Of a stretch of DNA of 64,000 nt, positions 1 to 64,000 are shown in pieces. The first letter of the stretch is position 1, and each line of letters begins with the position of its first letter. The stretch is from Turnera subulata (Eukaryota > Streptophyta > Magnoliopsida > Malpighiales > Passifloraceae): NCBI GenBank assembly GCA_028386065.3, contig JAKUCV010003183.1:1-64000 (forward strand). Direction: 5' to 3'. The notes beneath the pieces were generated by a model. The model did not search any database. It saw only the letters and a list, made by a program, of their open reading frames with translations, and was not told the origin of the DNA. The translations under genes and the position numbers were made by a program.

Positions 1-363
1 GACGATCTCAGGTCGGAGGACAATCACATCTATAAGAAAACGCTATCGACATACATAAAACGTTCCATGTAGCGTTCTTATGTGGGTCGGTCTGGTCAAC
101 AAGATCCCCATCTTGTACCCGTATGTAGAATTCGTAAGTCATACAATCCTCAACATACGCTAGTCTTATTTTATTATTACAACCCAACCATAATAATAAT
201 CGACCAGGGACTTTTAAGAATATACATATCAAATACATATACACTAGGGTTATATATATGTGCAAGCGATTATCTCATAATCATATATATAGGTATAACC
301 TCAAAAAAAATGTATACATGAATACAATCATCCATAGGTTGGCTTTTGGGCATATTACTAACA
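1..363 (-). repeat. Partial copia LTR (family of A and B), cut by window edge
   Basis: The segment matches the terminal ~350 bases of the LTRs that end at 42713, 54775, 56945 and 63754, including the GTTCCATGTAG..TTCTTATGTGGGTC block and the closing CATATTACTAACA. On the minus strand this is the TGTTAGT start of the LTR. It is more diverged than the other copies, so it is probably an older insertion whose body lies left of the window. No coding capacity is visible. Confidence 0.8.
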
Positions 364-669
364 CACTTGACACGTGTCGCAATTCTATTGGCAATACATG
401 GATATTTTCATGGGTCCCACCTTATTTCTCAAATTATTCTAGTTTGTAGGTCCCACAAAAAAATTCCCACATGGCACCAACGACATTATGCCACGTGTCA
501 ACTGGACCCAGGCAGATGGCCATGTCATCGTTCGAGCTGCCTGAGGTACATAAAAGGGACAAAATTTAAACTCAGGGTACAGAAAAGGGACACAAAAACT
601 CCGAGGTATACGATCGGGACAAAAGGAATACTCGAGATATATAAAAGGTGCTTAACCCAAACATTTGCT
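364..669. other. Non-coding flank, unclassified
   Basis: No gene is seen. It holds phrases such as GGGTCCCAC and repeated AAAAGGGACA-like words, resembling decayed DNA-transposon or intergenic repeat sequence. I cannot assign it to a family. Confidence 0.4.
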
Positions 670-1964
670 TAGTGGCCAAACTAGGCACCTTTCGTTACTT
701 ACTGGTTGTTGCTTCAGTCAAAAATTAGTAGTTGCATCAACTTGATGTTAGTAATGCCTACTTACACGGTGATCTAGAAGAAGACGTATACATGAAAATT
801 CCCCAAGGATTTTCCAAACAGGGGGAGCAACGGACATGTCGCGTACGAAAATCCCTTTATGGGCTTCGTCAAGTTTCGAGAAATTGGTATCATAAATTCA
901 CAGCCTCTCTTCTTAGTAATGGTTTTAGACATTCTGATGCTGATCATTCTCTATTTATTTCATCACACAATGGAGGATATTTTGTTGTTGTACTTATTTA
1001 TGTAGATGATGTTATCATGACTGGCAATGATCATGACTGTATTCATGATCTGATGCGGCACCTAGACACAAAGTTCCATATTAAGGATTTGGAAAGGCTC
1101 AAGTACTTCCTCGGCGTCGAAGTGGCACATTCACCAGCAGGAATTACATTAAGCCAATGCAAGTATGTGCTTGACATCATGACAGGTAATGGTCTTAGAG
1201 GTTGCAAACCAGCAACATTCCCATGGAGCAAAAATATAAGCTTGAAACAGGCACAAGGTGAACCTTGCAGTGATCCTAATCAACAATATCGTCGTTTGGT
1301 GGGTCGATTACTTTATCTCACAATTACACGATCAGATATTAGTTATGCAGTTCACATCTTAAGTAAATTTATGCAAACTCCTCGCCACTCTCTTCTTGAA
1401 GCTGTCCATTGTGTGTTACGCTATCTTAAAGGAACACCTGGCCAAGGTATTCTTTTCCTTTCTAATAGTGAACTTTCTCTAGTGGCATATTGTGATGCTG
1501 GTTGGGCAGGATGCTCAATAACACGAAGGTCAACAACTGGATATATTATCTTCCTTGGTTCTTCACCAATCTCATGGCAATCCAAGAAACAATCAGTGGT
1601 TTCTCGATCTTCAGCAGAGGTAGAATATAGAGCTATGGCAACAACTACCAATGAAATAATTTGGATTTTGAGATTACTGCAAGATATTGGTATACCACAA
1701 TCCACTTCAGTGCCTTTGTTATGTGACTATCAAGTAGCTATTCATATTGCAGCCAATCTGGTGTTTCATGAATGAACAAAACATATCGAGATAGAATGTC
1801 ATTTTATCTTACAACATGTTCAATCTAAAGCCATTGTCACTCGGTCTATTTCTTCACAATGCCAGTTGGTTGATATCTTCACCAAGGCATTAGGATGAGA
1901 TCACTTTCATAATCTGCTGGTCAAGTTGGGCATTTCCACTTTACATGCTCCATGTTGAGGGGCA
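670..1964 (+). pseudogene. Ty1/copia RT-RNase H fragment (5'-truncated)
   Basis: Reading from about 670, the frame encodes the C-terminal part of a copia polyprotein. The reverse transcriptase has the QLDVSNAYLHGDL and LYGLRQ motifs and the catalytic YVDD box at about residue 91 counting from 732. The RNase H domain follows, with YCDAGWAG, SRSSAEVEYRA and the LLCDYQVA aspartate. Two TAG codons sit just before position 732, a TGA at about 1773 cuts the RNase H tail, and another stop lies near 1898, so it is not translatable as one protein. Gag, protease and integrase are absent: the left side joins unrelated DNA near 670. It is a decayed remnant of a different copia family from A and B, judged by its RNase H and 3' end. 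Confidence 0.88.
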
Positions 1965-2200
1965 GTAATGGATGATATTTTGTTATTGATTGATTGAGTG
2001 ATTCTAGAGTGATTGAGTGATTCACTAATTGATTAGAATGATTGATTAGATTAATTGAATGATTCCACAATTAAGGGGATTGAATGCAATTATAGCTGAT
2101 TAAATAGGAGATTGTACTAGCCATACAACTTGTATAAATGGGAGTTGTATTTGTGAATAATAGACAGAAAAAAATACATTTCACTTCATATTTTACATAT
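1954..2200 (+). repeat. Polypurine tract and putative 3' LTR of the copia remnant
   Basis: GTTGAGGGGCAG right after the RNase H tail is a typical copia polypurine tract. It is followed by an AT-rich stretch beginning TAATGGATGA, containing a TATAAATGGGAG-like box near 2134 and ending near ATTTTACA. The right end of the LTR is uncertain because there is no second copy in the window. Confidence 0.45.
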
Positions 2201-3291
2201 TCAGAGTTATATGAACATATAGATGTAAACTTCCAGTCGAATCATGTATCTTTACTTGCTAGGATTTAACTTTGTCTCCTGTAAGTGGCTATGGGCATTT
2301 TTGGTTAAATCTGTTGTCTTTATTTTTTTTTTTAAAAAAAATGTCATTTAATTTCTTTTCACCAAGGCAGGCACAATGGAAATAGGTTTTGGGGTTTAGA
2401 AACAAAATGAAAACAGGATGCAGACAAGAATAGAATAATATATACATCCTGGATTTCGCTTCCAAAAACAAAAGTGAAACCAGATAGCATATTAATTTCC
2501 CGCCTATTCTACTTCTAATTCTCATCAGCTCCTTTCAGTCTTTTTTTTTTTTCATCAGAAGCCAGGAAAACTCATTAATTGATTAATACCAATCAAGTAG
2601 TGCAAATTCGTTGGAATTTACGTATGTTCAACAAATAAATATACACTGTACAACAGAAGACTTATCTATTTTGTGGAGCCTATTAACTGGAGTCCGGATC
2701 AATCGTTCCTCTGGAATCAATCCTTGTTGTTCCTCTATATCATCAGTGTATGCTTGTTGCCGTGAGTCAAATCACTAGGAAGTGACCCACATGCCACAAC
2801 CTAAGAATCCGAGATTTATATGAAAATAATTTTGTCTTTTATTTAAACAAAACCAGAAAAAAAGAGAGAGAAGAAAAAAAGAACAACTGAAAAGAACGAC
2901 CGCCTTATTTTCTATTCCACACACAGTAGTAGAAAAAACTGACTAACAGTTTTCTATAAAATAACATAGACTTAGGACTTTAGCAAATAGAACCAGTCTA
3001 TCATGGTGTTACACCCAATTAAACCAACAAAATTAAGAGTCATGAATAAAATCATGAACATCACAATAACAGGGCTCATGATCACCCGCTCTTTTTTGGT
3101 GTCCTTGGATCGGCGAGGTAGAGTAAAAGTGGCACTATATGCTTTCCCCTATTTTTGGTTGCTTAGTGGTTACTACTGGAGGATTAGAGCTCAATCAAGC
3201 CTTTTCTCTTTTTGACAATTTGACAGCAGATATGAGCTTGTGACTTTTCATCATTTATTTACACTCAAAATTGCATCATCTTAGCAAAAAT
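2201..3291. other. Intergenic AT-rich DNA
   Basis: I see no gene, terminal repeat or conserved domain here. Short reading frames on both strands have no recognisable motif. Confidence 0.5.
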
Positions 3292-3558
3292 TAAGGGTTA
3301 GTTTGGGAAGGGGAGAAAGGAAGAGGAAAGAATGGGGGGAGGAGAATTTAGGGAGAAAGAATGTGCATTCTCTTGTTTGGGAATGTAAAAGAATGAGAGG
3401 GGAATGAATTGTGGGGTGACTATTTTCTTCTCTGGCCCACAAAATTTAGTGTCTCCAAAAACGACTGAATTCGGAGAGAATGTAATGAGTTAAAATTTTT
3501 TTGTTCAACAGACAAAGCCTTCCATTGATATAAACTATTTTATATGTACAACAAAAGA

Positions 3559-6500
3559 CTATATCCCTTTGTCAAGGGATAAAATGGACAGGAGCTCACA
3601 TGGAGGAGAAGATAGCCAACAGGGGCTTAGCACACCCCTAGACGCAGCATTAGCCACCCAGTGGGCAGCCTTGTTGGCTGTTCTTCTAACATGAACAATC
3701 CTGCAAACATTAAACATAGCTGTATATACATCAATATCCATACAAAAAGGTGCTAGGCTCCAAGAACGCCTAGATTTGTCCATTGTCATTTCGGTCACTA
3801 CTTGTGCACAATCACTCTCGAAGAGAAGTCTCGACCACCCCCTAGACCAAGCCCAAAAGACAGCCTTTCTGAGAGCTTGTAGTTCAGCAAACACAGGGGA
3901 TGAAGCAGAAACCTTAGAAGTCATGCCATCGAGTAAACAACCCGAATTATCGCGTGCCACAGCTGCTACTATAGCAAAATCTGAACCATGGGTGAAGGAA
4001 GCATCGCAATTAACCTTTACCATACCCGCATCCGGCAGGGACCAAACAGAAGGAGACTGATTAAAGTGGAAGTTTGATGGAGTCTCAGCAGAAGATGCTT
4101 GAGCTCCAAAGAACTCTTCACACGATGTGGCAGCTCGTTGAGCCACCAAAACAGGGCTCTCCTCAATGCCCTCAAATGTAAATCCGTTTCGAGCTTTCCA
4201 AAGCTCCCAACACATGTAAGCCATCAACGATACTACCCTTCCCTCATGCACAGTTGCGAAATTTTGCAACATGACATCCCACCAGCTTAAGAAACTGCAA
4301 AAACCTTGCCTTTGTGGTTTATAGGACAAAGAAGTAGCGAACCATGCAGCCTCAGCATATGCACAAAAGAATAGGATGTGTTCCAACGTCTCCGGTTCCT
4401 TCATGCATCTTGGACAAATAGGATCGCGATTGAGTTTTCTTCGCTGCAATTGTTCCCTTGTAGGCAAAGAATTGTGACACGCTCTCCACAGGAAGTGTTG
4501 GACTCTGCGTGTAGCTTGAATGTTCCATATCTGTGACCAATCAAAAGAGACAACAGCACTAGACATAGGAGCAAGGTTATTACTATTATTAGTAGTGATA
4601 GTTTGTAGAAGGTGGTAACCAGATTTGACAGAGTATTGACCAGACTTAGTATGATGCCATAATAATTTATCCGGGAGTATGAAAAGACTTATAGGAGTAG
4701 ATAGAATGGCCTTACTAGTCTGTGGCTGAAAGAGGGATAAGATAAGCGGCTTGTCCCACATTCTTGTTCCTTGTGTGATAAGATCACTAACCAGAATTTT
4801 TCCCGGGGGTGGAGGGTCCGAAACTCTCATAGACTCTAAAGAAGGCAGCCAAGGATCCTGGAAAGCATCAATCGATCTCCCATCTCCAACCTTCCAATAG
4901 ATACCCTGCCTCAACACCTCACGGCCTTCAAGGATGCTACGCCAAGCCCAAGAGGGTCGGCCTCCCAACTTGGCTTTCAGAAAATTGGTACTCTTAAAAT
5001 AGACACCTTTCAGTATTTTGACCCAAAAGGAATCCGGCTCCTGAATAATCCTCCAACCAGTTTTAGCCAACAGAGCTCTGTTGAAGTTCCCGAAATCACG
5101 AAAACCCATACCCCATTTACTCTTAGCAAGAGCAATCCGATCCCATCGTAACCAGTGAACCTTCCTACCCCCTTCACCTTCTCCCCACCAGAATCGCCTC
5201 ACGTCTTGGTTGAGCTTCACACACAAAGTTTTGGGGAATAAGAAACACAACATGCTGTAGGTAGGAATGGCTGAAACAACCGCCTTCACCATCACTTCCC
5301 TCCCTGCTTCTGAAAGGAATTTCCCTTTCCATCCTGCAACTTTGAGCCGGACCTTGTTGCAGACAAAAGCTAAAGCCTCTGTCTTGGACCGTCCTAAGAT
5401 AGATGGGAGCCCCAAATACCTTTCGTTCTGACCATAGGCAGGCATTTGTAATACATCTAGAATGGCTTTCTGATCACTCTCAGAGACACCATTCGCAAAA
5501 AAAACCCCCGACTTCTGAAAGTTAATAGACTGGCCCGAAGCATCGCAATAAAGTGCAAGAATACCGTTGAGTCTTTCTGCTTCCACAACCGACACTCTTA
5601 TGAAAAGTAGTGCATCATCAGCAAACAAAAGAAGCGAGATCGGGGGACATGAAGTTGTGATTTTATAACCAGAAATCCAGCCACTCTTCTCAGACTCCTC
5701 TAAAAGACGTGACAGTACATTGGCAATAAAAATGAAGAGGTAGGGGGATATGGGATCCCCCTGTCGCAATCCTCTACCCGGAATTATACGGTCTGTTAGC
5801 TCCCCATTTACAATCACTGAATAGGAAACTGTTGTAATACATTGCATTATCCGGGAAACCCACATTTCCGAGAAACCCATACGCTTCAAGACTTGTTCCA
5901 AAAATCCCCACTCAACCTTATCATATGCTTTTGCCATATCTAACTTGACTGCCATAAACTTCTTTTTAGCTCGCTTCTTCCATCTGAGTGCGTGAAAAGC
6001 TTCGTGTGCAACCAAAATGTTATCCTGTATTTGACGGCCCGGGATAAAGGCAGATTGATACTTGGTAACAAGCTTCGGCAGAAAAGGTTTCAAACGACTC
6101 GTCATTATCTTGGATATAACTTTGTAGATCAAATTGCATAGACTTATAGGACGGAACTGAGTTGCCTTTGTAGGATTTTTGACTTTGGGGACAAGGGCAA
6201 TATGAGTTGAGTTCATCTCTCTTAACATGTGCCCTGTGCGGAAGAAGGAGCGAACAGCTTCACAAACTTTAATCTTCACCGTATTCCAGTATTTGCGATA
6301 AAAGCAGCCTGAATAACCATCAGGCCCCGGAGCCTTGTACGGGCCAAGCGCAAATACAGCCGCTTTAATTTCCTCCTCCGTAATTTCACAAGTCAGGGCA
6401 ATGTTAATCTCAGGGGTAACCACCTTTTGGACCACACTCAGGGCAGCATCCCAGTTAGCAGGGTTTGAAGAAGAAAACAGATTTTGGAAATAGCCTCTAA

Positions 6501-6753
6501 ATAGGCTACGCAGTTCCGGTTCGTTTTCCACCCATCCCCCATTCTCCTCTTGAAGTTTGACCACCAGATTCAGCTGCCTACGATAGAGTGTTGTAGTGTG
6601 GAAAAATTTGGTATTTTGGTCTCCGAATAATAACCAATTTACTCTCGAACGTTGAAACCAAAATTTCTCCTCCCTATCCCATAGAACCTGCAGCTCTTGT
6701 TCACACATTTTAATTCTATTCTTCCTCTCAACAGTTAAGGCCTCCAAACTCAT
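3559..6753 (-). CDS. LINE ORF2: reverse transcriptase, zinc finger, RNase H
   Basis: This open frame of 1064 residues is the polymerase part of a plant L1 ORF2. An N-terminal region with the WLLFGDQNTKFFH motif (about residues 40-52) leads into the RT palm: KLDMAKAYDKVEW (~270), GLRQGDPISPYLF (~328) and the catalytic FADD (~377). A zf-RVT-like segment with CPRCMKEPETLEHILFFC lies in the C-terminal third. A type I RNase H closes the protein, with VNCDASF, FAELQAL and FESDCAQ. It would reverse-transcribe LINE RNA at a nicked chromosomal target. The frame is intact but separated from the endonuclease frame by a four-base ATGA overlap at 6750-6753. Plant L1 ORF2 is normally one protein, so this is most simply a frameshift, though stop-restart is possible. 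Confidence 0.9.
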   Translation of the reverse strand: MSLEALTVERKNRIKMCEQELQVLWDREEKFWFQRSRVNWLLFGDQNTKFFHTTTLYRRQLNLVVKLQEENGGWVENEPELRSLFRGYFQNLFSSSNPANWDAALSVVQKVVTPEINIALTCEITEEEIKAAVFALGPYKAPGPDGYSGCFYRKYWNTVKIKVCEAVRSFFRTGHMLREMNSTHIALVPKVKNPTKATQFRPISLCNLIYKVISKIMTSRLKPFLPKLVTKYQSAFIPGRQIQDNILVAHEAFHALRWKKRAKKKFMAVKLDMAKAYDKVEWGFLEQVLKRMGFSEMWVSRIMQCITTVSYSVIVNGELTDRIIPGRGLRQGDPISPYLFIFIANVLSRLLEESEKSGWISGYKITTSCPPISLLLFADDALLFIRVSVVEAERLNGILALYCDASGQSINFQKSGVFFANGVSESDQKAILDVLQMPAYGQNERYLGLPSILGRSKTEALAFVCNKVRLKVAGWKGKFLSEAGREVMVKAVVSAIPTYSMLCFLFPKTLCVKLNQDVRRFWWGEGEGGRKVHWLRWDRIALAKSKWGMGFRDFGNFNRALLAKTGWRIIQEPDSFWVKILKGVYFKSTNFLKAKLGGRPSWAWRSILEGREVLRQGIYWKVGDGRSIDAFQDPWLPSLESMRVSDPPPPGKILVSDLITQGTRMWDKPLILSLFQPQTSKAILSTPISLFILPDKLLWHHTKSGQYSVKSGYHLLQTITTNNSNNLAPMSSAVVSFDWSQIWNIQATRRVQHFLWRACHNSLPTREQLQRRKLNRDPICPRCMKEPETLEHILFFCAYAEAAWFATSLSYKPQRQGFCSFLSWWDVMLQNFATVHEGRVVSLMAYMCWELWKARNGFTFEGIEESPVLVAQRAATSCEEFFGAQASSAETPSNFHFNQSPSVWSLPDAGMVKVNCDASFTHGSDFAIVAAVARDNSGCLLDGMTSKVSASSPVFAELQALRKAVFWAWSRGWSRLLFESDCAQVVTEMTMDKSRRSWSLAPFCMDIDVYTAMFNVCRIVHVRRTANKAAHWVANAASRGVLSPCWLSSPPCELLSILSLDKGI

Positions 6754-7682
6754 TCACCCAGCTCCCTCCTTAGTTGTTCAATCTTTATCCTGCCATTACC
6801 CACAACATTTCGGCTCCATGTTAATAAAGCTTTCCCACAATCTTGAAGGCATCGCATGAGCACAAACATAGCTGAACCTCTACGATCGGCATCCCACTGG
6901 TTGTTTACAATGTCACCACACTCTTGAAAGTCCAGCCATTTCATTTCAAATTTAAATCTCATCTTTCTACCTCTTCTCAAAGGTAAAGTTTTGATAATAA
7001 CCGGGCAATGATCAGACCCTATAGGGATATCATGTAACACTTGCGCCCCAGGATACAAATTCAGCCATTCAGGATTACATAGAGCCCGGTCAAGTCTTTC
7101 CCTAACCTCCTCATCTTTACATCTGTTGTTGCACCAGGTGAAAGGATGACCTTTGAAAGCCATATCCAGCAAGCCAAACGCAGATAAGAAGCCATTGAAA
7201 TTGTCCATGTCATCCTGGTTTGCAGGTCTATTTCCCTGCTTCTCATCCAGGCTAAGAAGCAAGTTAAAATCTCCTACAAGTAACCATGGAGTCTCAACAT
7301 CCCGATATAATCCCCTTAACTCACTCAAAAATCCAGAACGAAGTTGTCTCTTCGGGGGACCATATACCAAAGTAAAATGCCAAGAAGTTCCCAAATCATC
7401 CGCCTCAATAGTGCAATCAATGAAATTGTTACAGGCCACATGAACTGTCAACATAACCGAAGAATCCCACCAAAGCGCCAGACCACCACTCTGCCCAACC
7501 GGATCAACATATACAAAATTCATCATACCAATAGTTCTGCGAATTCTGTCCACCTTCTGACGTTTGTTTCTAGTCTCCATCAGAAAAATGATGGAGGGGC
7601 ATTGGGCTACAGCAAGCCCTTTGAGATTGGAAACTGTCAGGTTCCGCCCCACACCCTGACAGTTCCAGCTGAGAATCCTCAT
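6750..7682 (-). CDS. LINE ORF2 N-terminus: AP-like endonuclease
   Basis: The 310-residue frame is an exonuclease-endonuclease-phosphatase domain of L1 type. Visible catalytic motifs are SWNCQG at the N-terminus, MET (~residue 36), LVGDFN (~140), RLDRAL (~195) and GSDHCP (~223). It would nick the target for target-primed reverse transcription. It starts at the ATG in the ATGA overlap with the ORF1 stop (7679-7682) and ends at the TGA inside a second ATGA that starts the RT frame. In canonical L1 elements it would be fused to the RT, so this copy probably lost the fusion through a small indel near 6755. Confidence 0.9.
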   Translation of the reverse strand: MRILSWNCQGVGRNLTVSNLKGLAVAQCPSIIFLMETRNKRQKVDRIRRTIGMMNFVYVDPVGQSGGLALWWDSSVMLTVHVACNNFIDCTIEADDLGTSWHFTLVYGPPKRQLRSGFLSELRGLYRDVETPWLLVGDFNLLLSLDEKQGNRPANQDDMDNFNGFLSAFGLLDMAFKGHPFTWCNNRCKDEEVRERLDRALCNPEWLNLYPGAQVLHDIPIGSDHCPVIIKTLPLRRGRKMRFKFEMKWLDFQECGDIVNNQWDADRRGSAMFVLMRCLQDCGKALLTWSRNVVGNGRIKIEQLRRELGE

Positions 7683-8025
7683 GGTCGCTTGGGTGGCTGC
7701 TTAGGGCCAGCCACCAAAGCCTCAAAAACAAAAGCCTCTTCCCCCTCATCACTTCCGGGTTTTGATCCCCCCTGGTCTCTGTTGGAGCTTGAACCCTGAG
7801 ATTCTTCCAGAACTTCCTTCAGCACCACACTAGACGAAGACCCCTGAGAACCTCGTCGCACTCTAACCTTGCGGGTAGACCCTGCACCAATGTTAAAAGA
7901 CAACAAGTCTGCAGGCCGAGCAATCTCCATGATAGGGCCACTACTACTATCCTGTGGAAGCTTATGGACTAGCTCCTCAATAAAGGTCCAAGCACCTGGA
8001 CGCTGCTCGTAAACGAAGATAATTT
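7679..8025 (-). pseudogene. LINE ORF1 C-terminal fragment
   Basis: About 115 codons in one frame end with PKQPPKRP and a TGA that overlaps the endonuclease ATG. The visible part is low-complexity and charged: Ser/Gly-rich, with a KVRVRRGSQGSSSS basic stretch. This fits the tail of an L1 ORF1 RNA-binding protein. The N-terminal part is missing because the LINE is truncated at about 8025, so no intact ORF1 start exists. The assignment rests on position and orientation rather than on a domain. Confidence 0.65.
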
Positions 8026-8318
8026 GTTAAAATTTGTTTTTTATTGTTTTGACAACTTTATCCTTACTTTAAAATATAATTTTAGATATAAATAAGATTT
8101 ATTTTGTAATTTTAGACTAATAATGTTTCTTTCCTCTTATTTTCTCTCCATTCTCAAACAAAAGAACATGTTATTCTTTCCATTCTCATTCCTCTCTTTA
8201 TATATGTTACCAAACAAAAAGAGAGAATCAACCATTCTATTCTTCCCCTTTTCATTCTCTTCATTTTCTTTTTCTCCACTTTCATTCCATCCTCAAATTT
8301 TTCCCAAACCAAGCCTAA

Positions 8319-9972
8319 AGGTACGTTCTTTTGTTTTATGGTAGTAGAAGGTGGGCAATGCCCATTGAATTAAGTCATTACGACAAGACAGGGACTGGTG
8401 ACTGCTAGCTAATCACAAGGATATGAGGTTGTCTGATAAAAATGGCCATGTGCATGTTCATTATAAGATGTTCTTTTTTTTTTTTTTTAATGATTGCAAG
8501 ACGTTCTTTTTAAAAAACATATATCCAATTTCAAGCTGCTCCTTTACCACTTAAATGGCACAAACTCTCATCAATAAATTAAGGTATGAACTCGTGAACT
8601 AGTGGGACCAAAAGTCGAAAATTTGACCATTAAAACATTAATTAATGGTGCATTAAAGTGGTGAGTTGACTTAATGCTTGTGGAAGATAGAACACCCCCA
8701 TACACCTTTTGCAATTTTGAGAAATTCGCATCGCAGGTCGTTGACATTAATAACTCAGCCAGAAAACCTCCTCGAGCCAACCGTATCTACAGAAGATCTT
8801 GACATGTATTCCTACCAAACACACTTTTCAGGGCTTCATTACATTTTATCTCCCTGAACTTTGGGTTAAACTGCACTAACCCCTTAAAAAAAATAAATCG
8901 GTATTTGACTCCTTTAACTTTAGATTTTCCGGTTAAGCATTTATGGTTGAATTGATTCCATTTCCACCTACGTTAACGAAGCTTACGGATTCCGGACACG
9001 TGGATTGTTCGGATTCGTTGATTTGTGCCACTAAATTTAAAAAAATAAAAAATAAAAGAAAATAGATTTTCTTTTTTTTTTTTCTTTTTCTCCACTCATT
9101 TTTTTTCTCTTAGGTCCCTACGCTTTTTTTCTTTCTTTCTTCTTTTTTCTTCCTTCTTCTTCTTCTTTTTTCTTTAACCTCCTCTGAACCGACAACCACC
9201 GCTCCCTTTCTCTCCCACTCCCGGTGTTGCCCCCACCTTGTCATCCTCTCCCTTTGGATTCACACACAAACTACCAACCCGTCGCTGCTCAACTCCAGCG
9301 AGGAGGGAATGGCTGCGGTGTTCGCGACACTCTGATGCAACTAGTGAAGGAGAGCTGGTTGGAGGAGAGGGGGAGAGGCGTGGCGCTGGAGTTGATGGAG
9401 GAGGAATGGACGATGACGCTGTGGTCGTCTTCCTCGTCCATGTTATGTTCGTAATCGCTCTCTTCGTTGACGATCACCGCCTCCTCCTCCGCTTGCGAAA
9501 ACAGTTCTGCTACTTCAGCTCGATGTTAGTTATTATTGTTTTTTTTTTGTTTGTGCTGTAAAAGAAATTTATTGAGCTGTTAGGAAAGGGGCACAAAAGG
9601 CTAGGGCTTCTACAGTTGAATGTTTAACGCACTATTGTTTCGTTTCTGAATTTATCATTGTTTCAATACTTGAATGGTTTGAATCAATGATGAAATTGTT
9701 TGGAAATTGAACTGTCACCTTGGTCTTGTTCTATTGTTTGGGTTCCTGGTGGTGGTGGTGGCAATTAAGGGAGAGGGGTAATCGTGGGTTTCAAAGATGA
9801 GAGAAGGAGTAACAATAGGTTTAAAAATTAACTTATTAGGAAAAATTAATTTAATTTTATTTTTTCTATAGGGATAGGTGATAACAATTGGTTGAAGGTT
9901 ATTGTTTTGTAATTAGAGAATATTTTCGAATATTTTTCATTTTTTAAATTTTATAAATTAAAGAGTCAATTT
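8319..9972. other. Intergenic DNA with diffuse repeat remnants
   Basis: No gene is supported. The segment 8836-9060 contains phrases common in plant DNA-transposon ends (CCCTGAACTTTGGGTTAAACTGCACTAACCCC). It is followed by a pyrimidine-rich stretch and a short GC-richer part around 9190-9500, where overlapping short frames have no domain. The rest is AT-rich. Confidence 0.45.
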
Positions 9973-11029
9973 TGTTCGCCTAAATATGGGCTAATTATCA
10001 TCTTAAGCTTAATTAGTGAACTAACTATGTTTAGTAATAGTTTATGATCAATTTTGATGATTAACAAATCACTTGGAAGAATATCTTGTATGTACATTGT
10101 GTTGATTAAGTATGCAGCAGGACATATGGTTTCAGAGGAAACCATAAGCATATGCAAGAAGGATGGTTTCGAAGAAACCACACGAGCTGTCACTGTCGTG
10201 CTTTCAGCTACTTGCGTGTGGTCCTTCCAAGCACTAAAACTTAACCTCCAACGGCTCGGACTGATGAGCAAGTAAGAAAACTTTTGAGCAAGTAGCTGTC
10301 ATCTCTCCTCACCTACTTCATTAAAGATGTGGTCCACATAATGGTCCAAACTTGCCACCAAGGAGCTGCAACTTGTGTGTGGTCCTCACAAGCATTAAAA
10401 TTCAACTCCCAACAGTCTAGATTGAAAAAAAGTAAGAGAAAAGTTGAGAAATGTCAGAAGATGTTCTCTCTCAATTCCTACTTGACTTAATGAAGGATTC
10501 CTACATGGTGGTCCAAACTTTCCTCTTTCGGCAATACTTTGCAACCAAGGAGTTGATATGTTGATGTGGTCCCAACTTGAAGTGAATGTGGATTGAAGTC
10601 AACTAAAGAATTCAAAGAGCCGTTGAGATACCTTTTCCCAAAACTTAGAGCTATAAAAGAGGGTTGAAAATACCTCTGAAGATCATCCAAACTATTTGTG
10701 AAAATCTGAGTTTGAACTTTGTGCTTACATCTGTGGTAATTGATCCGGTTTCTGTATTTCATTCAAATCCATTGGAAGGGTAGTTTGTAAGCAAGACTTG
10801 GTTTAGTTTTACTGGGAACTCAAGTCTAGGATTAGATTTGAGGGTAAGTTAGAGTTTAGCTTTTGAAAAACTTGTAAAGATTTGAGCTTAGCCTAGAAAA
10901 ATTTGTGAATTATAAAAGTTAAGGTTGAACACGCAAAAACCTAAGGATAATGAGTGTTTGAAATCCTAAAGGAAGATCATTTAGGTAATGGAGGTACCTG
11001 GTGAGGGGGAACCACAATAAAATCACTTG
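9973..11029 (+). repeat. F copy 1: copia-type LTR-like unit
   Basis: A ~1.06 kb unit beginning near TTTGTTCGCCTAAATATG and ending GGGGAACCACAATAAAATCACT has the style of copia LTR ends. It includes TTTTGATGATTAACAAA near the start, a GAGCTATAAAAGAGGG TATA box near 10649, and GAAATCCTAAAGG..TTTAGG near the end. A second, diverged unit follows directly from 11030. No PBS or coding region lies between the units. The LTR assignment is by style and structure; a dispersed satellite-like unit is the alternative. Confidence 0.6.
10198..10555 (+). repeat. Two tandem ~180-bp subrepeats inside F copy 1
   Basis: GTGTGGTCCTTCCAAGCACTAAAAC.. (from 10198) is repeated as GTGTGGTCCTCACAAGCATTAAAATTC.. (from about 10377). 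Both run through TCCAAACTT..CCACCAAGGAG or its equivalent. The copies are clearly diverged. The corresponding part of F copy 2 (24829-25004) shows only one such unit before it is cut by C. Confidence 0.6.
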
Positions 11030-11165
11030 TGTTTGATGACCTAAACATGAGCTTAATAAGGATTATTAATGACTAATCATGTTTAGTGAATAATTATATA
11101 TTAATTTTGATGATTAACAAACTTGGTTAGATGTTTTTATATATTTGTGTTGATTGATATGCAGC

Positions 11166-12726
11166 TGTGAATACAAGACCCAAAAACACTTGGGCCTATT
11201 CACCTAACCTTTTCACCTTCTTCTTCGGGTCAATCCCATAATATTGGAGTCGCCACCCAAGTTTTATTAAGGACAAAACATGGGAAAAACCTTGATATGA
11301 CTCCTTTAGGCTACATGGTCATGGCGAACCAAAGTTATGGGATCAGGGGTTCGTCACAGATGGGAAGATGTTAGGTACCCATCCATGTTGGGTCGAGACA
11401 ATGTGCGATTATGAAATGCAAGTGTGCCTAGTGCAAGTGTGCAGGTGTGGAAAGTAAAGAGAAGGGGAGAAGAAGAAGATTTGGCTTGCATCCGTTGTAA
11501 GACAAAGATTACCTACGTACCCGAGTGATCGGGGTCAAAGCCACGTAGTTCTAAACATGGCACAAATCGACCACTTACATCATTAAAAGCATCAGCATGT
11601 AATCAAAAATGATCAATCAAAAGAGAGGGTTTAGTGTTACCTCTTGTAGCCCTCCTCTAGCTCCTTGCAATGGGTTGAGTTCTACACCCACCTTCTTGCC
11701 ATGGTTGATCCTCTTGTTGACCTCTCCTTGCTAAACCACTGCTAATGTTTCCCACGAAAATCCTCCAGAGTTTCTGCCTAAAGAATGTGTTTCTAGGCTT
11801 GGAGAAGTAGAGTTTCTCCAAGCACTCTAGGCTTATAGTTATGTATGTGAGAAAAGTGTGTCTCCTCCTTGAAATGTATGTGAGGGGTTCTATTTATAGT
11901 TCTCTGGGAAGCCTAGGGGCGTGGACCTGTTTAATGGTGAAGATTATGCCTGAAAATCTGGTCCAAAACCGCGTAGGATTGAATTGGGAACAAAAACGGC
12001 AAAAATCGGAGATTCTGGGCACCTACGACCGCCACTGCCGGCGGTCATCCTATGGATGACCCCCAGTGTCGGCGGTCTTGTGGGGCGACGACCGTCGGTC
12101 ACCCCGCGTGTCACCCGTTTTTTCCTTTTTCGGCCTCCAATCACCCTAACTTTGCCCTGATTTGATCCTACCGTGTAATTAACCCCTAATTAACCCAGAA
12201 TCACTCAATTACTTGATTATCACTCCCCCTAAATCATTCCATAACAAATTGACTACACCTTAATTCCTATTTCATACTAAAACATACCAAAAACAACATT
12301 TCTACATAAATGATGATTTAGCTCTGATTTTCCACGAAAATCAGAGTTAAAATTATCCTGCAAGAAATGTGTTAATGGGCTGGGTAAACTCTGGAGAATC
12401 CATTTACTTGGACCCTTAAACCTATTCCTAACCCAAAAATACATCATCTCAATATAATTGGGTTAAAAACAACTAAAAAAGGCCCAAGTAATACAATGAA
12501 ATGTATTTTAATATGAATAAACCTTATCATATGTTTTACCCTAAGATTAAATCATCCTAAGGTTTAAAGGCACAAAGGTTTAGATTACCAAAATACACTA
12601 ATTCTACTAAATTAAATTCTTATTACATCTTAACTCAAAATCAGATCTTCTCACTAACCTCAAGTTAAGCATGTTTTGGAATTCAGTTTTAGTAAAATAT
12701 TCGTGGGTCAAATTTGGATGTTCACA
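11166..12726 (-). repeat. 3' LTR of D
   Basis: The plus-strand copy runs from TGTGAATACAAGACCCAAAA to GGATGTTCACA, a TG..CA LTR of 1561 bp in reverse orientation. It contains a TATA box (TATTTATA at 11891-11898 on plus, TATAAATA on minus), a GGCGGTC hairpin cluster at about 12026-12100 and a PBS-like decamer (GGAGTCGCCA, 11246-11255). Confidence 0.9.
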
Positions 12727-12745
12727 GAAGCCCCTTGTTGATGAG
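12727..12745 (-). promoter_or_regulatory. Polypurine tract region of D
   Basis: On the minus strand, CAACAAGGGGCTTC abuts the TGTGAAC start of the 3' LTR. The same sequence with one change (CGAGGGGCTTC) abuts the 3' LTR of C at 34941. This would be the primer for plus-strand DNA synthesis. Confidence 0.7.
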
Positions 12746-12837
12746 TCCTTAGGAACTAAGGACGAAACAACGTAAGACAGGAACCACCAAATTTGAATGA
12801 TGAGTGTGTGGCGCGTGTCAAGTTTTGGAGTATCCCA

Positions 12838-13735
12838 TTCTCCTCTCTAGGAATCATCTCATCCTGGAGCTCTAGGAATCATCTCATCTTAGGTCTCGGG
12901 AATCATCTCATCTATCGGGTGGTCGACAAGGAATACTCCATCCTCGTCAGTTGGGTCTTGACTTAGGAATCATCACATCCCAAGTCTCGGGAATCATCTC
13001 ATCCTGAGGTGATAGAACTAGGTTGTCAACAACGAATACTCCCATCCTTGTCAGTTGGGTTTTGACTTGGGAATCATCTCATCCCAAGACGATAGAATCA
13101 TCTCATCTATCAACAAGGAATACTCCCATCCTTGTCAGCTGGGTTTTGACGATAAAATCATCTCATCTATCAGAAAGAAATACTCCCATCCTTGTCAGCT
13201 GGGTTTTGACTTGGGAATCATCTCATCCCAAGACGATAGAATCATCTCATCTATTAACAAGGAATACTCCCATCCTTGTCAGTTGGTTTTGTCTTAGGAA
13301 TCATCTCATCCCAAGACGACAGAATCATCTCATCTATCAACAAGGAATGCTCCCATCCTTGTCAGCTGGGTTTTGACGATAGAATCATCTCATCTATCAA
13401 CAAGAAATACTCCCATCCTTGTCAGCTGGGTTTTGACTTGGGAATCATCTCATCCCAAGACGATAGAATCTTCTCATCTATCAACAAGGAATACTCCCAT
13501 CCTTGTCAGCAGGGTTTTGACTTGGGAATCATCTCATCCCGAGACGATAGAATCATCTCATCTATCAACAAGGAATGCTACCATTCTTGTCAGCTGGGTT
13601 TTGACTTGGGAATCATCTCATCCCAAGATGATAGAATCATCTCCTCTATAAAAAAAGAATACTCCCATCCTTGCCAGCTGGGTTATGACTTGGGAATCAT
13701 CTCATCTCAAGATGATAGAATCATCTCATCCCAAA
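12838..13735 (-). repeat. 84-bp tandem array in the 3' region of D
   Basis: Roughly eight units of about 84 bp, some shortened to 60 bp, carry two GAATCATCTCATC cores each, followed by CAACAAGGAATACTCCCATCC. Because 84 is divisible by three, all plus-strand frames stay open and give false ORFs. A related array lies in the equivalent part of C (34240-34830). Tandem repeats in the 3' untranslated region are known for Ogre/Tat elements. Confidence 0.9.
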
Positions 13736-13924
13736 TGGCTTCGCCATTTGATTTTCATAAAAAACACCATCTCACGGCATGGCTATCTATTGTCTAGGCT
13801 TCTCGTGCCCCTACCGTCATCTAAGATGTCGCTTCGCGACTGTGTTGTCTATGTCTTGTGCATTACATGCCCCTACATCTCCATTTCCCGGCTTGGTTGT
13901 TGGGAATCATCTCATCCCGAGGTT

Positions 13925-14060
13925 TGATTTTGCGTGTATCGGGTACACGGCTTCGGCTTTGCGTGTATCAGGTACACGGCTTCGGTTTTGCGTTCTCTCA
14001 AGTTTTTTTTTTTTCTCATCTCTCAATTTTGCATGTACCGGGTACATGGCTCTGGGTTCA
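13925..14060 (-). repeat. ~31-bp GTACACGG repeats of D
   Basis: Three adjacent units of the type TTGCGTGTATCGGGTACACGGC are visible, the last diverged (GCATGTACCGGGTACATGGC). Each contains a short GTGTA..TACAC inverted repeat. The equivalent part of C (33928-34050) carries the same words in reverse orientation. Confidence 0.7.
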
Positions 14061-14514
14061 CTCCTCTCTGGGTTTTCTCTCATTTTCGGGTTAGGGTTGA
14101 AAGGGTTTCTGAAATTACCCTAATGTTTCTGGTCACCTCGCAGTCTCATGGTATTAAGAATGATTCTTTCTTATAGTCGGGTTGACTGGGTCCCACGCCC
14201 TTGCTTACTGGACCCAATGTTGTGCCCTTTAAGATTATACAAATCAAAAAGTGGGGTATGATGCCCTTAGCATCTCGTTATGGTCTTAGAGATGAGGTTC
14301 TAGTGAGCCCTTACTACCAGCTTTTCAAAGCCAACGGGAGCCGCGCTCTTGATTCAGGATTTTCAGGGAATCGGGATAAAGAATATAAAAAATGATTAAT
14401 TCAAACAATTTATTTCATTATTCGGGACTAAAAAATATGCATACAGGGTTTTATTTTAGTAGAAAGGCCGTTTCGGGGCGCAGACCCGTAAAAATCGAGG
14501 TTGGACCTGGAACA

Positions 14515-14625
14515 GAGGTGGCGGTCAAGCGAGGAGGCCCGCCAGATGACCGCCAGGGCTTGGCGGTCTTCTCGTGATGTCTGCCGGCCCTATTTCGGGT
14601 TTAAAAGCCCCTTCTCTTTTCTCTC
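14515..14625 (+). promoter_or_regulatory. Putative promoter of the antisense gene in D
   Basis: GGCGGTC / GACCGCC inverted repeats (14519-14571) precede a TTTAAAAG TATA-like box near 14599 and a pyrimidine-rich leader (CTTCTCTTTTCTCTCTCCC). The same order, hairpins then TATA, is seen in the LTRs of C and D and before the antisense gene of C. Promoter function is inferred. Confidence 0.5.
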
Positions 14626-15352
14626 TCCCTCATTCTCCGATCAAACACTTTCAAACCCCGAGCTCTCTCAATTTTCCCTCCTCCTTTTTATTCTCAAAAC
14701 ACCCCAAAACACCTCCCAACTCTCCCCAATTCTCATCCGTGGCATCATCATCATCCAATCTCTCTAAGTCGCGAGTGGGAAACCATGAGAAAATATCGTC
14801 CCAAATCCGACCCAGAGGAGATTCCACGCCTTTTGTTGAAATCTCCAGATAGGCACATCTCCTCCCAACTCCACAAAATTTAGGTAAGTGACTTTTAAGC
14901 CCAAAGACTCCTTGAATTTGAGTTTTGATTGATTTTTCGAGTTTATGCCCTCATACCTTTAGAATTCAAATTTATGCAATGCATGGTGTGTTTGACTGCT
15001 TGAGAATGTCCCTGGGATGTCTATGATGTTTGCCCCTACATTCATTTCACGGATTAAACACAAGAAATCACGAATTGAAGTTTTGCCCAAATTGGGGGTT
15101 TAGGGTTCTTTGCGAATTTTAGAGAATGTGGGTGATTCTGGCATTATTTTGATATGGCGAATATGTGGAATTGATGTTGGATGACTGGGTATTAATGGGC
15201 TTGTCCCAATTTTGGCCAATTTCGAACTTTGTCGGGGTGAATTTTTGTGATTTTCTTATGTTTTGACCCACAAATAAAACTGTGATACAATATTGGTATG
15301 TATGATGTAAATGTGCAATCTTACCCTTATGATGCATGTCTTGATGTGTGTG

Positions 15353-18300
15353 TGTAACGTCCCGGTTTGTCGACTGTCACTACAGACCAACACGGGACCT
15401 TTCCAACATGCTTTGTCCTCACTCACACGTTTCCGGGAAAAACTTCCCAGAAGGTCACCCATCGTAGAATTTCTCCAAGTCAAGCACGTTTAACTTTAGA
15501 GTTCTTCTAGAATGAGCGCCGAAAAGGTAGGCGCACCTTGTTGATATAGTTAGTACCCATCAAACCGTTTAAGCTATTCTCAATTGTACAGTCCCATACC
15601 TATACAACCTCGAAATCACTTCATTTGAGCTATTCTTAATTATACAGTCCCATACCCGTATAATTATGAAATCGCCCCAACTGTGCAGCCCCATCCCTAC
15701 ACAGTCTCAGGATCTCTCCTATTTCGGTGTGGATCGGTTCATTCCCGTGCCCTTCCGTCTAGAAGCCTGCCAGAAGCCGCTCCTTGTCCATGCTCATCCC
15801 GGCACCGACGTACACTTCCCGCCCTCATAGACCCCGGGATGTCACAGGCCCACCAGCTTCCGCTAGTTTCGTCCTCGAACCCTACACCATACTAGAGGAG
15901 TCCTGGAGCTCCGCTACCAAGCTGAAACACCCGTGTCCCAATTTGCAATAAAATACTTAAACACAAAGAAATTACCAAAATATCCTTGAAACCCAGGACA
16001 CGAAATCCAATATCAAAAATATCCAAAAATTCTTAAAAAAACGAGATGTCATAAAGAATAAAATCAAACCGGCTTAACAAGTCACATGACAACCCGGCAT
16101 CCTGTCGAAACATCATCAATATCAAATCCCGGCAACTCGCCGATAATGTAATCAAAATCAATAGTGACTTCTCAAATAAACCCAATGCAGCGGAAGTTAA
16201 GATAAAATTTAAAATAGCAAAAGTATATGATATGCATGCCGGCTCTATGGATCCAACTGGGAAATGAAGCACAGCTACCTGCTGGGATATCCACGTCCGC
16301 ACTCCGGGAAAAGAAAGAAAGAGACGACACGCTATCTATGAGTCTGAAAAACAACGTTGGCGATTATGTGAGTCGCCTACTCAGTGAGCAATATAAATCT
16401 AATTATGAAAGTGTGCAGAACAAGTCCGAAAGGAAGGAAGAGCAAGAAGACAAGTAAGCAACATACAACAACCAGTACTAACATGCCAAGACATTCAAGC
16501 AAACAGTTCATTATTCTCCATTTGTTGTGTGTTAAGTTTTATTATTATAATTTATTATTCAGGGCCCCCTACTGCATATTATCTTAATTCACAAGTTATG
16601 AGTTTATGTGTGCCAATAGTTGTGATTTAACAGGGTTGTGTGATAAATTAACTCAATCAAATAACCAGGTCTCCGACCCACAACACATCACACATAACAC
16701 CCAAAATCACTCCACATGTTATATTCCATAACAACCCAAATATCAAGCTCACAAGCAAACAGTACACTTAGGCACACAATACGGATCACAGCATGTTAGC
16801 AAACAGGCATGCAACTCAAACAAACTAATCCAACAAGCTCATGCATACAAACATAAAAAGACGTATAAAGTCACCTCAACGACGATTGTCCTGTGGAGCT
16901 TTTCCCAAAACAGATCCTCCAGCCCCCGAGGCGTTACCCGTGCCTGAATACCGGCACACACAACAAATTACAAACAATCACAATAAATCGTGCATGCATG
17001 ATAACTATAATGCTCAACTGAGTTAAACCCGTCCCTAGTTAGCCAATTATGAAATTCCCGGGTCTAAACCCGACATGATGTTCTCTCACCTAAACTCCGA
17101 GTATCGGGACCTAAGGTTCACTGGGCTTAAGCCCAACTAAGTCCAAAAGTAGTTCCCGGGCCTATGGCCCACTCATTATGTTCTTAACGGTTCCCGGCCT
17201 AAAGTCCAATCTAAGTCCAAATTTCAATTTCCGGGCCTAAGGCCCACTTCCTCAAGTCCTTAATCAACCAAGTATGAAATTGGGCTCGAAGCCCGTTACT
17301 TAAATCCATGGTCAACCCGAGCCCAAAGATTCCCGGCCTATGGTTCTATCCGTGTCGGTAAATTCCCGGTTATACACACTCACAGCCCCGCACCCGGTAT
17401 TCCACTAAATAATTTCAATTCCCGATACACAATTATGCTTACAATAATTATTACATGCCATGAATGGGTTTAGAACATCAAATCTCGCATCGAGGTAATA
17501 CCGTAATTGCCGGAACAAAAACCCGAACCTTCGCCGGAAAATTCCCGAGCCTCGCTGGATTCCGATGACCTTGCCGGAAAACCAACAACAAAGCCCAACA
17601 ACTACCCCCAACGAATCTGCCACAATCCCAAACAACGATCACATACAATTTCACAGCAGTCATAATCACAAATCCGTCAACAAAAAGAATTGAGGAAGAA
17701 AGTAAACCCGCAGGCACACTCACCGGAAATCGAGTCCTCACCGTCGACACCAGTCTTGAACCCAAGCTCACACCCACTGCCGGAACAGACCACCAACACC
17801 GGCGAGCAGAACCCCGACACGCACCCAAGCAAACCCGCCACCGTCCACGGCACGACAAACACCCAACAATCCGCCACCAATCCGACCTGAGACAACACAA
17901 CAACCCAAACACCACCACACCGCCGGCAACCCCAACCGGTGCAACAGTACCAGACACCATCAACACCAACAAAGCCAACCCGGTTAGACAACCGGCCAAT
18001 GAGAAACAAAGACAAAGGAAGAAGGAAGAGGAGGACGGCGAGGCTTACCAGCAACGACCGTGGGAACCCCGAGCCCGACCTCGGCTTCCTGGCGTTCGTC
18101 CTCGTCTGACGCGACCCGGTCTTGGTGTGGATGGCGGCGAAACGGAGAGGAGGCAAGGGTGGGTACGGCGGAAGTGAAGAGAGGTGATGGCGGTGGTTTC
18201 GAGAGAGGAGGGGAAGAGATGTTGGTGACGGCGAGAGGGCGAGAGAGAAAGAGAGGGAGAGAGAAGATGAGAGGAGAAGGAAAGGGCGCCGTCAGGTGAG

Positions 18301-18693
18301 GAAGAGAGGAAGAAAAGAAAAGAAAAGAGAGAAAGAGGAGGAAGAGAGGGAGAGGGCTTTTAGGATTGGCCGGCTCAGCCCCGAAACGACGTCGTTTCGG
18401 GCTGAGGCGCGGTCAACCCACTTCAGTCAACGCGCGCAGTTGGGTTTTTTTTTTTTAAAACTCCAAAACGACGTAGTTTCGATCGAAGCCTCAACAAGAC
18501 CCGTGTTTCACCCCGAAACACATTCCAATATCAACGAAACGCGAAGCATGAGAAATCCCAACTTGAAATTGACATCTTCAAGGCATAATAATTTATTTCC
18601 TCGACTAAAACTCGAAAATACCACAAGGGCAAAATTGGAATAAAAATTTCAAAAATTTCGAAAAAACAAATTATGGAAATTCGGGGCGTTACA
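15353..18693 (-). mobile_element. E: composite LTR-type insertion in intron 1 of the antisense gene
   Basis: The outer ends are inverted (TGTAACGTCCCG at 15353 and CGGGGCGTTACA ending 18693) and near-TSDs GTGTG/GTATG flank it. On the minus strand a 2.77 kb LTR-like stretch (18693 to 15922, TGTAACG..GTTTCA) is followed by a TTGGTAGCGGAGC initiator-tRNA-type PBS, about 75 nt with a TTCGAGGACGAA motif, then a 495-bp TGTGACATCCCGG..TTACA segment (15847-15353) with a 5S-rRNA-like part. No coding domain is seen. The long part resembles chromovirus (Tekay-like) LTRs, and the short part the 5S-bearing LTRs of Cassandra. The two LTR-like parts are not alike, so it is a chimera or heavily rearranged. 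Open frames in its GC-rich part (17400-18400) look fortuitous. Confidence 0.62.
15428..15545 (-). ncRNA. 5S-rRNA-derived sequence inside E (not a functional gene)
   Basis: On the minus strand the sequence matches the 3' two-thirds of plant 5S rRNA. GATGGGTGACCTTCTGGGAAG corresponds to the C-box region with one change, and AGAACTCTAAAGTTAAACGT to the A-box region with three changes over 25 bases. The first third is replaced. Such sequences are the hallmark of Cassandra-type LTRs, where they supply a possible RNA polymerase III promoter. Confidence 0.75.
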
Positions 18694-20601
18694 GTATGGT
18701 TTTGGATTGATCTTGGTGAACCCGGGTTGGCATGAGTATTGACTTCTTTTGGCATATCTACACAGGACTCGAAGGATAGGCAGCGAAATCATGCCGGGGC
18801 TAATGCCCGCCATCTCATCCTTGAGCATGTGAGGTGGGACAGGCCTGTCCAAGAGATCATTGAGAGTTTCGGGTTGTGGGACTTCTTTCGCACTTTCTGA
18901 GGGGACTGGGTTGACCTACAGGCTATATTGGCCCTAGGCGAGAGGTGGTGGGAAGCCCCCAATACCTTCCATTTTGCCTGTGGTGAGATGACGATGACCC
19001 CTTAGGATTTTACCCACATTAGTGGGCTGGTATTCCAAGGTGATCCGGTCGTCTTTGATCAGCAATTAGGCATCGATCGCTTTCAGGAGTTGGTGGGGCT
19101 TGTTCCTGACTGGGTCCGCATATGTGAGGTATCTCCTACATGGCTGCAAAATGCCTTTTTGGATCCTCGCTATTCAGGGACGGCTGAGCAGAGAGTCCGG
19201 AGCTTGATATTAGCGAGCATGAGTAGAACCCTCTTTGCTTCCGGTGGTGATCGGGTTCGGTGTGATTTACTGGTGTCGCTTGTCCACCTGGAGGGACCAT
19301 GGATTGATTGAGCCTCAGCGGGTTTCGCGAACGCCTACTGGGAGAAGTGCAACTTTTCCCGGATTGCTGCCAAGCACTTCTATAGTTCAGCTTTGATTTG
19401 GGAGGTCTGTCCTTTGTCCTTGTGCCTTCTTATCATATTTGTCTGTCTCTTCGTCTCCTTATTTATTCGAGTAATCTTGGCAGGTGTAGGGTCAAGAGTA
19501 TCTTGGGTTGTCTGCTCCGAAGCTGCCGGCTGATGAGAAGTCGTGGCCAGTTTCTCTCCGTTGGGGCTCCCCGAGCCGTGGGACTATGAGCAATGCCCAC
19601 GACCGAGTACGGGCCCATCACTACATAGATCAGGTTGCCATGTCGGGCAAGGTATCTTTTCTCTTTCATCTCTTGTTTCCCGGAAAACCTTTTCCGCAAC
19701 ATTGTCTCACCGAACACTTATTGGCAGATCCAGTTTTCTCCTTTCGCGGCTTACCAGGATATTTTGAAGAGGATTGATTCTATGACTCTAGTGATGGATC
19801 ACTGTTGATGCTTGATAGGGTACCCTGATATGAGGGTGTGGTACCTCGGGGATCGTGTATGTGCGTAGACCATTGATCTCCCATGCATACCACGCGACCC
19901 TCCGATCTCCATGCGACACATTAATGAGCGAGTTGGGGCCCCTGAAGGCGATCATTTGGATTGGCATGCTGATGACTTGACCTTACCAGGCGACTACTCA
20001 TCCTTCATCAGTGAGTTTCTGATGCTTCCCTTGACTACCCCCGACGCAGGTGGGTCAGTGGCCGGTACTGGTCCTTCTCGTCAAAGCTCCGCCTCCCGGA
20101 GAAGGAAGGGTGCTGGGGCATCTTCTTCATCTGGTCCCGTCCTCCCAGCTTGCGAGGCCGAGTTTGAGACCTTTGATGACTCATACAGGCGCTGTCGGGT
20201 ACCCTTTTCAGAAGACCTACCCCCCGACTTTCCATCATTCCCGGCGGATATCACCACGGTACCATCATTATCATTATCCCAAATGTCCTCTTCCTTCTCC
20301 TCCTTTGTAGCTTGATTGACCTTCTTTGTATGAATAGGTTCCGGCCGCTGAGGTTTCTCAACTTTGGTCACTGCTTAGACAGGCCAAGGCAACCCTGACG
20401 GCCCAAGCCATCCGGATACGGGAGTTGACTTCTTGTGTGAGAAAGAGAGGGTATGCTCACCCCGTGCCATTATCTAGAGATCCCCGTCCTCCTGGGCCTT
20501 CGGTAGCACCTTTTTCCCCTCAGTCGATTCCTCATCCTACTGATCCTACATCGGGTGATTCCGAGGATATAATACAGGAGCACACTAGGTCGGTTCGCTA
20601 A

Positions 20602-21870
20602 ACCTGGAGTAAGTAGAGATGGTCTTGATTGATGCATGTATGCCTTATCGTCTAGAAGCTTGTACTATGGTGGACTATCCTTTGTTTTGTATGCATGCGT
20701 GTGCCCTAAGTTCTCGACTCAAGTATTTGGATGGGATTACCCTTTATGAATGCATGTTTTATTTCTCCTGTTTCCAAAATGTAATTATGTATGCAATTCA
20801 AAAAAAACTGCCGAACTGCATGCCATGAGTAGTGGGACAAGCCAGGTATAAGGTTTAAAGGATTTGTACAAGGTCGCCTAAAAACACCTACTTCTCTTTG
20901 TTGGGTTTACAAACAAAAATTATTTCAAGAAAGGATTTCCATGAGCATGATCGTGCCCTGAGTCTCCCCAAACACCATTTGGCCTTAACTTTTGCCTAGG
21001 TCGCCCTTTTGGGTTTTCAACCTAGCAGGCATGTTCTAAATTTTGCCTAGATTGCCCTTTCGGGTTTTTCATCTAGCGGACTAGTCCCCCTCTCTTTACT
21101 CCATTTTTTACTTTCTTCCTCCGAGGATGGTGATCGGATTTTACCCAGGTGATGGCGAGTTCCAAACCTTTTTATCTTGCGGTGACCTTCTTCCGGCGGT
21201 GGCTCGATTTTGGCCCTCCTTTGTCTTGAGAATATGGCCCGAAAAAATCTAGGGATACTGCCTTTTGAGCATTGAAGGAGGTTTTCTCAAAAGATATAAT
21301 CTAGACCCAAACCTTATCATCTTTTATCAACCTAGCTTAGGAACCAACTTTTGTCTAGACCGAGCTCTTTTAATAGAGTTACCTACGTACCAGTAGAAAA
21401 TAATGTTCATTTTCAAATCGCAAGGAAGTGCCTTTCTTGAGAAGTTTGAATGGCACATTGGTTGTGGATACATGTCCCTTTTTCCTTTTTTTTCTTTTTC
21501 CCTTTTTCCCTTTTTTTTTTGGGGAAATGACCTCACAAGCCAGGCTTATTAATCCAAGACGAAGTAATTGATTTGAAAAAATTTTGATTTACTGGATCAA
21601 GTCTTCGTAGTTCATTTATGGTTCCCAAACTAAGTTGATAAATTCTGATGAGACTTAAGACATTGATTCCATAAATGAGGGGGATTAGAACATCCATTAC
21701 ATGATTGTAAGGAAAAGACATTAATAAAAGACCAACAACATTGACTCCTCAAGGTGAAGTTGACATGGATAGGCTTCAACCTTCTTTTATTTTAAGAATA
21801 TAAAGAAAACAGACTCGATGCTTTAAGACCCCTAAGACTTCTTATCCTCCCCATTAGCTGTTCTAAACAT
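20602..21870. other. Non-coding interior of D with CCTAGGTCGCCC inverted repeats
   Basis: No domain is seen on either strand. Around 20990-21080 two copies of TTTTGCCTAG(G/A)T(C/T)GCCCTTT..TTC(A)(A/T)C(C/T)TAGC form short stem-loops (CTAGGT..ACCTAG). This is downstream of the antisense gene and could hold its 3' UTR. Confidence 0.4.
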
Positions 21871-21955
21871 CCTCCTCCATCACCCATTTGATCTTATCCG
21901 GGTACACGAGCTTTCTTCGTGGGACTATAGTGACAATTTCCTTCGGGTCATCATG

Positions 21956-22444
21956 TCAGATTCCAATTGTCATTGTCTCGTCTCCCACCCCCGAACTATC
22001 TTTATCTCCCTTATCGGTCATCATGTCATCATGCGATTTTGAGTATTCTTCGGATCCTGTGGCATAACCCCAATCATCCCACTTGCTTTCTTGCAACTCC
22101 TGGATGCATTTCCAGAGACTTTCTTTAGCGTTGACACTTTCTCGAGTGAGGGCGGCATTCTGGAGTTGGATGCACCTCATCACATCTTCAATAAGTTCAA
22201 ATTATCCAATGGCATCTCGGAATTGCTTCATGGCTACTTGGGCAAATGGTTGGCCAAGCAAGAACCCACGAAGGATCGTCTCCTCTAATTGGCCCATCAG
22301 AGTTCGAAATGTTGATTGCACCTCTTTCTCTTGTTGGAGACTCCGGTCTTCATAAACTGGAAAATCATCTTCCGTGGGTTTTCCCCTCAGTCACGTTCTC
22401 GTGCCGGTAGCACCTTCCAGCTGGTTAGCATGCTCATTGCTCAT
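21956..22444 (-). pseudogene. Unknown ORF near the 5' end of D
   Basis: Reading from ATG at 22444 the frame begins MSNEHANQLEGATG, meets a TGA after 17 codons and a TAA later, and runs on to the TGA at 21956. It is hydrophilic and Gln/Glu-rich, with helical segments (LQQEKEVQSTFRTLMGQL, MRCIQLQNAALTRE) suggesting coiled coil, and an acidic tail. More similar-looking acidic sequence follows beyond the stop to about 21870. It occupies the place of gag in C but has no visible gag motif or zinc knuckle. I do not recognise the family; it may be a degenerate gag or an accessory ORF1. Confidence 0.45.
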
Positions 22445-23165
22445 GGTTCCTCTTGACTGTCAAAAGTGAAGAAGTGGGTTTCAGTGCATTGCTCAGGTGG
22501 GCTTAAAAGAGGATTGGTGACACATGGCTCAGATGAAAAATGTAGAACATGGGTAAAACCCCGACTCGGCACACTACATTTTTAAAATTCAATGCAGAAT
22601 GACGTGTATTAGGCAGTCCTAATTCTTTAAATTCTCAGGGTAATTGAGCATCTACTCGAATCATCAAAATGAATCTCTTCTGAACTTTGGCGGATCGCTG
22701 CTTGAAGACATGGGATGTTCCCCTCCCTTAATTGCCATGGATGACTAATCTTCTTTCCTCTTTCCTCAAGATCTCGTGTATGCACAAATTCGAATCCCAA
22801 AATAAAAGATACCATACACATATATCACATTGCAAATTTCACATGAAGGCACGTACCACTTATTGATTCATAATGCATGAGATGCTCAAGGTATGCAGCT
22901 GGTTGGATGCCAAAAGATTGTCGCTAGGGAATAAGCTGACCTACTCACATGTGATAAAGGATATCGCGTGAGGTTCAAGGCCAATTAATCCCCATCATTG
23001 CTAAGCATCGAGAAACAGGTTCATTCAAACCACCATCGCTTAAGCAAAGCATGTGGTGGATTTGGATTCCCTCGCCCTCTTAAGGTAAAGGCTTCACATC
23101 AATTGTTATGAATGCAAGGCACTTATGATGACAAATAAATGGCACACAAGATTTAACAATTTCAC

Positions 23166-23251
23166 AAAGTCTCTTGAACCCACTACTTCCCCAGAGGAGT
23201 CGCCAACGGCGAATACCCGACCCAAAGTCTCTTGAACCCACTACTTCCCCA
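23166..23251. repeat. Direct duplication spanning the LTR-PBS junction of D
   Basis: A 28-nt string starting AAAGTCTCTTGAACCCACTA occurs at 23166-23193 (beside the PBS, as in C) and again at 23224-23251 inside the LTR, where C has different sequence. Both copies end close to GGAGTC(G/C)CC, a word shared by the PBS and the LTR interior. This suggests a template slip between them. Confidence 0.85.
23187..23206 (-). promoter_or_regulatory. Primer-binding site of D
   Basis: Minus-strand TTGGCGACTCCTCTGGGGAA starts one base after the LTR end. It differs by one base from the PBS of C (26501). This PBS type is characteristic of plant Tat/Ogre-like gypsy elements. Confidence 0.85.
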
Positions 23252-24748
23252 TTGGAGTCCCCACCCAAGTTTTATTAAGGACAAAACTTGGGAAAAACCT
23301 TGATATGACTCCTTTAGGCTACATGGTCATGGCGAACCAAAGTTATGGGATCGGGGGTTCGTCACAGATGGGAAGGTGTTAGGCACCCATCCATGTTGGG
23401 TTGAGACAATGTGCAATTATAAAATGCAAGTGTGCCTAGTGCAAGTGTGCGGGTGTGGAAAGTAAAGAGAAGGGAAGAAGAAGAAGATTTGGCTTACATC
23501 CCATTGTAAGACCGAGATTACCTACGTACCCGAGTGATCGAGGTCAAAGCCACGTAGTTCTAAACATGGCACAAATCGGCCACTTACATCATTAAAAGTA
23601 TCAGCATGTAATCAACAAAGACCAATCAAAAGAGAGGGTTTAGTGTTACCTCTTGTAGCCCTCCTCTAGCTCCTTGCAATGGGTTGAGTTCTACACCCAC
23701 CTTCTTGCCATGGTTGATCCTCCTCTTGACCTCTCCTTGCTGAACCACTGCTAATGTTTCCCACGAAAATCCTCCAGAGTTTTTGCCTAAAGAATGTGTT
23801 TCTAGGCTTGGAGAAGTAGAGTTTCTCCAAGCACTCAAGGCTTAAAGGTGCGTATGTGAGAAAAGTGTGTCTCCTCCTTGAAATGTATGTGAGTGGTCCT
23901 ATTTATAGTGCTCTGGGAAGCCTAGGGGCGTGGACCTGTTTAATGGTGAAGATTATTCCTGAAAATCTGCTCTAAAACCGCGTAGGATCGAATTGGGAAC
24001 AAAATCGGCAAAAATCGGAGATTCTGGGCACCTATGACCGCCGCTGCCGGCGGTCATCCAGCTGGCGGTCATGTGGGGATGACTGCTAGCACCTGGCAGT
24101 CGTCGCGAGAGGACCGCCGGGTACCCCGCGTGTCACCCGTTCTTTCGTTTTTCGGCCTCCAATCCCCCTAATTCAGCCCTGATTTGATCCTACTGTGTAA
24201 TTATCTCTTAATTAACCCAGAATCACTCAATTACTTGATTATCACTCCCCCTAAATCATTCCATAACAAATTGATTACACCTTAATGCCAATTTCATACT
24301 AAATCATACCAAAAACAACATTTCTATATTAATGATGATTTAGCTCTGATTTTCCACGAAAATCAGAGTTAAAATTATCCTGCAAGAAATGTATTAATGG
24401 GCTGGGTAAACTCTAGAGAATCCATTTACTTGGACCCTTAAACCCATTCCTAACCCAAAAATAAATCATCTCAATATAATTGGGTTAAAAACAACTAAAA
24501 AAGGCCCAAGTAATACAATGAAATGTATTTTAATATGAATAAACCTTATCATATGTTTTACCCTAAGATAAAATCATCCTAAGGTTTAGAGGCACAAAGG
24601 TTTAGATTACCAAAATACACTATTTCTACTAAATTAAATTCTTACTATATCTTAACTCAAAATCAGATCATCTCACTAACCTCAAGTTAAGCATGTTTTG
24701 GAATTCAGTTTTAATAAAATATTCGCGGGTCAAATTTGGGTGTTCACA
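23208..24748 (-). repeat. 5' LTR of D
   Basis: The copy runs from GGCGAATACCC (the expected TGTGAATAC end, mutated) to GGTGTTCACA, 1541 bp. It carries the TATA box (TATTTATA on plus, 23900-23907) and a hairpin ATGACCGCC / GGCGGTCAT at 24034-24057. It is closely similar to 11166-12726 except for the duplicated PBS-side sequence at its left end. Confidence 0.9.
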
Positions 24749-25004
24749 GCAGCGTGGTTTCGTACAAGAACCACACAAAAACCACGAACTTGGTTTCTGC
24801 AAGAAACCACACTTTACTATCAACATCAGAAGTGGTCCTGCTGCAAGTTGCTGGTGGCCCAGGTGGTCCTTACAGCATTAAACCTCAACCCCCAACTACT
24901 CCAACGGGCAGAGAAAGTGGTTCATGGCAAAGATGAAGACCTGCAACACTTATCTCTCACCTCCAGGCTCAATTATCAATTGTGGTCCATACTTATGGTC
25001 CCGG

Positions 25005-26499
25005 TGTGAACACCCAAATTTGACCCACGATTGTTTTGCTAACGTGCTTCACTTGAGGTTAATGAGATGATTTGATTTTAAGTCATGGCATGATAAGAAT
25101 TTAATTTAGTAGAATTAAGGTACATTTCATTTCATTGCTTGGGTTCTTTTAGTTGTTTTTAATCCAATTATATACTGATTCATTTTTGGGTTAGGAATGG
25201 GTTTAAGGGTCCAAGTAAATGGATTCTCCAGGATTTACCCAGCCCATTAACACATTTCTTGCAGGTTAATTCTAGCTCTGATTTTCATGGAAAATCAGAG
25301 TTAAATCATCATTTATGTAGAAATGTTGTTTTTGGCATGATTTAGTATAAAATAGGCATTAAGGTGTAATTAATCTGTTATGAAATGATTGAGGGGAGTG
25401 ATAATCAGGTAATGGAGTGATTCTGGGTTGATTAGGGGTTAATTACGTAGTAGGATCAAATCAGGGCTGAATTAGGGGGATCGGGGGTCCCGAAAATGGA
25501 AAGAACGGGTGACACGCGGGGCAACCGGCGGTCATCTCGTTACGACCGCCACGTGCTGGCGGGCATCCACTCAAGACCACCGGCACTGGCGGTCAAGCAG
25601 TGCATGACCGCCGACAGCGGCGGTCATGTCCTCCCAGATTCGCCCAAATCTTCGATTTTGTTTCTAATTTCGATCCTACGTGGTTTTGCACCAGATTTTC
25701 GGGCATAATCTTCACCATAAAGCAGGTCCACGCCCCTAGGCTTCCCAGAGCACTATAAATAGGACCCTTCACACATATTTCAAGAGATCACACAATTTTC
25801 TCACACACACAACTATAAGCCTTGAGTGCTTGTAGAAACTCTACTTCTCCAAGCCTAGAAATACACTCTTTAGGCAGAAACTCTGGAGGAATTTTGTGGG
25901 AGGCATTAGCAGTAGTCCAGCAAGGAGAAGTCAAGAAGAGGATCAACCATAGAGCTTAGAAACGGCAAGAAGGTGGGTGTAGAACTCAACCCAAAGCAAG
26001 GAGCTAGAGGAGGGCTACAAGAGGTAACACTAAACCTTCTTTTTTATTGATTCTTTGCTGAATATACGCTGATACTTTTGATGATGTAAGTGGCCGATTT
26101 GTGCCATGTTTAGAACTATGTAGCTTTGACCCTGAACACTCGGGTACGCAGGTAATCTCGGTCTTACAACGGGAGGCAAGCCAAATCTTCTTCTTCTCCC
26201 GTTCTCTTTATTTTCCACACATGCACACTTGCACTAGGCACACTTGCATTTTACAATTGCACATAGTCTCGATGCAACACGGACGGGTGCCTAACACCTT
26301 CCCATCTATGACGAACCCCCGATCCCATAACTTTGGTTCGCCATGACCATGTAGCCTAAAGGAGTCATATTAAGGTTTTTCCCAAGTTTTGTCCTTAGTA
26401 AAACTTGGGTGGCGACTCCAATGTTATGGGATTGACCCGAGGAAGAAGGTGAAAGAATTAAGTGAATAGGCCCAAGTGATTTTGGGTCGGGTATTCACA
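25005..26499 (+). repeat. 5' LTR of C
   Basis: TGTGAACACCCAAATTTGACC..GGGTCGGGTATTCACA, 1495 bp. Relative to the LTRs of D it lacks about 100 nt near 25110. It includes hairpins (25518-25632), the TATA box and the PBS-like TGGCGACTCC at 26410-26419. Confidence 0.93.
25518..25760 (+). promoter_or_regulatory. LTR promoter of C: GGCGGTC hairpins and TATA box
   Basis: Several GGCGGTC/GACCGCC words form stems. The best is ATGACCGCCG-ACAG-CGGCGGTCAT (25604-25627), a perfect 10-bp stem with a 4-nt loop. TATAAATA (25753-25760) lies about 125 nt downstream. TATA position marks the U3/R region; a role of the hairpins is inferred. Confidence 0.7.
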
Positions 26500-26500
26500 G

Positions 26501-26520
26501 TTGGCGACTCCGCTGGGGAA
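26501..26520 (+). promoter_or_regulatory. Primer-binding site of C
   Basis: TTGGCGACTCCGCTGGGGAA begins one base after the 5' LTR. It is the tRNA-primer site for minus-strand synthesis. The same decamer TGGCGACTCC also occurs 92 nt upstream inside the LTR. Confidence 0.88.
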
Positions 26521-26993
26521 GTAGTGGGTTCAAGAGACTTTGTGCAATTGTTGAAATCTTATGTGCCTTTTACTTGTCATCATAAGTGCCTTGCATTCAG
26601 AGAATTGATGTGAAGCCTTTACCTTAAGAGGGCGAGGGAATCCAAATCCGCTACATGCTTTCCTTAAGCGATAGTGGTTTGAGTGAACCCGTTTCTCGAT
26701 GCTTAGCAATGATGGGGATTAATTGGCCTCGGACCTCACGCGATATCCTTTATCACATGTGAGTAGGTCAGCCTATTCCTTAGCGACAATCTTTTGGCCC
26801 CCAACCAACTGCATACCCTGAGCTTCTCATGCATTATGAATCAATAAGTGGTTTGTGCATTTGAGCGATCAATTGTTGTGAATTCAAGTAAATGTAAATA
26901 GAGTGCCTCCTTCATGACCCTTACCCTAAAAAAGAGTGATCCCCTTGGGTACCTAGAGTTTCACACCTATCTTCCCTCAATATTAGTGCAAGA

Positions 26994-28133
26994 TGAGTGA
27001 AGATAACACTGCCAAGATAGATGCGGCCATGGAGTCTCTATTACAAGATCCAGCTGTAAGGGATGCATTGATGATGCTTAAGCATGAAACAGCGTCCCCT
27101 GGGAGTAATGGGGGTGAACTTCAACACAAGACGAGGGTGGAACGACACAAGGCGGTGGTTCGATGATTCAAGGGCCCAAAAAAGAAGAGGAAAGGCTCAG
27201 GAAGGTGGAGGAATTATTGAAGGCCAAGAAGAGGAAGGAGGATGACTAGAACCCCGAAGCCCGACTGCCAGAAAAATTCAAGATGCCTGACGTTGAGAAG
27301 TTTAATGGAGTGGGATGCCCTAAAACCCACTTGAAGATTTATGTGAGAATGCTGCAGTCCATGGGGATAGGACCGGAATTGATGGTTCAATTATTCCAAA
27401 GAACGTTGTCTGGGGCGGCTTTGAGATGGTTCATGACTTTGGATCAGAATAGGGTAAGCCAATGGGCGAAATTTGCACAGAATTCCTAGATTAGTACAGC
27501 TACAACACAGAAGTAGATGTAACCAAGAGGGATCTGGAAATGACTAAGCAGGAAGCCATGGAAACATTCTCTGCTTTCATTTCTAGGTGGCTCAACAAGG
27601 CTTCCCTAATGGTGAACCGACCTACTGAGGAAGATCAGATACAGATGGTTATTAGGAACCTTCAACCGGCTTACTACAACCATATAATTGGCAACTACTA
27701 TGTCAATTTCAAAGCACTTATTGGAGCAGGGATGCAGCTAGAAGACGCCATCAACTTCGGGAAGATCAAGGTGCTGGCAGAAACTTCGACACTTAGAAGG
27801 AACCCAAATTCGGCTTTTGGAAAGAAATCAACCGGGATAAATCATGTGACTGCCCAAGTTGGACCTGAACCCAGAATATTTGCTCCTTTGCCTACGTCTT
27901 TGGGGAAGATGTTCAAAAAATATGTGGAAGGAGGTTTACTACAACCCCTAGAGCCTAAGCGTAGCCTGATGGCTAGAGGTGACCCAAGCAAGTACTGTGA
28001 ATTTCACCAAATGACCGGGCACACCACTAACGAATGCCTCCAACTCCGATACAAGATTCAGAATTTGGTGGAACGAAAAGAGGTCATATTTCCCAACCAG
28101 AATCTCACCCCGGGAATTAACTTTACAGAATAG
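26994..28133 (+). pseudogene. gag of C (Tat type), broken
   Basis: A start at 26994 opens MSEDNTAKIDAAMESLL. After frame changes near 27150 and a TAG near 27249 the gag core is read from 27283: MPDVEKFNGVGCPKTHLKIY and LSGAALRWFMTL, typical of plant gypsy capsid. A TAG at 27487 and a frame change lead to a second open part (27540-28133), with EAMETFSAFISRWLNKAS and a zinc-knuckle-like YCEFHQMTGHTTNEC. It would form the particle and package RNA. At least three breaks make it non-functional. The region after it, where protease is expected, shows no D-S/T-G motif. Confidence 0.82.
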
Positions 28134-28217
28134 ATAGACGAGGAAGATTGCTTCACGCTCAGTATTGGCCAAAGAAAGGAAGAAGGAAGACTTGCAAGGA
28201 CGGTCATCCACGACACT

Positions 28218-31200
28218 ATGCGGAGAGGCAAGAATTGGGATTGGCACAGACCAAGCATCATCTTCAAGACAAGTGGGGGAGAAGCTGACATGGGTTCTTC
28301 TGCAGTCTCTGAGTCTGAGAGTGAGTCTGAAACAAATAGTGAGCTTGAAGATGTAACCAAGGAACAGGATAGTGATTCCCTTGACCTTAGCCTCTCTTGT
28401 TCTAAAACCTTGAAGAATGATGATGTCCCTATATCCCAAAGTAATAAAATGACACACTCTTTTGCTTACTTAGATGTTTTCTGTGATGATATTTGTTGCA
28501 TGCGTAATATGTGTGAATGTAATGAGATGAATGAACTCCCGGATTCTATCGAAGTCAATCTGGGCACTGATATTGATCCAAAGATCACGAGGATTGGTAC
28601 GGCTCTCGAAAGTTCAATCCAAGATCACTTAGCAGCTTTGGTCAAGGAGTATGTGGATGTATTTGCATGGTCCTATGAAGATATGCCAGGTATTGATCCA
28701 GCCATCACCCAATATAGAATTCTCCTCTTTCCCAATGCCAAACCTGTGAAGCTGAAGGCCCGCCGTCTTCAACCTCAGTGGGCCTTGAAGGTGAAAGAAG
28801 AAGTTGAGAAGTAAATTCGAGCCGGGTTTCTTGAAGTGATTGAGTATCCTGAATGGTTAGCCAACATAGTGCCAATCCCGAAGAAGGATAGGAAAGTGAG
28901 GATGTGTGTAGATTACTGAGATTTGAACAAGGCCTGCCCTAAGGATGAGTTTCCACTACCGCACATTGATTTGTTGGTGGATGCAACGACCAGGCATGCA
29001 TTGTTATCCTTCGTGGATGGATTCTCAGGGTACAATCAAGGGAAAATGGCGCCAGAAGATAAACATAAAACGTCCTTCCGAACAGAATGGGAAACATTTT
29101 GTTACAAAGTCATGCCTTTCAGATTGATCAACACCAGGGCAACATACCAAAGAATGGCCACTACACTCTTACACGACATGATGCATAAAGAGGTCGAGGC
29201 TTATGTTGATGATATGATCGTGAAGTCAGAGACTCGGGATTCCCATATGGCCAATCTAAGGAAGTTCTTTGAGAGATGTAGGGAATTCGGCATGAGAATC
29301 AACCCTCAAAAGTGTGTCTTTGGTGTTCAACCAGGAAAGCTGTTGGGCTTCATGGTAAGCGAACGAGGTATAGAAGTGGACCTTCCAAGTTCAAAGCCAT
29401 TCAAGAAATGCCAACCCCAAAGAGCCAGAAAGAAATCCGAAGCTTTCTTGGAAGAATACAATATGTTAGCCGTTCATTGCTCAACTCTCTAGCATTTGTG
29501 CACCCATCCACCGCTTACTTAAGAAGGGAGTTCCGGTTGAATGGTATGACAAGTGCCAAGACGCTTTCGAGCAAATCAAGAAGTATTTGTCTAATCCCTC
29601 AGTACTCCAGCCTCCAAGGCCAGGGAAGCCCTTGTTGCTATATCTGACTGTCACAGAAGAGTCTATGGGCACAATGCTAGCCCAATACCTGCCCGACTCT
29701 CGCACTGAGGCTGCCATCTATTACTTAAGCAAGAAGTTCAATGGTTATGAGTTGAATTACAACATGGTGGAAAAGACGTGTGTGGCTTTAACGTGGGCCT
29801 ATCAAAAGCTCCGACACTATTTCATCTCCTTTGAAGTCTTGCTCATTTCTCGAATGGACCCCATCAAGTACTTAATGGAGAAGCCAGTGCCAAGTAACAG
29901 CACAAGCAGATGGGTGGCCATCCTGCCACAATTCAATGTCCGGTTTATTTCACAAAAGGACATCAAAGGAGGCGCCATAGCTGATTTCTTAGCTTCTCTA
30001 CCGGTGGGGAATCATGAGAGGTTCAAACCACAATTCCCCGACGAAGAAATAATGAACTTAGATACACCCACCTGGGAGATGCATTTTGATGGGGCTGCCA
30101 ACGCAAGTGGTTTTAGAACGGGAGTAATTCTCATGTCTCCTGATGGAGTGACTTATCCAATTTCCTGCAAATTGGAATTTAAGGAGACCAATAATGTGGC
30201 TGAGTATGAAGCATGCACCATCGGCTTAGAGATAGCACTCAACATGGGGATGAAGCAGATAAAGAGTATTTGGGGATTTAGCTCTGGTAATTTTCCAAGT
30301 GAAGGGAGAATGGAAGATCAAAGAAGAAAAATTGGCACCTAACCACGATTACTTGCAGGCCCTAGCCATCAAATTTGAAGTAATAGATTTTCAGTATGTA
30401 CCAAGGGAGGACAATCAGTTCGCTAATACATTAGCCATACTTTCTTCAATGATGGGAATGCCAAACAATGCCACCATCTTGCCATTGACAGTCCGGAGGA
30501 GAGGAAGTCCATCCTTCCGCCAGAAAGAGGAGGCAAATGAATCCTGGTTTCAAGGTTACTTGAAGGAATTGAACCCCGACAAAGTTTGCATCTTGGCCCT
30601 CACTACTACAAAGATGAATCGACCATTACATGCCCAGATTGAACACGACGGTGACTCGGGTTATTGGTATGAAGACATATTGAAATACCTTAGGGAAGGG
30701 ACATTCCCCGAGGGGACGACAACCGTAGAAAAGAAGACTCTAAGAAGACTAGCTGGAGGGTATGTCATATGCGCCGGGAAACTATACAAGAGACACGCTA
30801 CGTGGGTCTACTTGTTATGTGTAGATACAAAGGAGGCAAAGCAGATCATGAAGAAAGTACACGAAGGAGATGAGGGCCCGCACATTGGAGGTGACATGTT
30901 GGCTCGGAAAATACCGCGGTTGGGATACTTTTGGTCAACAATGGAGGCTGATTGTGCAAAATTTGTGAAGTGTTTTCATACAGGCCAAGTTCATGGAAAG
31001 TTGCAGCAAAGGCCTCCACTACCATTAGCCCCCATGTCCTCACCTTGGCCATTCTCAGCGTGGGGCATTGGTGTTATTGGAAAAATAACCCTGAAGGCTG
31101 CAAATGGACACGAGTACATACTGGTGGCCATTGATTATTTTACCAAGTGGGTGGAAGCCGAGTCATACGCTGTGCTCACATCTAAAAAGGTGGCCGAATT

Positions 31201-31865
31201 TATTCGCAACAACATTATTTATCGTTATGGCATTCCTCGAGAGACAATGTCGGGAGTTTGGAATCAAACATCATAAGTCTTCACCCTATCGACCCCAAGC
31301 CAATGAAGCGGTGGAAGCCGCCAATAAGAATATGAAGGCCATTCTTGGAAAGATGATATTTACACACAGAGAATGAGCAGAAAAATTGCCATTGGCCCTA
31401 TGGGGATACCAGACCTCCATTAGATCCTCCACGGGTGCAACCTCATACTCCTTAGTATATGGCATGGAGGTCGTGCTGCCTGTAGAGCTCGAAATGCAGT
31501 CGTTGAGAATGGCCCGAGAAAGCAAGCTTCCCGAAACAGAATGGGTGCAAGAAAGGCTCGACCAATTGGCATTGCTAGATGAAAAGAGATTGTTAGCCTT
31601 ATATCATGTGTAGGGATACCAAAGAAGAATAGCTAGGGCTTTCAACAAGAGAGTCAAGGAAAGAGGACTAAAAGAAGGGGACTTGGTGCTAAAAGAAGTG
31701 AGACAACCGGTGCACAACCCTAGGGGAAAATTCAAGGCCAAAAGGATTGGGCCCTACATCATCAAGGAGATCCTACCAAAAGGGGCAACAAGTGTCAGAG
31801 ATTTGGATGGAAACGAGTTTCGAGAACCAGTCAACTTGGATCAATTGAAGAAGTATTATGTGTAA
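28218..31865 (+). pseudogene. pol of C: RT, RNase H, archaeal-type RNase H, integrase
   Basis: The N-terminal part is acidic and Ser-rich. RT follows: RAGFLEVIEYPEWLANIVPI, LNKACPKDEFPLPHIDLLVD and the YVDD box (29202-29213), interrupted by a TAA (28812) and a TGA (28918). A frameshift lies near 29380. RNase H (YYLSKKFNGYELNYN) is followed by a second RNase H with MHFDGAANASG and NNVAEYEACTIGLEIA, shifted in frame near 30268. Integrase has a zinc-binding-like segment and WGIGVIGKI, where the first catalytic Asp is Gly (31070-31072). A deletion near 31250 removes the second catalytic Asp, while the Glu in NEAVEAANKN remains. The C-terminal GRFKAKRIGPY-like part is present to 31865. Confidence 0.85.
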
Positions 31866-32100
31866 TTTGAATCGATGTAAAAAGAACTACGTAGACCTGA
31901 TTCCTTGAGCTCAAAGTAAAGAAAGGACAAAAAAAAAGACGAGCCATTGATACGTAGGAAGCCCAACTCGGGTCTGGTCATTTTATTAATAAAAAGGCCA
32001 AAGATTGACAAAAAAGGAAATGGGAGTTCATTTATTCATTTATTTTGCATGCATTATACATGTCATGAATATTCATCTAAGCAAGATATCTAAGTAGGCT
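31866..32100. other. Spacer between pol and the antisense gene of C
   Basis: AT-rich, with an A-run near 31931 and TTTTATTAATAAAAA at 31980. It separates two convergent genes and may hold both 3' UTRs. No protein motif is seen. Confidence 0.4.
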
Positions 32101-33380
32101 TAAGCGTCCTCCTCATAATCACTGGAGGACTCAGGCTCCTGATAAATATTTGATCCCAAGAGTCTATCTCTATAACCGGAGAGAATTCACTCAGTCTCAC
32201 CTACACTCCCCTTCAGCCACCTTTGATAGTTCATGGAGGAATGAGGATCGGCAATGTTGCTAATCTTCATCTTTGTAGGAGGCTTCAGTATCCTTGCAAG
32301 AGTTTTATAGTGCGCCCATCCATTAACCTGTCAAGAGGGGACGGGAAAGAGGAGGAATCATCTGATAATGCCCAAACTGCCTAACTGCTCGGGAAGGATT
32401 GTAAAAGGTAGTCCGAAGAATCCCTGGGAGCACTACAACCTTTTGACCCACTGTGTGAACAGTCACCTCTCGCATGCCGTACCATAAACAATGCCACGTG
32501 ACTTGGTCCTCCTTTAGATGCTTCATGAAAATCACCCATTCTTTGACGGAAGAAAGAGCAAAGGGGGAGCCCTATTCCAGATACCCCATCGAAGTGTACA
32601 AACCAGATCTCGGGGAAGAGATCAATTGGAGGTGATCATACAGCCACATCTACAAGAAAACAAGCGCAAGTTGAGAAGGGGAGAAGATGAATTCTGAAGG
32701 TGCACAAAGCTAGGGATAGTACCTGGAGGAGTAATGGGGAACCTGTCAAAGGCCTATCGAGATAAGCCGCCAAAGCATCCAAGCAAACAATAGTTTCGCC
32801 CAAGACAGTAGGCATTACGCTATGACCATTAAACAACTGAGCTACTAGCGCACACACATTCAAAAAACATACCCCGGGGCGACCGGTCAACAGAAACTCA
32901 CTTTCCATCACCATGGCCAAAGCATGGTCATGCCTTTTCTTCCATGAGCCGTCACATTCCAGATAGCCACGTAACACAATGCCGGTGGAATATTGATCAA
33001 CTAATGGTGACAAGTTCATGAGTTCATCTTTACCTACTAGGTACCTCATCTGCTCGTCGGTGATGGATAAGATAGTGATGACCTCAGACTTGGCCGTTGC
33101 GGCAGAAGAAACCATGGCAACATCATCCTCTACCCGGGTTTCGAAGAGTGCACAGAATTCATCCCCCAAGGGGTAGAGTTCCACCGTGGAAGGACCAAGG
33201 CGGAATACACGGCGATCGTGATCCTAAAAAAACATGGCAGCAGCGCGGATTAGGCCTTCATAGATCTTCACCGAAGACAGCTTGAACAAAGCAGAAAGTC
33301 CCGGTAGCTTGAAATCAAGATGACGTGCTTGGGAATACCCTCCATCCACCGGAGCACTTTGGCACGAAAACTTCACTCAT
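32101..33380 (-). pseudogene. Antisense DUF7745-like gene in C, with a 73-nt intron
   Basis: On the strand opposite to gag-pol, an ATG at 33380 precedes (after a one-base shift) a frame with LSALFKLSSVKIYEGLIRAA, then, after a TAG, DHDRRVFRLG and ELYPLGDEFCALFETR. Later come LVGKDELMNL and FLNVCALVAQLFNG. A GT-AG intron of 73 nt (32722 down to 32650) joins LLLQ to MWLYDHLQLI in phase 0. Then follow TFYNPSRAVRQFGHYQMIP and, after another one-base shift, a tail ending in an acidic DYEEDA at 32101. The arrangement resembles a plant retrotransposon-associated domain that I believe is catalogued as DUF7745; its function is unknown. Stops include one near 33228 and another in the last exon. It is a decayed extra gene of the Tat type. 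Confidence 0.7.
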
Positions 33381-33439
33381 GGCTACCTCCGATGTGTTTG
33401 GAAGATATTCTAATGCGTTATAGGGGTCTCTGGGTTCCC

Positions 33440-33625
33440 AGGGATATACTTATACTGTTTTAGGGGTCGGTGGGAATCGCAAAAACCCTAAAGCCCAAAC
33501 CCGAAGACCGAAAAGGAAGTTCCAGGAGTCCACGACCGCCATCGCCGGCGGTCATGTCGTGATGACCGCCCCTGCCGGCGGTCATCCATGCAAGACCGCC
33601 GGAAGGCGGCGGTCATCCGCTTACA
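33440..33625 (-). promoter_or_regulatory. Putative promoter of the antisense gene in C
   Basis: Upstream of the minus-strand ATG lie AGTATAAGTATA (minus strand, near 33448) and, about 80-170 nt further up, three GGCGGTC/GACCGCC stems, e.g. ATGACCGCC / GGCGGTCAT at 33562-33585. The layout copies that of the LTR promoters. Function is inferred. Confidence 0.5.
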
Positions 33626-33927
33626 TGGCCGCCGAGTCGACAGTTCGGACCTGTCCGAAAAATTCCGAAAAATTCAGGAAAAGTTTGGGGGAAGGAGAGA
33701 AGGTAAGGAAGAGAAAATAAAAAAAAAGGAGGGGCTGCACTCGTTTATTGAGGTCAAGCTTACTGGAGGGGCACTTATTTGACTTTTACTTGAGTTTGCA
33801 ATAATAGATGATTTATATGTGATAAATACCATGCATGCACAACTTGTCAATGCACACATATTAGGGGCACATCGCTAGCCTTTGTTTGACTAGGGGCATG
33901 ATACGCTCGCTTTGCACCTGATGCCGG

Positions 33928-34830
33928 GTCAAGACACCCGGTACACGCAAAACCAAAACCGTGTATCCCGTACACGCAAAATTGAGAAGTGAGAAGAAAC
34001 AAACCTGAGGGAACTCAAAACCGAAGCCGTGTACCTGGTATACGCAAAATCAAACCTCAGAATAAGATGATTCCCGACGACCAAGCCTCGAAATGGAACC
34101 TTTCCGATGAGAGATGTAGGGGCATGTGATGCCCAAGGCACAGGCAACATAGTTACGAAGCGACATCTTAGACGATGATAGGGGCATGAGATGCCTAGAG
34201 ACTAGATAGCCAAGCCATGAGACGACATTTTTGACGAAAATCAGATGGCAAAGCCATTCGGAATGAGATGATTCCTGAGACTTGGGATGAGATGATTCCC
34301 AAGTCGAAACCTAGCTGACAAGGATGTGAGTATTCCTTGTTGACAACCCGATAGATGAGATGATTCTATCTCCTCGGGATGAGATGATTCCCAAGTCGAA
34401 ACCCAACTGACAAGGATGGGAATATTCCTTGTTGATAACCTGATAGATGAGATGATTCTATCACCTCGGGATGAGATGATTCCCGAGACTTGGAATGAGA
34501 TGATTCCTGAGACTTGGAATGAGATGATTCCCAAGTCGAAACCCATCTGACATGGGTGGGAGTATTCTTTGTCGACAACCTGATAGATAAGATTATTCTA
34601 TCACCTCGGGATGAGATGATTCCCGAGACTTGGGATGAGATGATTCCCAAACCAAAAATTGATACCTAGTTGACAAGGATGAGATGATTCCTTGTTAATG
34701 ACCCGATAGATGAGATGATTCTATCGCCGCGGGATGCGATGATTCCCGAGACCTGGGATGAGATGATTCCCAGAATCCGAGGGCCCGTCCCTCAAAACTT
34801 CAGGATGAGATGATTTCTAGAGAGGAGCAT
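33928..34830 (+). repeat. 3' repeats of C: GTACACGC words and GATGAGATGATTC array
   Basis: 33928-34050 has GGTACACGCAAAACC-type repeats. 34240-34830 has about seven irregular units built on GATGAGATGATTCC and CTGACAAGGATG..TATTCCTTGTTGA, the reverse complement of the D array. They lie just before the polypurine tract, the place where Ogre/Tat elements are known to breed satellites. Confidence 0.85.
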
Positions 34831-34940
34831 GGGATGCTCCAAAACTTGACACACACTACACATTCATCATTCAAATTTGATGGTTCCTTTATTACGTTGT
34901 TTCGTCCTTGGTTCCTAAGGACTCATCAACGAGGGGCTTC

Positions 34941-35491
34941 TGTGAACACCCAAATTTGACCCACGAATGTTTTGCTAAAATTAGAATCCAAACATGCTTA
35001 GCTTGAGGTTAATGAGATGATTTGATTTTAAGTTAAGGCATGATAAGAATTTAATTAATGTATTTTTGGTAATCTAAACCTTTGGGCATCCAAACCTTAG
35101 GATTAATGAGATGATTTAATCTTAGGGTAAAACATATAATAAGGTTTATTTACATTTTGATACATTTTATTTGCTTGGGCTCTTTTAGTTGTTTTTAATC
35201 AAATTACATGATGATTCATTTTTGGGTTAGGAATGGGTTTAAGGGTCCAAGTAAATTGACTCTCTAGGTGAATAGGCCCTGACCATCACCTTCCCATTTG
35301 TGACGAACCCCTGATCCCACGATTTTGGTTCGCCAAGACCATGTAGCCTAAAGGAGTCATATTAAGGTTTTTCCCAAGTTTTATTCTTAATAAAACTTGG
35401 GTGGGGACACCAATGTTATGGGATTGACCCAAGGAAGAAGGTGAAAGGATTAGGTGAATAGGCCCAAGTGATTTTGGGTCGGGTATTCACA
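34941..35491 (+). repeat. 3' LTR of C, internally deleted
   Basis: It begins TGTGAACACCCAAATTTGACC and ends GGGTATTCACA, only 551 bp. About 1.07 kb including the hairpins and TATA box is missing (join near 35265). Conversely it keeps the ~100-nt block absent from the 5' LTR. The perfect TSD shows the deletions came after insertion or did not affect the ends. Confidence 0.88.
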
Positions 35492-36399
35492 CCCGGATTG
35501 CAAAAAATGGAATGTTTTCAACTAATTAAACTGCAAAGAGAGTGGACTTCCAGAAATGAACCCAACATCAGCTAGTGGATTATGGAGTCAACTCTGAAGA
35601 CTGATTTGTACCTCATAGCCATTGGATGATGAGCTGATGGGTACTTAAAGCCGTTGGATAAAGATCTTCCTACCTACTCCCACTTGCTCAAGCTCTATAT
35701 AAGGAAGAGGAATGCTTCTTGGAAAAGCATCCCAGCCCACTTGAAAATTGCTTTAAAGTCTGCATTTGTGCTTACACCTGAGTTATTTGTTGAGCTTACA
35801 CTTGAGTTTATTATTGTTATACAAGTTGTTTCGAAGGGGAGTGTTTTAGACAAGACTAGTGTGTAGTTTTGCTGGGATCTCAAATCTAGGATTAGATTTG
35901 GGGAAACGTTAGAGTTTAGCCTGGGAAAAACTTGTAAAGGTTAGAGCTGAGCCTGCAAAAGCTTGTTTCTTGTAAAGGTTAGAGGTTAGCCTGCAAAAGC
36001 TTGGTTTCTGTAATAGGTTGAGGCTGATCCTGCAAAAGCCTAAGTTCGTGAGAGTTTGAAATCCTAAAGGAGGGTCCTTTAGGTAGTGGAGTATTTGGTG
36101 ATGGGGAACCACTCTAAAATCACTATGTCATTAATAGGGGTCCTGGAGTGTATCCTGCAAGTGCAAAGGGTAGTTGTAGTACTCTATCAAGGTCGCATCC
36201 ACAGGGACTGGGATGAGTCTGTCACTCCTTACCTTAGACGAATTAGGCTTGAGACAATTAAAAAAAAATGGGTTATGGGGTGAGTGCAAGTCAAAATTAA
36301 TTTAAGCAAGAGAATAAAAAATAATAGTAATGTTTGAAGTAGGTGAAAATCAGGTTTTGGTGAAATCTTAGGCATCCAAGGATTCACATGTCTTGCCTT

Positions 36400-39280
36400 T
36401 ATGCTCTAAATTGCTCAACAGCATCATCACAGGCTGGGCCTGTGTGACGCCCTGTCTTCATGGGGCTCCCATCCTAAGGTACTACCAACGGTTTTCGATC
36501 TTAATGATAGTTCTCTAAGCTTCCATCTACCCCCTGTCACTAGAGTAGACGTCCACTTAGAGGTGAAGTTGGTGTTGGTGCTAATTACCCACAATCTCTC
36601 CCTATCTTCTTTTGAACGGCTAGGGAGTGAAGGCTGACTATTGTTGGTCAAGCTCACTTGGCTTCTCCTTTCGGTCCTTCACCAAGCTGCTACTAGATTT
36701 AAAAGTGGTGTCATTTTCTTGACCATGCTGCAACAGGCTGAGAAAGTGCTGAGTCTGTGACTCAGCCTGTGGCTGAGCCTGTCGAGAACACAAGGTCAAT
36801 TACACAGAATGGTTCTTGTAAGCGCTTTCAACCTATACTGAACCCACTTGCTTTCACTCACAGGTTCCTCCCAAAGTTCTCACTCATCCTAATGCTCTCA
36901 CATCGGTCAAACTGAGGGGATTAAGAATTGGTGTTGAGGCTAATTCCTCAATTAGTTCCTAATTTATTTGGAAACTAAGAGCTAAGGGTTGGTTGTTGTT
37001 GTTCCAGCAACTATGGTTTCTCCTTTCGGTCCTTCACCTAGCTACCTATAATCATGTATGGGTTTGATCAAGACTAAACATGGAGCGAGTTTACAAAAAC
37101 CAAACAAGAAAAACGGTTAAGAACATAGGAAGAGCAATTTATTGCACTAAGAACAGAGACATGCTTCACCCCTTCAACCTAAGAGGGGTTGTTTAGTTCA
37201 TAATCAAGGTTACAAAATCAAAAGCAATTAAGGGTAGCATAATGTTTGGAACTAAGTTGGAGGTTGAGGACAACACGATTTCTGCCCAGAAAAGGCTGCA
37301 GAATCGTGTTTTCCCTTGAACCCTTTTGTTCCAAAGTTCTGTAGGTTTATGGGTATTGATCGAGGGGTCTAGTTCTATTCTTGTTCTTCCTTTCTCCTTC
37401 CCTTTTATGGTGCAGAATCCTCTCTTCTCTTCTCTCCCATGTGCTGAAAGGTATGGCAGTTGGGCAAGTTGAGCTTCAGTTGCCCATCTTGCTCCTCGAG
37501 GTAGGGCAGCTTGGGAGGTGTGCCGAATGGGTGAAATCTGCAAATCTGCAGATTTTAGAAGACTTAGGGGGAGGATAATAGTTCTTTAATTGTTAAATTC
37601 TTTGGGTGTGATGATTATCCCCTCTTTCCCATGCTTAAAGTCTTTTGAGTCGCTCAGGTCATGATTGCAGAGTTGAAAGTTCTGCAAGTGGTGAAGCTCT
37701 ACAAATGGCTGAGTTTAATATTCTTATCTTCGCGTTCTGGTCATCTGCAGATTCCACAGGCTGAACCTGTGCTGGGCCTGTGCCTGAGGCTGTATGCGAT
37801 TTCTTCCCATTTTCTGTGCAATTGATTTCAGCTCTTTTTGAGGTTGATGGAGTGGCATGTTGGCTTCGTGGATCAAGGAAAAGGTGGAGAAATCCAGTGG
37901 ATAACTTGTGGTTGGAGGGGGATTCGTGGCCTTTTACTGATTCTGCAGAGAACAACAGGCTGTCAAACAGGCTCATGCTGTGCCAGAGGCTGTTTCATCG
38001 AATTCTCTAATAAAGTCTCTGAAATTCTTCAAAATGCACCTGGAATCACTAATCATACAGTAAGGGATGGGATTTAAGGGAATAAGATGAAATAATACAA
38101 AGTAAGGCATATAGTCATGATAAATCGAGAGAAAGTATATCTAAAATCATGCCTAAAACTATGCATATTTCATGTGCATCAAAATACCCCAAACTGAAGA
38201 TTTTGCTTGTCCTCAAGCAATCAGAAGAGAAAAGAAGGTATGATTTTGAAAGGAAGTAAAACAATTCCAATGCATCAGATTTTCGCTAGGTTTCTCCCTT
38301 GTGGTGTCCGAATTTAGGCATCTTCTTATTCTTCCTTAAAAACTACATAGACTCTAATCAAATTCCTTGTGAGTAGTTTTGTCATAAAAATCACAGGAAT
38401 AATTTTGCAACTGGCCTCCATTCCTTCTGTCATTCGGGGAATTCAGTTAAAGATTGAGATGTGGAAAACAGTACCTCATATGCAGACCCATTACCTCTTG
38501 TCTCCACTAATGTGCATAAGTCATCAAGTTAGGATCACTAAGACTTATTCGTGTTGTACTGAGGCTGGGTGAGGGCTGTCAAAGAAGGGTGGATGGTTTT
38601 TTGCAAGGGCCAGTGGCTTGTGAACTCGATTTCTTTTGTTTTTGTTTATGAACAACATGAGACAGTGTAGAGGCTGTTTGACCTTGTATTTCCTGCGGTC
38701 TCATGCTGTTCAGTAACTGCGTCCCAATATTTCAGCCATTCTTGATGTAACCACTGATTGAATTTGTGTTCCTTGGTGGAGTATGATTTCCAGATGTTGC
38801 CCTTGTCCTTCCTCCCTTTCTATGTTTTTTTTTTTTTTTTTTTCTTCTTCCCATATGTTTTTCATTTTCTTTTTCTTTTTCAAGGGGAGGATGGCGTTCG
38901 TGCATCTAGTGGCGTTTTGAATTTTGCACTGGCTGAGTATGGGTCATCTCTTTTTCTAATCTTGATCAAATCTTGCTCACAGGCTCATCGACAGGGTGAG
39001 GCTATTTGAAGGAGTTTGTGCCCTTAGACACTGATGGCCCCTGCTTATGGCTGCAAACGATTGAGGGTGGACTGTGCAGGGTGATTGAATGTAACGAGGA
39101 CCATCTTGATTGGCTCAAATGAGGTTGCAAGGGTTAGATAAGAGGTGCGGGTTAGTGTAGTCTGTTTGGTGTGCCAAAGACGGCCTAGATCCTTTCCTTG
39201 CTTGTAGACTTTGCTTAAATTTTGCCTTGACAGAAGTAATGGCCTGTTCTAAGGTAAACAGGCTGAGCCTGTTTGTTTTT
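36400..39280. repeat. AGGCTG/CAGCCT-word region of G
   Basis: Words of the type ACAGGCTGAGCCTGT recur near 36431, 36728-36785, 37756-37795, 37957-37995 and 39258-39274, often as near-palindromes. In the gag part the same hexamer encodes Gln-Pro, but here there is no frame. Two related blocks ending TTCTCCTTTCGGTCCTTCACC (36661 and 37018) suggest an older internal duplication. Confidence 0.5.
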
Positions 39281-39758
39281 TTAAAAAAATTCCTTAACAT
39301 GGTCCTTCTCTTGACAGAGTTCATGGTTGCAGTTGTTTGATTATTCCTGTTTTATTTTGGGAGAAAAATAAGACAAGTCATAAGATTGTAGTTTTGAGCA
39401 TAATTTAAATGGAACAAGAGAGAGTGCATAAATATAAAGACAGGCTGACATTGGGAGAAACAAAGTGAAAATAGATGAAAATCGAAATTGCATTACATGA
39501 ACACTAGAAAGTACATAGCATAATTGCACCCTAAAATACCCCAAACTGAAAAACTTGTAGTGTCCTCACTGCAGAAACAAAACAAAAACAAGGTGCAATA
39601 ACTACAAGGTCACAAAAATAAAAGAAACACACTGCCGAAAACAAAAGAGTTAAGGTCTAGGCTAAGTTATATGGACACAAAAATACCCCAAACTAAAAGT
39701 CTAACTATGTGTACTGGGTTAGTCTAGACTAAGTTTGTGCTGCAGGATCGAGGGAAAG

Positions 39759-41201
39759 TTAGTTTCTGGGCCTTTTCATCCCGGATGGTGGCTGAGGTGG
39801 TGCTGGCAGTGCCCTGGTCAGTGCCCGTGCCATGTTGAGGAGGTTGGTGAGGGTGTTGGTCAATTGGACTTGCTGGCTCGTGTATTGGTTATGGAATTCT
39901 CTCATGACACGAGCCTATGTCTCCCCATTCCTCCACGGTTCTGTGACGCCCCGAGTGATGCTAGTGCGCATTTCCCCCATTGAGCCTGCGAGGCAGATCT
40001 CTTGGGCAGAAATGCTCTCCAAGAGGCGCTGCTGACATTCTGCATGAGCATTGAGGGCCTCTTGTAGGCGGTTTTGGTTTTGTAGGATTGGAATTATCTG
40101 TTGTCCAATCCAATCCTGCATCTACTCCAGGATATCCAGCAATTGAACTCGGATAACAGCCTGGGCATATGCCTGAGGCTGTGGGGCTGCTGGAGGGGCT
40201 GCCTGTGGCTGCTGTTGGTCTGGATTGTTTTGCGGCTGTCCTTGAGGTTGTGGCTCGCCCTGTGCCACGTCTACTCTTACAGCCTGTTCCTCAGGCTGTT
40301 CCTCTGCTGCTTCTTCCTCAGCCTGTCCCTCAGGCTGTGGTGCGGTGAGGTTGAGGCGGTTGAGAATGGTGCCGTCGATCTAAACCGTGCCTTCAACTTC
40401 CTGGAACTGGTTGAGGGGGATGCCAAAGTGCCGTGCTAGTGTTGTGATTATCCTCGCGCCTGGAAGGTACTAGGCCTGCCGCTGTGTGTAGAGGCGGCAG
40501 AGAATGAATCATCCTGTGTTGAGGGGCTGTCGGTGAATCATGCAGTATAGAATAAAAAGCTCCTCGGTTTGAAGTGTCAGGCGACTCTGGTTCCAGTCGT
40601 AAATGTTATGCGCTAGGAAGTGCTGAATGACTTTGAGGCTACGAAGGTGGAAAGATGTGGCACTGCTGGAGGAGGAGTTGTAGCCTGGTGTGTTGGAAAT
40701 CTCCCTCTAGAACGTTTCGGTGTCAAAGTTGCCAGGCCTCTCCTAGTGTCCTTCGTTTGGCAGTCCAAAAATGGCGTTGAGCTGGGTGACCGTGAGGACC
40801 CTGTTCTCGTTGCCCAACCGGAAGCTGGCGAGTTCTTTGTGGCGCGGTATGGGTGGCTGATAGGAGAGTGAAAAGAAGAACTCACGGGTGAGGTCCTCGT
40901 AAGTCTCCCCTCCCAATGTGGCAAAGTTCAACCACCCAATGGGTCGAAGCAACTGCTTGATGCTGTTGCGAAGCCCGATGTGGCGGAGGGCGTTCATGTC
41001 GAGCCACCTACTAATAAGCACAATCTGAGACTATGCTCGTATCTATGCCCTCCTGTGGTCGGCACTTACTGCCCGGAAAACGAAGGGTTGGATGTCGGCC
41101 TCTTGTCCGGCCTGTTCATCATGTTGTTGCTTTGCTTCTTCCTCCTCGCCATCCCTCTATTCCTCTTCGTCTTCTTCTGCGCGAGGGGGTGGGGTCCGGG
41201 G
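39759..41201 (-). pseudogene. Athila-type ORF1/gag, C-terminal part
   Basis: The segment right of A's insertion encodes an acidic Glu-rich stretch. The conserved Athila ORF1 core follows: MNALRHIGLRNSIKQLL, LGGETYEDLTREFFFSL and VTQLNAIFGLPNEGH. Then come a Gln/Pro-rich part and QDWIGQQIIPILQNQNRLQ, ending near LTNLLNMARALTR with TAA at 39759. Stops interrupt it after EEE (~41155), after GLPNEGH (~40742), near 40530, near 40380, near 40127 and near 39914. This protein corresponds to the structural (gag) polyprotein of Athila-like gypsy elements. It is not translatable now. Confidence 0.78.
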
Positions 41202-42713
41202 TGTAAGTTTCCGGTCATGCAAAATAGACAATCTAAATGCAACAAATGCACAGCAGAAATCCGGAAACACATGAAGGATCCATGTGAAGCAACTAAACCG
41301 AACAACAAAAATTTTTGTACCTGAAACGGTTGAGGTCTTTCACCCAACTGATGAACTGAATCAGCTAGACCCAGAAGGATATCCTGCTCCTCTACGGTAT
41401 CCACACGAACCGTCGATCACAGCCGGAAAACGTCTCACGATCTCCAACCCAAGCACTCCCGAACCGTGGTGCCAGCTACGGATTTCCGGGAGCTATGTGG
41501 TGTTACTTTCTTTCTCAAAGAATGGGTGAGTGTTTGTGTGTGTTCTTACTGGTTTGAAAAACACTCTCAAGGCCCTCAAAAAACAGAATGCTATCAGCCA
41601 AAAAACCCAACGCATAATCTAATTATGCCACTCAATTAGTGCTTAGGGTAATGGACAACATAATGGCCCATCATGATTAAGATACCCATTATCTTGTCTA
41701 CCACTAAGCACTAATGGGATTACACATCACAATCAATCAGGTTTGGCTAAATAATTCTGACAATTATTGTATCAAACCAGCCCAAAACGACCCTGGTCCA
41801 ACCACGGTCCAACCACACCTAGTCGAACCTTGGTCCAACCACGGTTCAACCACCTGCTCGAATCAACGATTCTAAGTGTGTGACCCTGTAGGCACTTGTA
41901 ACGTCCGGAAATAATTGTAAACACATTTACAATTATAAGCAAAGAGAGACATCTAGAAACACATCATTGCTACCCGAACGACAAGATTAGTACTGATTCA
42001 ATATGCCTCGGAAACATGTCATCGTCCTTTCGGCCCATTATCAAGATTAAACTGAGACATGGAAAACATCAATCTCGTATATGTTTAATCTTAGTTTCTT
42101 GATCCCCGAGTTAACTGTGTAAAATGGATCCTAATGATATCACCATATCATATAATCCGAGCATGGCCATGCATTTACAGTTCAACTCTATCAAGAGGCC
42201 CATCTAATAATATACCCGTTATATGGGTCGGATGAATCCTATCTTGATCAATCAAAACCCACTACATATTTATCATACACCCAATGATTACCCTTAAAAC
42301 CACCCAGTTACGGATGACTAGGAATAATATCAAAGTATACGACTCATATGTTGGGAACCTTGATGTTCTCAGGTCTAAGCACAATACATATAAAAGAACC
42401 ACTAATGACTACCATATAACGTTCCATGCAGGGTTCTTATGTGGGTCAGTCCAGTCCACAAGTTCTCTAACTTGTACCCGTATGTAGAATTCATATCTCA
42501 TATAATTCTCAACATACGCTAGTCTTAATTTATTATTACAACCCATCCATAATAATAATCGACTAGGGACATTTTAAGAATACAAAGTATTCTAGGGTTA
42601 TAAATATGTACAAGCGATTATCTCATAATCATATTTATTGGAATAACCTTAATGTATATACATGACTACAAACAATCATCCATTGATTGGCTTTTGGGCA
42701 TGTTACACTAACA
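41202..42713 (-). repeat. 3' LTR of A
   Basis: Plus strand TGTAAGTTTCCGGTCATGC..TGTTACACTAACA. On the minus strand it follows the polypurine tract directly. No TATA box like that of B was found at the matching place. Confidence 0.92.
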
Positions 42714-42727
42714 ATCTCCCACTTGCA

Positions 42728-42998
42728 CTAAAGCCAATCAGGCATGTATCTAATACCAATGGATGCGCAATGACCATCATGCTTCTGCTGTGTGAGCGGC
42801 TTAGTCAAAGGATCTGCTACATTGTTCTCAGAAGGAACTCTGCACAATCTGACGTCGCCTCTATCTATGATCTCTCTAATAAGATGATAGCGTCGGAGTG
42901 TATGTTTGGATCTCTGGTGGTATCTAGGTTCTTGAGCCTGTGCGATTGTCCCATTGTTGTCACAATAGAGCTCAATCGGACTCTCAATACTAGGAACC
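42728..42998 (-). pseudogene. C-terminal RNase H of copia A (beyond H)
   Basis: The frame continues the RNase H of 48242 across H: IESPIELYCDNNGTIAQAQE (catalytic Asp), RSKHTLRRYHLIREII and ENNVADPLTKPL, ending at TAG 42728 just before the polypurine tract. It is separated from the rest of pol only by the H insertion. Confidence 0.9.
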
Positions 42999-43291
42999 TG
43001 ATGCGGTTATTTTCTGGAAAAGGGGATAACCAAAGAAAAATTGAGAAAAAGGAATCGGGATAAGATTAGCACTGTAAGAGGAGAGTGCGTTTCTATTCCA
43101 TTAACCAATTCCCATTACAAGCCTAACCCTTTTTCCTTTCACATTACATATATATATATAGCACGCCTATAACTTGTGTAGCTACTGTCATTTAAGGGTG
43201 TTTCTTACGACTAGTCATACAAGCAGTTGACAAGTCTTACAATAAGAAGTAATTTAACAAACAAAGCATTAATAATAAAACTACTGCATCA
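42999..43291 (-). repeat. 3' LTR of H
   Basis: 293 bp with an ATATATATATATAGC TATA-like run and TG..CA ends. It is identical to the other LTR except for one base. Confidence 0.95.
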
Positions 43292-43302
43292 ATTTCCCCT
43301 CC

Positions 43303-46300
43303 TTAATTTCCCTTGACCTCAAGGGAAAACTCTGGAAATCGTCGTTGGAATTCATCAGCAAATTCCCATGTGGCATCAGTTGGGGTGGAGTTGGACCAGT
43401 GAATAAGCAATCGGGTTGCATGTCGATTGCCTCTTTTAACCATCTCACGAGCTAGAATGGCTTGAGGTTGAGGATGGCCAGTGGTGTGAATTGGAGGAAA
43501 TGAACTGGGCTGAAATGGAGGATGAGGCGAGTGTTTAAGTTGTGAAATATGGAAGACATCATGAATCTGAGCCTCTGCAGGAAGTTCAAGTTTGTAAGCA
43601 ACCGGACCAATCTTGTCAAGGATGCGAAAAGGGCCATAAAATCTTGGGGAAAGCTTCTGTGTATTAGTGTGCTTCAAACTACGCTGCCGGTATGGTTGAA
43701 GCTTTAAATAAACCCAGTCACCAATAGAAAATTGGCGATCAGAACGATGTTTATTTGCTTGGGCAATCATGCGATCTTGAGCCCTTGTAAGCTTAAGTTT
43801 GAGATGCTGAATCATATGTTCCCGATCAAGTAATAAAGTATCTACTGCAGCAACAGAAGAGTCTTTGGCATAATACGGAAGGTGGATAGGAGGTGGATAG
43901 CCATACAAGGCTTCAAATGGAGTAAGCTGTAAAGTAGAGTGGAAGTTGGTGTTGTACCAATGTTCAGCAAGGGGTAACCATTTACACCAAGAAGAGGGGT
44001 TATCACCTGCCATACAACGTAAATACGTCTCCAAACACCGATTAACTACTTCGGTCTGCCCATCAGTCTGAGGATGATATGCAGTAGAATATTGTAGTTG
44101 GACCCCTTGTAAGATAAAAAGATCCTTCCAAAAGTTGCTCAAGAAAACAAGATCCCTGTCACTAGTGATAGTTTGTGGCAAGCCATGCAATTTATAAACT
44201 TGATCCAGAAAGGCTTGAGCAACAATGGTAGCCGTATAAAGATGAGGTAATGGCATGAAGTGTGCATATTTAGTGAGGCGATCAACAACAACAAATTTCA
44301 TAGTTTTTCCTTGAGAACGGGGTAGACCTTCAATAAAGACCATAGTGAGATCAGTGAAAATACCTTGTGGCAATGGTAGAGGTTGAATAAGACCAGGGGA
44401 GGCTGCTACATCATACTTATACCTTTGGGAAGTCTCACAAGTATGGATAAATTGACGCACTTGTTTTAATAAACCCTTCCAGTGAAATAGGGCAGCAATT
44501 CTCTTGTAAGTAGCATGTACCCCTGAATGGCCACCCAAGGAAGATGCATGATAAGTACTAATAAGTAAGTGGCGAAGAAGAGGGTCAGTGCCTACCACCA
44601 ATTTATGTTTCTTGTAGAGGAGACCATTCTGGACAGAATATTTAGGATGTTTTGTAGCATCAGTAGCTAGTGGCTGCAACAAGGTATTGATTTGCGGATC
44701 ATGAAGGTAACTAGAATGAATCTGCTCAAGAAGGTTAGTAGAAATAGAAGAAAGAGCCATAGTGAGCAAGTGAGAATGAGGGATGCGTGAAAGAGCATCA
44801 GCAGCCCTGTTTTCCTGGCCAGATTTATATTCAACTTCAAAGTCAAAACTCATTAGTTTAGCCAACCAATAATGCTGACTTGGTAAACTCACCTTCTGTT
44901 CCAAAAGATATTTGAGGCTCTTATGATCCGAGCGGATAATAAAGTGTCTACCACGAAGATAATGCTCCCATTTTTTTACTACAAAGAGAACTGCCAACAT
45001 CTCCTTCTCATAAACAAAAAGGGCTTAATGACGGGAATTAAGTGGTTTGCTAATGTAAGCAACAAGGTGACCAGCTTGCATAAGTACTGCTCCAATACCA
45101 TAAGTAGAAGCATCAGTCTCAACAAGAAATTGTTGACGAAAGTCTGGCAAAGCCAAAACTGGAGCAGCAGTTAATAATTGTTTCAATTGTTCAAAGGATG
45201 TTTGTGCAGCTTCAGTCCAAGGATAAGTTTCCAATTTAAGAAGATCATAAAGGGGTTTGCAGATGATACCGTAGAAAGATATAAATCTCCTGTAATACCC
45301 AGTAAGTCCAAGAAAGCCGCGTAATTGTTTGAGGTTTGCGGGTACTGGCCACTCAACAACAGCCTTGATTTTTGTGGGGCAGTTGATACACCTTCAGGAG
45401 AAATAATATGACCAAGGTAGTCGATTTGAGAAGTACCAAAGGCACATTTGCTCAACTTAGCATAAAGCTTATGTTGCCTAAGGAGATCAAATGTTTGCTG
45501 CAAATGAAGAAGGTGAGCTTCTAGAGATGGACTATAGATTAAGATATCATAAAAAAAACCAGCAGAAATTTGCGTAAAAAAGGCCGAAAAATTTCATTCA
45601 TCAAACTCTGAAATGTGGAGGGAGCATTGGTCAAACCAAATGGCATGACTAAAAACTCATAATGGCCACTGTGAGTTTTGAAAGCAGTCTTGATCACATC
45701 GTTGGGGTGCATCCGAATCTGGTGGTATCCGGATCGAAGGTCTATTTTTGAGAACACTGTGGATCCATGTAATTCCTCCAGAAGCTCTTCAATGAGAGGT
45801 ATAGGATATTTATCCTTGATGGTATGTTTATTGAGTTCCCGATAATCAACACAAAGACGCCAAGACCCATCTTTCTTCTTAACTAAGACAACTGGAGCTG
45901 AAAAGGGGCTGTGACTATGTTGTATAACACCATCATTTAGTAATTCTTGAACCAAAGACTCAAGCACATCCTTTTGGGAAGCATTCAGGCAGTAAGGGCG
46001 AAGATTAATGGGAGGTGTATTAGGAGAGAGAGGAATTTGGTGATCATGGGACCGTGGAGGTGGAAGTAGGGTGGGTGCTTGAAATATATCAGAATATTGA
46101 TCTAATAAGTGTTGTAGTTAAGGACAAGGGGTAGAGGTAGAAGATGTATGGGTTGGTGTGGGCTGAGAATGTTGGCCAGAAGAAGTAAAATGGAGTTCAC
46201 AGAGGTGAACAGCAGCAAGTTTTTTTGGGTGACGCAGTAGTTTGTTAAGTTGACGTCCAGTGATGGTCTCAGTAACTGTAGACAAACCACGTAACACCAC

Positions 46301-46934
46301 AGGGCGGCCATCATGAAGAAATCTCATAGAAAGCTGCTTTAAATTGCACAAAATATCACCCAAGGTAGACAACCATTGCATTCCCAGTATCCATGTGATA
46401 AAAATTAAGAGGCAAAACATAGAAGGTGGCAGTAAACGTATGACCTTGCAAGAGCCACTGAACATCAACACACTTTTGAGAACAAAGAACTTCTTTGCCA
46501 TCGGCCACAGTCACTGACAGTGGACTTATATCAGACATTGGGAGAAGTAACCGCTTAGCCATGGCTGCATCAATAAAATTATGAGTGCTGCCGCTATCAA
46601 CCAAGATATGGAGAGAGGTGGAAGCAATATTACCCTGGAAACGTAGTGTCGCGGTAGACTCCATGCCACATATGGCATTGAAAGAAACATGCGGAGGATA
46701 ATCAGTAGCAGAAGTATCCAGAGGAAGCGTAATTTCAACCATGTCAGAGGAGGTATCCTCAGAATCCGACACTTCAGGCATATGAAGGAGAAATAACTTG
46801 GCGACCAGAACAGCGGTGCGTTGGAGTATACTTGGCGTCACATTTGAAACAAAGATTCTTGGCCCTCTTATCAGCCAATTCTGCTTTAGTAAGTTGTTTA
46901 AAACCTGGAATAGGTCTTTTGTGAGGTGGAACAT
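43303..46934 (-). pseudogene. pol of H: protease, RT, RNase H, integrase, chromodomain
   Basis: Protease has HILVDSGSTHNFID. RT has [17 protein letters not shown] and [17 protein letters not shown], but the base count at the catalytic FxDD box (about 45545-45556) leaves neither frame with both aspartates, and the frame breaks there. RNase H carries ETDASTYGIGAVL and is cut by TAA at 45025-45027. From 45000 a 565-residue open frame holds the RNase H end, an H2C2 segment (HASSLGGHSGVHATYKRI), the integrase core and a chromodomain ending REMVKRGNRHATRLLIHWSN..TWEFADEF. In the core the first catalytic Asp is Val (TMVFIEGL, 44338-44340), while SDRD and the Glu of GQTEVVNR are present. Further frame changes lie near 46360 and 46100. 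Confidence 0.88.
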
Positions 46935-47912
46935 ATGACTTATTTGTAAGGGTAGATGGTAAAGAGGGTGGTCGGGGTGCTATTGGTAAGGAGGAAGGGG
47001 TTTTAGTGTGGAGAAAGGTTTGTGACGATTTAGGTAAAGTAAGTGGTGATGGGTGAGTAATGAAAGTTGACTGAGCAGGTAATGTATTAGTAGCAAGGGC
47101 AACCACATTAAGTTCCTGCATCCGAGCGAAAGCCTGAGCTTCGCGCAGTGTCTGGGGACGCATCATACGCACTGTCACTTGGATGTTGGGGCTTAATGCA
47201 CCCAGAAAAATACTAAGAGCCTGAGAATCAGATAGGTCAACACGATGATACAGCTTATCAAAAGCTTTAAGAAAAGAATTCAAATCACCAGTTTGCTTAA
47301 GGTTACTCAAATCAGAAAGAGGATCCTCAAAAACATGTGTACCAAAACGAGTACCAATAGCAGTAGAGTAGTCAATCCAATGAACCGTAGATTCAGAAGA
47401 AAATCCTTTCATATAAGACTGATGCCACTCCAACGCATCATCCTCAAGGTGAATCATAGCTAAAGTAACCTTGGAATCATCGGGTGTGCGATCAACAGCA
47501 AAGAAGTGGTTACACTTATAAATCCAACCCTCAACATTTTCACCTCGAAAAATAGGGAAATCCAGCTTAGTAAGACAGGTAGATAAATGGGGCGAAGAAC
47601 AATAACCAGTGTTACCCGAAAGATGAGCTGGAGTCATAGAGAGTACCGGTGAAGATGAAGTAACCGGAGTCGACGAAGAGGTTGGAGAAGAGTCTACCAG
47701 TAAAGGGGAAACAGCCGCAGCAGGATCTAGTACCGGACTCTTTTCAAAACGCCACATAAATTTTGAAGGATCGCCTTAAGGTCACCCATATCCTGGTCAT
47801 GTTTGGTTTGAGCATCCACGATGAGAGACTGAAGTTTGTCGCAGCGGAGGTCGAGCTGCCCAAGGGAGTCATCAACCTTGTGGGTATCTTGGGATCGCAG
47901 CTCTGGAGCCAT
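46774..47912 (-). pseudogene. gag of H
   Basis: A start at 47912 (MAPELRSQDTHKVDD) runs 60 codons. The capsid is then read in another frame from 47757, so there is a frameshift near 47745. Capsid motifs are FPIFRGENVEGWIYKCNHFF, LEDDALEWHQSY and the zinc knuckle CFKCDAKYTPTHRC near 46840. It would assemble the particle. The frame ends shortly after the knuckle and overlaps the protease frame. Confidence 0.85.
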
Positions 47913-47943
47913 GATCTCCGAGGATCGGTGGCTCTACTACCAA

Positions 47944-48236
47944 TGATGCGGTTATTTTCTGGAAAAGGGGATAACCAAAGAAAAATTGAGAAAAAGGAAT
48001 CGGGATAAGATTAGCACTGTAAGAGGAGAGTGCGTTTCTATTCCATTAACCAATTCCTATTACAAGCCTAACCCTTTTTCCTTTCACATTACATATATAT
48101 ATATAGCACGCCTATAACTTGTGTAGCTACTGTCATTTAAGGGTGTTTCTTACGACTAGTCATACAAGCAGTTGACAAGTCTTACAATAAGAAGTAATTT
48201 AACAAACAAAGCATTAATAATAAAACTACTGCATCA
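47944..48236 (-). repeat. 5' LTR of H
   Basis: 293 bp, same ends and TATA-like run as the other copy. It is preceded (on minus) by TSD GAACC at 48237-48241 and followed by the PBS. Confidence 0.95.
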
Positions 48237-48241
48237 GAACC

Positions 48242-49365
48242 ACCCCAAGTTCAGTTACGAACTTCTTAATCCAAATAGCCTCTTTCGCCGCATCTGAGGC
48301 AGCAATGTGCTCAGCCTCGGTTGTAGAATCTGCAACTGTCTCTTGCTTAGAACTCTTTCAGCATACAGCACCACCTCCAAGACAAAACACATAACCTGAT
48401 TGCGATCTAAAGTCATCCCTGTCTGTTTGGAAGCTAGCATCTGTGTAACCCTTTACAACAAGCTCATCAACGCTTCCATACACAAGGAATGCATCCTTAG
48501 TCCTTCTCAAGTACTTAAGGATGTTCTTAACCGCTATCCAGTGACTCTCACCACGATCAGATTGATATCTGCTTGTGACACTCAAAGCATATGCGACATC
48601 CGGTCGAGTACATAACATGGCATACAAGATAGATACTATTGCCAAAGCATAAGGGATCTTACTCATCCGCTCTCTCTCCTTCGATGTACTAGGACATTGA
48701 TTCTTAGAGAGAGATACGCCATGTGACATGGGCAAGAATCCTTTCTTGGAATCTCCATAGATCTTTATGCCTAACACGTAGGCAGCTTCTCCTAAGTCCT
48801 TCATTGAGAAATTCTTTCCTACCCAAGTCTTTATTGACTGTAGTGTCGGAATATCATTCCCAATGAGTAGAATGTCGTCAACATACAACAACAAGAAAAC
48901 GACAGTGCTCCCACTAACCTTCTTGTAAACACATGGCTCATCTTCATTTTTAAAGAAACCAAACTCTTTGATTACTTGATTAAAACGAAGATTCCAACTC
49001 CTAGAAGCTTGCTTTAATCCATAAATGGACCTTTGCAACTTGCATACCATATTAGCTTTTTCTGGATCAACAAAACCTTCAGCTTGTGTCATGTGCACAT
49101 CCTCTAAAAGATTTCCATTAAGGAAAGCAGTTTTGACATCCATTTACCATATCTCATAATCATGGTATGCTGCTATAGCCAATAGAATCCGAATGGATTT
49201 AACCACGGCAACTGGTGAGAAAGTTTCATCATAGTCAATCACATTACCATCCATGTCGGTCTTTTTCTTAAAGACCCATTTGCACTCTATGGGTTTTACC
49301 CCTTCAGGTGGATCAACCAAAGTCCATTCCTTGTTTTCGTACATGGATTCCATTTCCGAATTCAT
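48242..49365 (-). pseudogene. RT and N-terminal RNase H of copia A
   Basis: From 49365: MESMYENKEWTLVDPPEGVK and KWVFKKKTDMDGNV, with an internal deletion where B still has the longer RLVAKGS stretch. A TAA at 49144 leads into MDVKTAFLNGNLLEDVHM. The RT core has LYVDDILLIGNDI (catalytic YVDD), and IYGLKQASRSWNLRFNQ precedes it. Compared with B about 27 residues before DSKKGFLPMSHG are missing. RNase H starts with YTDASF; a TGA at a Trp position (near 48358) breaks it before KSSKQETVADSTTEAEH. H cuts the domain at 48236. Confidence 0.88.
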
Positions 49366-49370
49366 GGCTT

Positions 49371-50210
49371 CTAGCCACTTTTTAGAGTCCGGACCCGTAA
49401 CGGCCTGCTGATACCAGGCTCATACCAAAGTCCAGTATGAGTCATAAGAAATCCATATCTCTCAGGCTCATACCGAATCCTATCCGACCTACGCTGCCCA
49501 TGTGTTACAGGTACAGGATTTTCACCCACAACATCTTGCGGTTCCTGTCCGTGTTCCATCTCAGCCTGTATATCTCGAACTTCTTCGAGTTCTATTTTCC
49601 TCCCACTAATTCCTCTAGAAATAAATTCTTTTTCTAGAAAAATAGCAGTCCGAGCAACAAACACTTTGTGGTCGGTGGGATTATAGAAGTAATACCCTTT
49701 TGTTTCCTTAGGGTATCCTACAAAAAGGCACTTCTCGGATTCAGGGCCGAGTTTATCTGATGCTTCACGTCTCACGTAAGCCTCACAACCCCAAATTCTC
49801 ATAAAAGACAAATTGGGATGCTTCCCGGTCCATATCTCATTTGGTGTCTTTTCAACCGATTTAGATGGAACACGGTTAAGTGTAAATGCAGCACTCAATA
49901 ATGCATGGCCCCAAAATGAAGAAGGGAGGTCAGCTTGACTCATCATAGAACGAACCATGTCTAACAAAGTTCTATTCCTCCTTTCAGATACACCATTCCA
50001 TTGAGGCGTACCTGGTGGAGTAAGCTGTGATACTATACCACATTGCTTTAGATGATCAACAAATTCTCGGCTTAAGTATTCACCTCCTCGATCAGATCGA
50101 AGCATTTTAATACTTTTACTGGGTCGATTCTGTACTTCATTCTTGAACTCTTTGAACTTTTCAAAGGATTCTGACTTGTGTCTCATAAGATACACATAGC
50201 CATATCTACT
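49371..50210 (-). pseudogene. Integrase of copia A
   Basis: The open frame has YLMRHKSESFEKFKEFKNEV, RSDRGGEYLSREF (second catalytic Asp), GVSERRNRTLLDMVRSMM (catalytic Glu) and the plant copia C-terminal motif WGCEAYVRREASDKLGPES. It continues to VTHGQRRSDRIRYEPERYGF. An in-frame TAG (near 50213) separates it from the preceding FITFTDD part that carries the start of the core. Confidence 0.9.
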
Positions 50211-51320
50211 CTAATCATCAGTAAATGTAATGAAGTATTGAAAACCACCTTCGGCCTGTGTAGACATAGGTCCGCATACATCAGAATGTATTAGACCTAA
50301 CAAGTCCGAAGCTCTCTCACCTTTACCGGCAAAAGGAGCCTTTGTCATTTTGCCTAATAAACATGACTCGCATGTGTCATATGATTCAAAATCAAATGAG
50401 TCTAGAATTCCAACTTTATGGAGTTTAGCAATACGAGTCTCGTTTATATGGCCCAAATGACAATGCCAAAGGTAGGTTTCATTAGAATCATTCATTCTAA
50501 CCTTCCTCGTATTAACGTTATAGATTGGTGTTTCTAGGTTTAGAACATACAAACCATTGCTCAAATATGTACCACCATAATAAATATCATTGAAATAAAT
50601 AGAACAACATTTGTTCTTTATTACAAATGAAAAGCCTGTCTTGTCCAGACAAGAAACAGAAATCAAATTCCTGCTTATAGTAGGTACATAATAGCAATCA
50701 TCAAGTTCCAAAACCAAACCACTCGGTAAAGATAGATAATAAGTCCCTACGGCTAATGCAGCAACCCTTGCTCCATTTCCGACGCGTAGGTCTATCTCAC
50801 CCTTTGCCATTCTCCTACTCTTTCTTAGTTCCTGCACATTTACACAAATGTGAGAACCACATCCGGTATCTAATACCCATGATGCAGAGATAGAGATATT
50901 AGCTTCTATAACGAAAATACCTGAAGTGGAAGTCTCACTTTCCTTCCTTTTCTTCACCTCTTCAAGGTAAATAGGGCAGTTGCGCTTCCAATGGCCCGGT
51001 TTATTGCAATGGAAACAATGTCCTTCCTTTGCAATACCACCCTTGGGTTTCAGCACATGATCACAAGAAGATGCACATGCGCCAAACTTTTTGGCACATT
51101 TCTTCTTCTTGTTAAACTTTGCTTTACCCTTTCCTTTGCCTTTTCCAATCATCATAATGTTGGATTTGTTTGCCCTCATTTGTTGCACAACTGTTCCCAA
51201 TATGTTAAGCAACTCAGACAATGATTTGTCAAGATGATTTATATTGAAGTTCTTGACAAATTGGCTGTAACTATCCGGCAACGATTGCAGGACTAGATAA
51301 ATAGCCATCTCCTTCTGCAA
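50211..51320 (-). pseudogene. Gag C-terminus, protease and pre-integrase of copia A
   Basis: A 369-residue open frame: gag end with LVLQSLPDSYSQFVKNFNI, a Lys-rich KGKGKGKAKFNKKKK stretch and the zinc knuckle CFHCNKPGHWKRNC. The protease is ASWVLDTGCGSHIC (intact DTG). The GAG-pre-integrase segment has LWHCHLGHINETRIAKL and CESCLLGKMTKAPF. The integrase core begins LIHSDVCGPM (first catalytic Asp). The protein would be cleaved into mature particle and enzyme parts. Confidence 0.9.
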
Positions 51321-51775
51321 AGGAAAACCAAGACCTCAAGGCTCTCAATGTATCCAATCATTTTGAGCACATGATGTCTCACGGGTGATGACTCATCCAT
51401 CTTGCATTGGAACAATGCCTTAGAGGTCTCGTACCTCTCATGCCTTGCTTGCTCTTCAAAGAGCATTTTCAGGTGTTCGATCATATCAAACACCCTCATG
51501 TTCTCATGTTGCTTCTGAAGCTCAGATTCCATATTAACAAGCATAAGGCATGCAACATACAATGCATCATCAACATGCTTCTTGTAAGCATCTCTTTCTG
51601 CCCTAGGAGCATTAGGCGTCGGTTCATCTGGAACGGGCCCTTCAAGGACATACAACTTTTTTTCATGTTTGAGGACAATCCTCAAATTGCGATGCAACTT
51701 TAGGAAGTTATTCCCATTCAGCTTTTCCTTCTCAAGGACTGATCGCAATGATAATGTGCCTGTGTTTTGTGCCAT
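51293..51775 (-). pseudogene. Gag N-terminus of copia A
   Basis: It begins MAQNTGTLSLRSVLEKEKLN at 51775 and has the retrotran_gag-like motifs LHRNLRIVLKHEKKLYVLEG, YVACLMLVNMESELQ and HVLKMIGYIESLE. A one-base frame change near 51315 separates it from the overlapping next frame. Capsid function is inferred from the family. Confidence 0.9.
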
Positions 51776-51777
51776 GG

Positions 51778-53262
51778 TATATCTACAACAATGATCAACT
51801 CACACAAATAAGAGTCATGTATACATAAATCATTTAACAAGGAATTCTATTAAATGATGCTCCTACTATGAATCAAAAAAAAAAATGATAGGTAGGCCAA
51901 GATCCATATTTCACTACAAGATAAGTCAGGTTTGGCTGATCACTTACATCATAGCTATTTAGGTAGACAACTCTTGTCAATCACATCTCATGTAACTCTT
52001 GGATAGTTGAGTGAACAATACTTGTTCTTGTCTATCTTATAGACATTGCTCAACTCCTTGCCTCTAAGTCCTTAATCCTATTAAGATGACCTAGTTAAGT
52101 CCAAACCCACAATAAGCAGTTCAGATATTACAATTTTCCAGTCGCACCTTGCTAGGATAAACATTGGCACCTTGCTTTGGCAAAACCTACCAAGTGTTGA
52201 TCTAAGCAATTATGAGTGCTTATCAAGGAAGGCAACTAAGAACTTAATATTTACATCAAGATTTGTTCATACATCACATGCATATAATCAACAAATCATA
52301 TGTTGATGTTATGTAAATTTGGAAACCCAAGATACATGTAAACATCGATGCCCATAAGTGAACATCGATGTCTTTGAGAATCTGATTCTCCCCAACATCT
52401 TGGTAATGCACAAGGACATCGATGTCCATTGCTGAACATCGATGTCCATTGGCCTCGGGTACTCTAGGACATTGATGTGTTGTCATGAACATCGATGTTA
52501 ATTGGCCTCTAGAACACAAGGACATCGATGTCCTGTCATCAACATCGATGTCCTTGAGGCTCTGGAAGTCCAAACTATTTGGCAGAGCTCAAGAACATCG
52601 ATGTTCAGCTCTTGGACATCGATGTTGGAAAGTTCCAAAGGTTCATTGGCCTATGGAACTCAAGAACATCGATGTTCAACTCTTGGACATTGATGTTGGA
52701 AAGTTCCGAAGGTCCAAAAACTTGGCAGTAGTTTTAAACATCGATGTCTAACCTTTAAACAATGATGTTTGAGACTCTGGAACACAAGGACATCGATGTT
52801 ATAAAGTGAACATCGATGTTATTTGGTCTCTGGAATCTCAAATCAATCTCACAGGGCTCTTGGACATCGATGTTTAATCCTGAACATCGATGTTCATATG
52901 AATCTGCCAAGGCCAACTTTTCATAGAACAGGCTCGGCCAAGGCAAATCCTCATGTGGACATCGATGTCCTAGCCCTGCAGCACTAGAACGACCATCGTT
53001 CCTTCCGAAAACCGACGATCGATTTTCGTTTTGTCGAACCCCTTCGACTTACTGCCAATTACTCCTTGATTGATATCACATACCAATCAAGTTCTTGTTG
53101 TCAAAACACTTTTGACACAAACCAACATCAACATATATATAATGAACTCAACATATAATGATCATGCTACATCACATATAACACATCATATATATTTGCA
53201 TGAACATATGAACATATGCACATAGATTCGGTTTAGAGCTTCACAAGAGGCTCCGCTACCAC
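51778..53262 (-). promoter_or_regulatory. 5' leader of copia A (PBS to gag)
   Basis: About 1.49 kb between the PBS (TGGTAGCGGAGCC on minus, 53251-53262) and the gag ATG. It holds a direct repeat of TTGGCACCTTGCT type and the palindrome array at 52340-52972, and no coding motif. A leader this long is unusual for a copia element of this size. Confidence 0.7.
52340..52972. repeat. Array of ACATCGATGT palindromes in A
   Basis: I count 15 exact copies of the 10-bp palindrome ACATCGATGT and four one-base variants in about 630 bp. They often occur in pairs 12-20 nt apart, within a looser repeat containing AAGTTCC(A/G)AAGGTCC and CTCTGGAACTCAAG. Flanking bases frequently extend the palindrome (GGACATCGATGTCC). 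Confidence 0.9.
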
Positions 53263-54775
53263 GGTAAGTTTTCGGTCATGCAAAATAGACAATCTAAATG
53301 CAACAAATGCACAGCGGAAACCCGGAAACACAAGAAGGATCCATGTGAAGCAACTAAACTGAACAATAAAAATTTTCGTACCTGAAACGGTTGAGGTCTT
53401 TCACCCAACTGATGAACTGAATCAGCTAGAGCCGGAAGGATATCCTGCTCCTCTACAGTATCCACACAAATCATCGATCACAGCCGGAAAACATCTCACG
53501 ATCTCCAACCCAAGCACTCCCGAACCGTGGTGCTAGCTACAGATTTCCGGGAGCTATGTGGTGTTACTTTCTTTCTCAAAGAATGGGTGAGTGTTTGTGT
53601 GTGTTCTTACTGGTCTGAAAAACACTCTCAAGGCTCTCAAAAAATAGAATGCTATCAGCCAAAAAACCCAAAGCATAATCTAATTATGCCACTCAATTAG
53701 TGCTTAGGGTAATGGCCAACATAATGGCCAATTATGATTAAGATACCCATTATCTTGTCTACCACTAAGCACTAATGGGACTACACATCACAAGCAATCA
53801 GGTTTGGCTCAATAATTCTGACAATTATTGTATCAAACCAGCCCAAAATGACCCTGGTCCAACCACAGTCCAACCATGGTCCAACCACACCTGGTCGAAC
53901 CTTGGTCCAACCACAGTTCAACCGCCTGCTCGAATCAACGATTCTAAATGTGTGACCCTATAGGCACTTGTAACGTCCGGCAATAATTGTAAACTCATTT
54001 ACAATTATAAGCAAAGAGCGGCGTCTAGCAACACATCATTGCTACCCGAACGACAAGATCAGTACTCATTCAATATGCCTCGGAAACATGTCATCGTCCT
54101 TTCGTCCATTATCAAGATTAAACCGAGACATGGAAAACATCAATCTCGTATATGTTTAATCTTAGTTTCTTGATCCTCGAGTTAACTGTGTAAAATGGAT
54201 CCTAATGATATCACCATATCATATAATCCGAGCATGGCCATGCATTTACAGTTCAACTCTATCAAGAGGCCCATCTGATAATATACCCGTTATATGGGTC
54301 GGACGAATCCCATCTTGATCAATCAAAACCCACTAGACATTTATCATATACCCAATGATTACTCTTAAGACCACCCAGTTACGGATGACTAGGAATAATA
54401 TCAAAGTATACGACTCATATGCTGGGAACCTTGATGATCTCAGGTCTAAGGACAATACATATAATAGTACCACTAATGACTATCATATAACGTTCCATGT
54501 AGGGTTCCTATGTGGGTCAGTCCAGTCCACAAGTTCTCTAACTTGTACCCGTATGTAGAATTCATATCTCATATAATTCTCAACATATGCTAGTCTTTAT
54601 TTATTATTACAACCCATCCATAATAATAATCGACTAAGGACATTTTAAGAATACAAAGTATTCTAGGGTTATAAATATGTGCAAGCGATTATCTCACAAT
54701 CATATTTATTAGAATAACCTTAATGTATATACATGACTACAAACAATCATCCATTGATTGGCTTTTACACTAACA
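53263..54775 (-). repeat. 5' LTR of A
   Basis: GGTAAGTTTTCGGTCATGC (the TG end mutated to GG) to TTTTACACTAACA, 1513 bp. The PBS adjoins its left end. Confidence 0.92.
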
Positions 54776-54780
54776 CGGGT

Positions 54781-55418
54781 GTCCCGAGGGCGATCCTGGT
54801 TGCGTTTGGATTGTCCATCGTGTTTTGGTGTGAGGGCAGGTGTTGAGGGGATGGTTGTGGCGGCAGTTTTGTATTTGGAGGTTGTGGAGCCAGTGCGTGG
54901 GCGTTTGGTCGGGCGGGTGGGGGTTGTGGTGAGGTGAGGGGTAGGGGTGAGGGCGGCGGTGGATGATTCTGGGGGTGGGTCCACCGTCATATCGATGATT
55001 TCGGACTCGGGGATGGCGGTACACTTTTTGGGGCACACTTCAGTGGTGGTGGTGGTTTTAATTTCTGAAGGGGGGTCTAGGTTTAGGTCATTCCTGCCGC
55101 CAGGGATTGTGAGATGGGTACGAGGGCGGCGGGTGTAATGGGTGAGTGGGGTGGTTCGTGGGGTGGATGGTGTGGGTTGAGAGGAGTCGGGTATGGTGGC
55201 TGTGGGTTCTGTGGGTAGTGCAGGCAGGGCAAGAAGGGGTGGGGGTTGGGCGTTTTGTGGTGGGTAAAGGCGAGCGAACTCGCTGATGAGGATTTGGAGG
55301 GGAGGTAGGTCTGGGTGTAGTTGCAGTGGTGGGGGGTTGATGGGCAGGTTACGGTGGATGAATTGAAAGAGGGGGCGGTTGATGGTGTAGGTTCCAGTGA
55401 TGTTAAGGGGTGGGAGAC
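54781..55418 (-). pseudogene. Athila-type ORF1, middle part between B and A
   Basis: An uninterrupted frame begins with PPLNITGTYTINRPLFQFIH and has LQILISEFARLYPPQN. It then becomes Pro/Thr-rich (PTEPTATIPDSSQPTPSTPR) and basic (RPTKRPRTGSTTSKYK), ending at the A insertion in SKRNQDRPRDTR. The composition is GC-richer than the surrounding copia LTRs, which marks it off as host sequence. It continues in frame at 41201. Confidence 0.75.
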
Positions 55419-56945
55419 TGTAACTTTCCGGACATGCAAACATGACACTCATATGCAATAAAATGCGCAGCGGAAAACAAGAAACACATGGAGGATCCAA
55501 GTGAAAGTAACTAAACCGAATAACAATTTTTGCGTACCTGAATCGGTTGAGATCTTTCACCCAATTGATGTGCCGAATCTGCTAGAGCCGGACAGAAATC
55601 CCGCCCCTCTACGGTATGCACACGAACCGTTGATGACTGTTAGTAACCATCTCACGATCACTAACCCGAGCATACCCGAACCGCAGTGCTAGCTGCAGAA
55701 TTTTCGAGAGCTAGAGACTAGAAAGTGTTTGATGTGTTTTTCTCAAGTTTGAAGAGTGTGTAAAGCCTTGCATGTTCTGAAAATCTGATCAAACCTTCAC
55801 CCTATTTATACACACTTGAAATGCATAGTTTATTAAGTCATTGGCCAACATAATCATGTCTTATCCTTCATGATTATGTTTCCACTTTGACTTAATGCTC
55901 CACTAAGCATTAATTATATATATCATCATATATAGGAATACACATTATACGGCACCAATTCTGGTTCAATAATTCTGTTAATTAGTGAACCAAATCAGCC
56001 CAAAACGACCCGGTCCAGCCAAGGTTCAACCATGGTCCACCCACTTGGTCGAACCACGGTCCAACCATGGTTCAACCACATGCTCGAATCAACGATTCTA
56101 TGTGTGTGACCCTGTAGGCACTTGTAATGTTTGGCAATAATTGTAAAATCTCATTTTACAATTATATTATAAGCAATGAGCGGCGTCTAGCAACACATCA
56201 TCGCTACCCAAACGACAAGATCAGTACTGATTCAATATGCCTCGGAAACATGTCATCGTCCTTTCGTCCCATTATCAAGATTAAACACGAGACATGGAAA
56301 ATGTCAATCTCGTATATGTTTAATCTTAGTTTCTTGATCCCCAAGTTAACTGTGTAAAACCGGATACTCATGATATCACCATATCATATAATCCGAGCGT
56401 GGGCACGCATTTATAGTTCAACTCTATCAAGAGGCCCATCTGATAATATACCCGTTATATGGGTTGGACGAATCCCATCTTGATCGATCAAAACCCACTA
56501 CCCATTACGTCACATACCCAATGATTACCCTTACGTCTACTCAGTTACGAGTGACTAAGAATAATATCAAAGTATACGACTCATATGTTGGGAACCTTGA
56601 CGATCTCAGGTCTAAGGACAATACATATAAGAACCACTAATGACAATCATATAACGTTCCATGTAGGGTTCTTATGTGGGTCGGTCCAGTCCACAAGTTC
56701 TCGAACTTGTACCCGTATGTAGAATTCATATCTCATATAATTCTCAACATACGCTAGTCTTAATTTATTATTACAACCCATCCATAATAATAATCGACTA
56801 GGGACATTTAAGAATATATAATATTCTAGGGTTATAAATATGTGCAAGCGTTTATCTCATAAACATATTTATTGGAATAACCTTAATGTATATATATGAC
56901 TATATACGATCATCCATTGATTGACTTTTGGGCACATTACTAACA
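55419..56945 (-). repeat. 3' LTR of B
   Basis: TGTAACTTTCCGGACATGC..GGCACATTACTAACA. TATTTATA at 55803-55810 (TATAAATA on minus) is a good TATA box. GGTCCAACCATGGTTCAACC-type short repeats lie at 56008-56085. Confidence 0.92.
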
Positions 56946-56959
56946 GTCTCCCAGTTGCA

Positions 56960-59820
56960 CTAAAGCCAATCATCCATGTTTCTAATACCAATGGATGTAG
57001 CTTGACCATCATGCTTCCGCTGTGTGAGAGGCTCAGTCAAAGGATCTGCTACATAGTTCTCAGAAGGAACTTTGTATAGCCCCAGTTGTAGAGTCGACAA
57101 CTGTTTCTTGCTTGGAACTCTTCCAGCAAACAGCACCAACTCCAAGACAAAACACACCTGACTGCGATCTAAAGTCATCCCTGTCGGTTTGGAAGCTAGC
57201 ATCTGTGTAACCCTTACAACAAGCTCACCCACGCTTCTGTAGACAAGGAATGCATCCTTAGTCCTTCTCAAGTACTTAAGGATATTCTTAACCGCTGTCC
57301 AGTGACTTTCACCGGGATCAGATTGACATCTGCTTGTGACACTCAAAGCATATGCGACATCCGGTTGGGTACATAGCATGGCATACATGATAGATCCTAT
57401 TGTAGAAGCATAAGGAATCTTACTCATCTGTTCTCTCTCCTTAGATGTACTAGGACATCGATTCTTTGAGAGAGATATGCCATGTGACATGGGCAAGAAA
57501 CCTTTCTTGGAATCTTGCATGCTAAACCTCTTTAGCACCTTGTCAATATACATACTCTGACTTAGCCCGAGAAGCCTTTTGGATCTATCTTTGTAGATCT
57601 TTATGCCTAGCACGTAGGCAGCTTCTCCTAAGTCCTTCATTGAGAAATTCTTTCATAACCAAGTCTTTACAGACTGTAGTGTTGGAATATCATTCCCAAT
57701 GAGTAGAATGTCGTCAACATACAACAACAAGAAAACAATAGTGCTCCCACTAACCTTCTTGTAAACACATGGCTCATCTTATTTTTTTAATGAAATCAAA
57801 CTCTTTGATTACTTCATTAAAACAAAGATTCCAACTCCTTGAAGTCTGCATTAATCCATAAATGGACATCTGCAACTTGCATACGATATTAGCATTCTTT
57901 GGAACGACGAAACCTTCAGGTTATGTCTTGTACACATCCTCTAAAAGATTTCCGTTAAAGAAAGCAATTTTGACATCCATTTGCCATATCTCATAATCAT
58001 TGTATGCTGCTATAGCCAATAGAATCCGGATGGATTTAACCATGGCAACTGGTGAGAAAGTTTCATAATAGTCAATACCATGAACTAGTTTGGAACCTTT
58101 CGCAACCAATCGCCCTTTAAAGGTAATCACATTACCATCCATGTCGATCCTTTTCTTAAAGACCCATTTGCACCCTATGGGTTTTACCCCTTCAGGTGGA
58201 TCAACCAAGGTCCATACCTTATTTGCATACATGGATTCCATCTCCGGATTCATGGCTTCTAGCCACTTCTTAGAGTCTGGACCCGTAATGGCCTGCTGAT
58301 AGGAAGTGGGCTCATCCTCTTCAATGAGCATCACGTCTCCAGTATGAGTCATAAGAAATCCATATCTCTCAGGCTCATGCTGAATCCTATCCGACCTACG
58401 TGGTCCATGTGTTACAGGTACAGGACTTTCATCCACAACATCTTGTGGTTCCTGTCCTCGTTCCATCTTAGCCTCTAGATCTCGAATTTCTTCGAGTTCT
58501 ATTTTTTTTTCTCCCACTGATTCCTTTAGAAATAAATTCTTTTTCTAGAAAAATAGCAGTCTGAGCAACAAACACTTTGTGCTCTGAAGGATTATAGAAA
58601 TAATAAGCTTTAGTTTCCTTAGGGTATCCTACAAAGAGGCACTTCACGGATTTAGGGCTGAGTTTTTCTGATGCTTCACGTCTCACGTAAGCTTCACAAC
58701 CCCAAATCCTAATAAAGGACAAATTGGGACGCTTCCCAGTCTATATCTCATATGGTGTCTTTTCAACCGATTTAGATGGAACATGGTAAAGTGTAAATGC
58801 AGCACTTAATAGTGCATGTCCCCAAAAAGAAGAAGGAAGGTCAGCTTGACTCATCATAGAATGAACCATGTCTAACAAAGTTCTATTCCTCCTTTCAGAT
58901 ACACCATTACACTGAGGTGTACCTAGTAGAGTAAGCTGTGATACTATACCATATTGCTTTAGATGATCAAGAAATTCTCGGTCTAAGCATTCACCTTCTC
59001 TATCTGATCGAAGCATTTTAATACTCTTACCGAGTTGATTCTGTACTTCATTCTTGAATTCTTTGAACTTTTCAAAGGAATCTGACTTTTGTTTCATTAG
59101 ATACACACAGCCATATCTACTGTAATCATCAGTGAATGTAATGAGCTACTAAAAACCACCTCTAGCCTGTGTAGACATAGGTCCACATACATCAGAATGT
59201 ATCTGACCTAACAAGTCCAAAGCTCTTTCACCTTTACCAGCAAAAGGATCCTTCGTCATTTTGCCTAATAAACATGAGTCACATGTCTCATATGATTCAA
59301 AATAAAATGAGTCTAAAATTCCATCTTTATGGAGTTTAGAAATACGAGCCTCGTTTATATGCCCCAATCGACAACGCCAGAGATAGGTTTCATTAGAATC
59401 GCTTAATCTAACCTTCTTCATATTAGTGTTATAGATTGGTGTTTCTAGGTTTAGAACATACAAACCATAGCTTAAATATGCACCACCATAATAAATATCA
59501 TTGAAATAAATAGAACAACAATTGTTTTTTTTTAATTTTCAATGAAAAGCCTTTCTTGTCCACACAAGACACAAAAATCAAATTCCTGCTTATGGTAGGT
59601 ACATAATAACAATTGTCCAGTTCTAAGACCAAACCACTCGGTAAGGATAGATAGTAAGTCCCTACGGCTAATGTGGCAACTCTTGCTCCATTTTGGACAC
59701 GTAGGTCTATCTAACCCTTTGCCAATCTCCTACTCTTTCTCAGTTCCTTCACATTTAAACAAATGTGAGAACCACATCTGGTATCTAATACCCATGATGC
59801 AAAGATAGAGATACTAGCCT
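56960..59820 (-). pseudogene. pol of copia B: protease to RNase H
   Basis: The protease core reads WVLDTRCGSH, the active-site Gly replaced by Arg. Pre-integrase has YLWRCRLGHINEARI. Integrase retains GQIHSDVCGPM, RSDREGECLDREF and GVSERRNRTLLDM. RT begins MESMYANKVWTLVDPPEGVK, has RLVAKGSKLVHGIDYYETFS and DVKIAFFNGN, and the YVDD box lies near 57710 in a shifted frame. The last frame (57640-56960) has MKDLGEAAYVLGIKIYKDRS and ends KVPSENYVADPLT, but the RNase H core between is deleted. Stops and shifts near 59715, 59150, 58740, 57930 and 57780 leave no long product. Confidence 0.88.
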
Positions 59821-60668
59821 CTATAACAAAATACCTGAAGCAGAAGTCTCACTTCCCTTCTGTTTCTTTACCTCTACAAGGTAAACAGGGCAGTTGCGTT
59901 TCCAATGGCCCGGTTTCTTGCAATGAAAACAATGTCCTTTCTTTGCAACACCACCCTTGAGTTTCAGCACAAGAGAGCAAGAAGATGCACATGCACCAAA
60001 CCTTTTGGCACATTTCTCCTTCTTATCAAACTTTGCTTTACCCTTTCCTTTGCCTTTTCCAATCATCATAATGTTGGAATTTTTTGCCTTCATTTGTTGC
60101 TCAACTGTTCCCAACATATTTAGCAACTCAGACAACGATTTGTCATATGGCAAAATTGGCTGTAACTATCCGGCAACGATTGCAGGACTAGATCAACGGC
60201 CAACCCTTTTTGCAAAAGAAAAACAAGATCCTCAAGGCTTTCAATGTATCCAATCATTTTGAGCACATGAGGTCTCACGGGTGATGACTCAACCATCTTG
60301 CATTGGAATAAAGCCTTAGAGGTCTCGTACCTCTCATGCCTTGCTAGCTTATTCAAGAGCATTTTCAGGTGCTCGATCATATCGAACACCCCCATGTTCT
60401 CATGTAGCATCTGAAGCTCAGAGTCCATGGTAATTAGCATAAGGCATGCAACATCCAACGCATCATCAATATGCTTCTTGTAAGCATCCCTTTCTGCCCT
60501 AGGAGCATTAGGCGCCAATACATTAGGAACAGGCCCTTCAAGGACATACAACTTTTCTTGTTTGAGGACTATCCTCAAAATGCGATGCCACTCTAGGAAA
60601 CTATTCCCATTCAGCTTGTCCTTCTTAAGGACCGATCACAATGATAATGTGCCAGTGTTTTGTGCCAT
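59821..60668 (-). pseudogene. gag of copia B
   Basis: It starts MAQNTGTLSL at 60668 and meets a TGA at the eleventh codon, where A has CGA (Arg). It then follows the A gag through IVLKQEKLYVLEG, ERDAYKKHIDDALD and HVLKMIGYIESLEDL. A deletion near 60150 removes the KNFNI part. The tail has the KGKGKGKAKFDKKEK stretch and the zinc knuckle CFHCKKPGHWKRNC. Confidence 0.88.
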
Positions 60669-60669
60669 G

Positions 60670-62244
60670 GTAGCTCTACAACAATGATCAACTCACACAA
60701 ATAATAGTCATGTATACAAAATCATTTAACAAGGAATTCTATCAAATGATGCTCCTACTATGAATCAAAATAATCATAAGTAGCCCAAGATCCATATTTC
60801 ACCACAATATAAGTCAGTTTTGGCTGATCGCTTACATCATAGATATTTAGGTAGACAACTCTTGTCAATTACATCTCATGTAACTCTTGGATAGTTGAGT
60901 GAACAACACTTGCTCTTGTCTATCTAATAGACTTAGCTAAACTCTTTGCCTCTAAGTCCTCAATCCTATTGAGATGACCTAGTTAAGTCCAAACCCATAA
61001 TAAGCAGTTAAGATATTACAATTATCCAGTCGCACCTTGCTAGAATAAATATTGGCACCTTGCTATAGCAAAACCTACCAAGTATTGATCTAAGCAATGA
61101 TGAGTGCTTATCATGGAAGGCAACTAAGAACTTAATATTTAATTCAACAATTGTTTCATGCATAACAATTATGCAATCACATCTTGCTAGGATAAACATT
61201 GGCACCTTGCTTTGGCAAAACCTACCAAATGTTGATCTAAGCAATGATGAATACTTGTCAACAATTGTATCCATACATGTCTTGCATGTAATTCACCAAT
61301 CATATATTGATGTTATGTAAGTTTGGAAACCAAAATTACATGAGAACATCGATGTCTAACAGTGAACATCGATGTTGTGAGAATCTGATTCTCGCCAACC
61401 ACTTGGCATTGCTCATGAACATCGATGTCCAATGGCCTCTGGAACTCAAGAACATCGATGTCTTGATCTGAACATCGATGTTCTGAGGCTCTGGAACTCC
61501 AACCTATTTGGCAGAGCTTAAGAACATCGATGTTAGGATCTTGAACATCGATGTTGGAGAGTTCCGAAGGTCCATTGGCCTTTGGAACTCAAGAACATCG
61601 ATGTCCTGACCTGAACATCGATGTTGGCAAGTTCCAAAGGTCCAAAAACTTGGCAGTAGTTTTAAACATCGATGTCTAACGTTCAAACATGGATGTTTGA
61701 GATTTCTGGAACTCAAGAACATCGATGTCCATTGCTGAACATCGTTGTCCATGAGAATCTGGAGTCTCAAAACAATCTGACAGAAGGCATGAACATCGAT
61801 GTTGAAACCTGAACATCGATGTTCAATCCTTTCTGCCAAGGCCACTTGACATGAGAACATCGATGTTTGTCTCACAACATCGATGTTCACTGGTCTCAGC
61901 CAAGGCAAATCTTAATGTGAATATCGATGTTGATCTGATGAGCATCGATGTCCTAGCCCTGCTGCACTAGAACGACAATCGTTCTATACACAAACCGACA
62001 ATCGATTTTTCCGAGTTCGACTTACTGCCAATAACACCTTGATTGATATCACATACCAATCAAGTTCTTGTTGTCAAAACACTTTTGACAAAACAACCTC
62101 AACATATATCACATATACAAATGGAATTCAATATATCATGATCATGTTACATCATAGACAACACATCATATATATTTGCAGGTACATATCACACGTATGA
62201 ACAACAAATTCGGTTTAGAACTTCACAAGAGGCTCCGCTACCAC
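60670..62244 (-). promoter_or_regulatory. 5' leader of copia B (PBS to gag)
   Basis: 1.57 kb without coding motif. TTGGCACCTTGCT(A/T)T(A/G)GC-type repeats (61020-61260), here duplicated relative to A, precede the palindrome array on the plus strand. Confidence 0.7.
61340..61955. repeat. Array of ACATCGATGT palindromes in B
   Basis: I count 15 exact copies of ACATCGATGT plus four one-base variants in about 615 bp, the same number as in A although the spacer sequences have changed and shifted. The shared spacer words AAGTTCCAAAGGTCC and AAACTTGGCAGTAGTTTTAA show common descent. Confidence 0.9.
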
Positions 62245-63754
62245 TGTAAGTTTCCGGACATGCAAACATGACACTCATATGCAATAAAATGCGCAGCAAA
62301 AAACCGGAAACACATGGAGGATCCAAGTGAAAGTAATTAAACCGAATAACAATTTTTGTGTACCTGAATTGGTTGAGATCTTTCACCCAACTGTTGTGCC
62401 GAATCAGCTAGAGCCGGACAGAAATCCCGCCCCTCTAGGGTATCCACACGAACCGTTGATGACTGCTAGTAACCGTCTCACGATCACCAACCCGAGCACT
62501 CCCGAACCGCAGTGCTAGCTGCAGAATTTTCGAGAGCTAGAGACTAGAAAGTGTTTGATGTGTTTTTCTCAAGTGTGAAGAATGTGTAAAGCCTTGCATG
62601 GTCTGAAAATCTGATCAAACCATCACCCTATTTATACACACTTGAAATGCATAGTTTATTAAGTCAATGGCCAACATAATCATGTCTTATCCTTCATGAT
62701 TATGTTTCCACTTTGACTTAATGCTCCACTAAGCATTAATTATATATATCATCATATATAGGAATACACATCATATGGCACTAATTCTGGATCAATAATT
62801 CTGATAATTAGTGAACCAAATCAGCCCAAAACGACCCGGTCCAACCATGGTCCACCCACTTGGTCGAACCACGGTCCAACCATGGTTCAACCACCTACTC
62901 GAATCAACGATTCTATGTGTGTGACCCTGTAGGCACTTGTAACGTTTGGCAATAATTGTAAAATCTCATTTTACAATTATAAGCAAAGAGCGGCGTCTAG
63001 CAACACATCATTGCTACCCAAATGACAAGATCTGTACTGATTCAATATGCCTCGGAAACATGTCATCGTCCTTTCGACCCATTATCAAGATTAAACACGA
63101 GACATGAAAAACGTCAATCTTGTATATGTCTAATCTTAGTTTCTTGATCCCCGAGTTAACTGTGTAAAATGGATACTCATGATATCACCATATCACATAA
63201 TCCGAGCGTGGCCACGAATTTAACAGTTCAACTCTATCAAGAGGCCACCTGATAATATACCCGTTATATGGGTTGGACGAATCCCATCTCGATCAATCAA
63301 AACCCACTACACATTACGTCATATACCCAATGATTACCCTTACGTCTACTCAGTTAAGAGTGACTAGGAATAATATCAAAGTATACGACTCATATGTTGG
63401 GAACCTTGACGATCTCAGGTCTAAGGACAATACATATAAGAACCACTAATGACAATCATATAACGTTCCATGTAGGGTTCTTATGTGGGTCGGTCCAGTC
63501 CATAAGTTCTCTAACTTTTACCCGTGTGTAGAATTCATATCTCATATAATTCTCAACATACGCTAGTCTTAGATTATTATTACAACCCATCCATAATAAT
63601 AATCGACTAGGGACATTTAAGAATATATAATATTCTAGGGTTATAAATATGTGCAAGCGTTTATCTCATAAACATATTTATTGGAATAACCTTAATGTAT
63701 ATACATGACTACATACGATCATCCATTGATTGGCTTTTGGGCACATTACTAACA
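62245..63754 (-). repeat. 5' LTR of B
   Basis: TGTAAGTTTCCGGACATGC..GGGCACATTACTAACA, 1510 bp, TATA box at 62629-62636 (TATTTATA on plus). A few percent diverged from 55419-56945. Confidence 0.92.
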
Positions 63755-63759
63755 GAGAT

Positions 63760-63823
63760 TAGGGTGAGGTCGGGTTGGGGAAGAAGGAGGGGTTGTGGGT
63801 GGGGTGTTGCCGTCGGCCGTTAT
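63760..63823 (-). pseudogene. Athila-type ORF1, N-terminal end
   Basis: The frame reads TADGNTPPTTPPSSPTRPHP up to the B insertion and then continues at 55418. The expected ATG is ATA (63821-63823), so the start is lost or lies elsewhere. The 177 nt upstream to the window edge look like a pyrimidine-rich 5' leader on the minus strand. Confidence 0.6.
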
Positions 63824-64000
63824 GGTGAAGGGAACAATTTTAGTGTTTTAGGGTTTGCAGCAGTGGGAAGGGGAGAGGAAGAAGATGAAATGAAAAAGTG
63901 AAGGCAGGGGTTCTTTTTTAAAGCCGATGAACAGGTGCAACAATTGGTGAAGCAGTGGATAAACGAAGGGTTATGTCTGCTCAGTAATGATTGTTGCCGC

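What the first reader, a model, noticed from the sequence alone, without database searches (positions are those of the whole stretch)
14785..20601. Intron-bearing antisense gene carried inside a retrotransposon (D)
Seen: five exons on the strand opposite to D. All four introns are GT-AG, all exon lengths are multiples of three, and three introns of 79, 76 and 79 nt join conserved plant-mobile-domain-like motifs in frame. Established: extra ORFs, some antisense, are known in Tat-lineage gypsy elements, and the plant mobile domain occurs in both host silencing proteins and transposons. Inference: because the gene is antisense, its introns are not recognised in the element's own RNA and survive each retrotransposition cycle, so a complete gene with promoter and introns can be amplified.
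Basis: partly seen in the sequence, partly recalled or inferred. Interest (0 to 1): 0.88.

Follow-up and report, generated by a model that had tools for sequence, protein, structure and literature searches.

The report
Antisense intron-bearing gene in a retrotransposon
A plant virus-like jumping element carries, backwards on its other strand, a now broken gene whose likely introns would survive each copying through RNA because they would not be recognised in that RNA, and a neighbouring related element carries a different backward gene with a likely intron at the matching place.

Summary
Window 14785-20601 (+) contains five exon frames (99, 639, 168, 531, 264 nt) joined by four GT-AG introns. 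The joined frame matches the plant mobile domain PF10536 at 67.1 bits (cut-off 34.9). The score rises exon by exon (50.7, 54.8, 67.1); unspliced reads of that frame give 47.5-49.3. The host element D is real: 11166-24748, minus strand, 5-bp target duplications, LTRs 93-95% alike.

(1) The copy is broken: seven in-frame stops. (2) Intron 1 is about 541 nt, enlarged by a later 3.34-kb insertion. (3) D has no recognisable gag or pol, so it is probably non-autonomous. (4) The neighbour E (25005-35491) carries a different antisense gene, DUF7745, with a likely 73-nt intron at the same estimated place in the PMD profile (180/181).

New here: GACCGCC/GGCGGTC arrays (22 hits, 2.33 expected). 21 of 22 lie in three LTR promoters and upstream of both antisense genes, whose flanks do not match.

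Antisense extra ORFs and gypsy PMDs are known, and spliced antisense genes are known in HTLV-1. Antisense introns in a plant LTR element were not seen in the searches made. No RNA data and no further D copies could be examined.

The parts
11166..24748 (-). Element D: LTR retrotransposon, 13,583 bp, no gag or pol domain found
   Evidence: LTR pair and TSD GCAGC on both sides; no Pfam gag/pol in the three minus frames of 20602-23250 and of 12727-20601
11161..11165 (.). Left target duplication GCAGC
24749..24753 (.). Right target duplication GCAGC
11166..12726 (-). D 3' LTR
23207..24748 (-). D 5' LTR (inner end rearranged, boundary approximate; 23217 was used in the alignments)
23189..23206 (-). 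Primer-binding-site-like sequence next to the 5' LTR; same place and nearly the same sequence as in E
   Evidence: sequence
12845..13730 (.). Tandem repeats near the D 3' LTR, shared with E
14520..14568 (+). GACCGCC/GGCGGTC array upstream of the antisense gene
14600..14607 (+). TATA-like box of the antisense gene (candidate)
   Evidence: sequence
14785..14883 (+). Exon 1 (last codon is a stop in this copy)
14884..18765 (+). Intron 1, about 541 nt without the insertion
15353..18693 (.). Later 3341-bp insertion in intron 1, TGTAACG...CGTTACA ends, imperfect TSD; solo LTR or DNA element
   Evidence: no direct repeat of 60 bp or more inside it
18766..19404 (+). Exon 2, N-terminal part of the plant mobile domain
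   Evidence: PF10536 50.7 bits
19405..19483 (+). Intron 2, 79 nt, 48% T, at about PMD profile 180/181
19484..19651 (+). Exon 3
   Evidence: extends the PMD match to 228; no match alone
19652..19727 (+). Intron 3, 76 nt, 38% T
19728..20258 (+). Exon 4
   Evidence: extends the PMD match to 282, 67.1 bits; no match alone
20259..20337 (+). Intron 4, 79 nt, 42% T (outside the domain)
20338..20601 (+). Exon 5 with terminal stop
21866..22444 (-). Sense-strand ORF remnant of D (193 codons, stops present), no Pfam match
22855..23234 (-). D leader, 92.6% identical to the E leader 26473-26852
25005..35491 (+). Element E: related LTR element with pol remains, TSD CCCGG
32723..33307 (-). E antisense gene, exon a (DUF7745)
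32650..32722 (-). E antisense intron, 73 nt GT-AG, 41% T, matching estimated position to D intron 2
32335..32649 (-). E antisense gene, exon b
33444..33454 (-). TATA-like box of the E antisense gene (candidate)
33534..33614 (-). GACCGCC/GGCGGTC array upstream of the E antisense gene
12027..12077 (-). Same array in the D 3' LTR promoter
24036..24118 (-). Same array in the D 5' LTR promoter
25527..25625 (+). Same array in the E 5' LTR promoter

Best explanation
D is a plant LTR retrotransposon with both ends intact but no recognisable gag or pol, and it carries on its antisense strand a broken plant-mobile-domain gene with likely introns, which would persist through retrotransposition because the element's own RNA would hold only their reverse complement. 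Shown by sequence: LTRs, target duplication, orientation, the PMD match that grows as exons are joined, the stops, and a sister element E with a different antisense gene. Estimated from profile matches: E's likely intron sits at the same position as D's intron 2. Inferred: the gene was transcribed from its own promoter and spliced by the host, the genomic RNA made from the LTR was not cut at these sites, and related elements such as E supplied gag and pol in trans. Inferred more weakly: the GACCGCC/GGCGGTC arrays, present upstream of the TATA-like box in three LTRs and in both antisense promoters, put sense and antisense transcription under one common factor.
For: D and E are bounded by perfect 5-bp duplications GCAGC and CCCGG. 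The PMD score rises from 50.7 (exon 2) to 54.8 (exons 1-3) to 67.1 bits (all exons), against 47.5-49.3 unspliced. The E antisense gene: exon a alone no match, exon b 23.5 bits, joined 32.0 bits to DUF7745 (cut-off 26), with a PMD match below that family's cut-off (17.6-19.5 against 34.9) running across the junction. Counting along the matches without gaps, the D intron 2 junction falls at PMD position 180/181 (joined residue 225 = 159, junction after 246) and so does the E junction (residue 55 = 171, junction after 64). Both are phase 0. The five introns measured are T-rich: D introns 2-4 48, 38 and 42%, D intron 1 without its insertion 38%, E 41%. GACCGCC on both strands: 22 hits, 2.33 expected, 0 of 100 shuffles reach 22; 21 of 22 lie in five promoter patches. 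The antisense promoters do not resemble each other or the E LTR downstream of the array, whereas the D and E LTRs do (5 shuffles per pair). E has reverse transcriptase (RVT_1 80.9 bits), RT_RNaseH (63.9) and then an RVT_3 domain whose two halves lie in two frames (21.9 and 34.4 bits). Literature: antisense ORFs between pol and 3' LTR, including one (maize Grande gene23) transcribed from its own promoter (PMC7264820, passages); PMD in 57% of Ogre elements (PMC6317226, passages).
Against: Only one PMD-bearing copy was seen. Homologue searches found no relative and the own-genome search did not complete, so amplification of this gene is not shown. Seven stops exceed the 1.4-1.9 expected since insertion (P 0.0005-0.0025), so the protein may have been dead before the last jump. 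Zero frameshifts is uninformative (0.6 expected). Exons 3 and 4 match nothing without exon 2. D intron 3 has no counterpart in E. Direct D-E protein alignment is not significant (170 of 500 shuffles reach the score), so the shared position rests on an ungapped count along the PMD profile. E is also broken (a stop, and frame changes before and after the aligned part). Introns 1 and 4 have no domain support. The promoter patches were chosen after seeing the motif hits. Antisense RNA could itself trigger silencing of the element by forming double-stranded RNA, as PMC7264820 points out (passages).
Confidence: 0.74

Rival explanations
1. One-off capture: an intron-bearing host PMD gene entered this D copy (or its recent parent) at the DNA level, and the pair was never amplified.
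For: Only one copy seen; D lacks recognisable gag/pol; genic PMD families exist (PMC5418596, passages).
Against: The gene sits between the element's own leader and its tandem-repeat/3' LTR module. E has an antisense gene in the same slot, with a likely intron at the same estimated profile position and the same promoter array.
Confidence: 0.14
2. No introns: a decayed intronless antisense ORF whose indels look like introns.
For: The copy is degenerate, GT and AG are common dinucleotides, and exons 3 and 4 match nothing without exon 2.
Against: Three separate gaps of 76-79 nt, all GT-AG, all phase 0 and T-rich; the domain match extends across two of them; E has a likely intron at the matching position. 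The LTR alignment shows one indel event in 1394 retained columns and five gaps over all columns, so three 76-79-nt insertions by decay are unlikely.
Confidence: 0.06
3. A nested DNA transposon (MULE) carrying PMD inserted into D.
For: PMD occurs in MULEs (PMC9289625, section read; PMC5418596, passages).
Against: No long, well-matched inverted repeats flank the gene in 14060-21400; the best flanking pair is 21 nt at 81%. The slot is used by an antisense gene in E too.
Confidence: 0.05
4. The motif array is a family minisatellite with no regulatory role, spread by template switching between LTR and internal region. (This concerns the array only and can be true together with the best explanation.)
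For: The array differs strongly between the two LTRs of D while the rest is about 95% identical, as expected of an unstable repeat.
Against: It lies upstream of a TATA-like box in all five places where it clusters; the only other hit in the window is a single one at 2898; flanks are not shared.
Confidence: 0.4

Closest known systems
Antisense additional ORFs of Tat-lineage plant elements (Grande, RIRE2, Retand)
   Same: Antisense coding region between pol and 3' LTR, tandem repeats nearby, sometimes an own promoter (PMC7264820, passages; PMC11963269, abstract and passages)
   Different: Those papers describe ORFs; 'intron' occurs 0 times in the main text of either. Retand typically carries TRP28, which was not found here.
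Gypsy-encoded PMD clades PMD-A1/A2 and Ogre PMD ORFs
   Same: PMD in gypsy elements of many angiosperms (PMC5418596 and PMC6317226, passages; PMC9289625, one section and passages)
   Different: No antisense intron structure described in what was read; clade placement of D untested
Sense-strand intron of Ogre elements
   Same: An intron inside a Tat-lineage element (PMC6317226, passages)
   Different: That intron lies between gag-prot and pol in the genomic RNA itself and is only partly spliced; here the likely introns are antisense
HTLV-1 HBZ
   Same: Antisense, spliced gene kept in a retroviral genome (PMC1459196, abstract)
   Different: Starts in the 3' LTR; unrelated protein; here the candidate start is internal, with several likely introns
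Reverse-oriented beta-globin lentiviral vectors
   Same: Orientation chosen to keep an intron through an RNA stage (PMC6775231, passages)
   Different: Engineered, not natural
VANDAL/VANC anti-silencing system
   Same: Element-specific short motifs arrayed in non-coding regions of a transposon that encodes a DNA-binding factor (PMC5735166, passages)
   Different: DNA transposon; binding shown there, nothing shown here

Membership tests
LTR retrotransposon (D) | Two LTRs, short target duplication, primer-binding site next to the 5' LTR | tested here: met
   which tRNA would prime was not tested
LTR retrotransposon (D) | Own gag and pol (autonomous member) | tested here: not met
   No gag/pol family in the three minus frames of 20602-23250 or of 12727-20601: filed as non-autonomous
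Tat lineage of Ty3/gypsy | Dual RNase H | tested here: inconclusive
   Met for E (RT_RNaseH, then RVT_3 split over two frames); D has no pol and joins only by LTR and leader similarity
Tat lineage of Ty3/gypsy | Reverse transcriptase phylogeny | not tested
   E has RVT_1 at 80.9 bits but no reference set was used
Tat lineage of Ty3/gypsy | Antisense ORF and tandem repeats between pol and 3' LTR | tested here: met
   E directly; D in the same relative place without pol
Plant mobile domain (PF10536) | Score above the gathering cut-off | tested here: met
   67.1 against 34.9 bits
Plant mobile domain (PF10536) | PMD-A (gypsy) clade | not testable with these tools
   No plant homologues reached
DUF7745 (E antisense gene) | Score above the gathering cut-off | tested here: met
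   32.0 against 26 bits when joined; below it when unjoined (20.1, 23.5)
MULE with PMD | Terminal inverted repeats around the gene | tested here: not met
Antisense spliced retroviral gene (HBZ type) | Spliced antisense RNA | not testable with these tools
   No RNA data
VANC-type anti-silencing | Element protein binds the motif array and removes silencing | not testable with these tools
   Array present; binding unknown

The most novel reading that the evidence does not exclude
This LTR family runs a two-way regulatory circuit. A cargo slot holds interchangeable antisense genes of the PMD/DUF7745 group, whose ancestral intron has been kept through retrotransposition by antisense orientation. 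The LTR promoter and the antisense promoter carry the same GACCGCC/GGCGGTC array, bound by the antisense-encoded protein, as a retrotransposon counterpart of VANC anti-silencing. Keeping introns may also help the antisense gene look like a host gene to silencing.
Probability: 0.17. Interest if true: 0.85.

Novelty: new variant of a known kind. Interest (0 to 1): 0.62.

Why it matters
Retrotransposition through RNA normally erases introns, so introns inside an LTR element are informative. If the antisense slot protects them, LTR elements could amplify host-like multi-exon genes, and the gypsy PMD genes from which the host silencing genes MAIN and MAIL1 may descend could have been intron-bearing all along. 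A shared intron position then becomes a character for testing which came first, the host or the retrotransposon PMD, a question that PMC5418596 calls fully open (passage). The shared promoter array is a concrete, testable link between the element's sense and antisense genes.

Tried and rejected
Homologues: the full joined protein (the 7997 candidates sharing most words were scored, none at E 0.001 or better), exon 2 (166 candidates, none) and a stop-free exon 2 piece against viral contigs (23 pattern matches, none confirmed). None found a relative, so copy number, dN/dS and splice-site conservation could not be tested. Solved structures: exon 2 gave only two matches, both at E 0.34, treated as chance. 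Direct D-E protein alignment was not significant. tRNA genes: none. Nested MULE: rejected for lack of flanking inverted repeats. Intactness at insertion: tested by a neutral simulation and not supported. Binomial P values for motif clustering are post hoc and not used as probabilities. For the LTR distance I dropped the motif-array columns and the rearranged inner end: all columns give 1411 of 1517 identical (93.0%), the kept 1394 columns give 67 mismatches and K 0.050. The age of about 1.9 million years printed there rests on a recalled rate. The E ORF 27540-28133, read by eye as gag, has no Pfam match.

Print: searched the held open library for antisense, intron, PMD, DUF7745 and additional ORFs in LTR elements. 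Searches listed every paper found (1, 9 and 4); the others listed the top 20 of 859, 20 of 154, 20 of 85 and 12 of 2706. No paper describing introns in an antisense plant-LTR gene was seen in the listings or passages read. The 2011 survey of extra ORFs by Steinbauerova and colleagues is not held, so this is weak evidence of absence.
Full report
What is there. D is bounded by TGTGAA...TTCACA LTR ends and a perfect 5-bp duplication GCAGC at 11161-11165 and 24749-24753, 13,583 bp in all, minus strand. Orientation follows from the primer-site-like sequence beside the right-hand LTR and the G-rich sequence beside the left-hand LTR, both at the same places as in E. E lies at 25005-35491 on the plus strand with duplication CCCGG and a shortened 551-bp 3' LTR. 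Its three plus frames hold reverse transcriptase (RVT_1 80.9 bits), RNase H (RT_RNaseH 63.9), a second RNase H-type domain split over two frames (RVT_3 21.9 and 34.4) and an integrase zinc-binding match below its cut-off (19.5 against 25.5). The ORF read as gag has no Pfam match. D and E share LTRs at 85-87%, the leader at 92.6% and the tandem-repeat module next to the 3' LTR; a sensitive comparison of their internal parts found nothing else. Between leader and repeats E has pol plus an antisense gene; D has a 193-codon sense ORF remnant of unknown kind and the antisense PMD gene, and no gag or pol match in any minus frame of 12727-23250. D is therefore probably non-autonomous and may use proteins of E-like elements (inference).

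The PMD match grows with each exon joined: 50.7 bits for exon 2 (profile to 159), 54.8 with exon 3 (to 228), 67.1 with exon 4 (to 282). Reading through the introns gives 49.3 or 47.5 and ends at 162 or 159, and the two other frames give nothing. On the other side, exons 3 and 4 match nothing alone or joined to each other, so they are seen only as extensions of exon 2. Introns 2-4 are T-rich, as plant introns are (a recalled property): mean 43% against 29% in random windows of the gene, P 0.0009. Intron 1 has a GTAAGT donor and is 541 nt, 38% T, once the 3341-bp later insertion is set aside. Introns 1 and 4 lie outside the domain and are less certain.

The copy is dead. It has seven in-frame stops, all TAG or TGA, and no frameshift in 567 codons. 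With an LTR distance of 0.050, a simple neutral simulation expects 1.4 to 1.9 stops since insertion, and seven or more occur in 0.05-0.25% of runs. Either this region decayed faster than the LTRs (methylated cytosines mutate fast; recalled), or D last moved with the gene already broken.

The second case. On the minus strand of E, exon a (32723-33307) alone has no Pfam match, exon b (32335-32649) alone gives DUF7745 at 23.5 bits, and joined across a 73-nt GT-AG intron they give 32.0 bits against a cut-off of 26. A weaker PMD match (17.6-19.5 bits, below its cut-off of 34.9) runs across the junction. Counting along the profile without gaps, the E junction and D's intron 2 junction both fall at PMD 180/181, both phase 0; the tool prints no alignment, so small gaps could shift this by a few positions. 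With a tolerance of three positions and two D introns inside a matched span of about 265, position alone would coincide about once in 19, or once in 57 with phase (my estimate). The proteins themselves are too far apart to align directly. The likeliest reading is one old intron kept in two cargo genes; two separate captures from intron-bearing relatives are not excluded. D intron 3 has no counterpart in E.

The promoter array. GACCGCC on either strand occurs 22 times in 64 kb against 2.33 expected. One hit lies alone at 2898. The other 21 form five clusters: both LTRs of D, the 5' LTR of E, and the stretch upstream of each antisense gene, each followed by a TATA-like sequence. Downstream of the array the two antisense promoters match neither each other nor the E LTR better than shuffled sequence (best 13-15 of 20, shuffles 12-15, five shuffles per pair), whereas D and E LTRs match 20 of 20. 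Within D the two LTRs are about 95% identical outside the array and the inner end, but their arrays differ strongly. A shared factor for LTR and antisense promoters is a natural reading; an unstable minisatellite without function is the rival. VANC proteins of VANDAL elements bind such element-specific arrays and undo silencing (PMC5735166, passages). That any PMD protein does so is speculation.

Mechanism. Shown: orientation, exon-intron sequence, domain. Inferred: RNA made from the LTR carries only the reverse complement of the introns, so the spliceosome would not see them, and cDNA would restore the gene with introns. The same logic is used on purpose in reverse-oriented globin vectors (PMC6775231, passages) and occurs in HTLV-1, whose antisense HBZ RNA is spliced (PMC1459196, abstract). 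An antisense gene with its own promoter is reported in maize Grande; the same review notes that antisense RNA may instead cause silencing through double-stranded RNA (PMC7264820, passages). In human cells, intron insertion counteracts HUSH silencing of transgenes (PMC8770142, abstract); whether plants have a counterpart that these introns would escape is open.

Place among the known. PMD in gypsy elements (57% of Ogre elements, PMC6317226, passages; ten species, 40 without the filter, PMC9289625, section read) and antisense ORFs in the Retand lineage (PMC11963269, abstract and passages) are established, and Ogre has a partly spliced sense intron (PMC6317226, passages). What adds to them is the antisense intron structure, its shared estimated position in two different antisense genes, and the shared array. 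I rate it a new variant of a known kind.

Limits. One copy of each gene, no RNA, no plant genome reachable (genome search did not complete), no reference set for phylogeny, and a literature library without most subscription papers.

Noticed in passing
window 15353-18693: 3341-bp insertion inside intron 1 with TGTAACGTCCCGG...CGGGGCGTTACA ends and a 4-of-5 target duplication; no direct repeat of 60 bp or more inside it, so a solo LTR or a DNA element.
   Followed up: partly
window 23176-23250: Inner end of the D 5' LTR is replaced by a second copy of leader sequence (GGGGAAGTAGTGGGTTCAAGAGACTTT), as if strand transfer went wrong during reverse transcription.
   Followed up: partly
window 12027-12077 and 24036-24118: The GACCGCC arrays of the two D LTRs differ strongly although the rest of the LTRs is about 95% identical.
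   Followed up: partly
window 34941-35491: The 3' LTR of E is 551 bp against 1495 bp for its 5' LTR: a large internal deletion that includes the promoter array.
   Followed up: partly
window 21866-22444: D sense-strand ORF of 193 codons with stops and no Pfam match; no match in E.
   Followed up: partly
window 3559-7682: Two adjoining long minus-strand ORFs (1064 and 310 aa) that look like reverse transcriptase and endonuclease of a LINE, without internal stops (identity recalled from motifs, not tested).
   Followed up: no
window 41203-63755: Stretches of about 1.5 kb that recur at about 95% identity (41203-42695 with 53264-54766; 55417-56946 with 62243-63755) around copia-like ORFs (read by eye): related elements nested or in series.
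   Followed up: no
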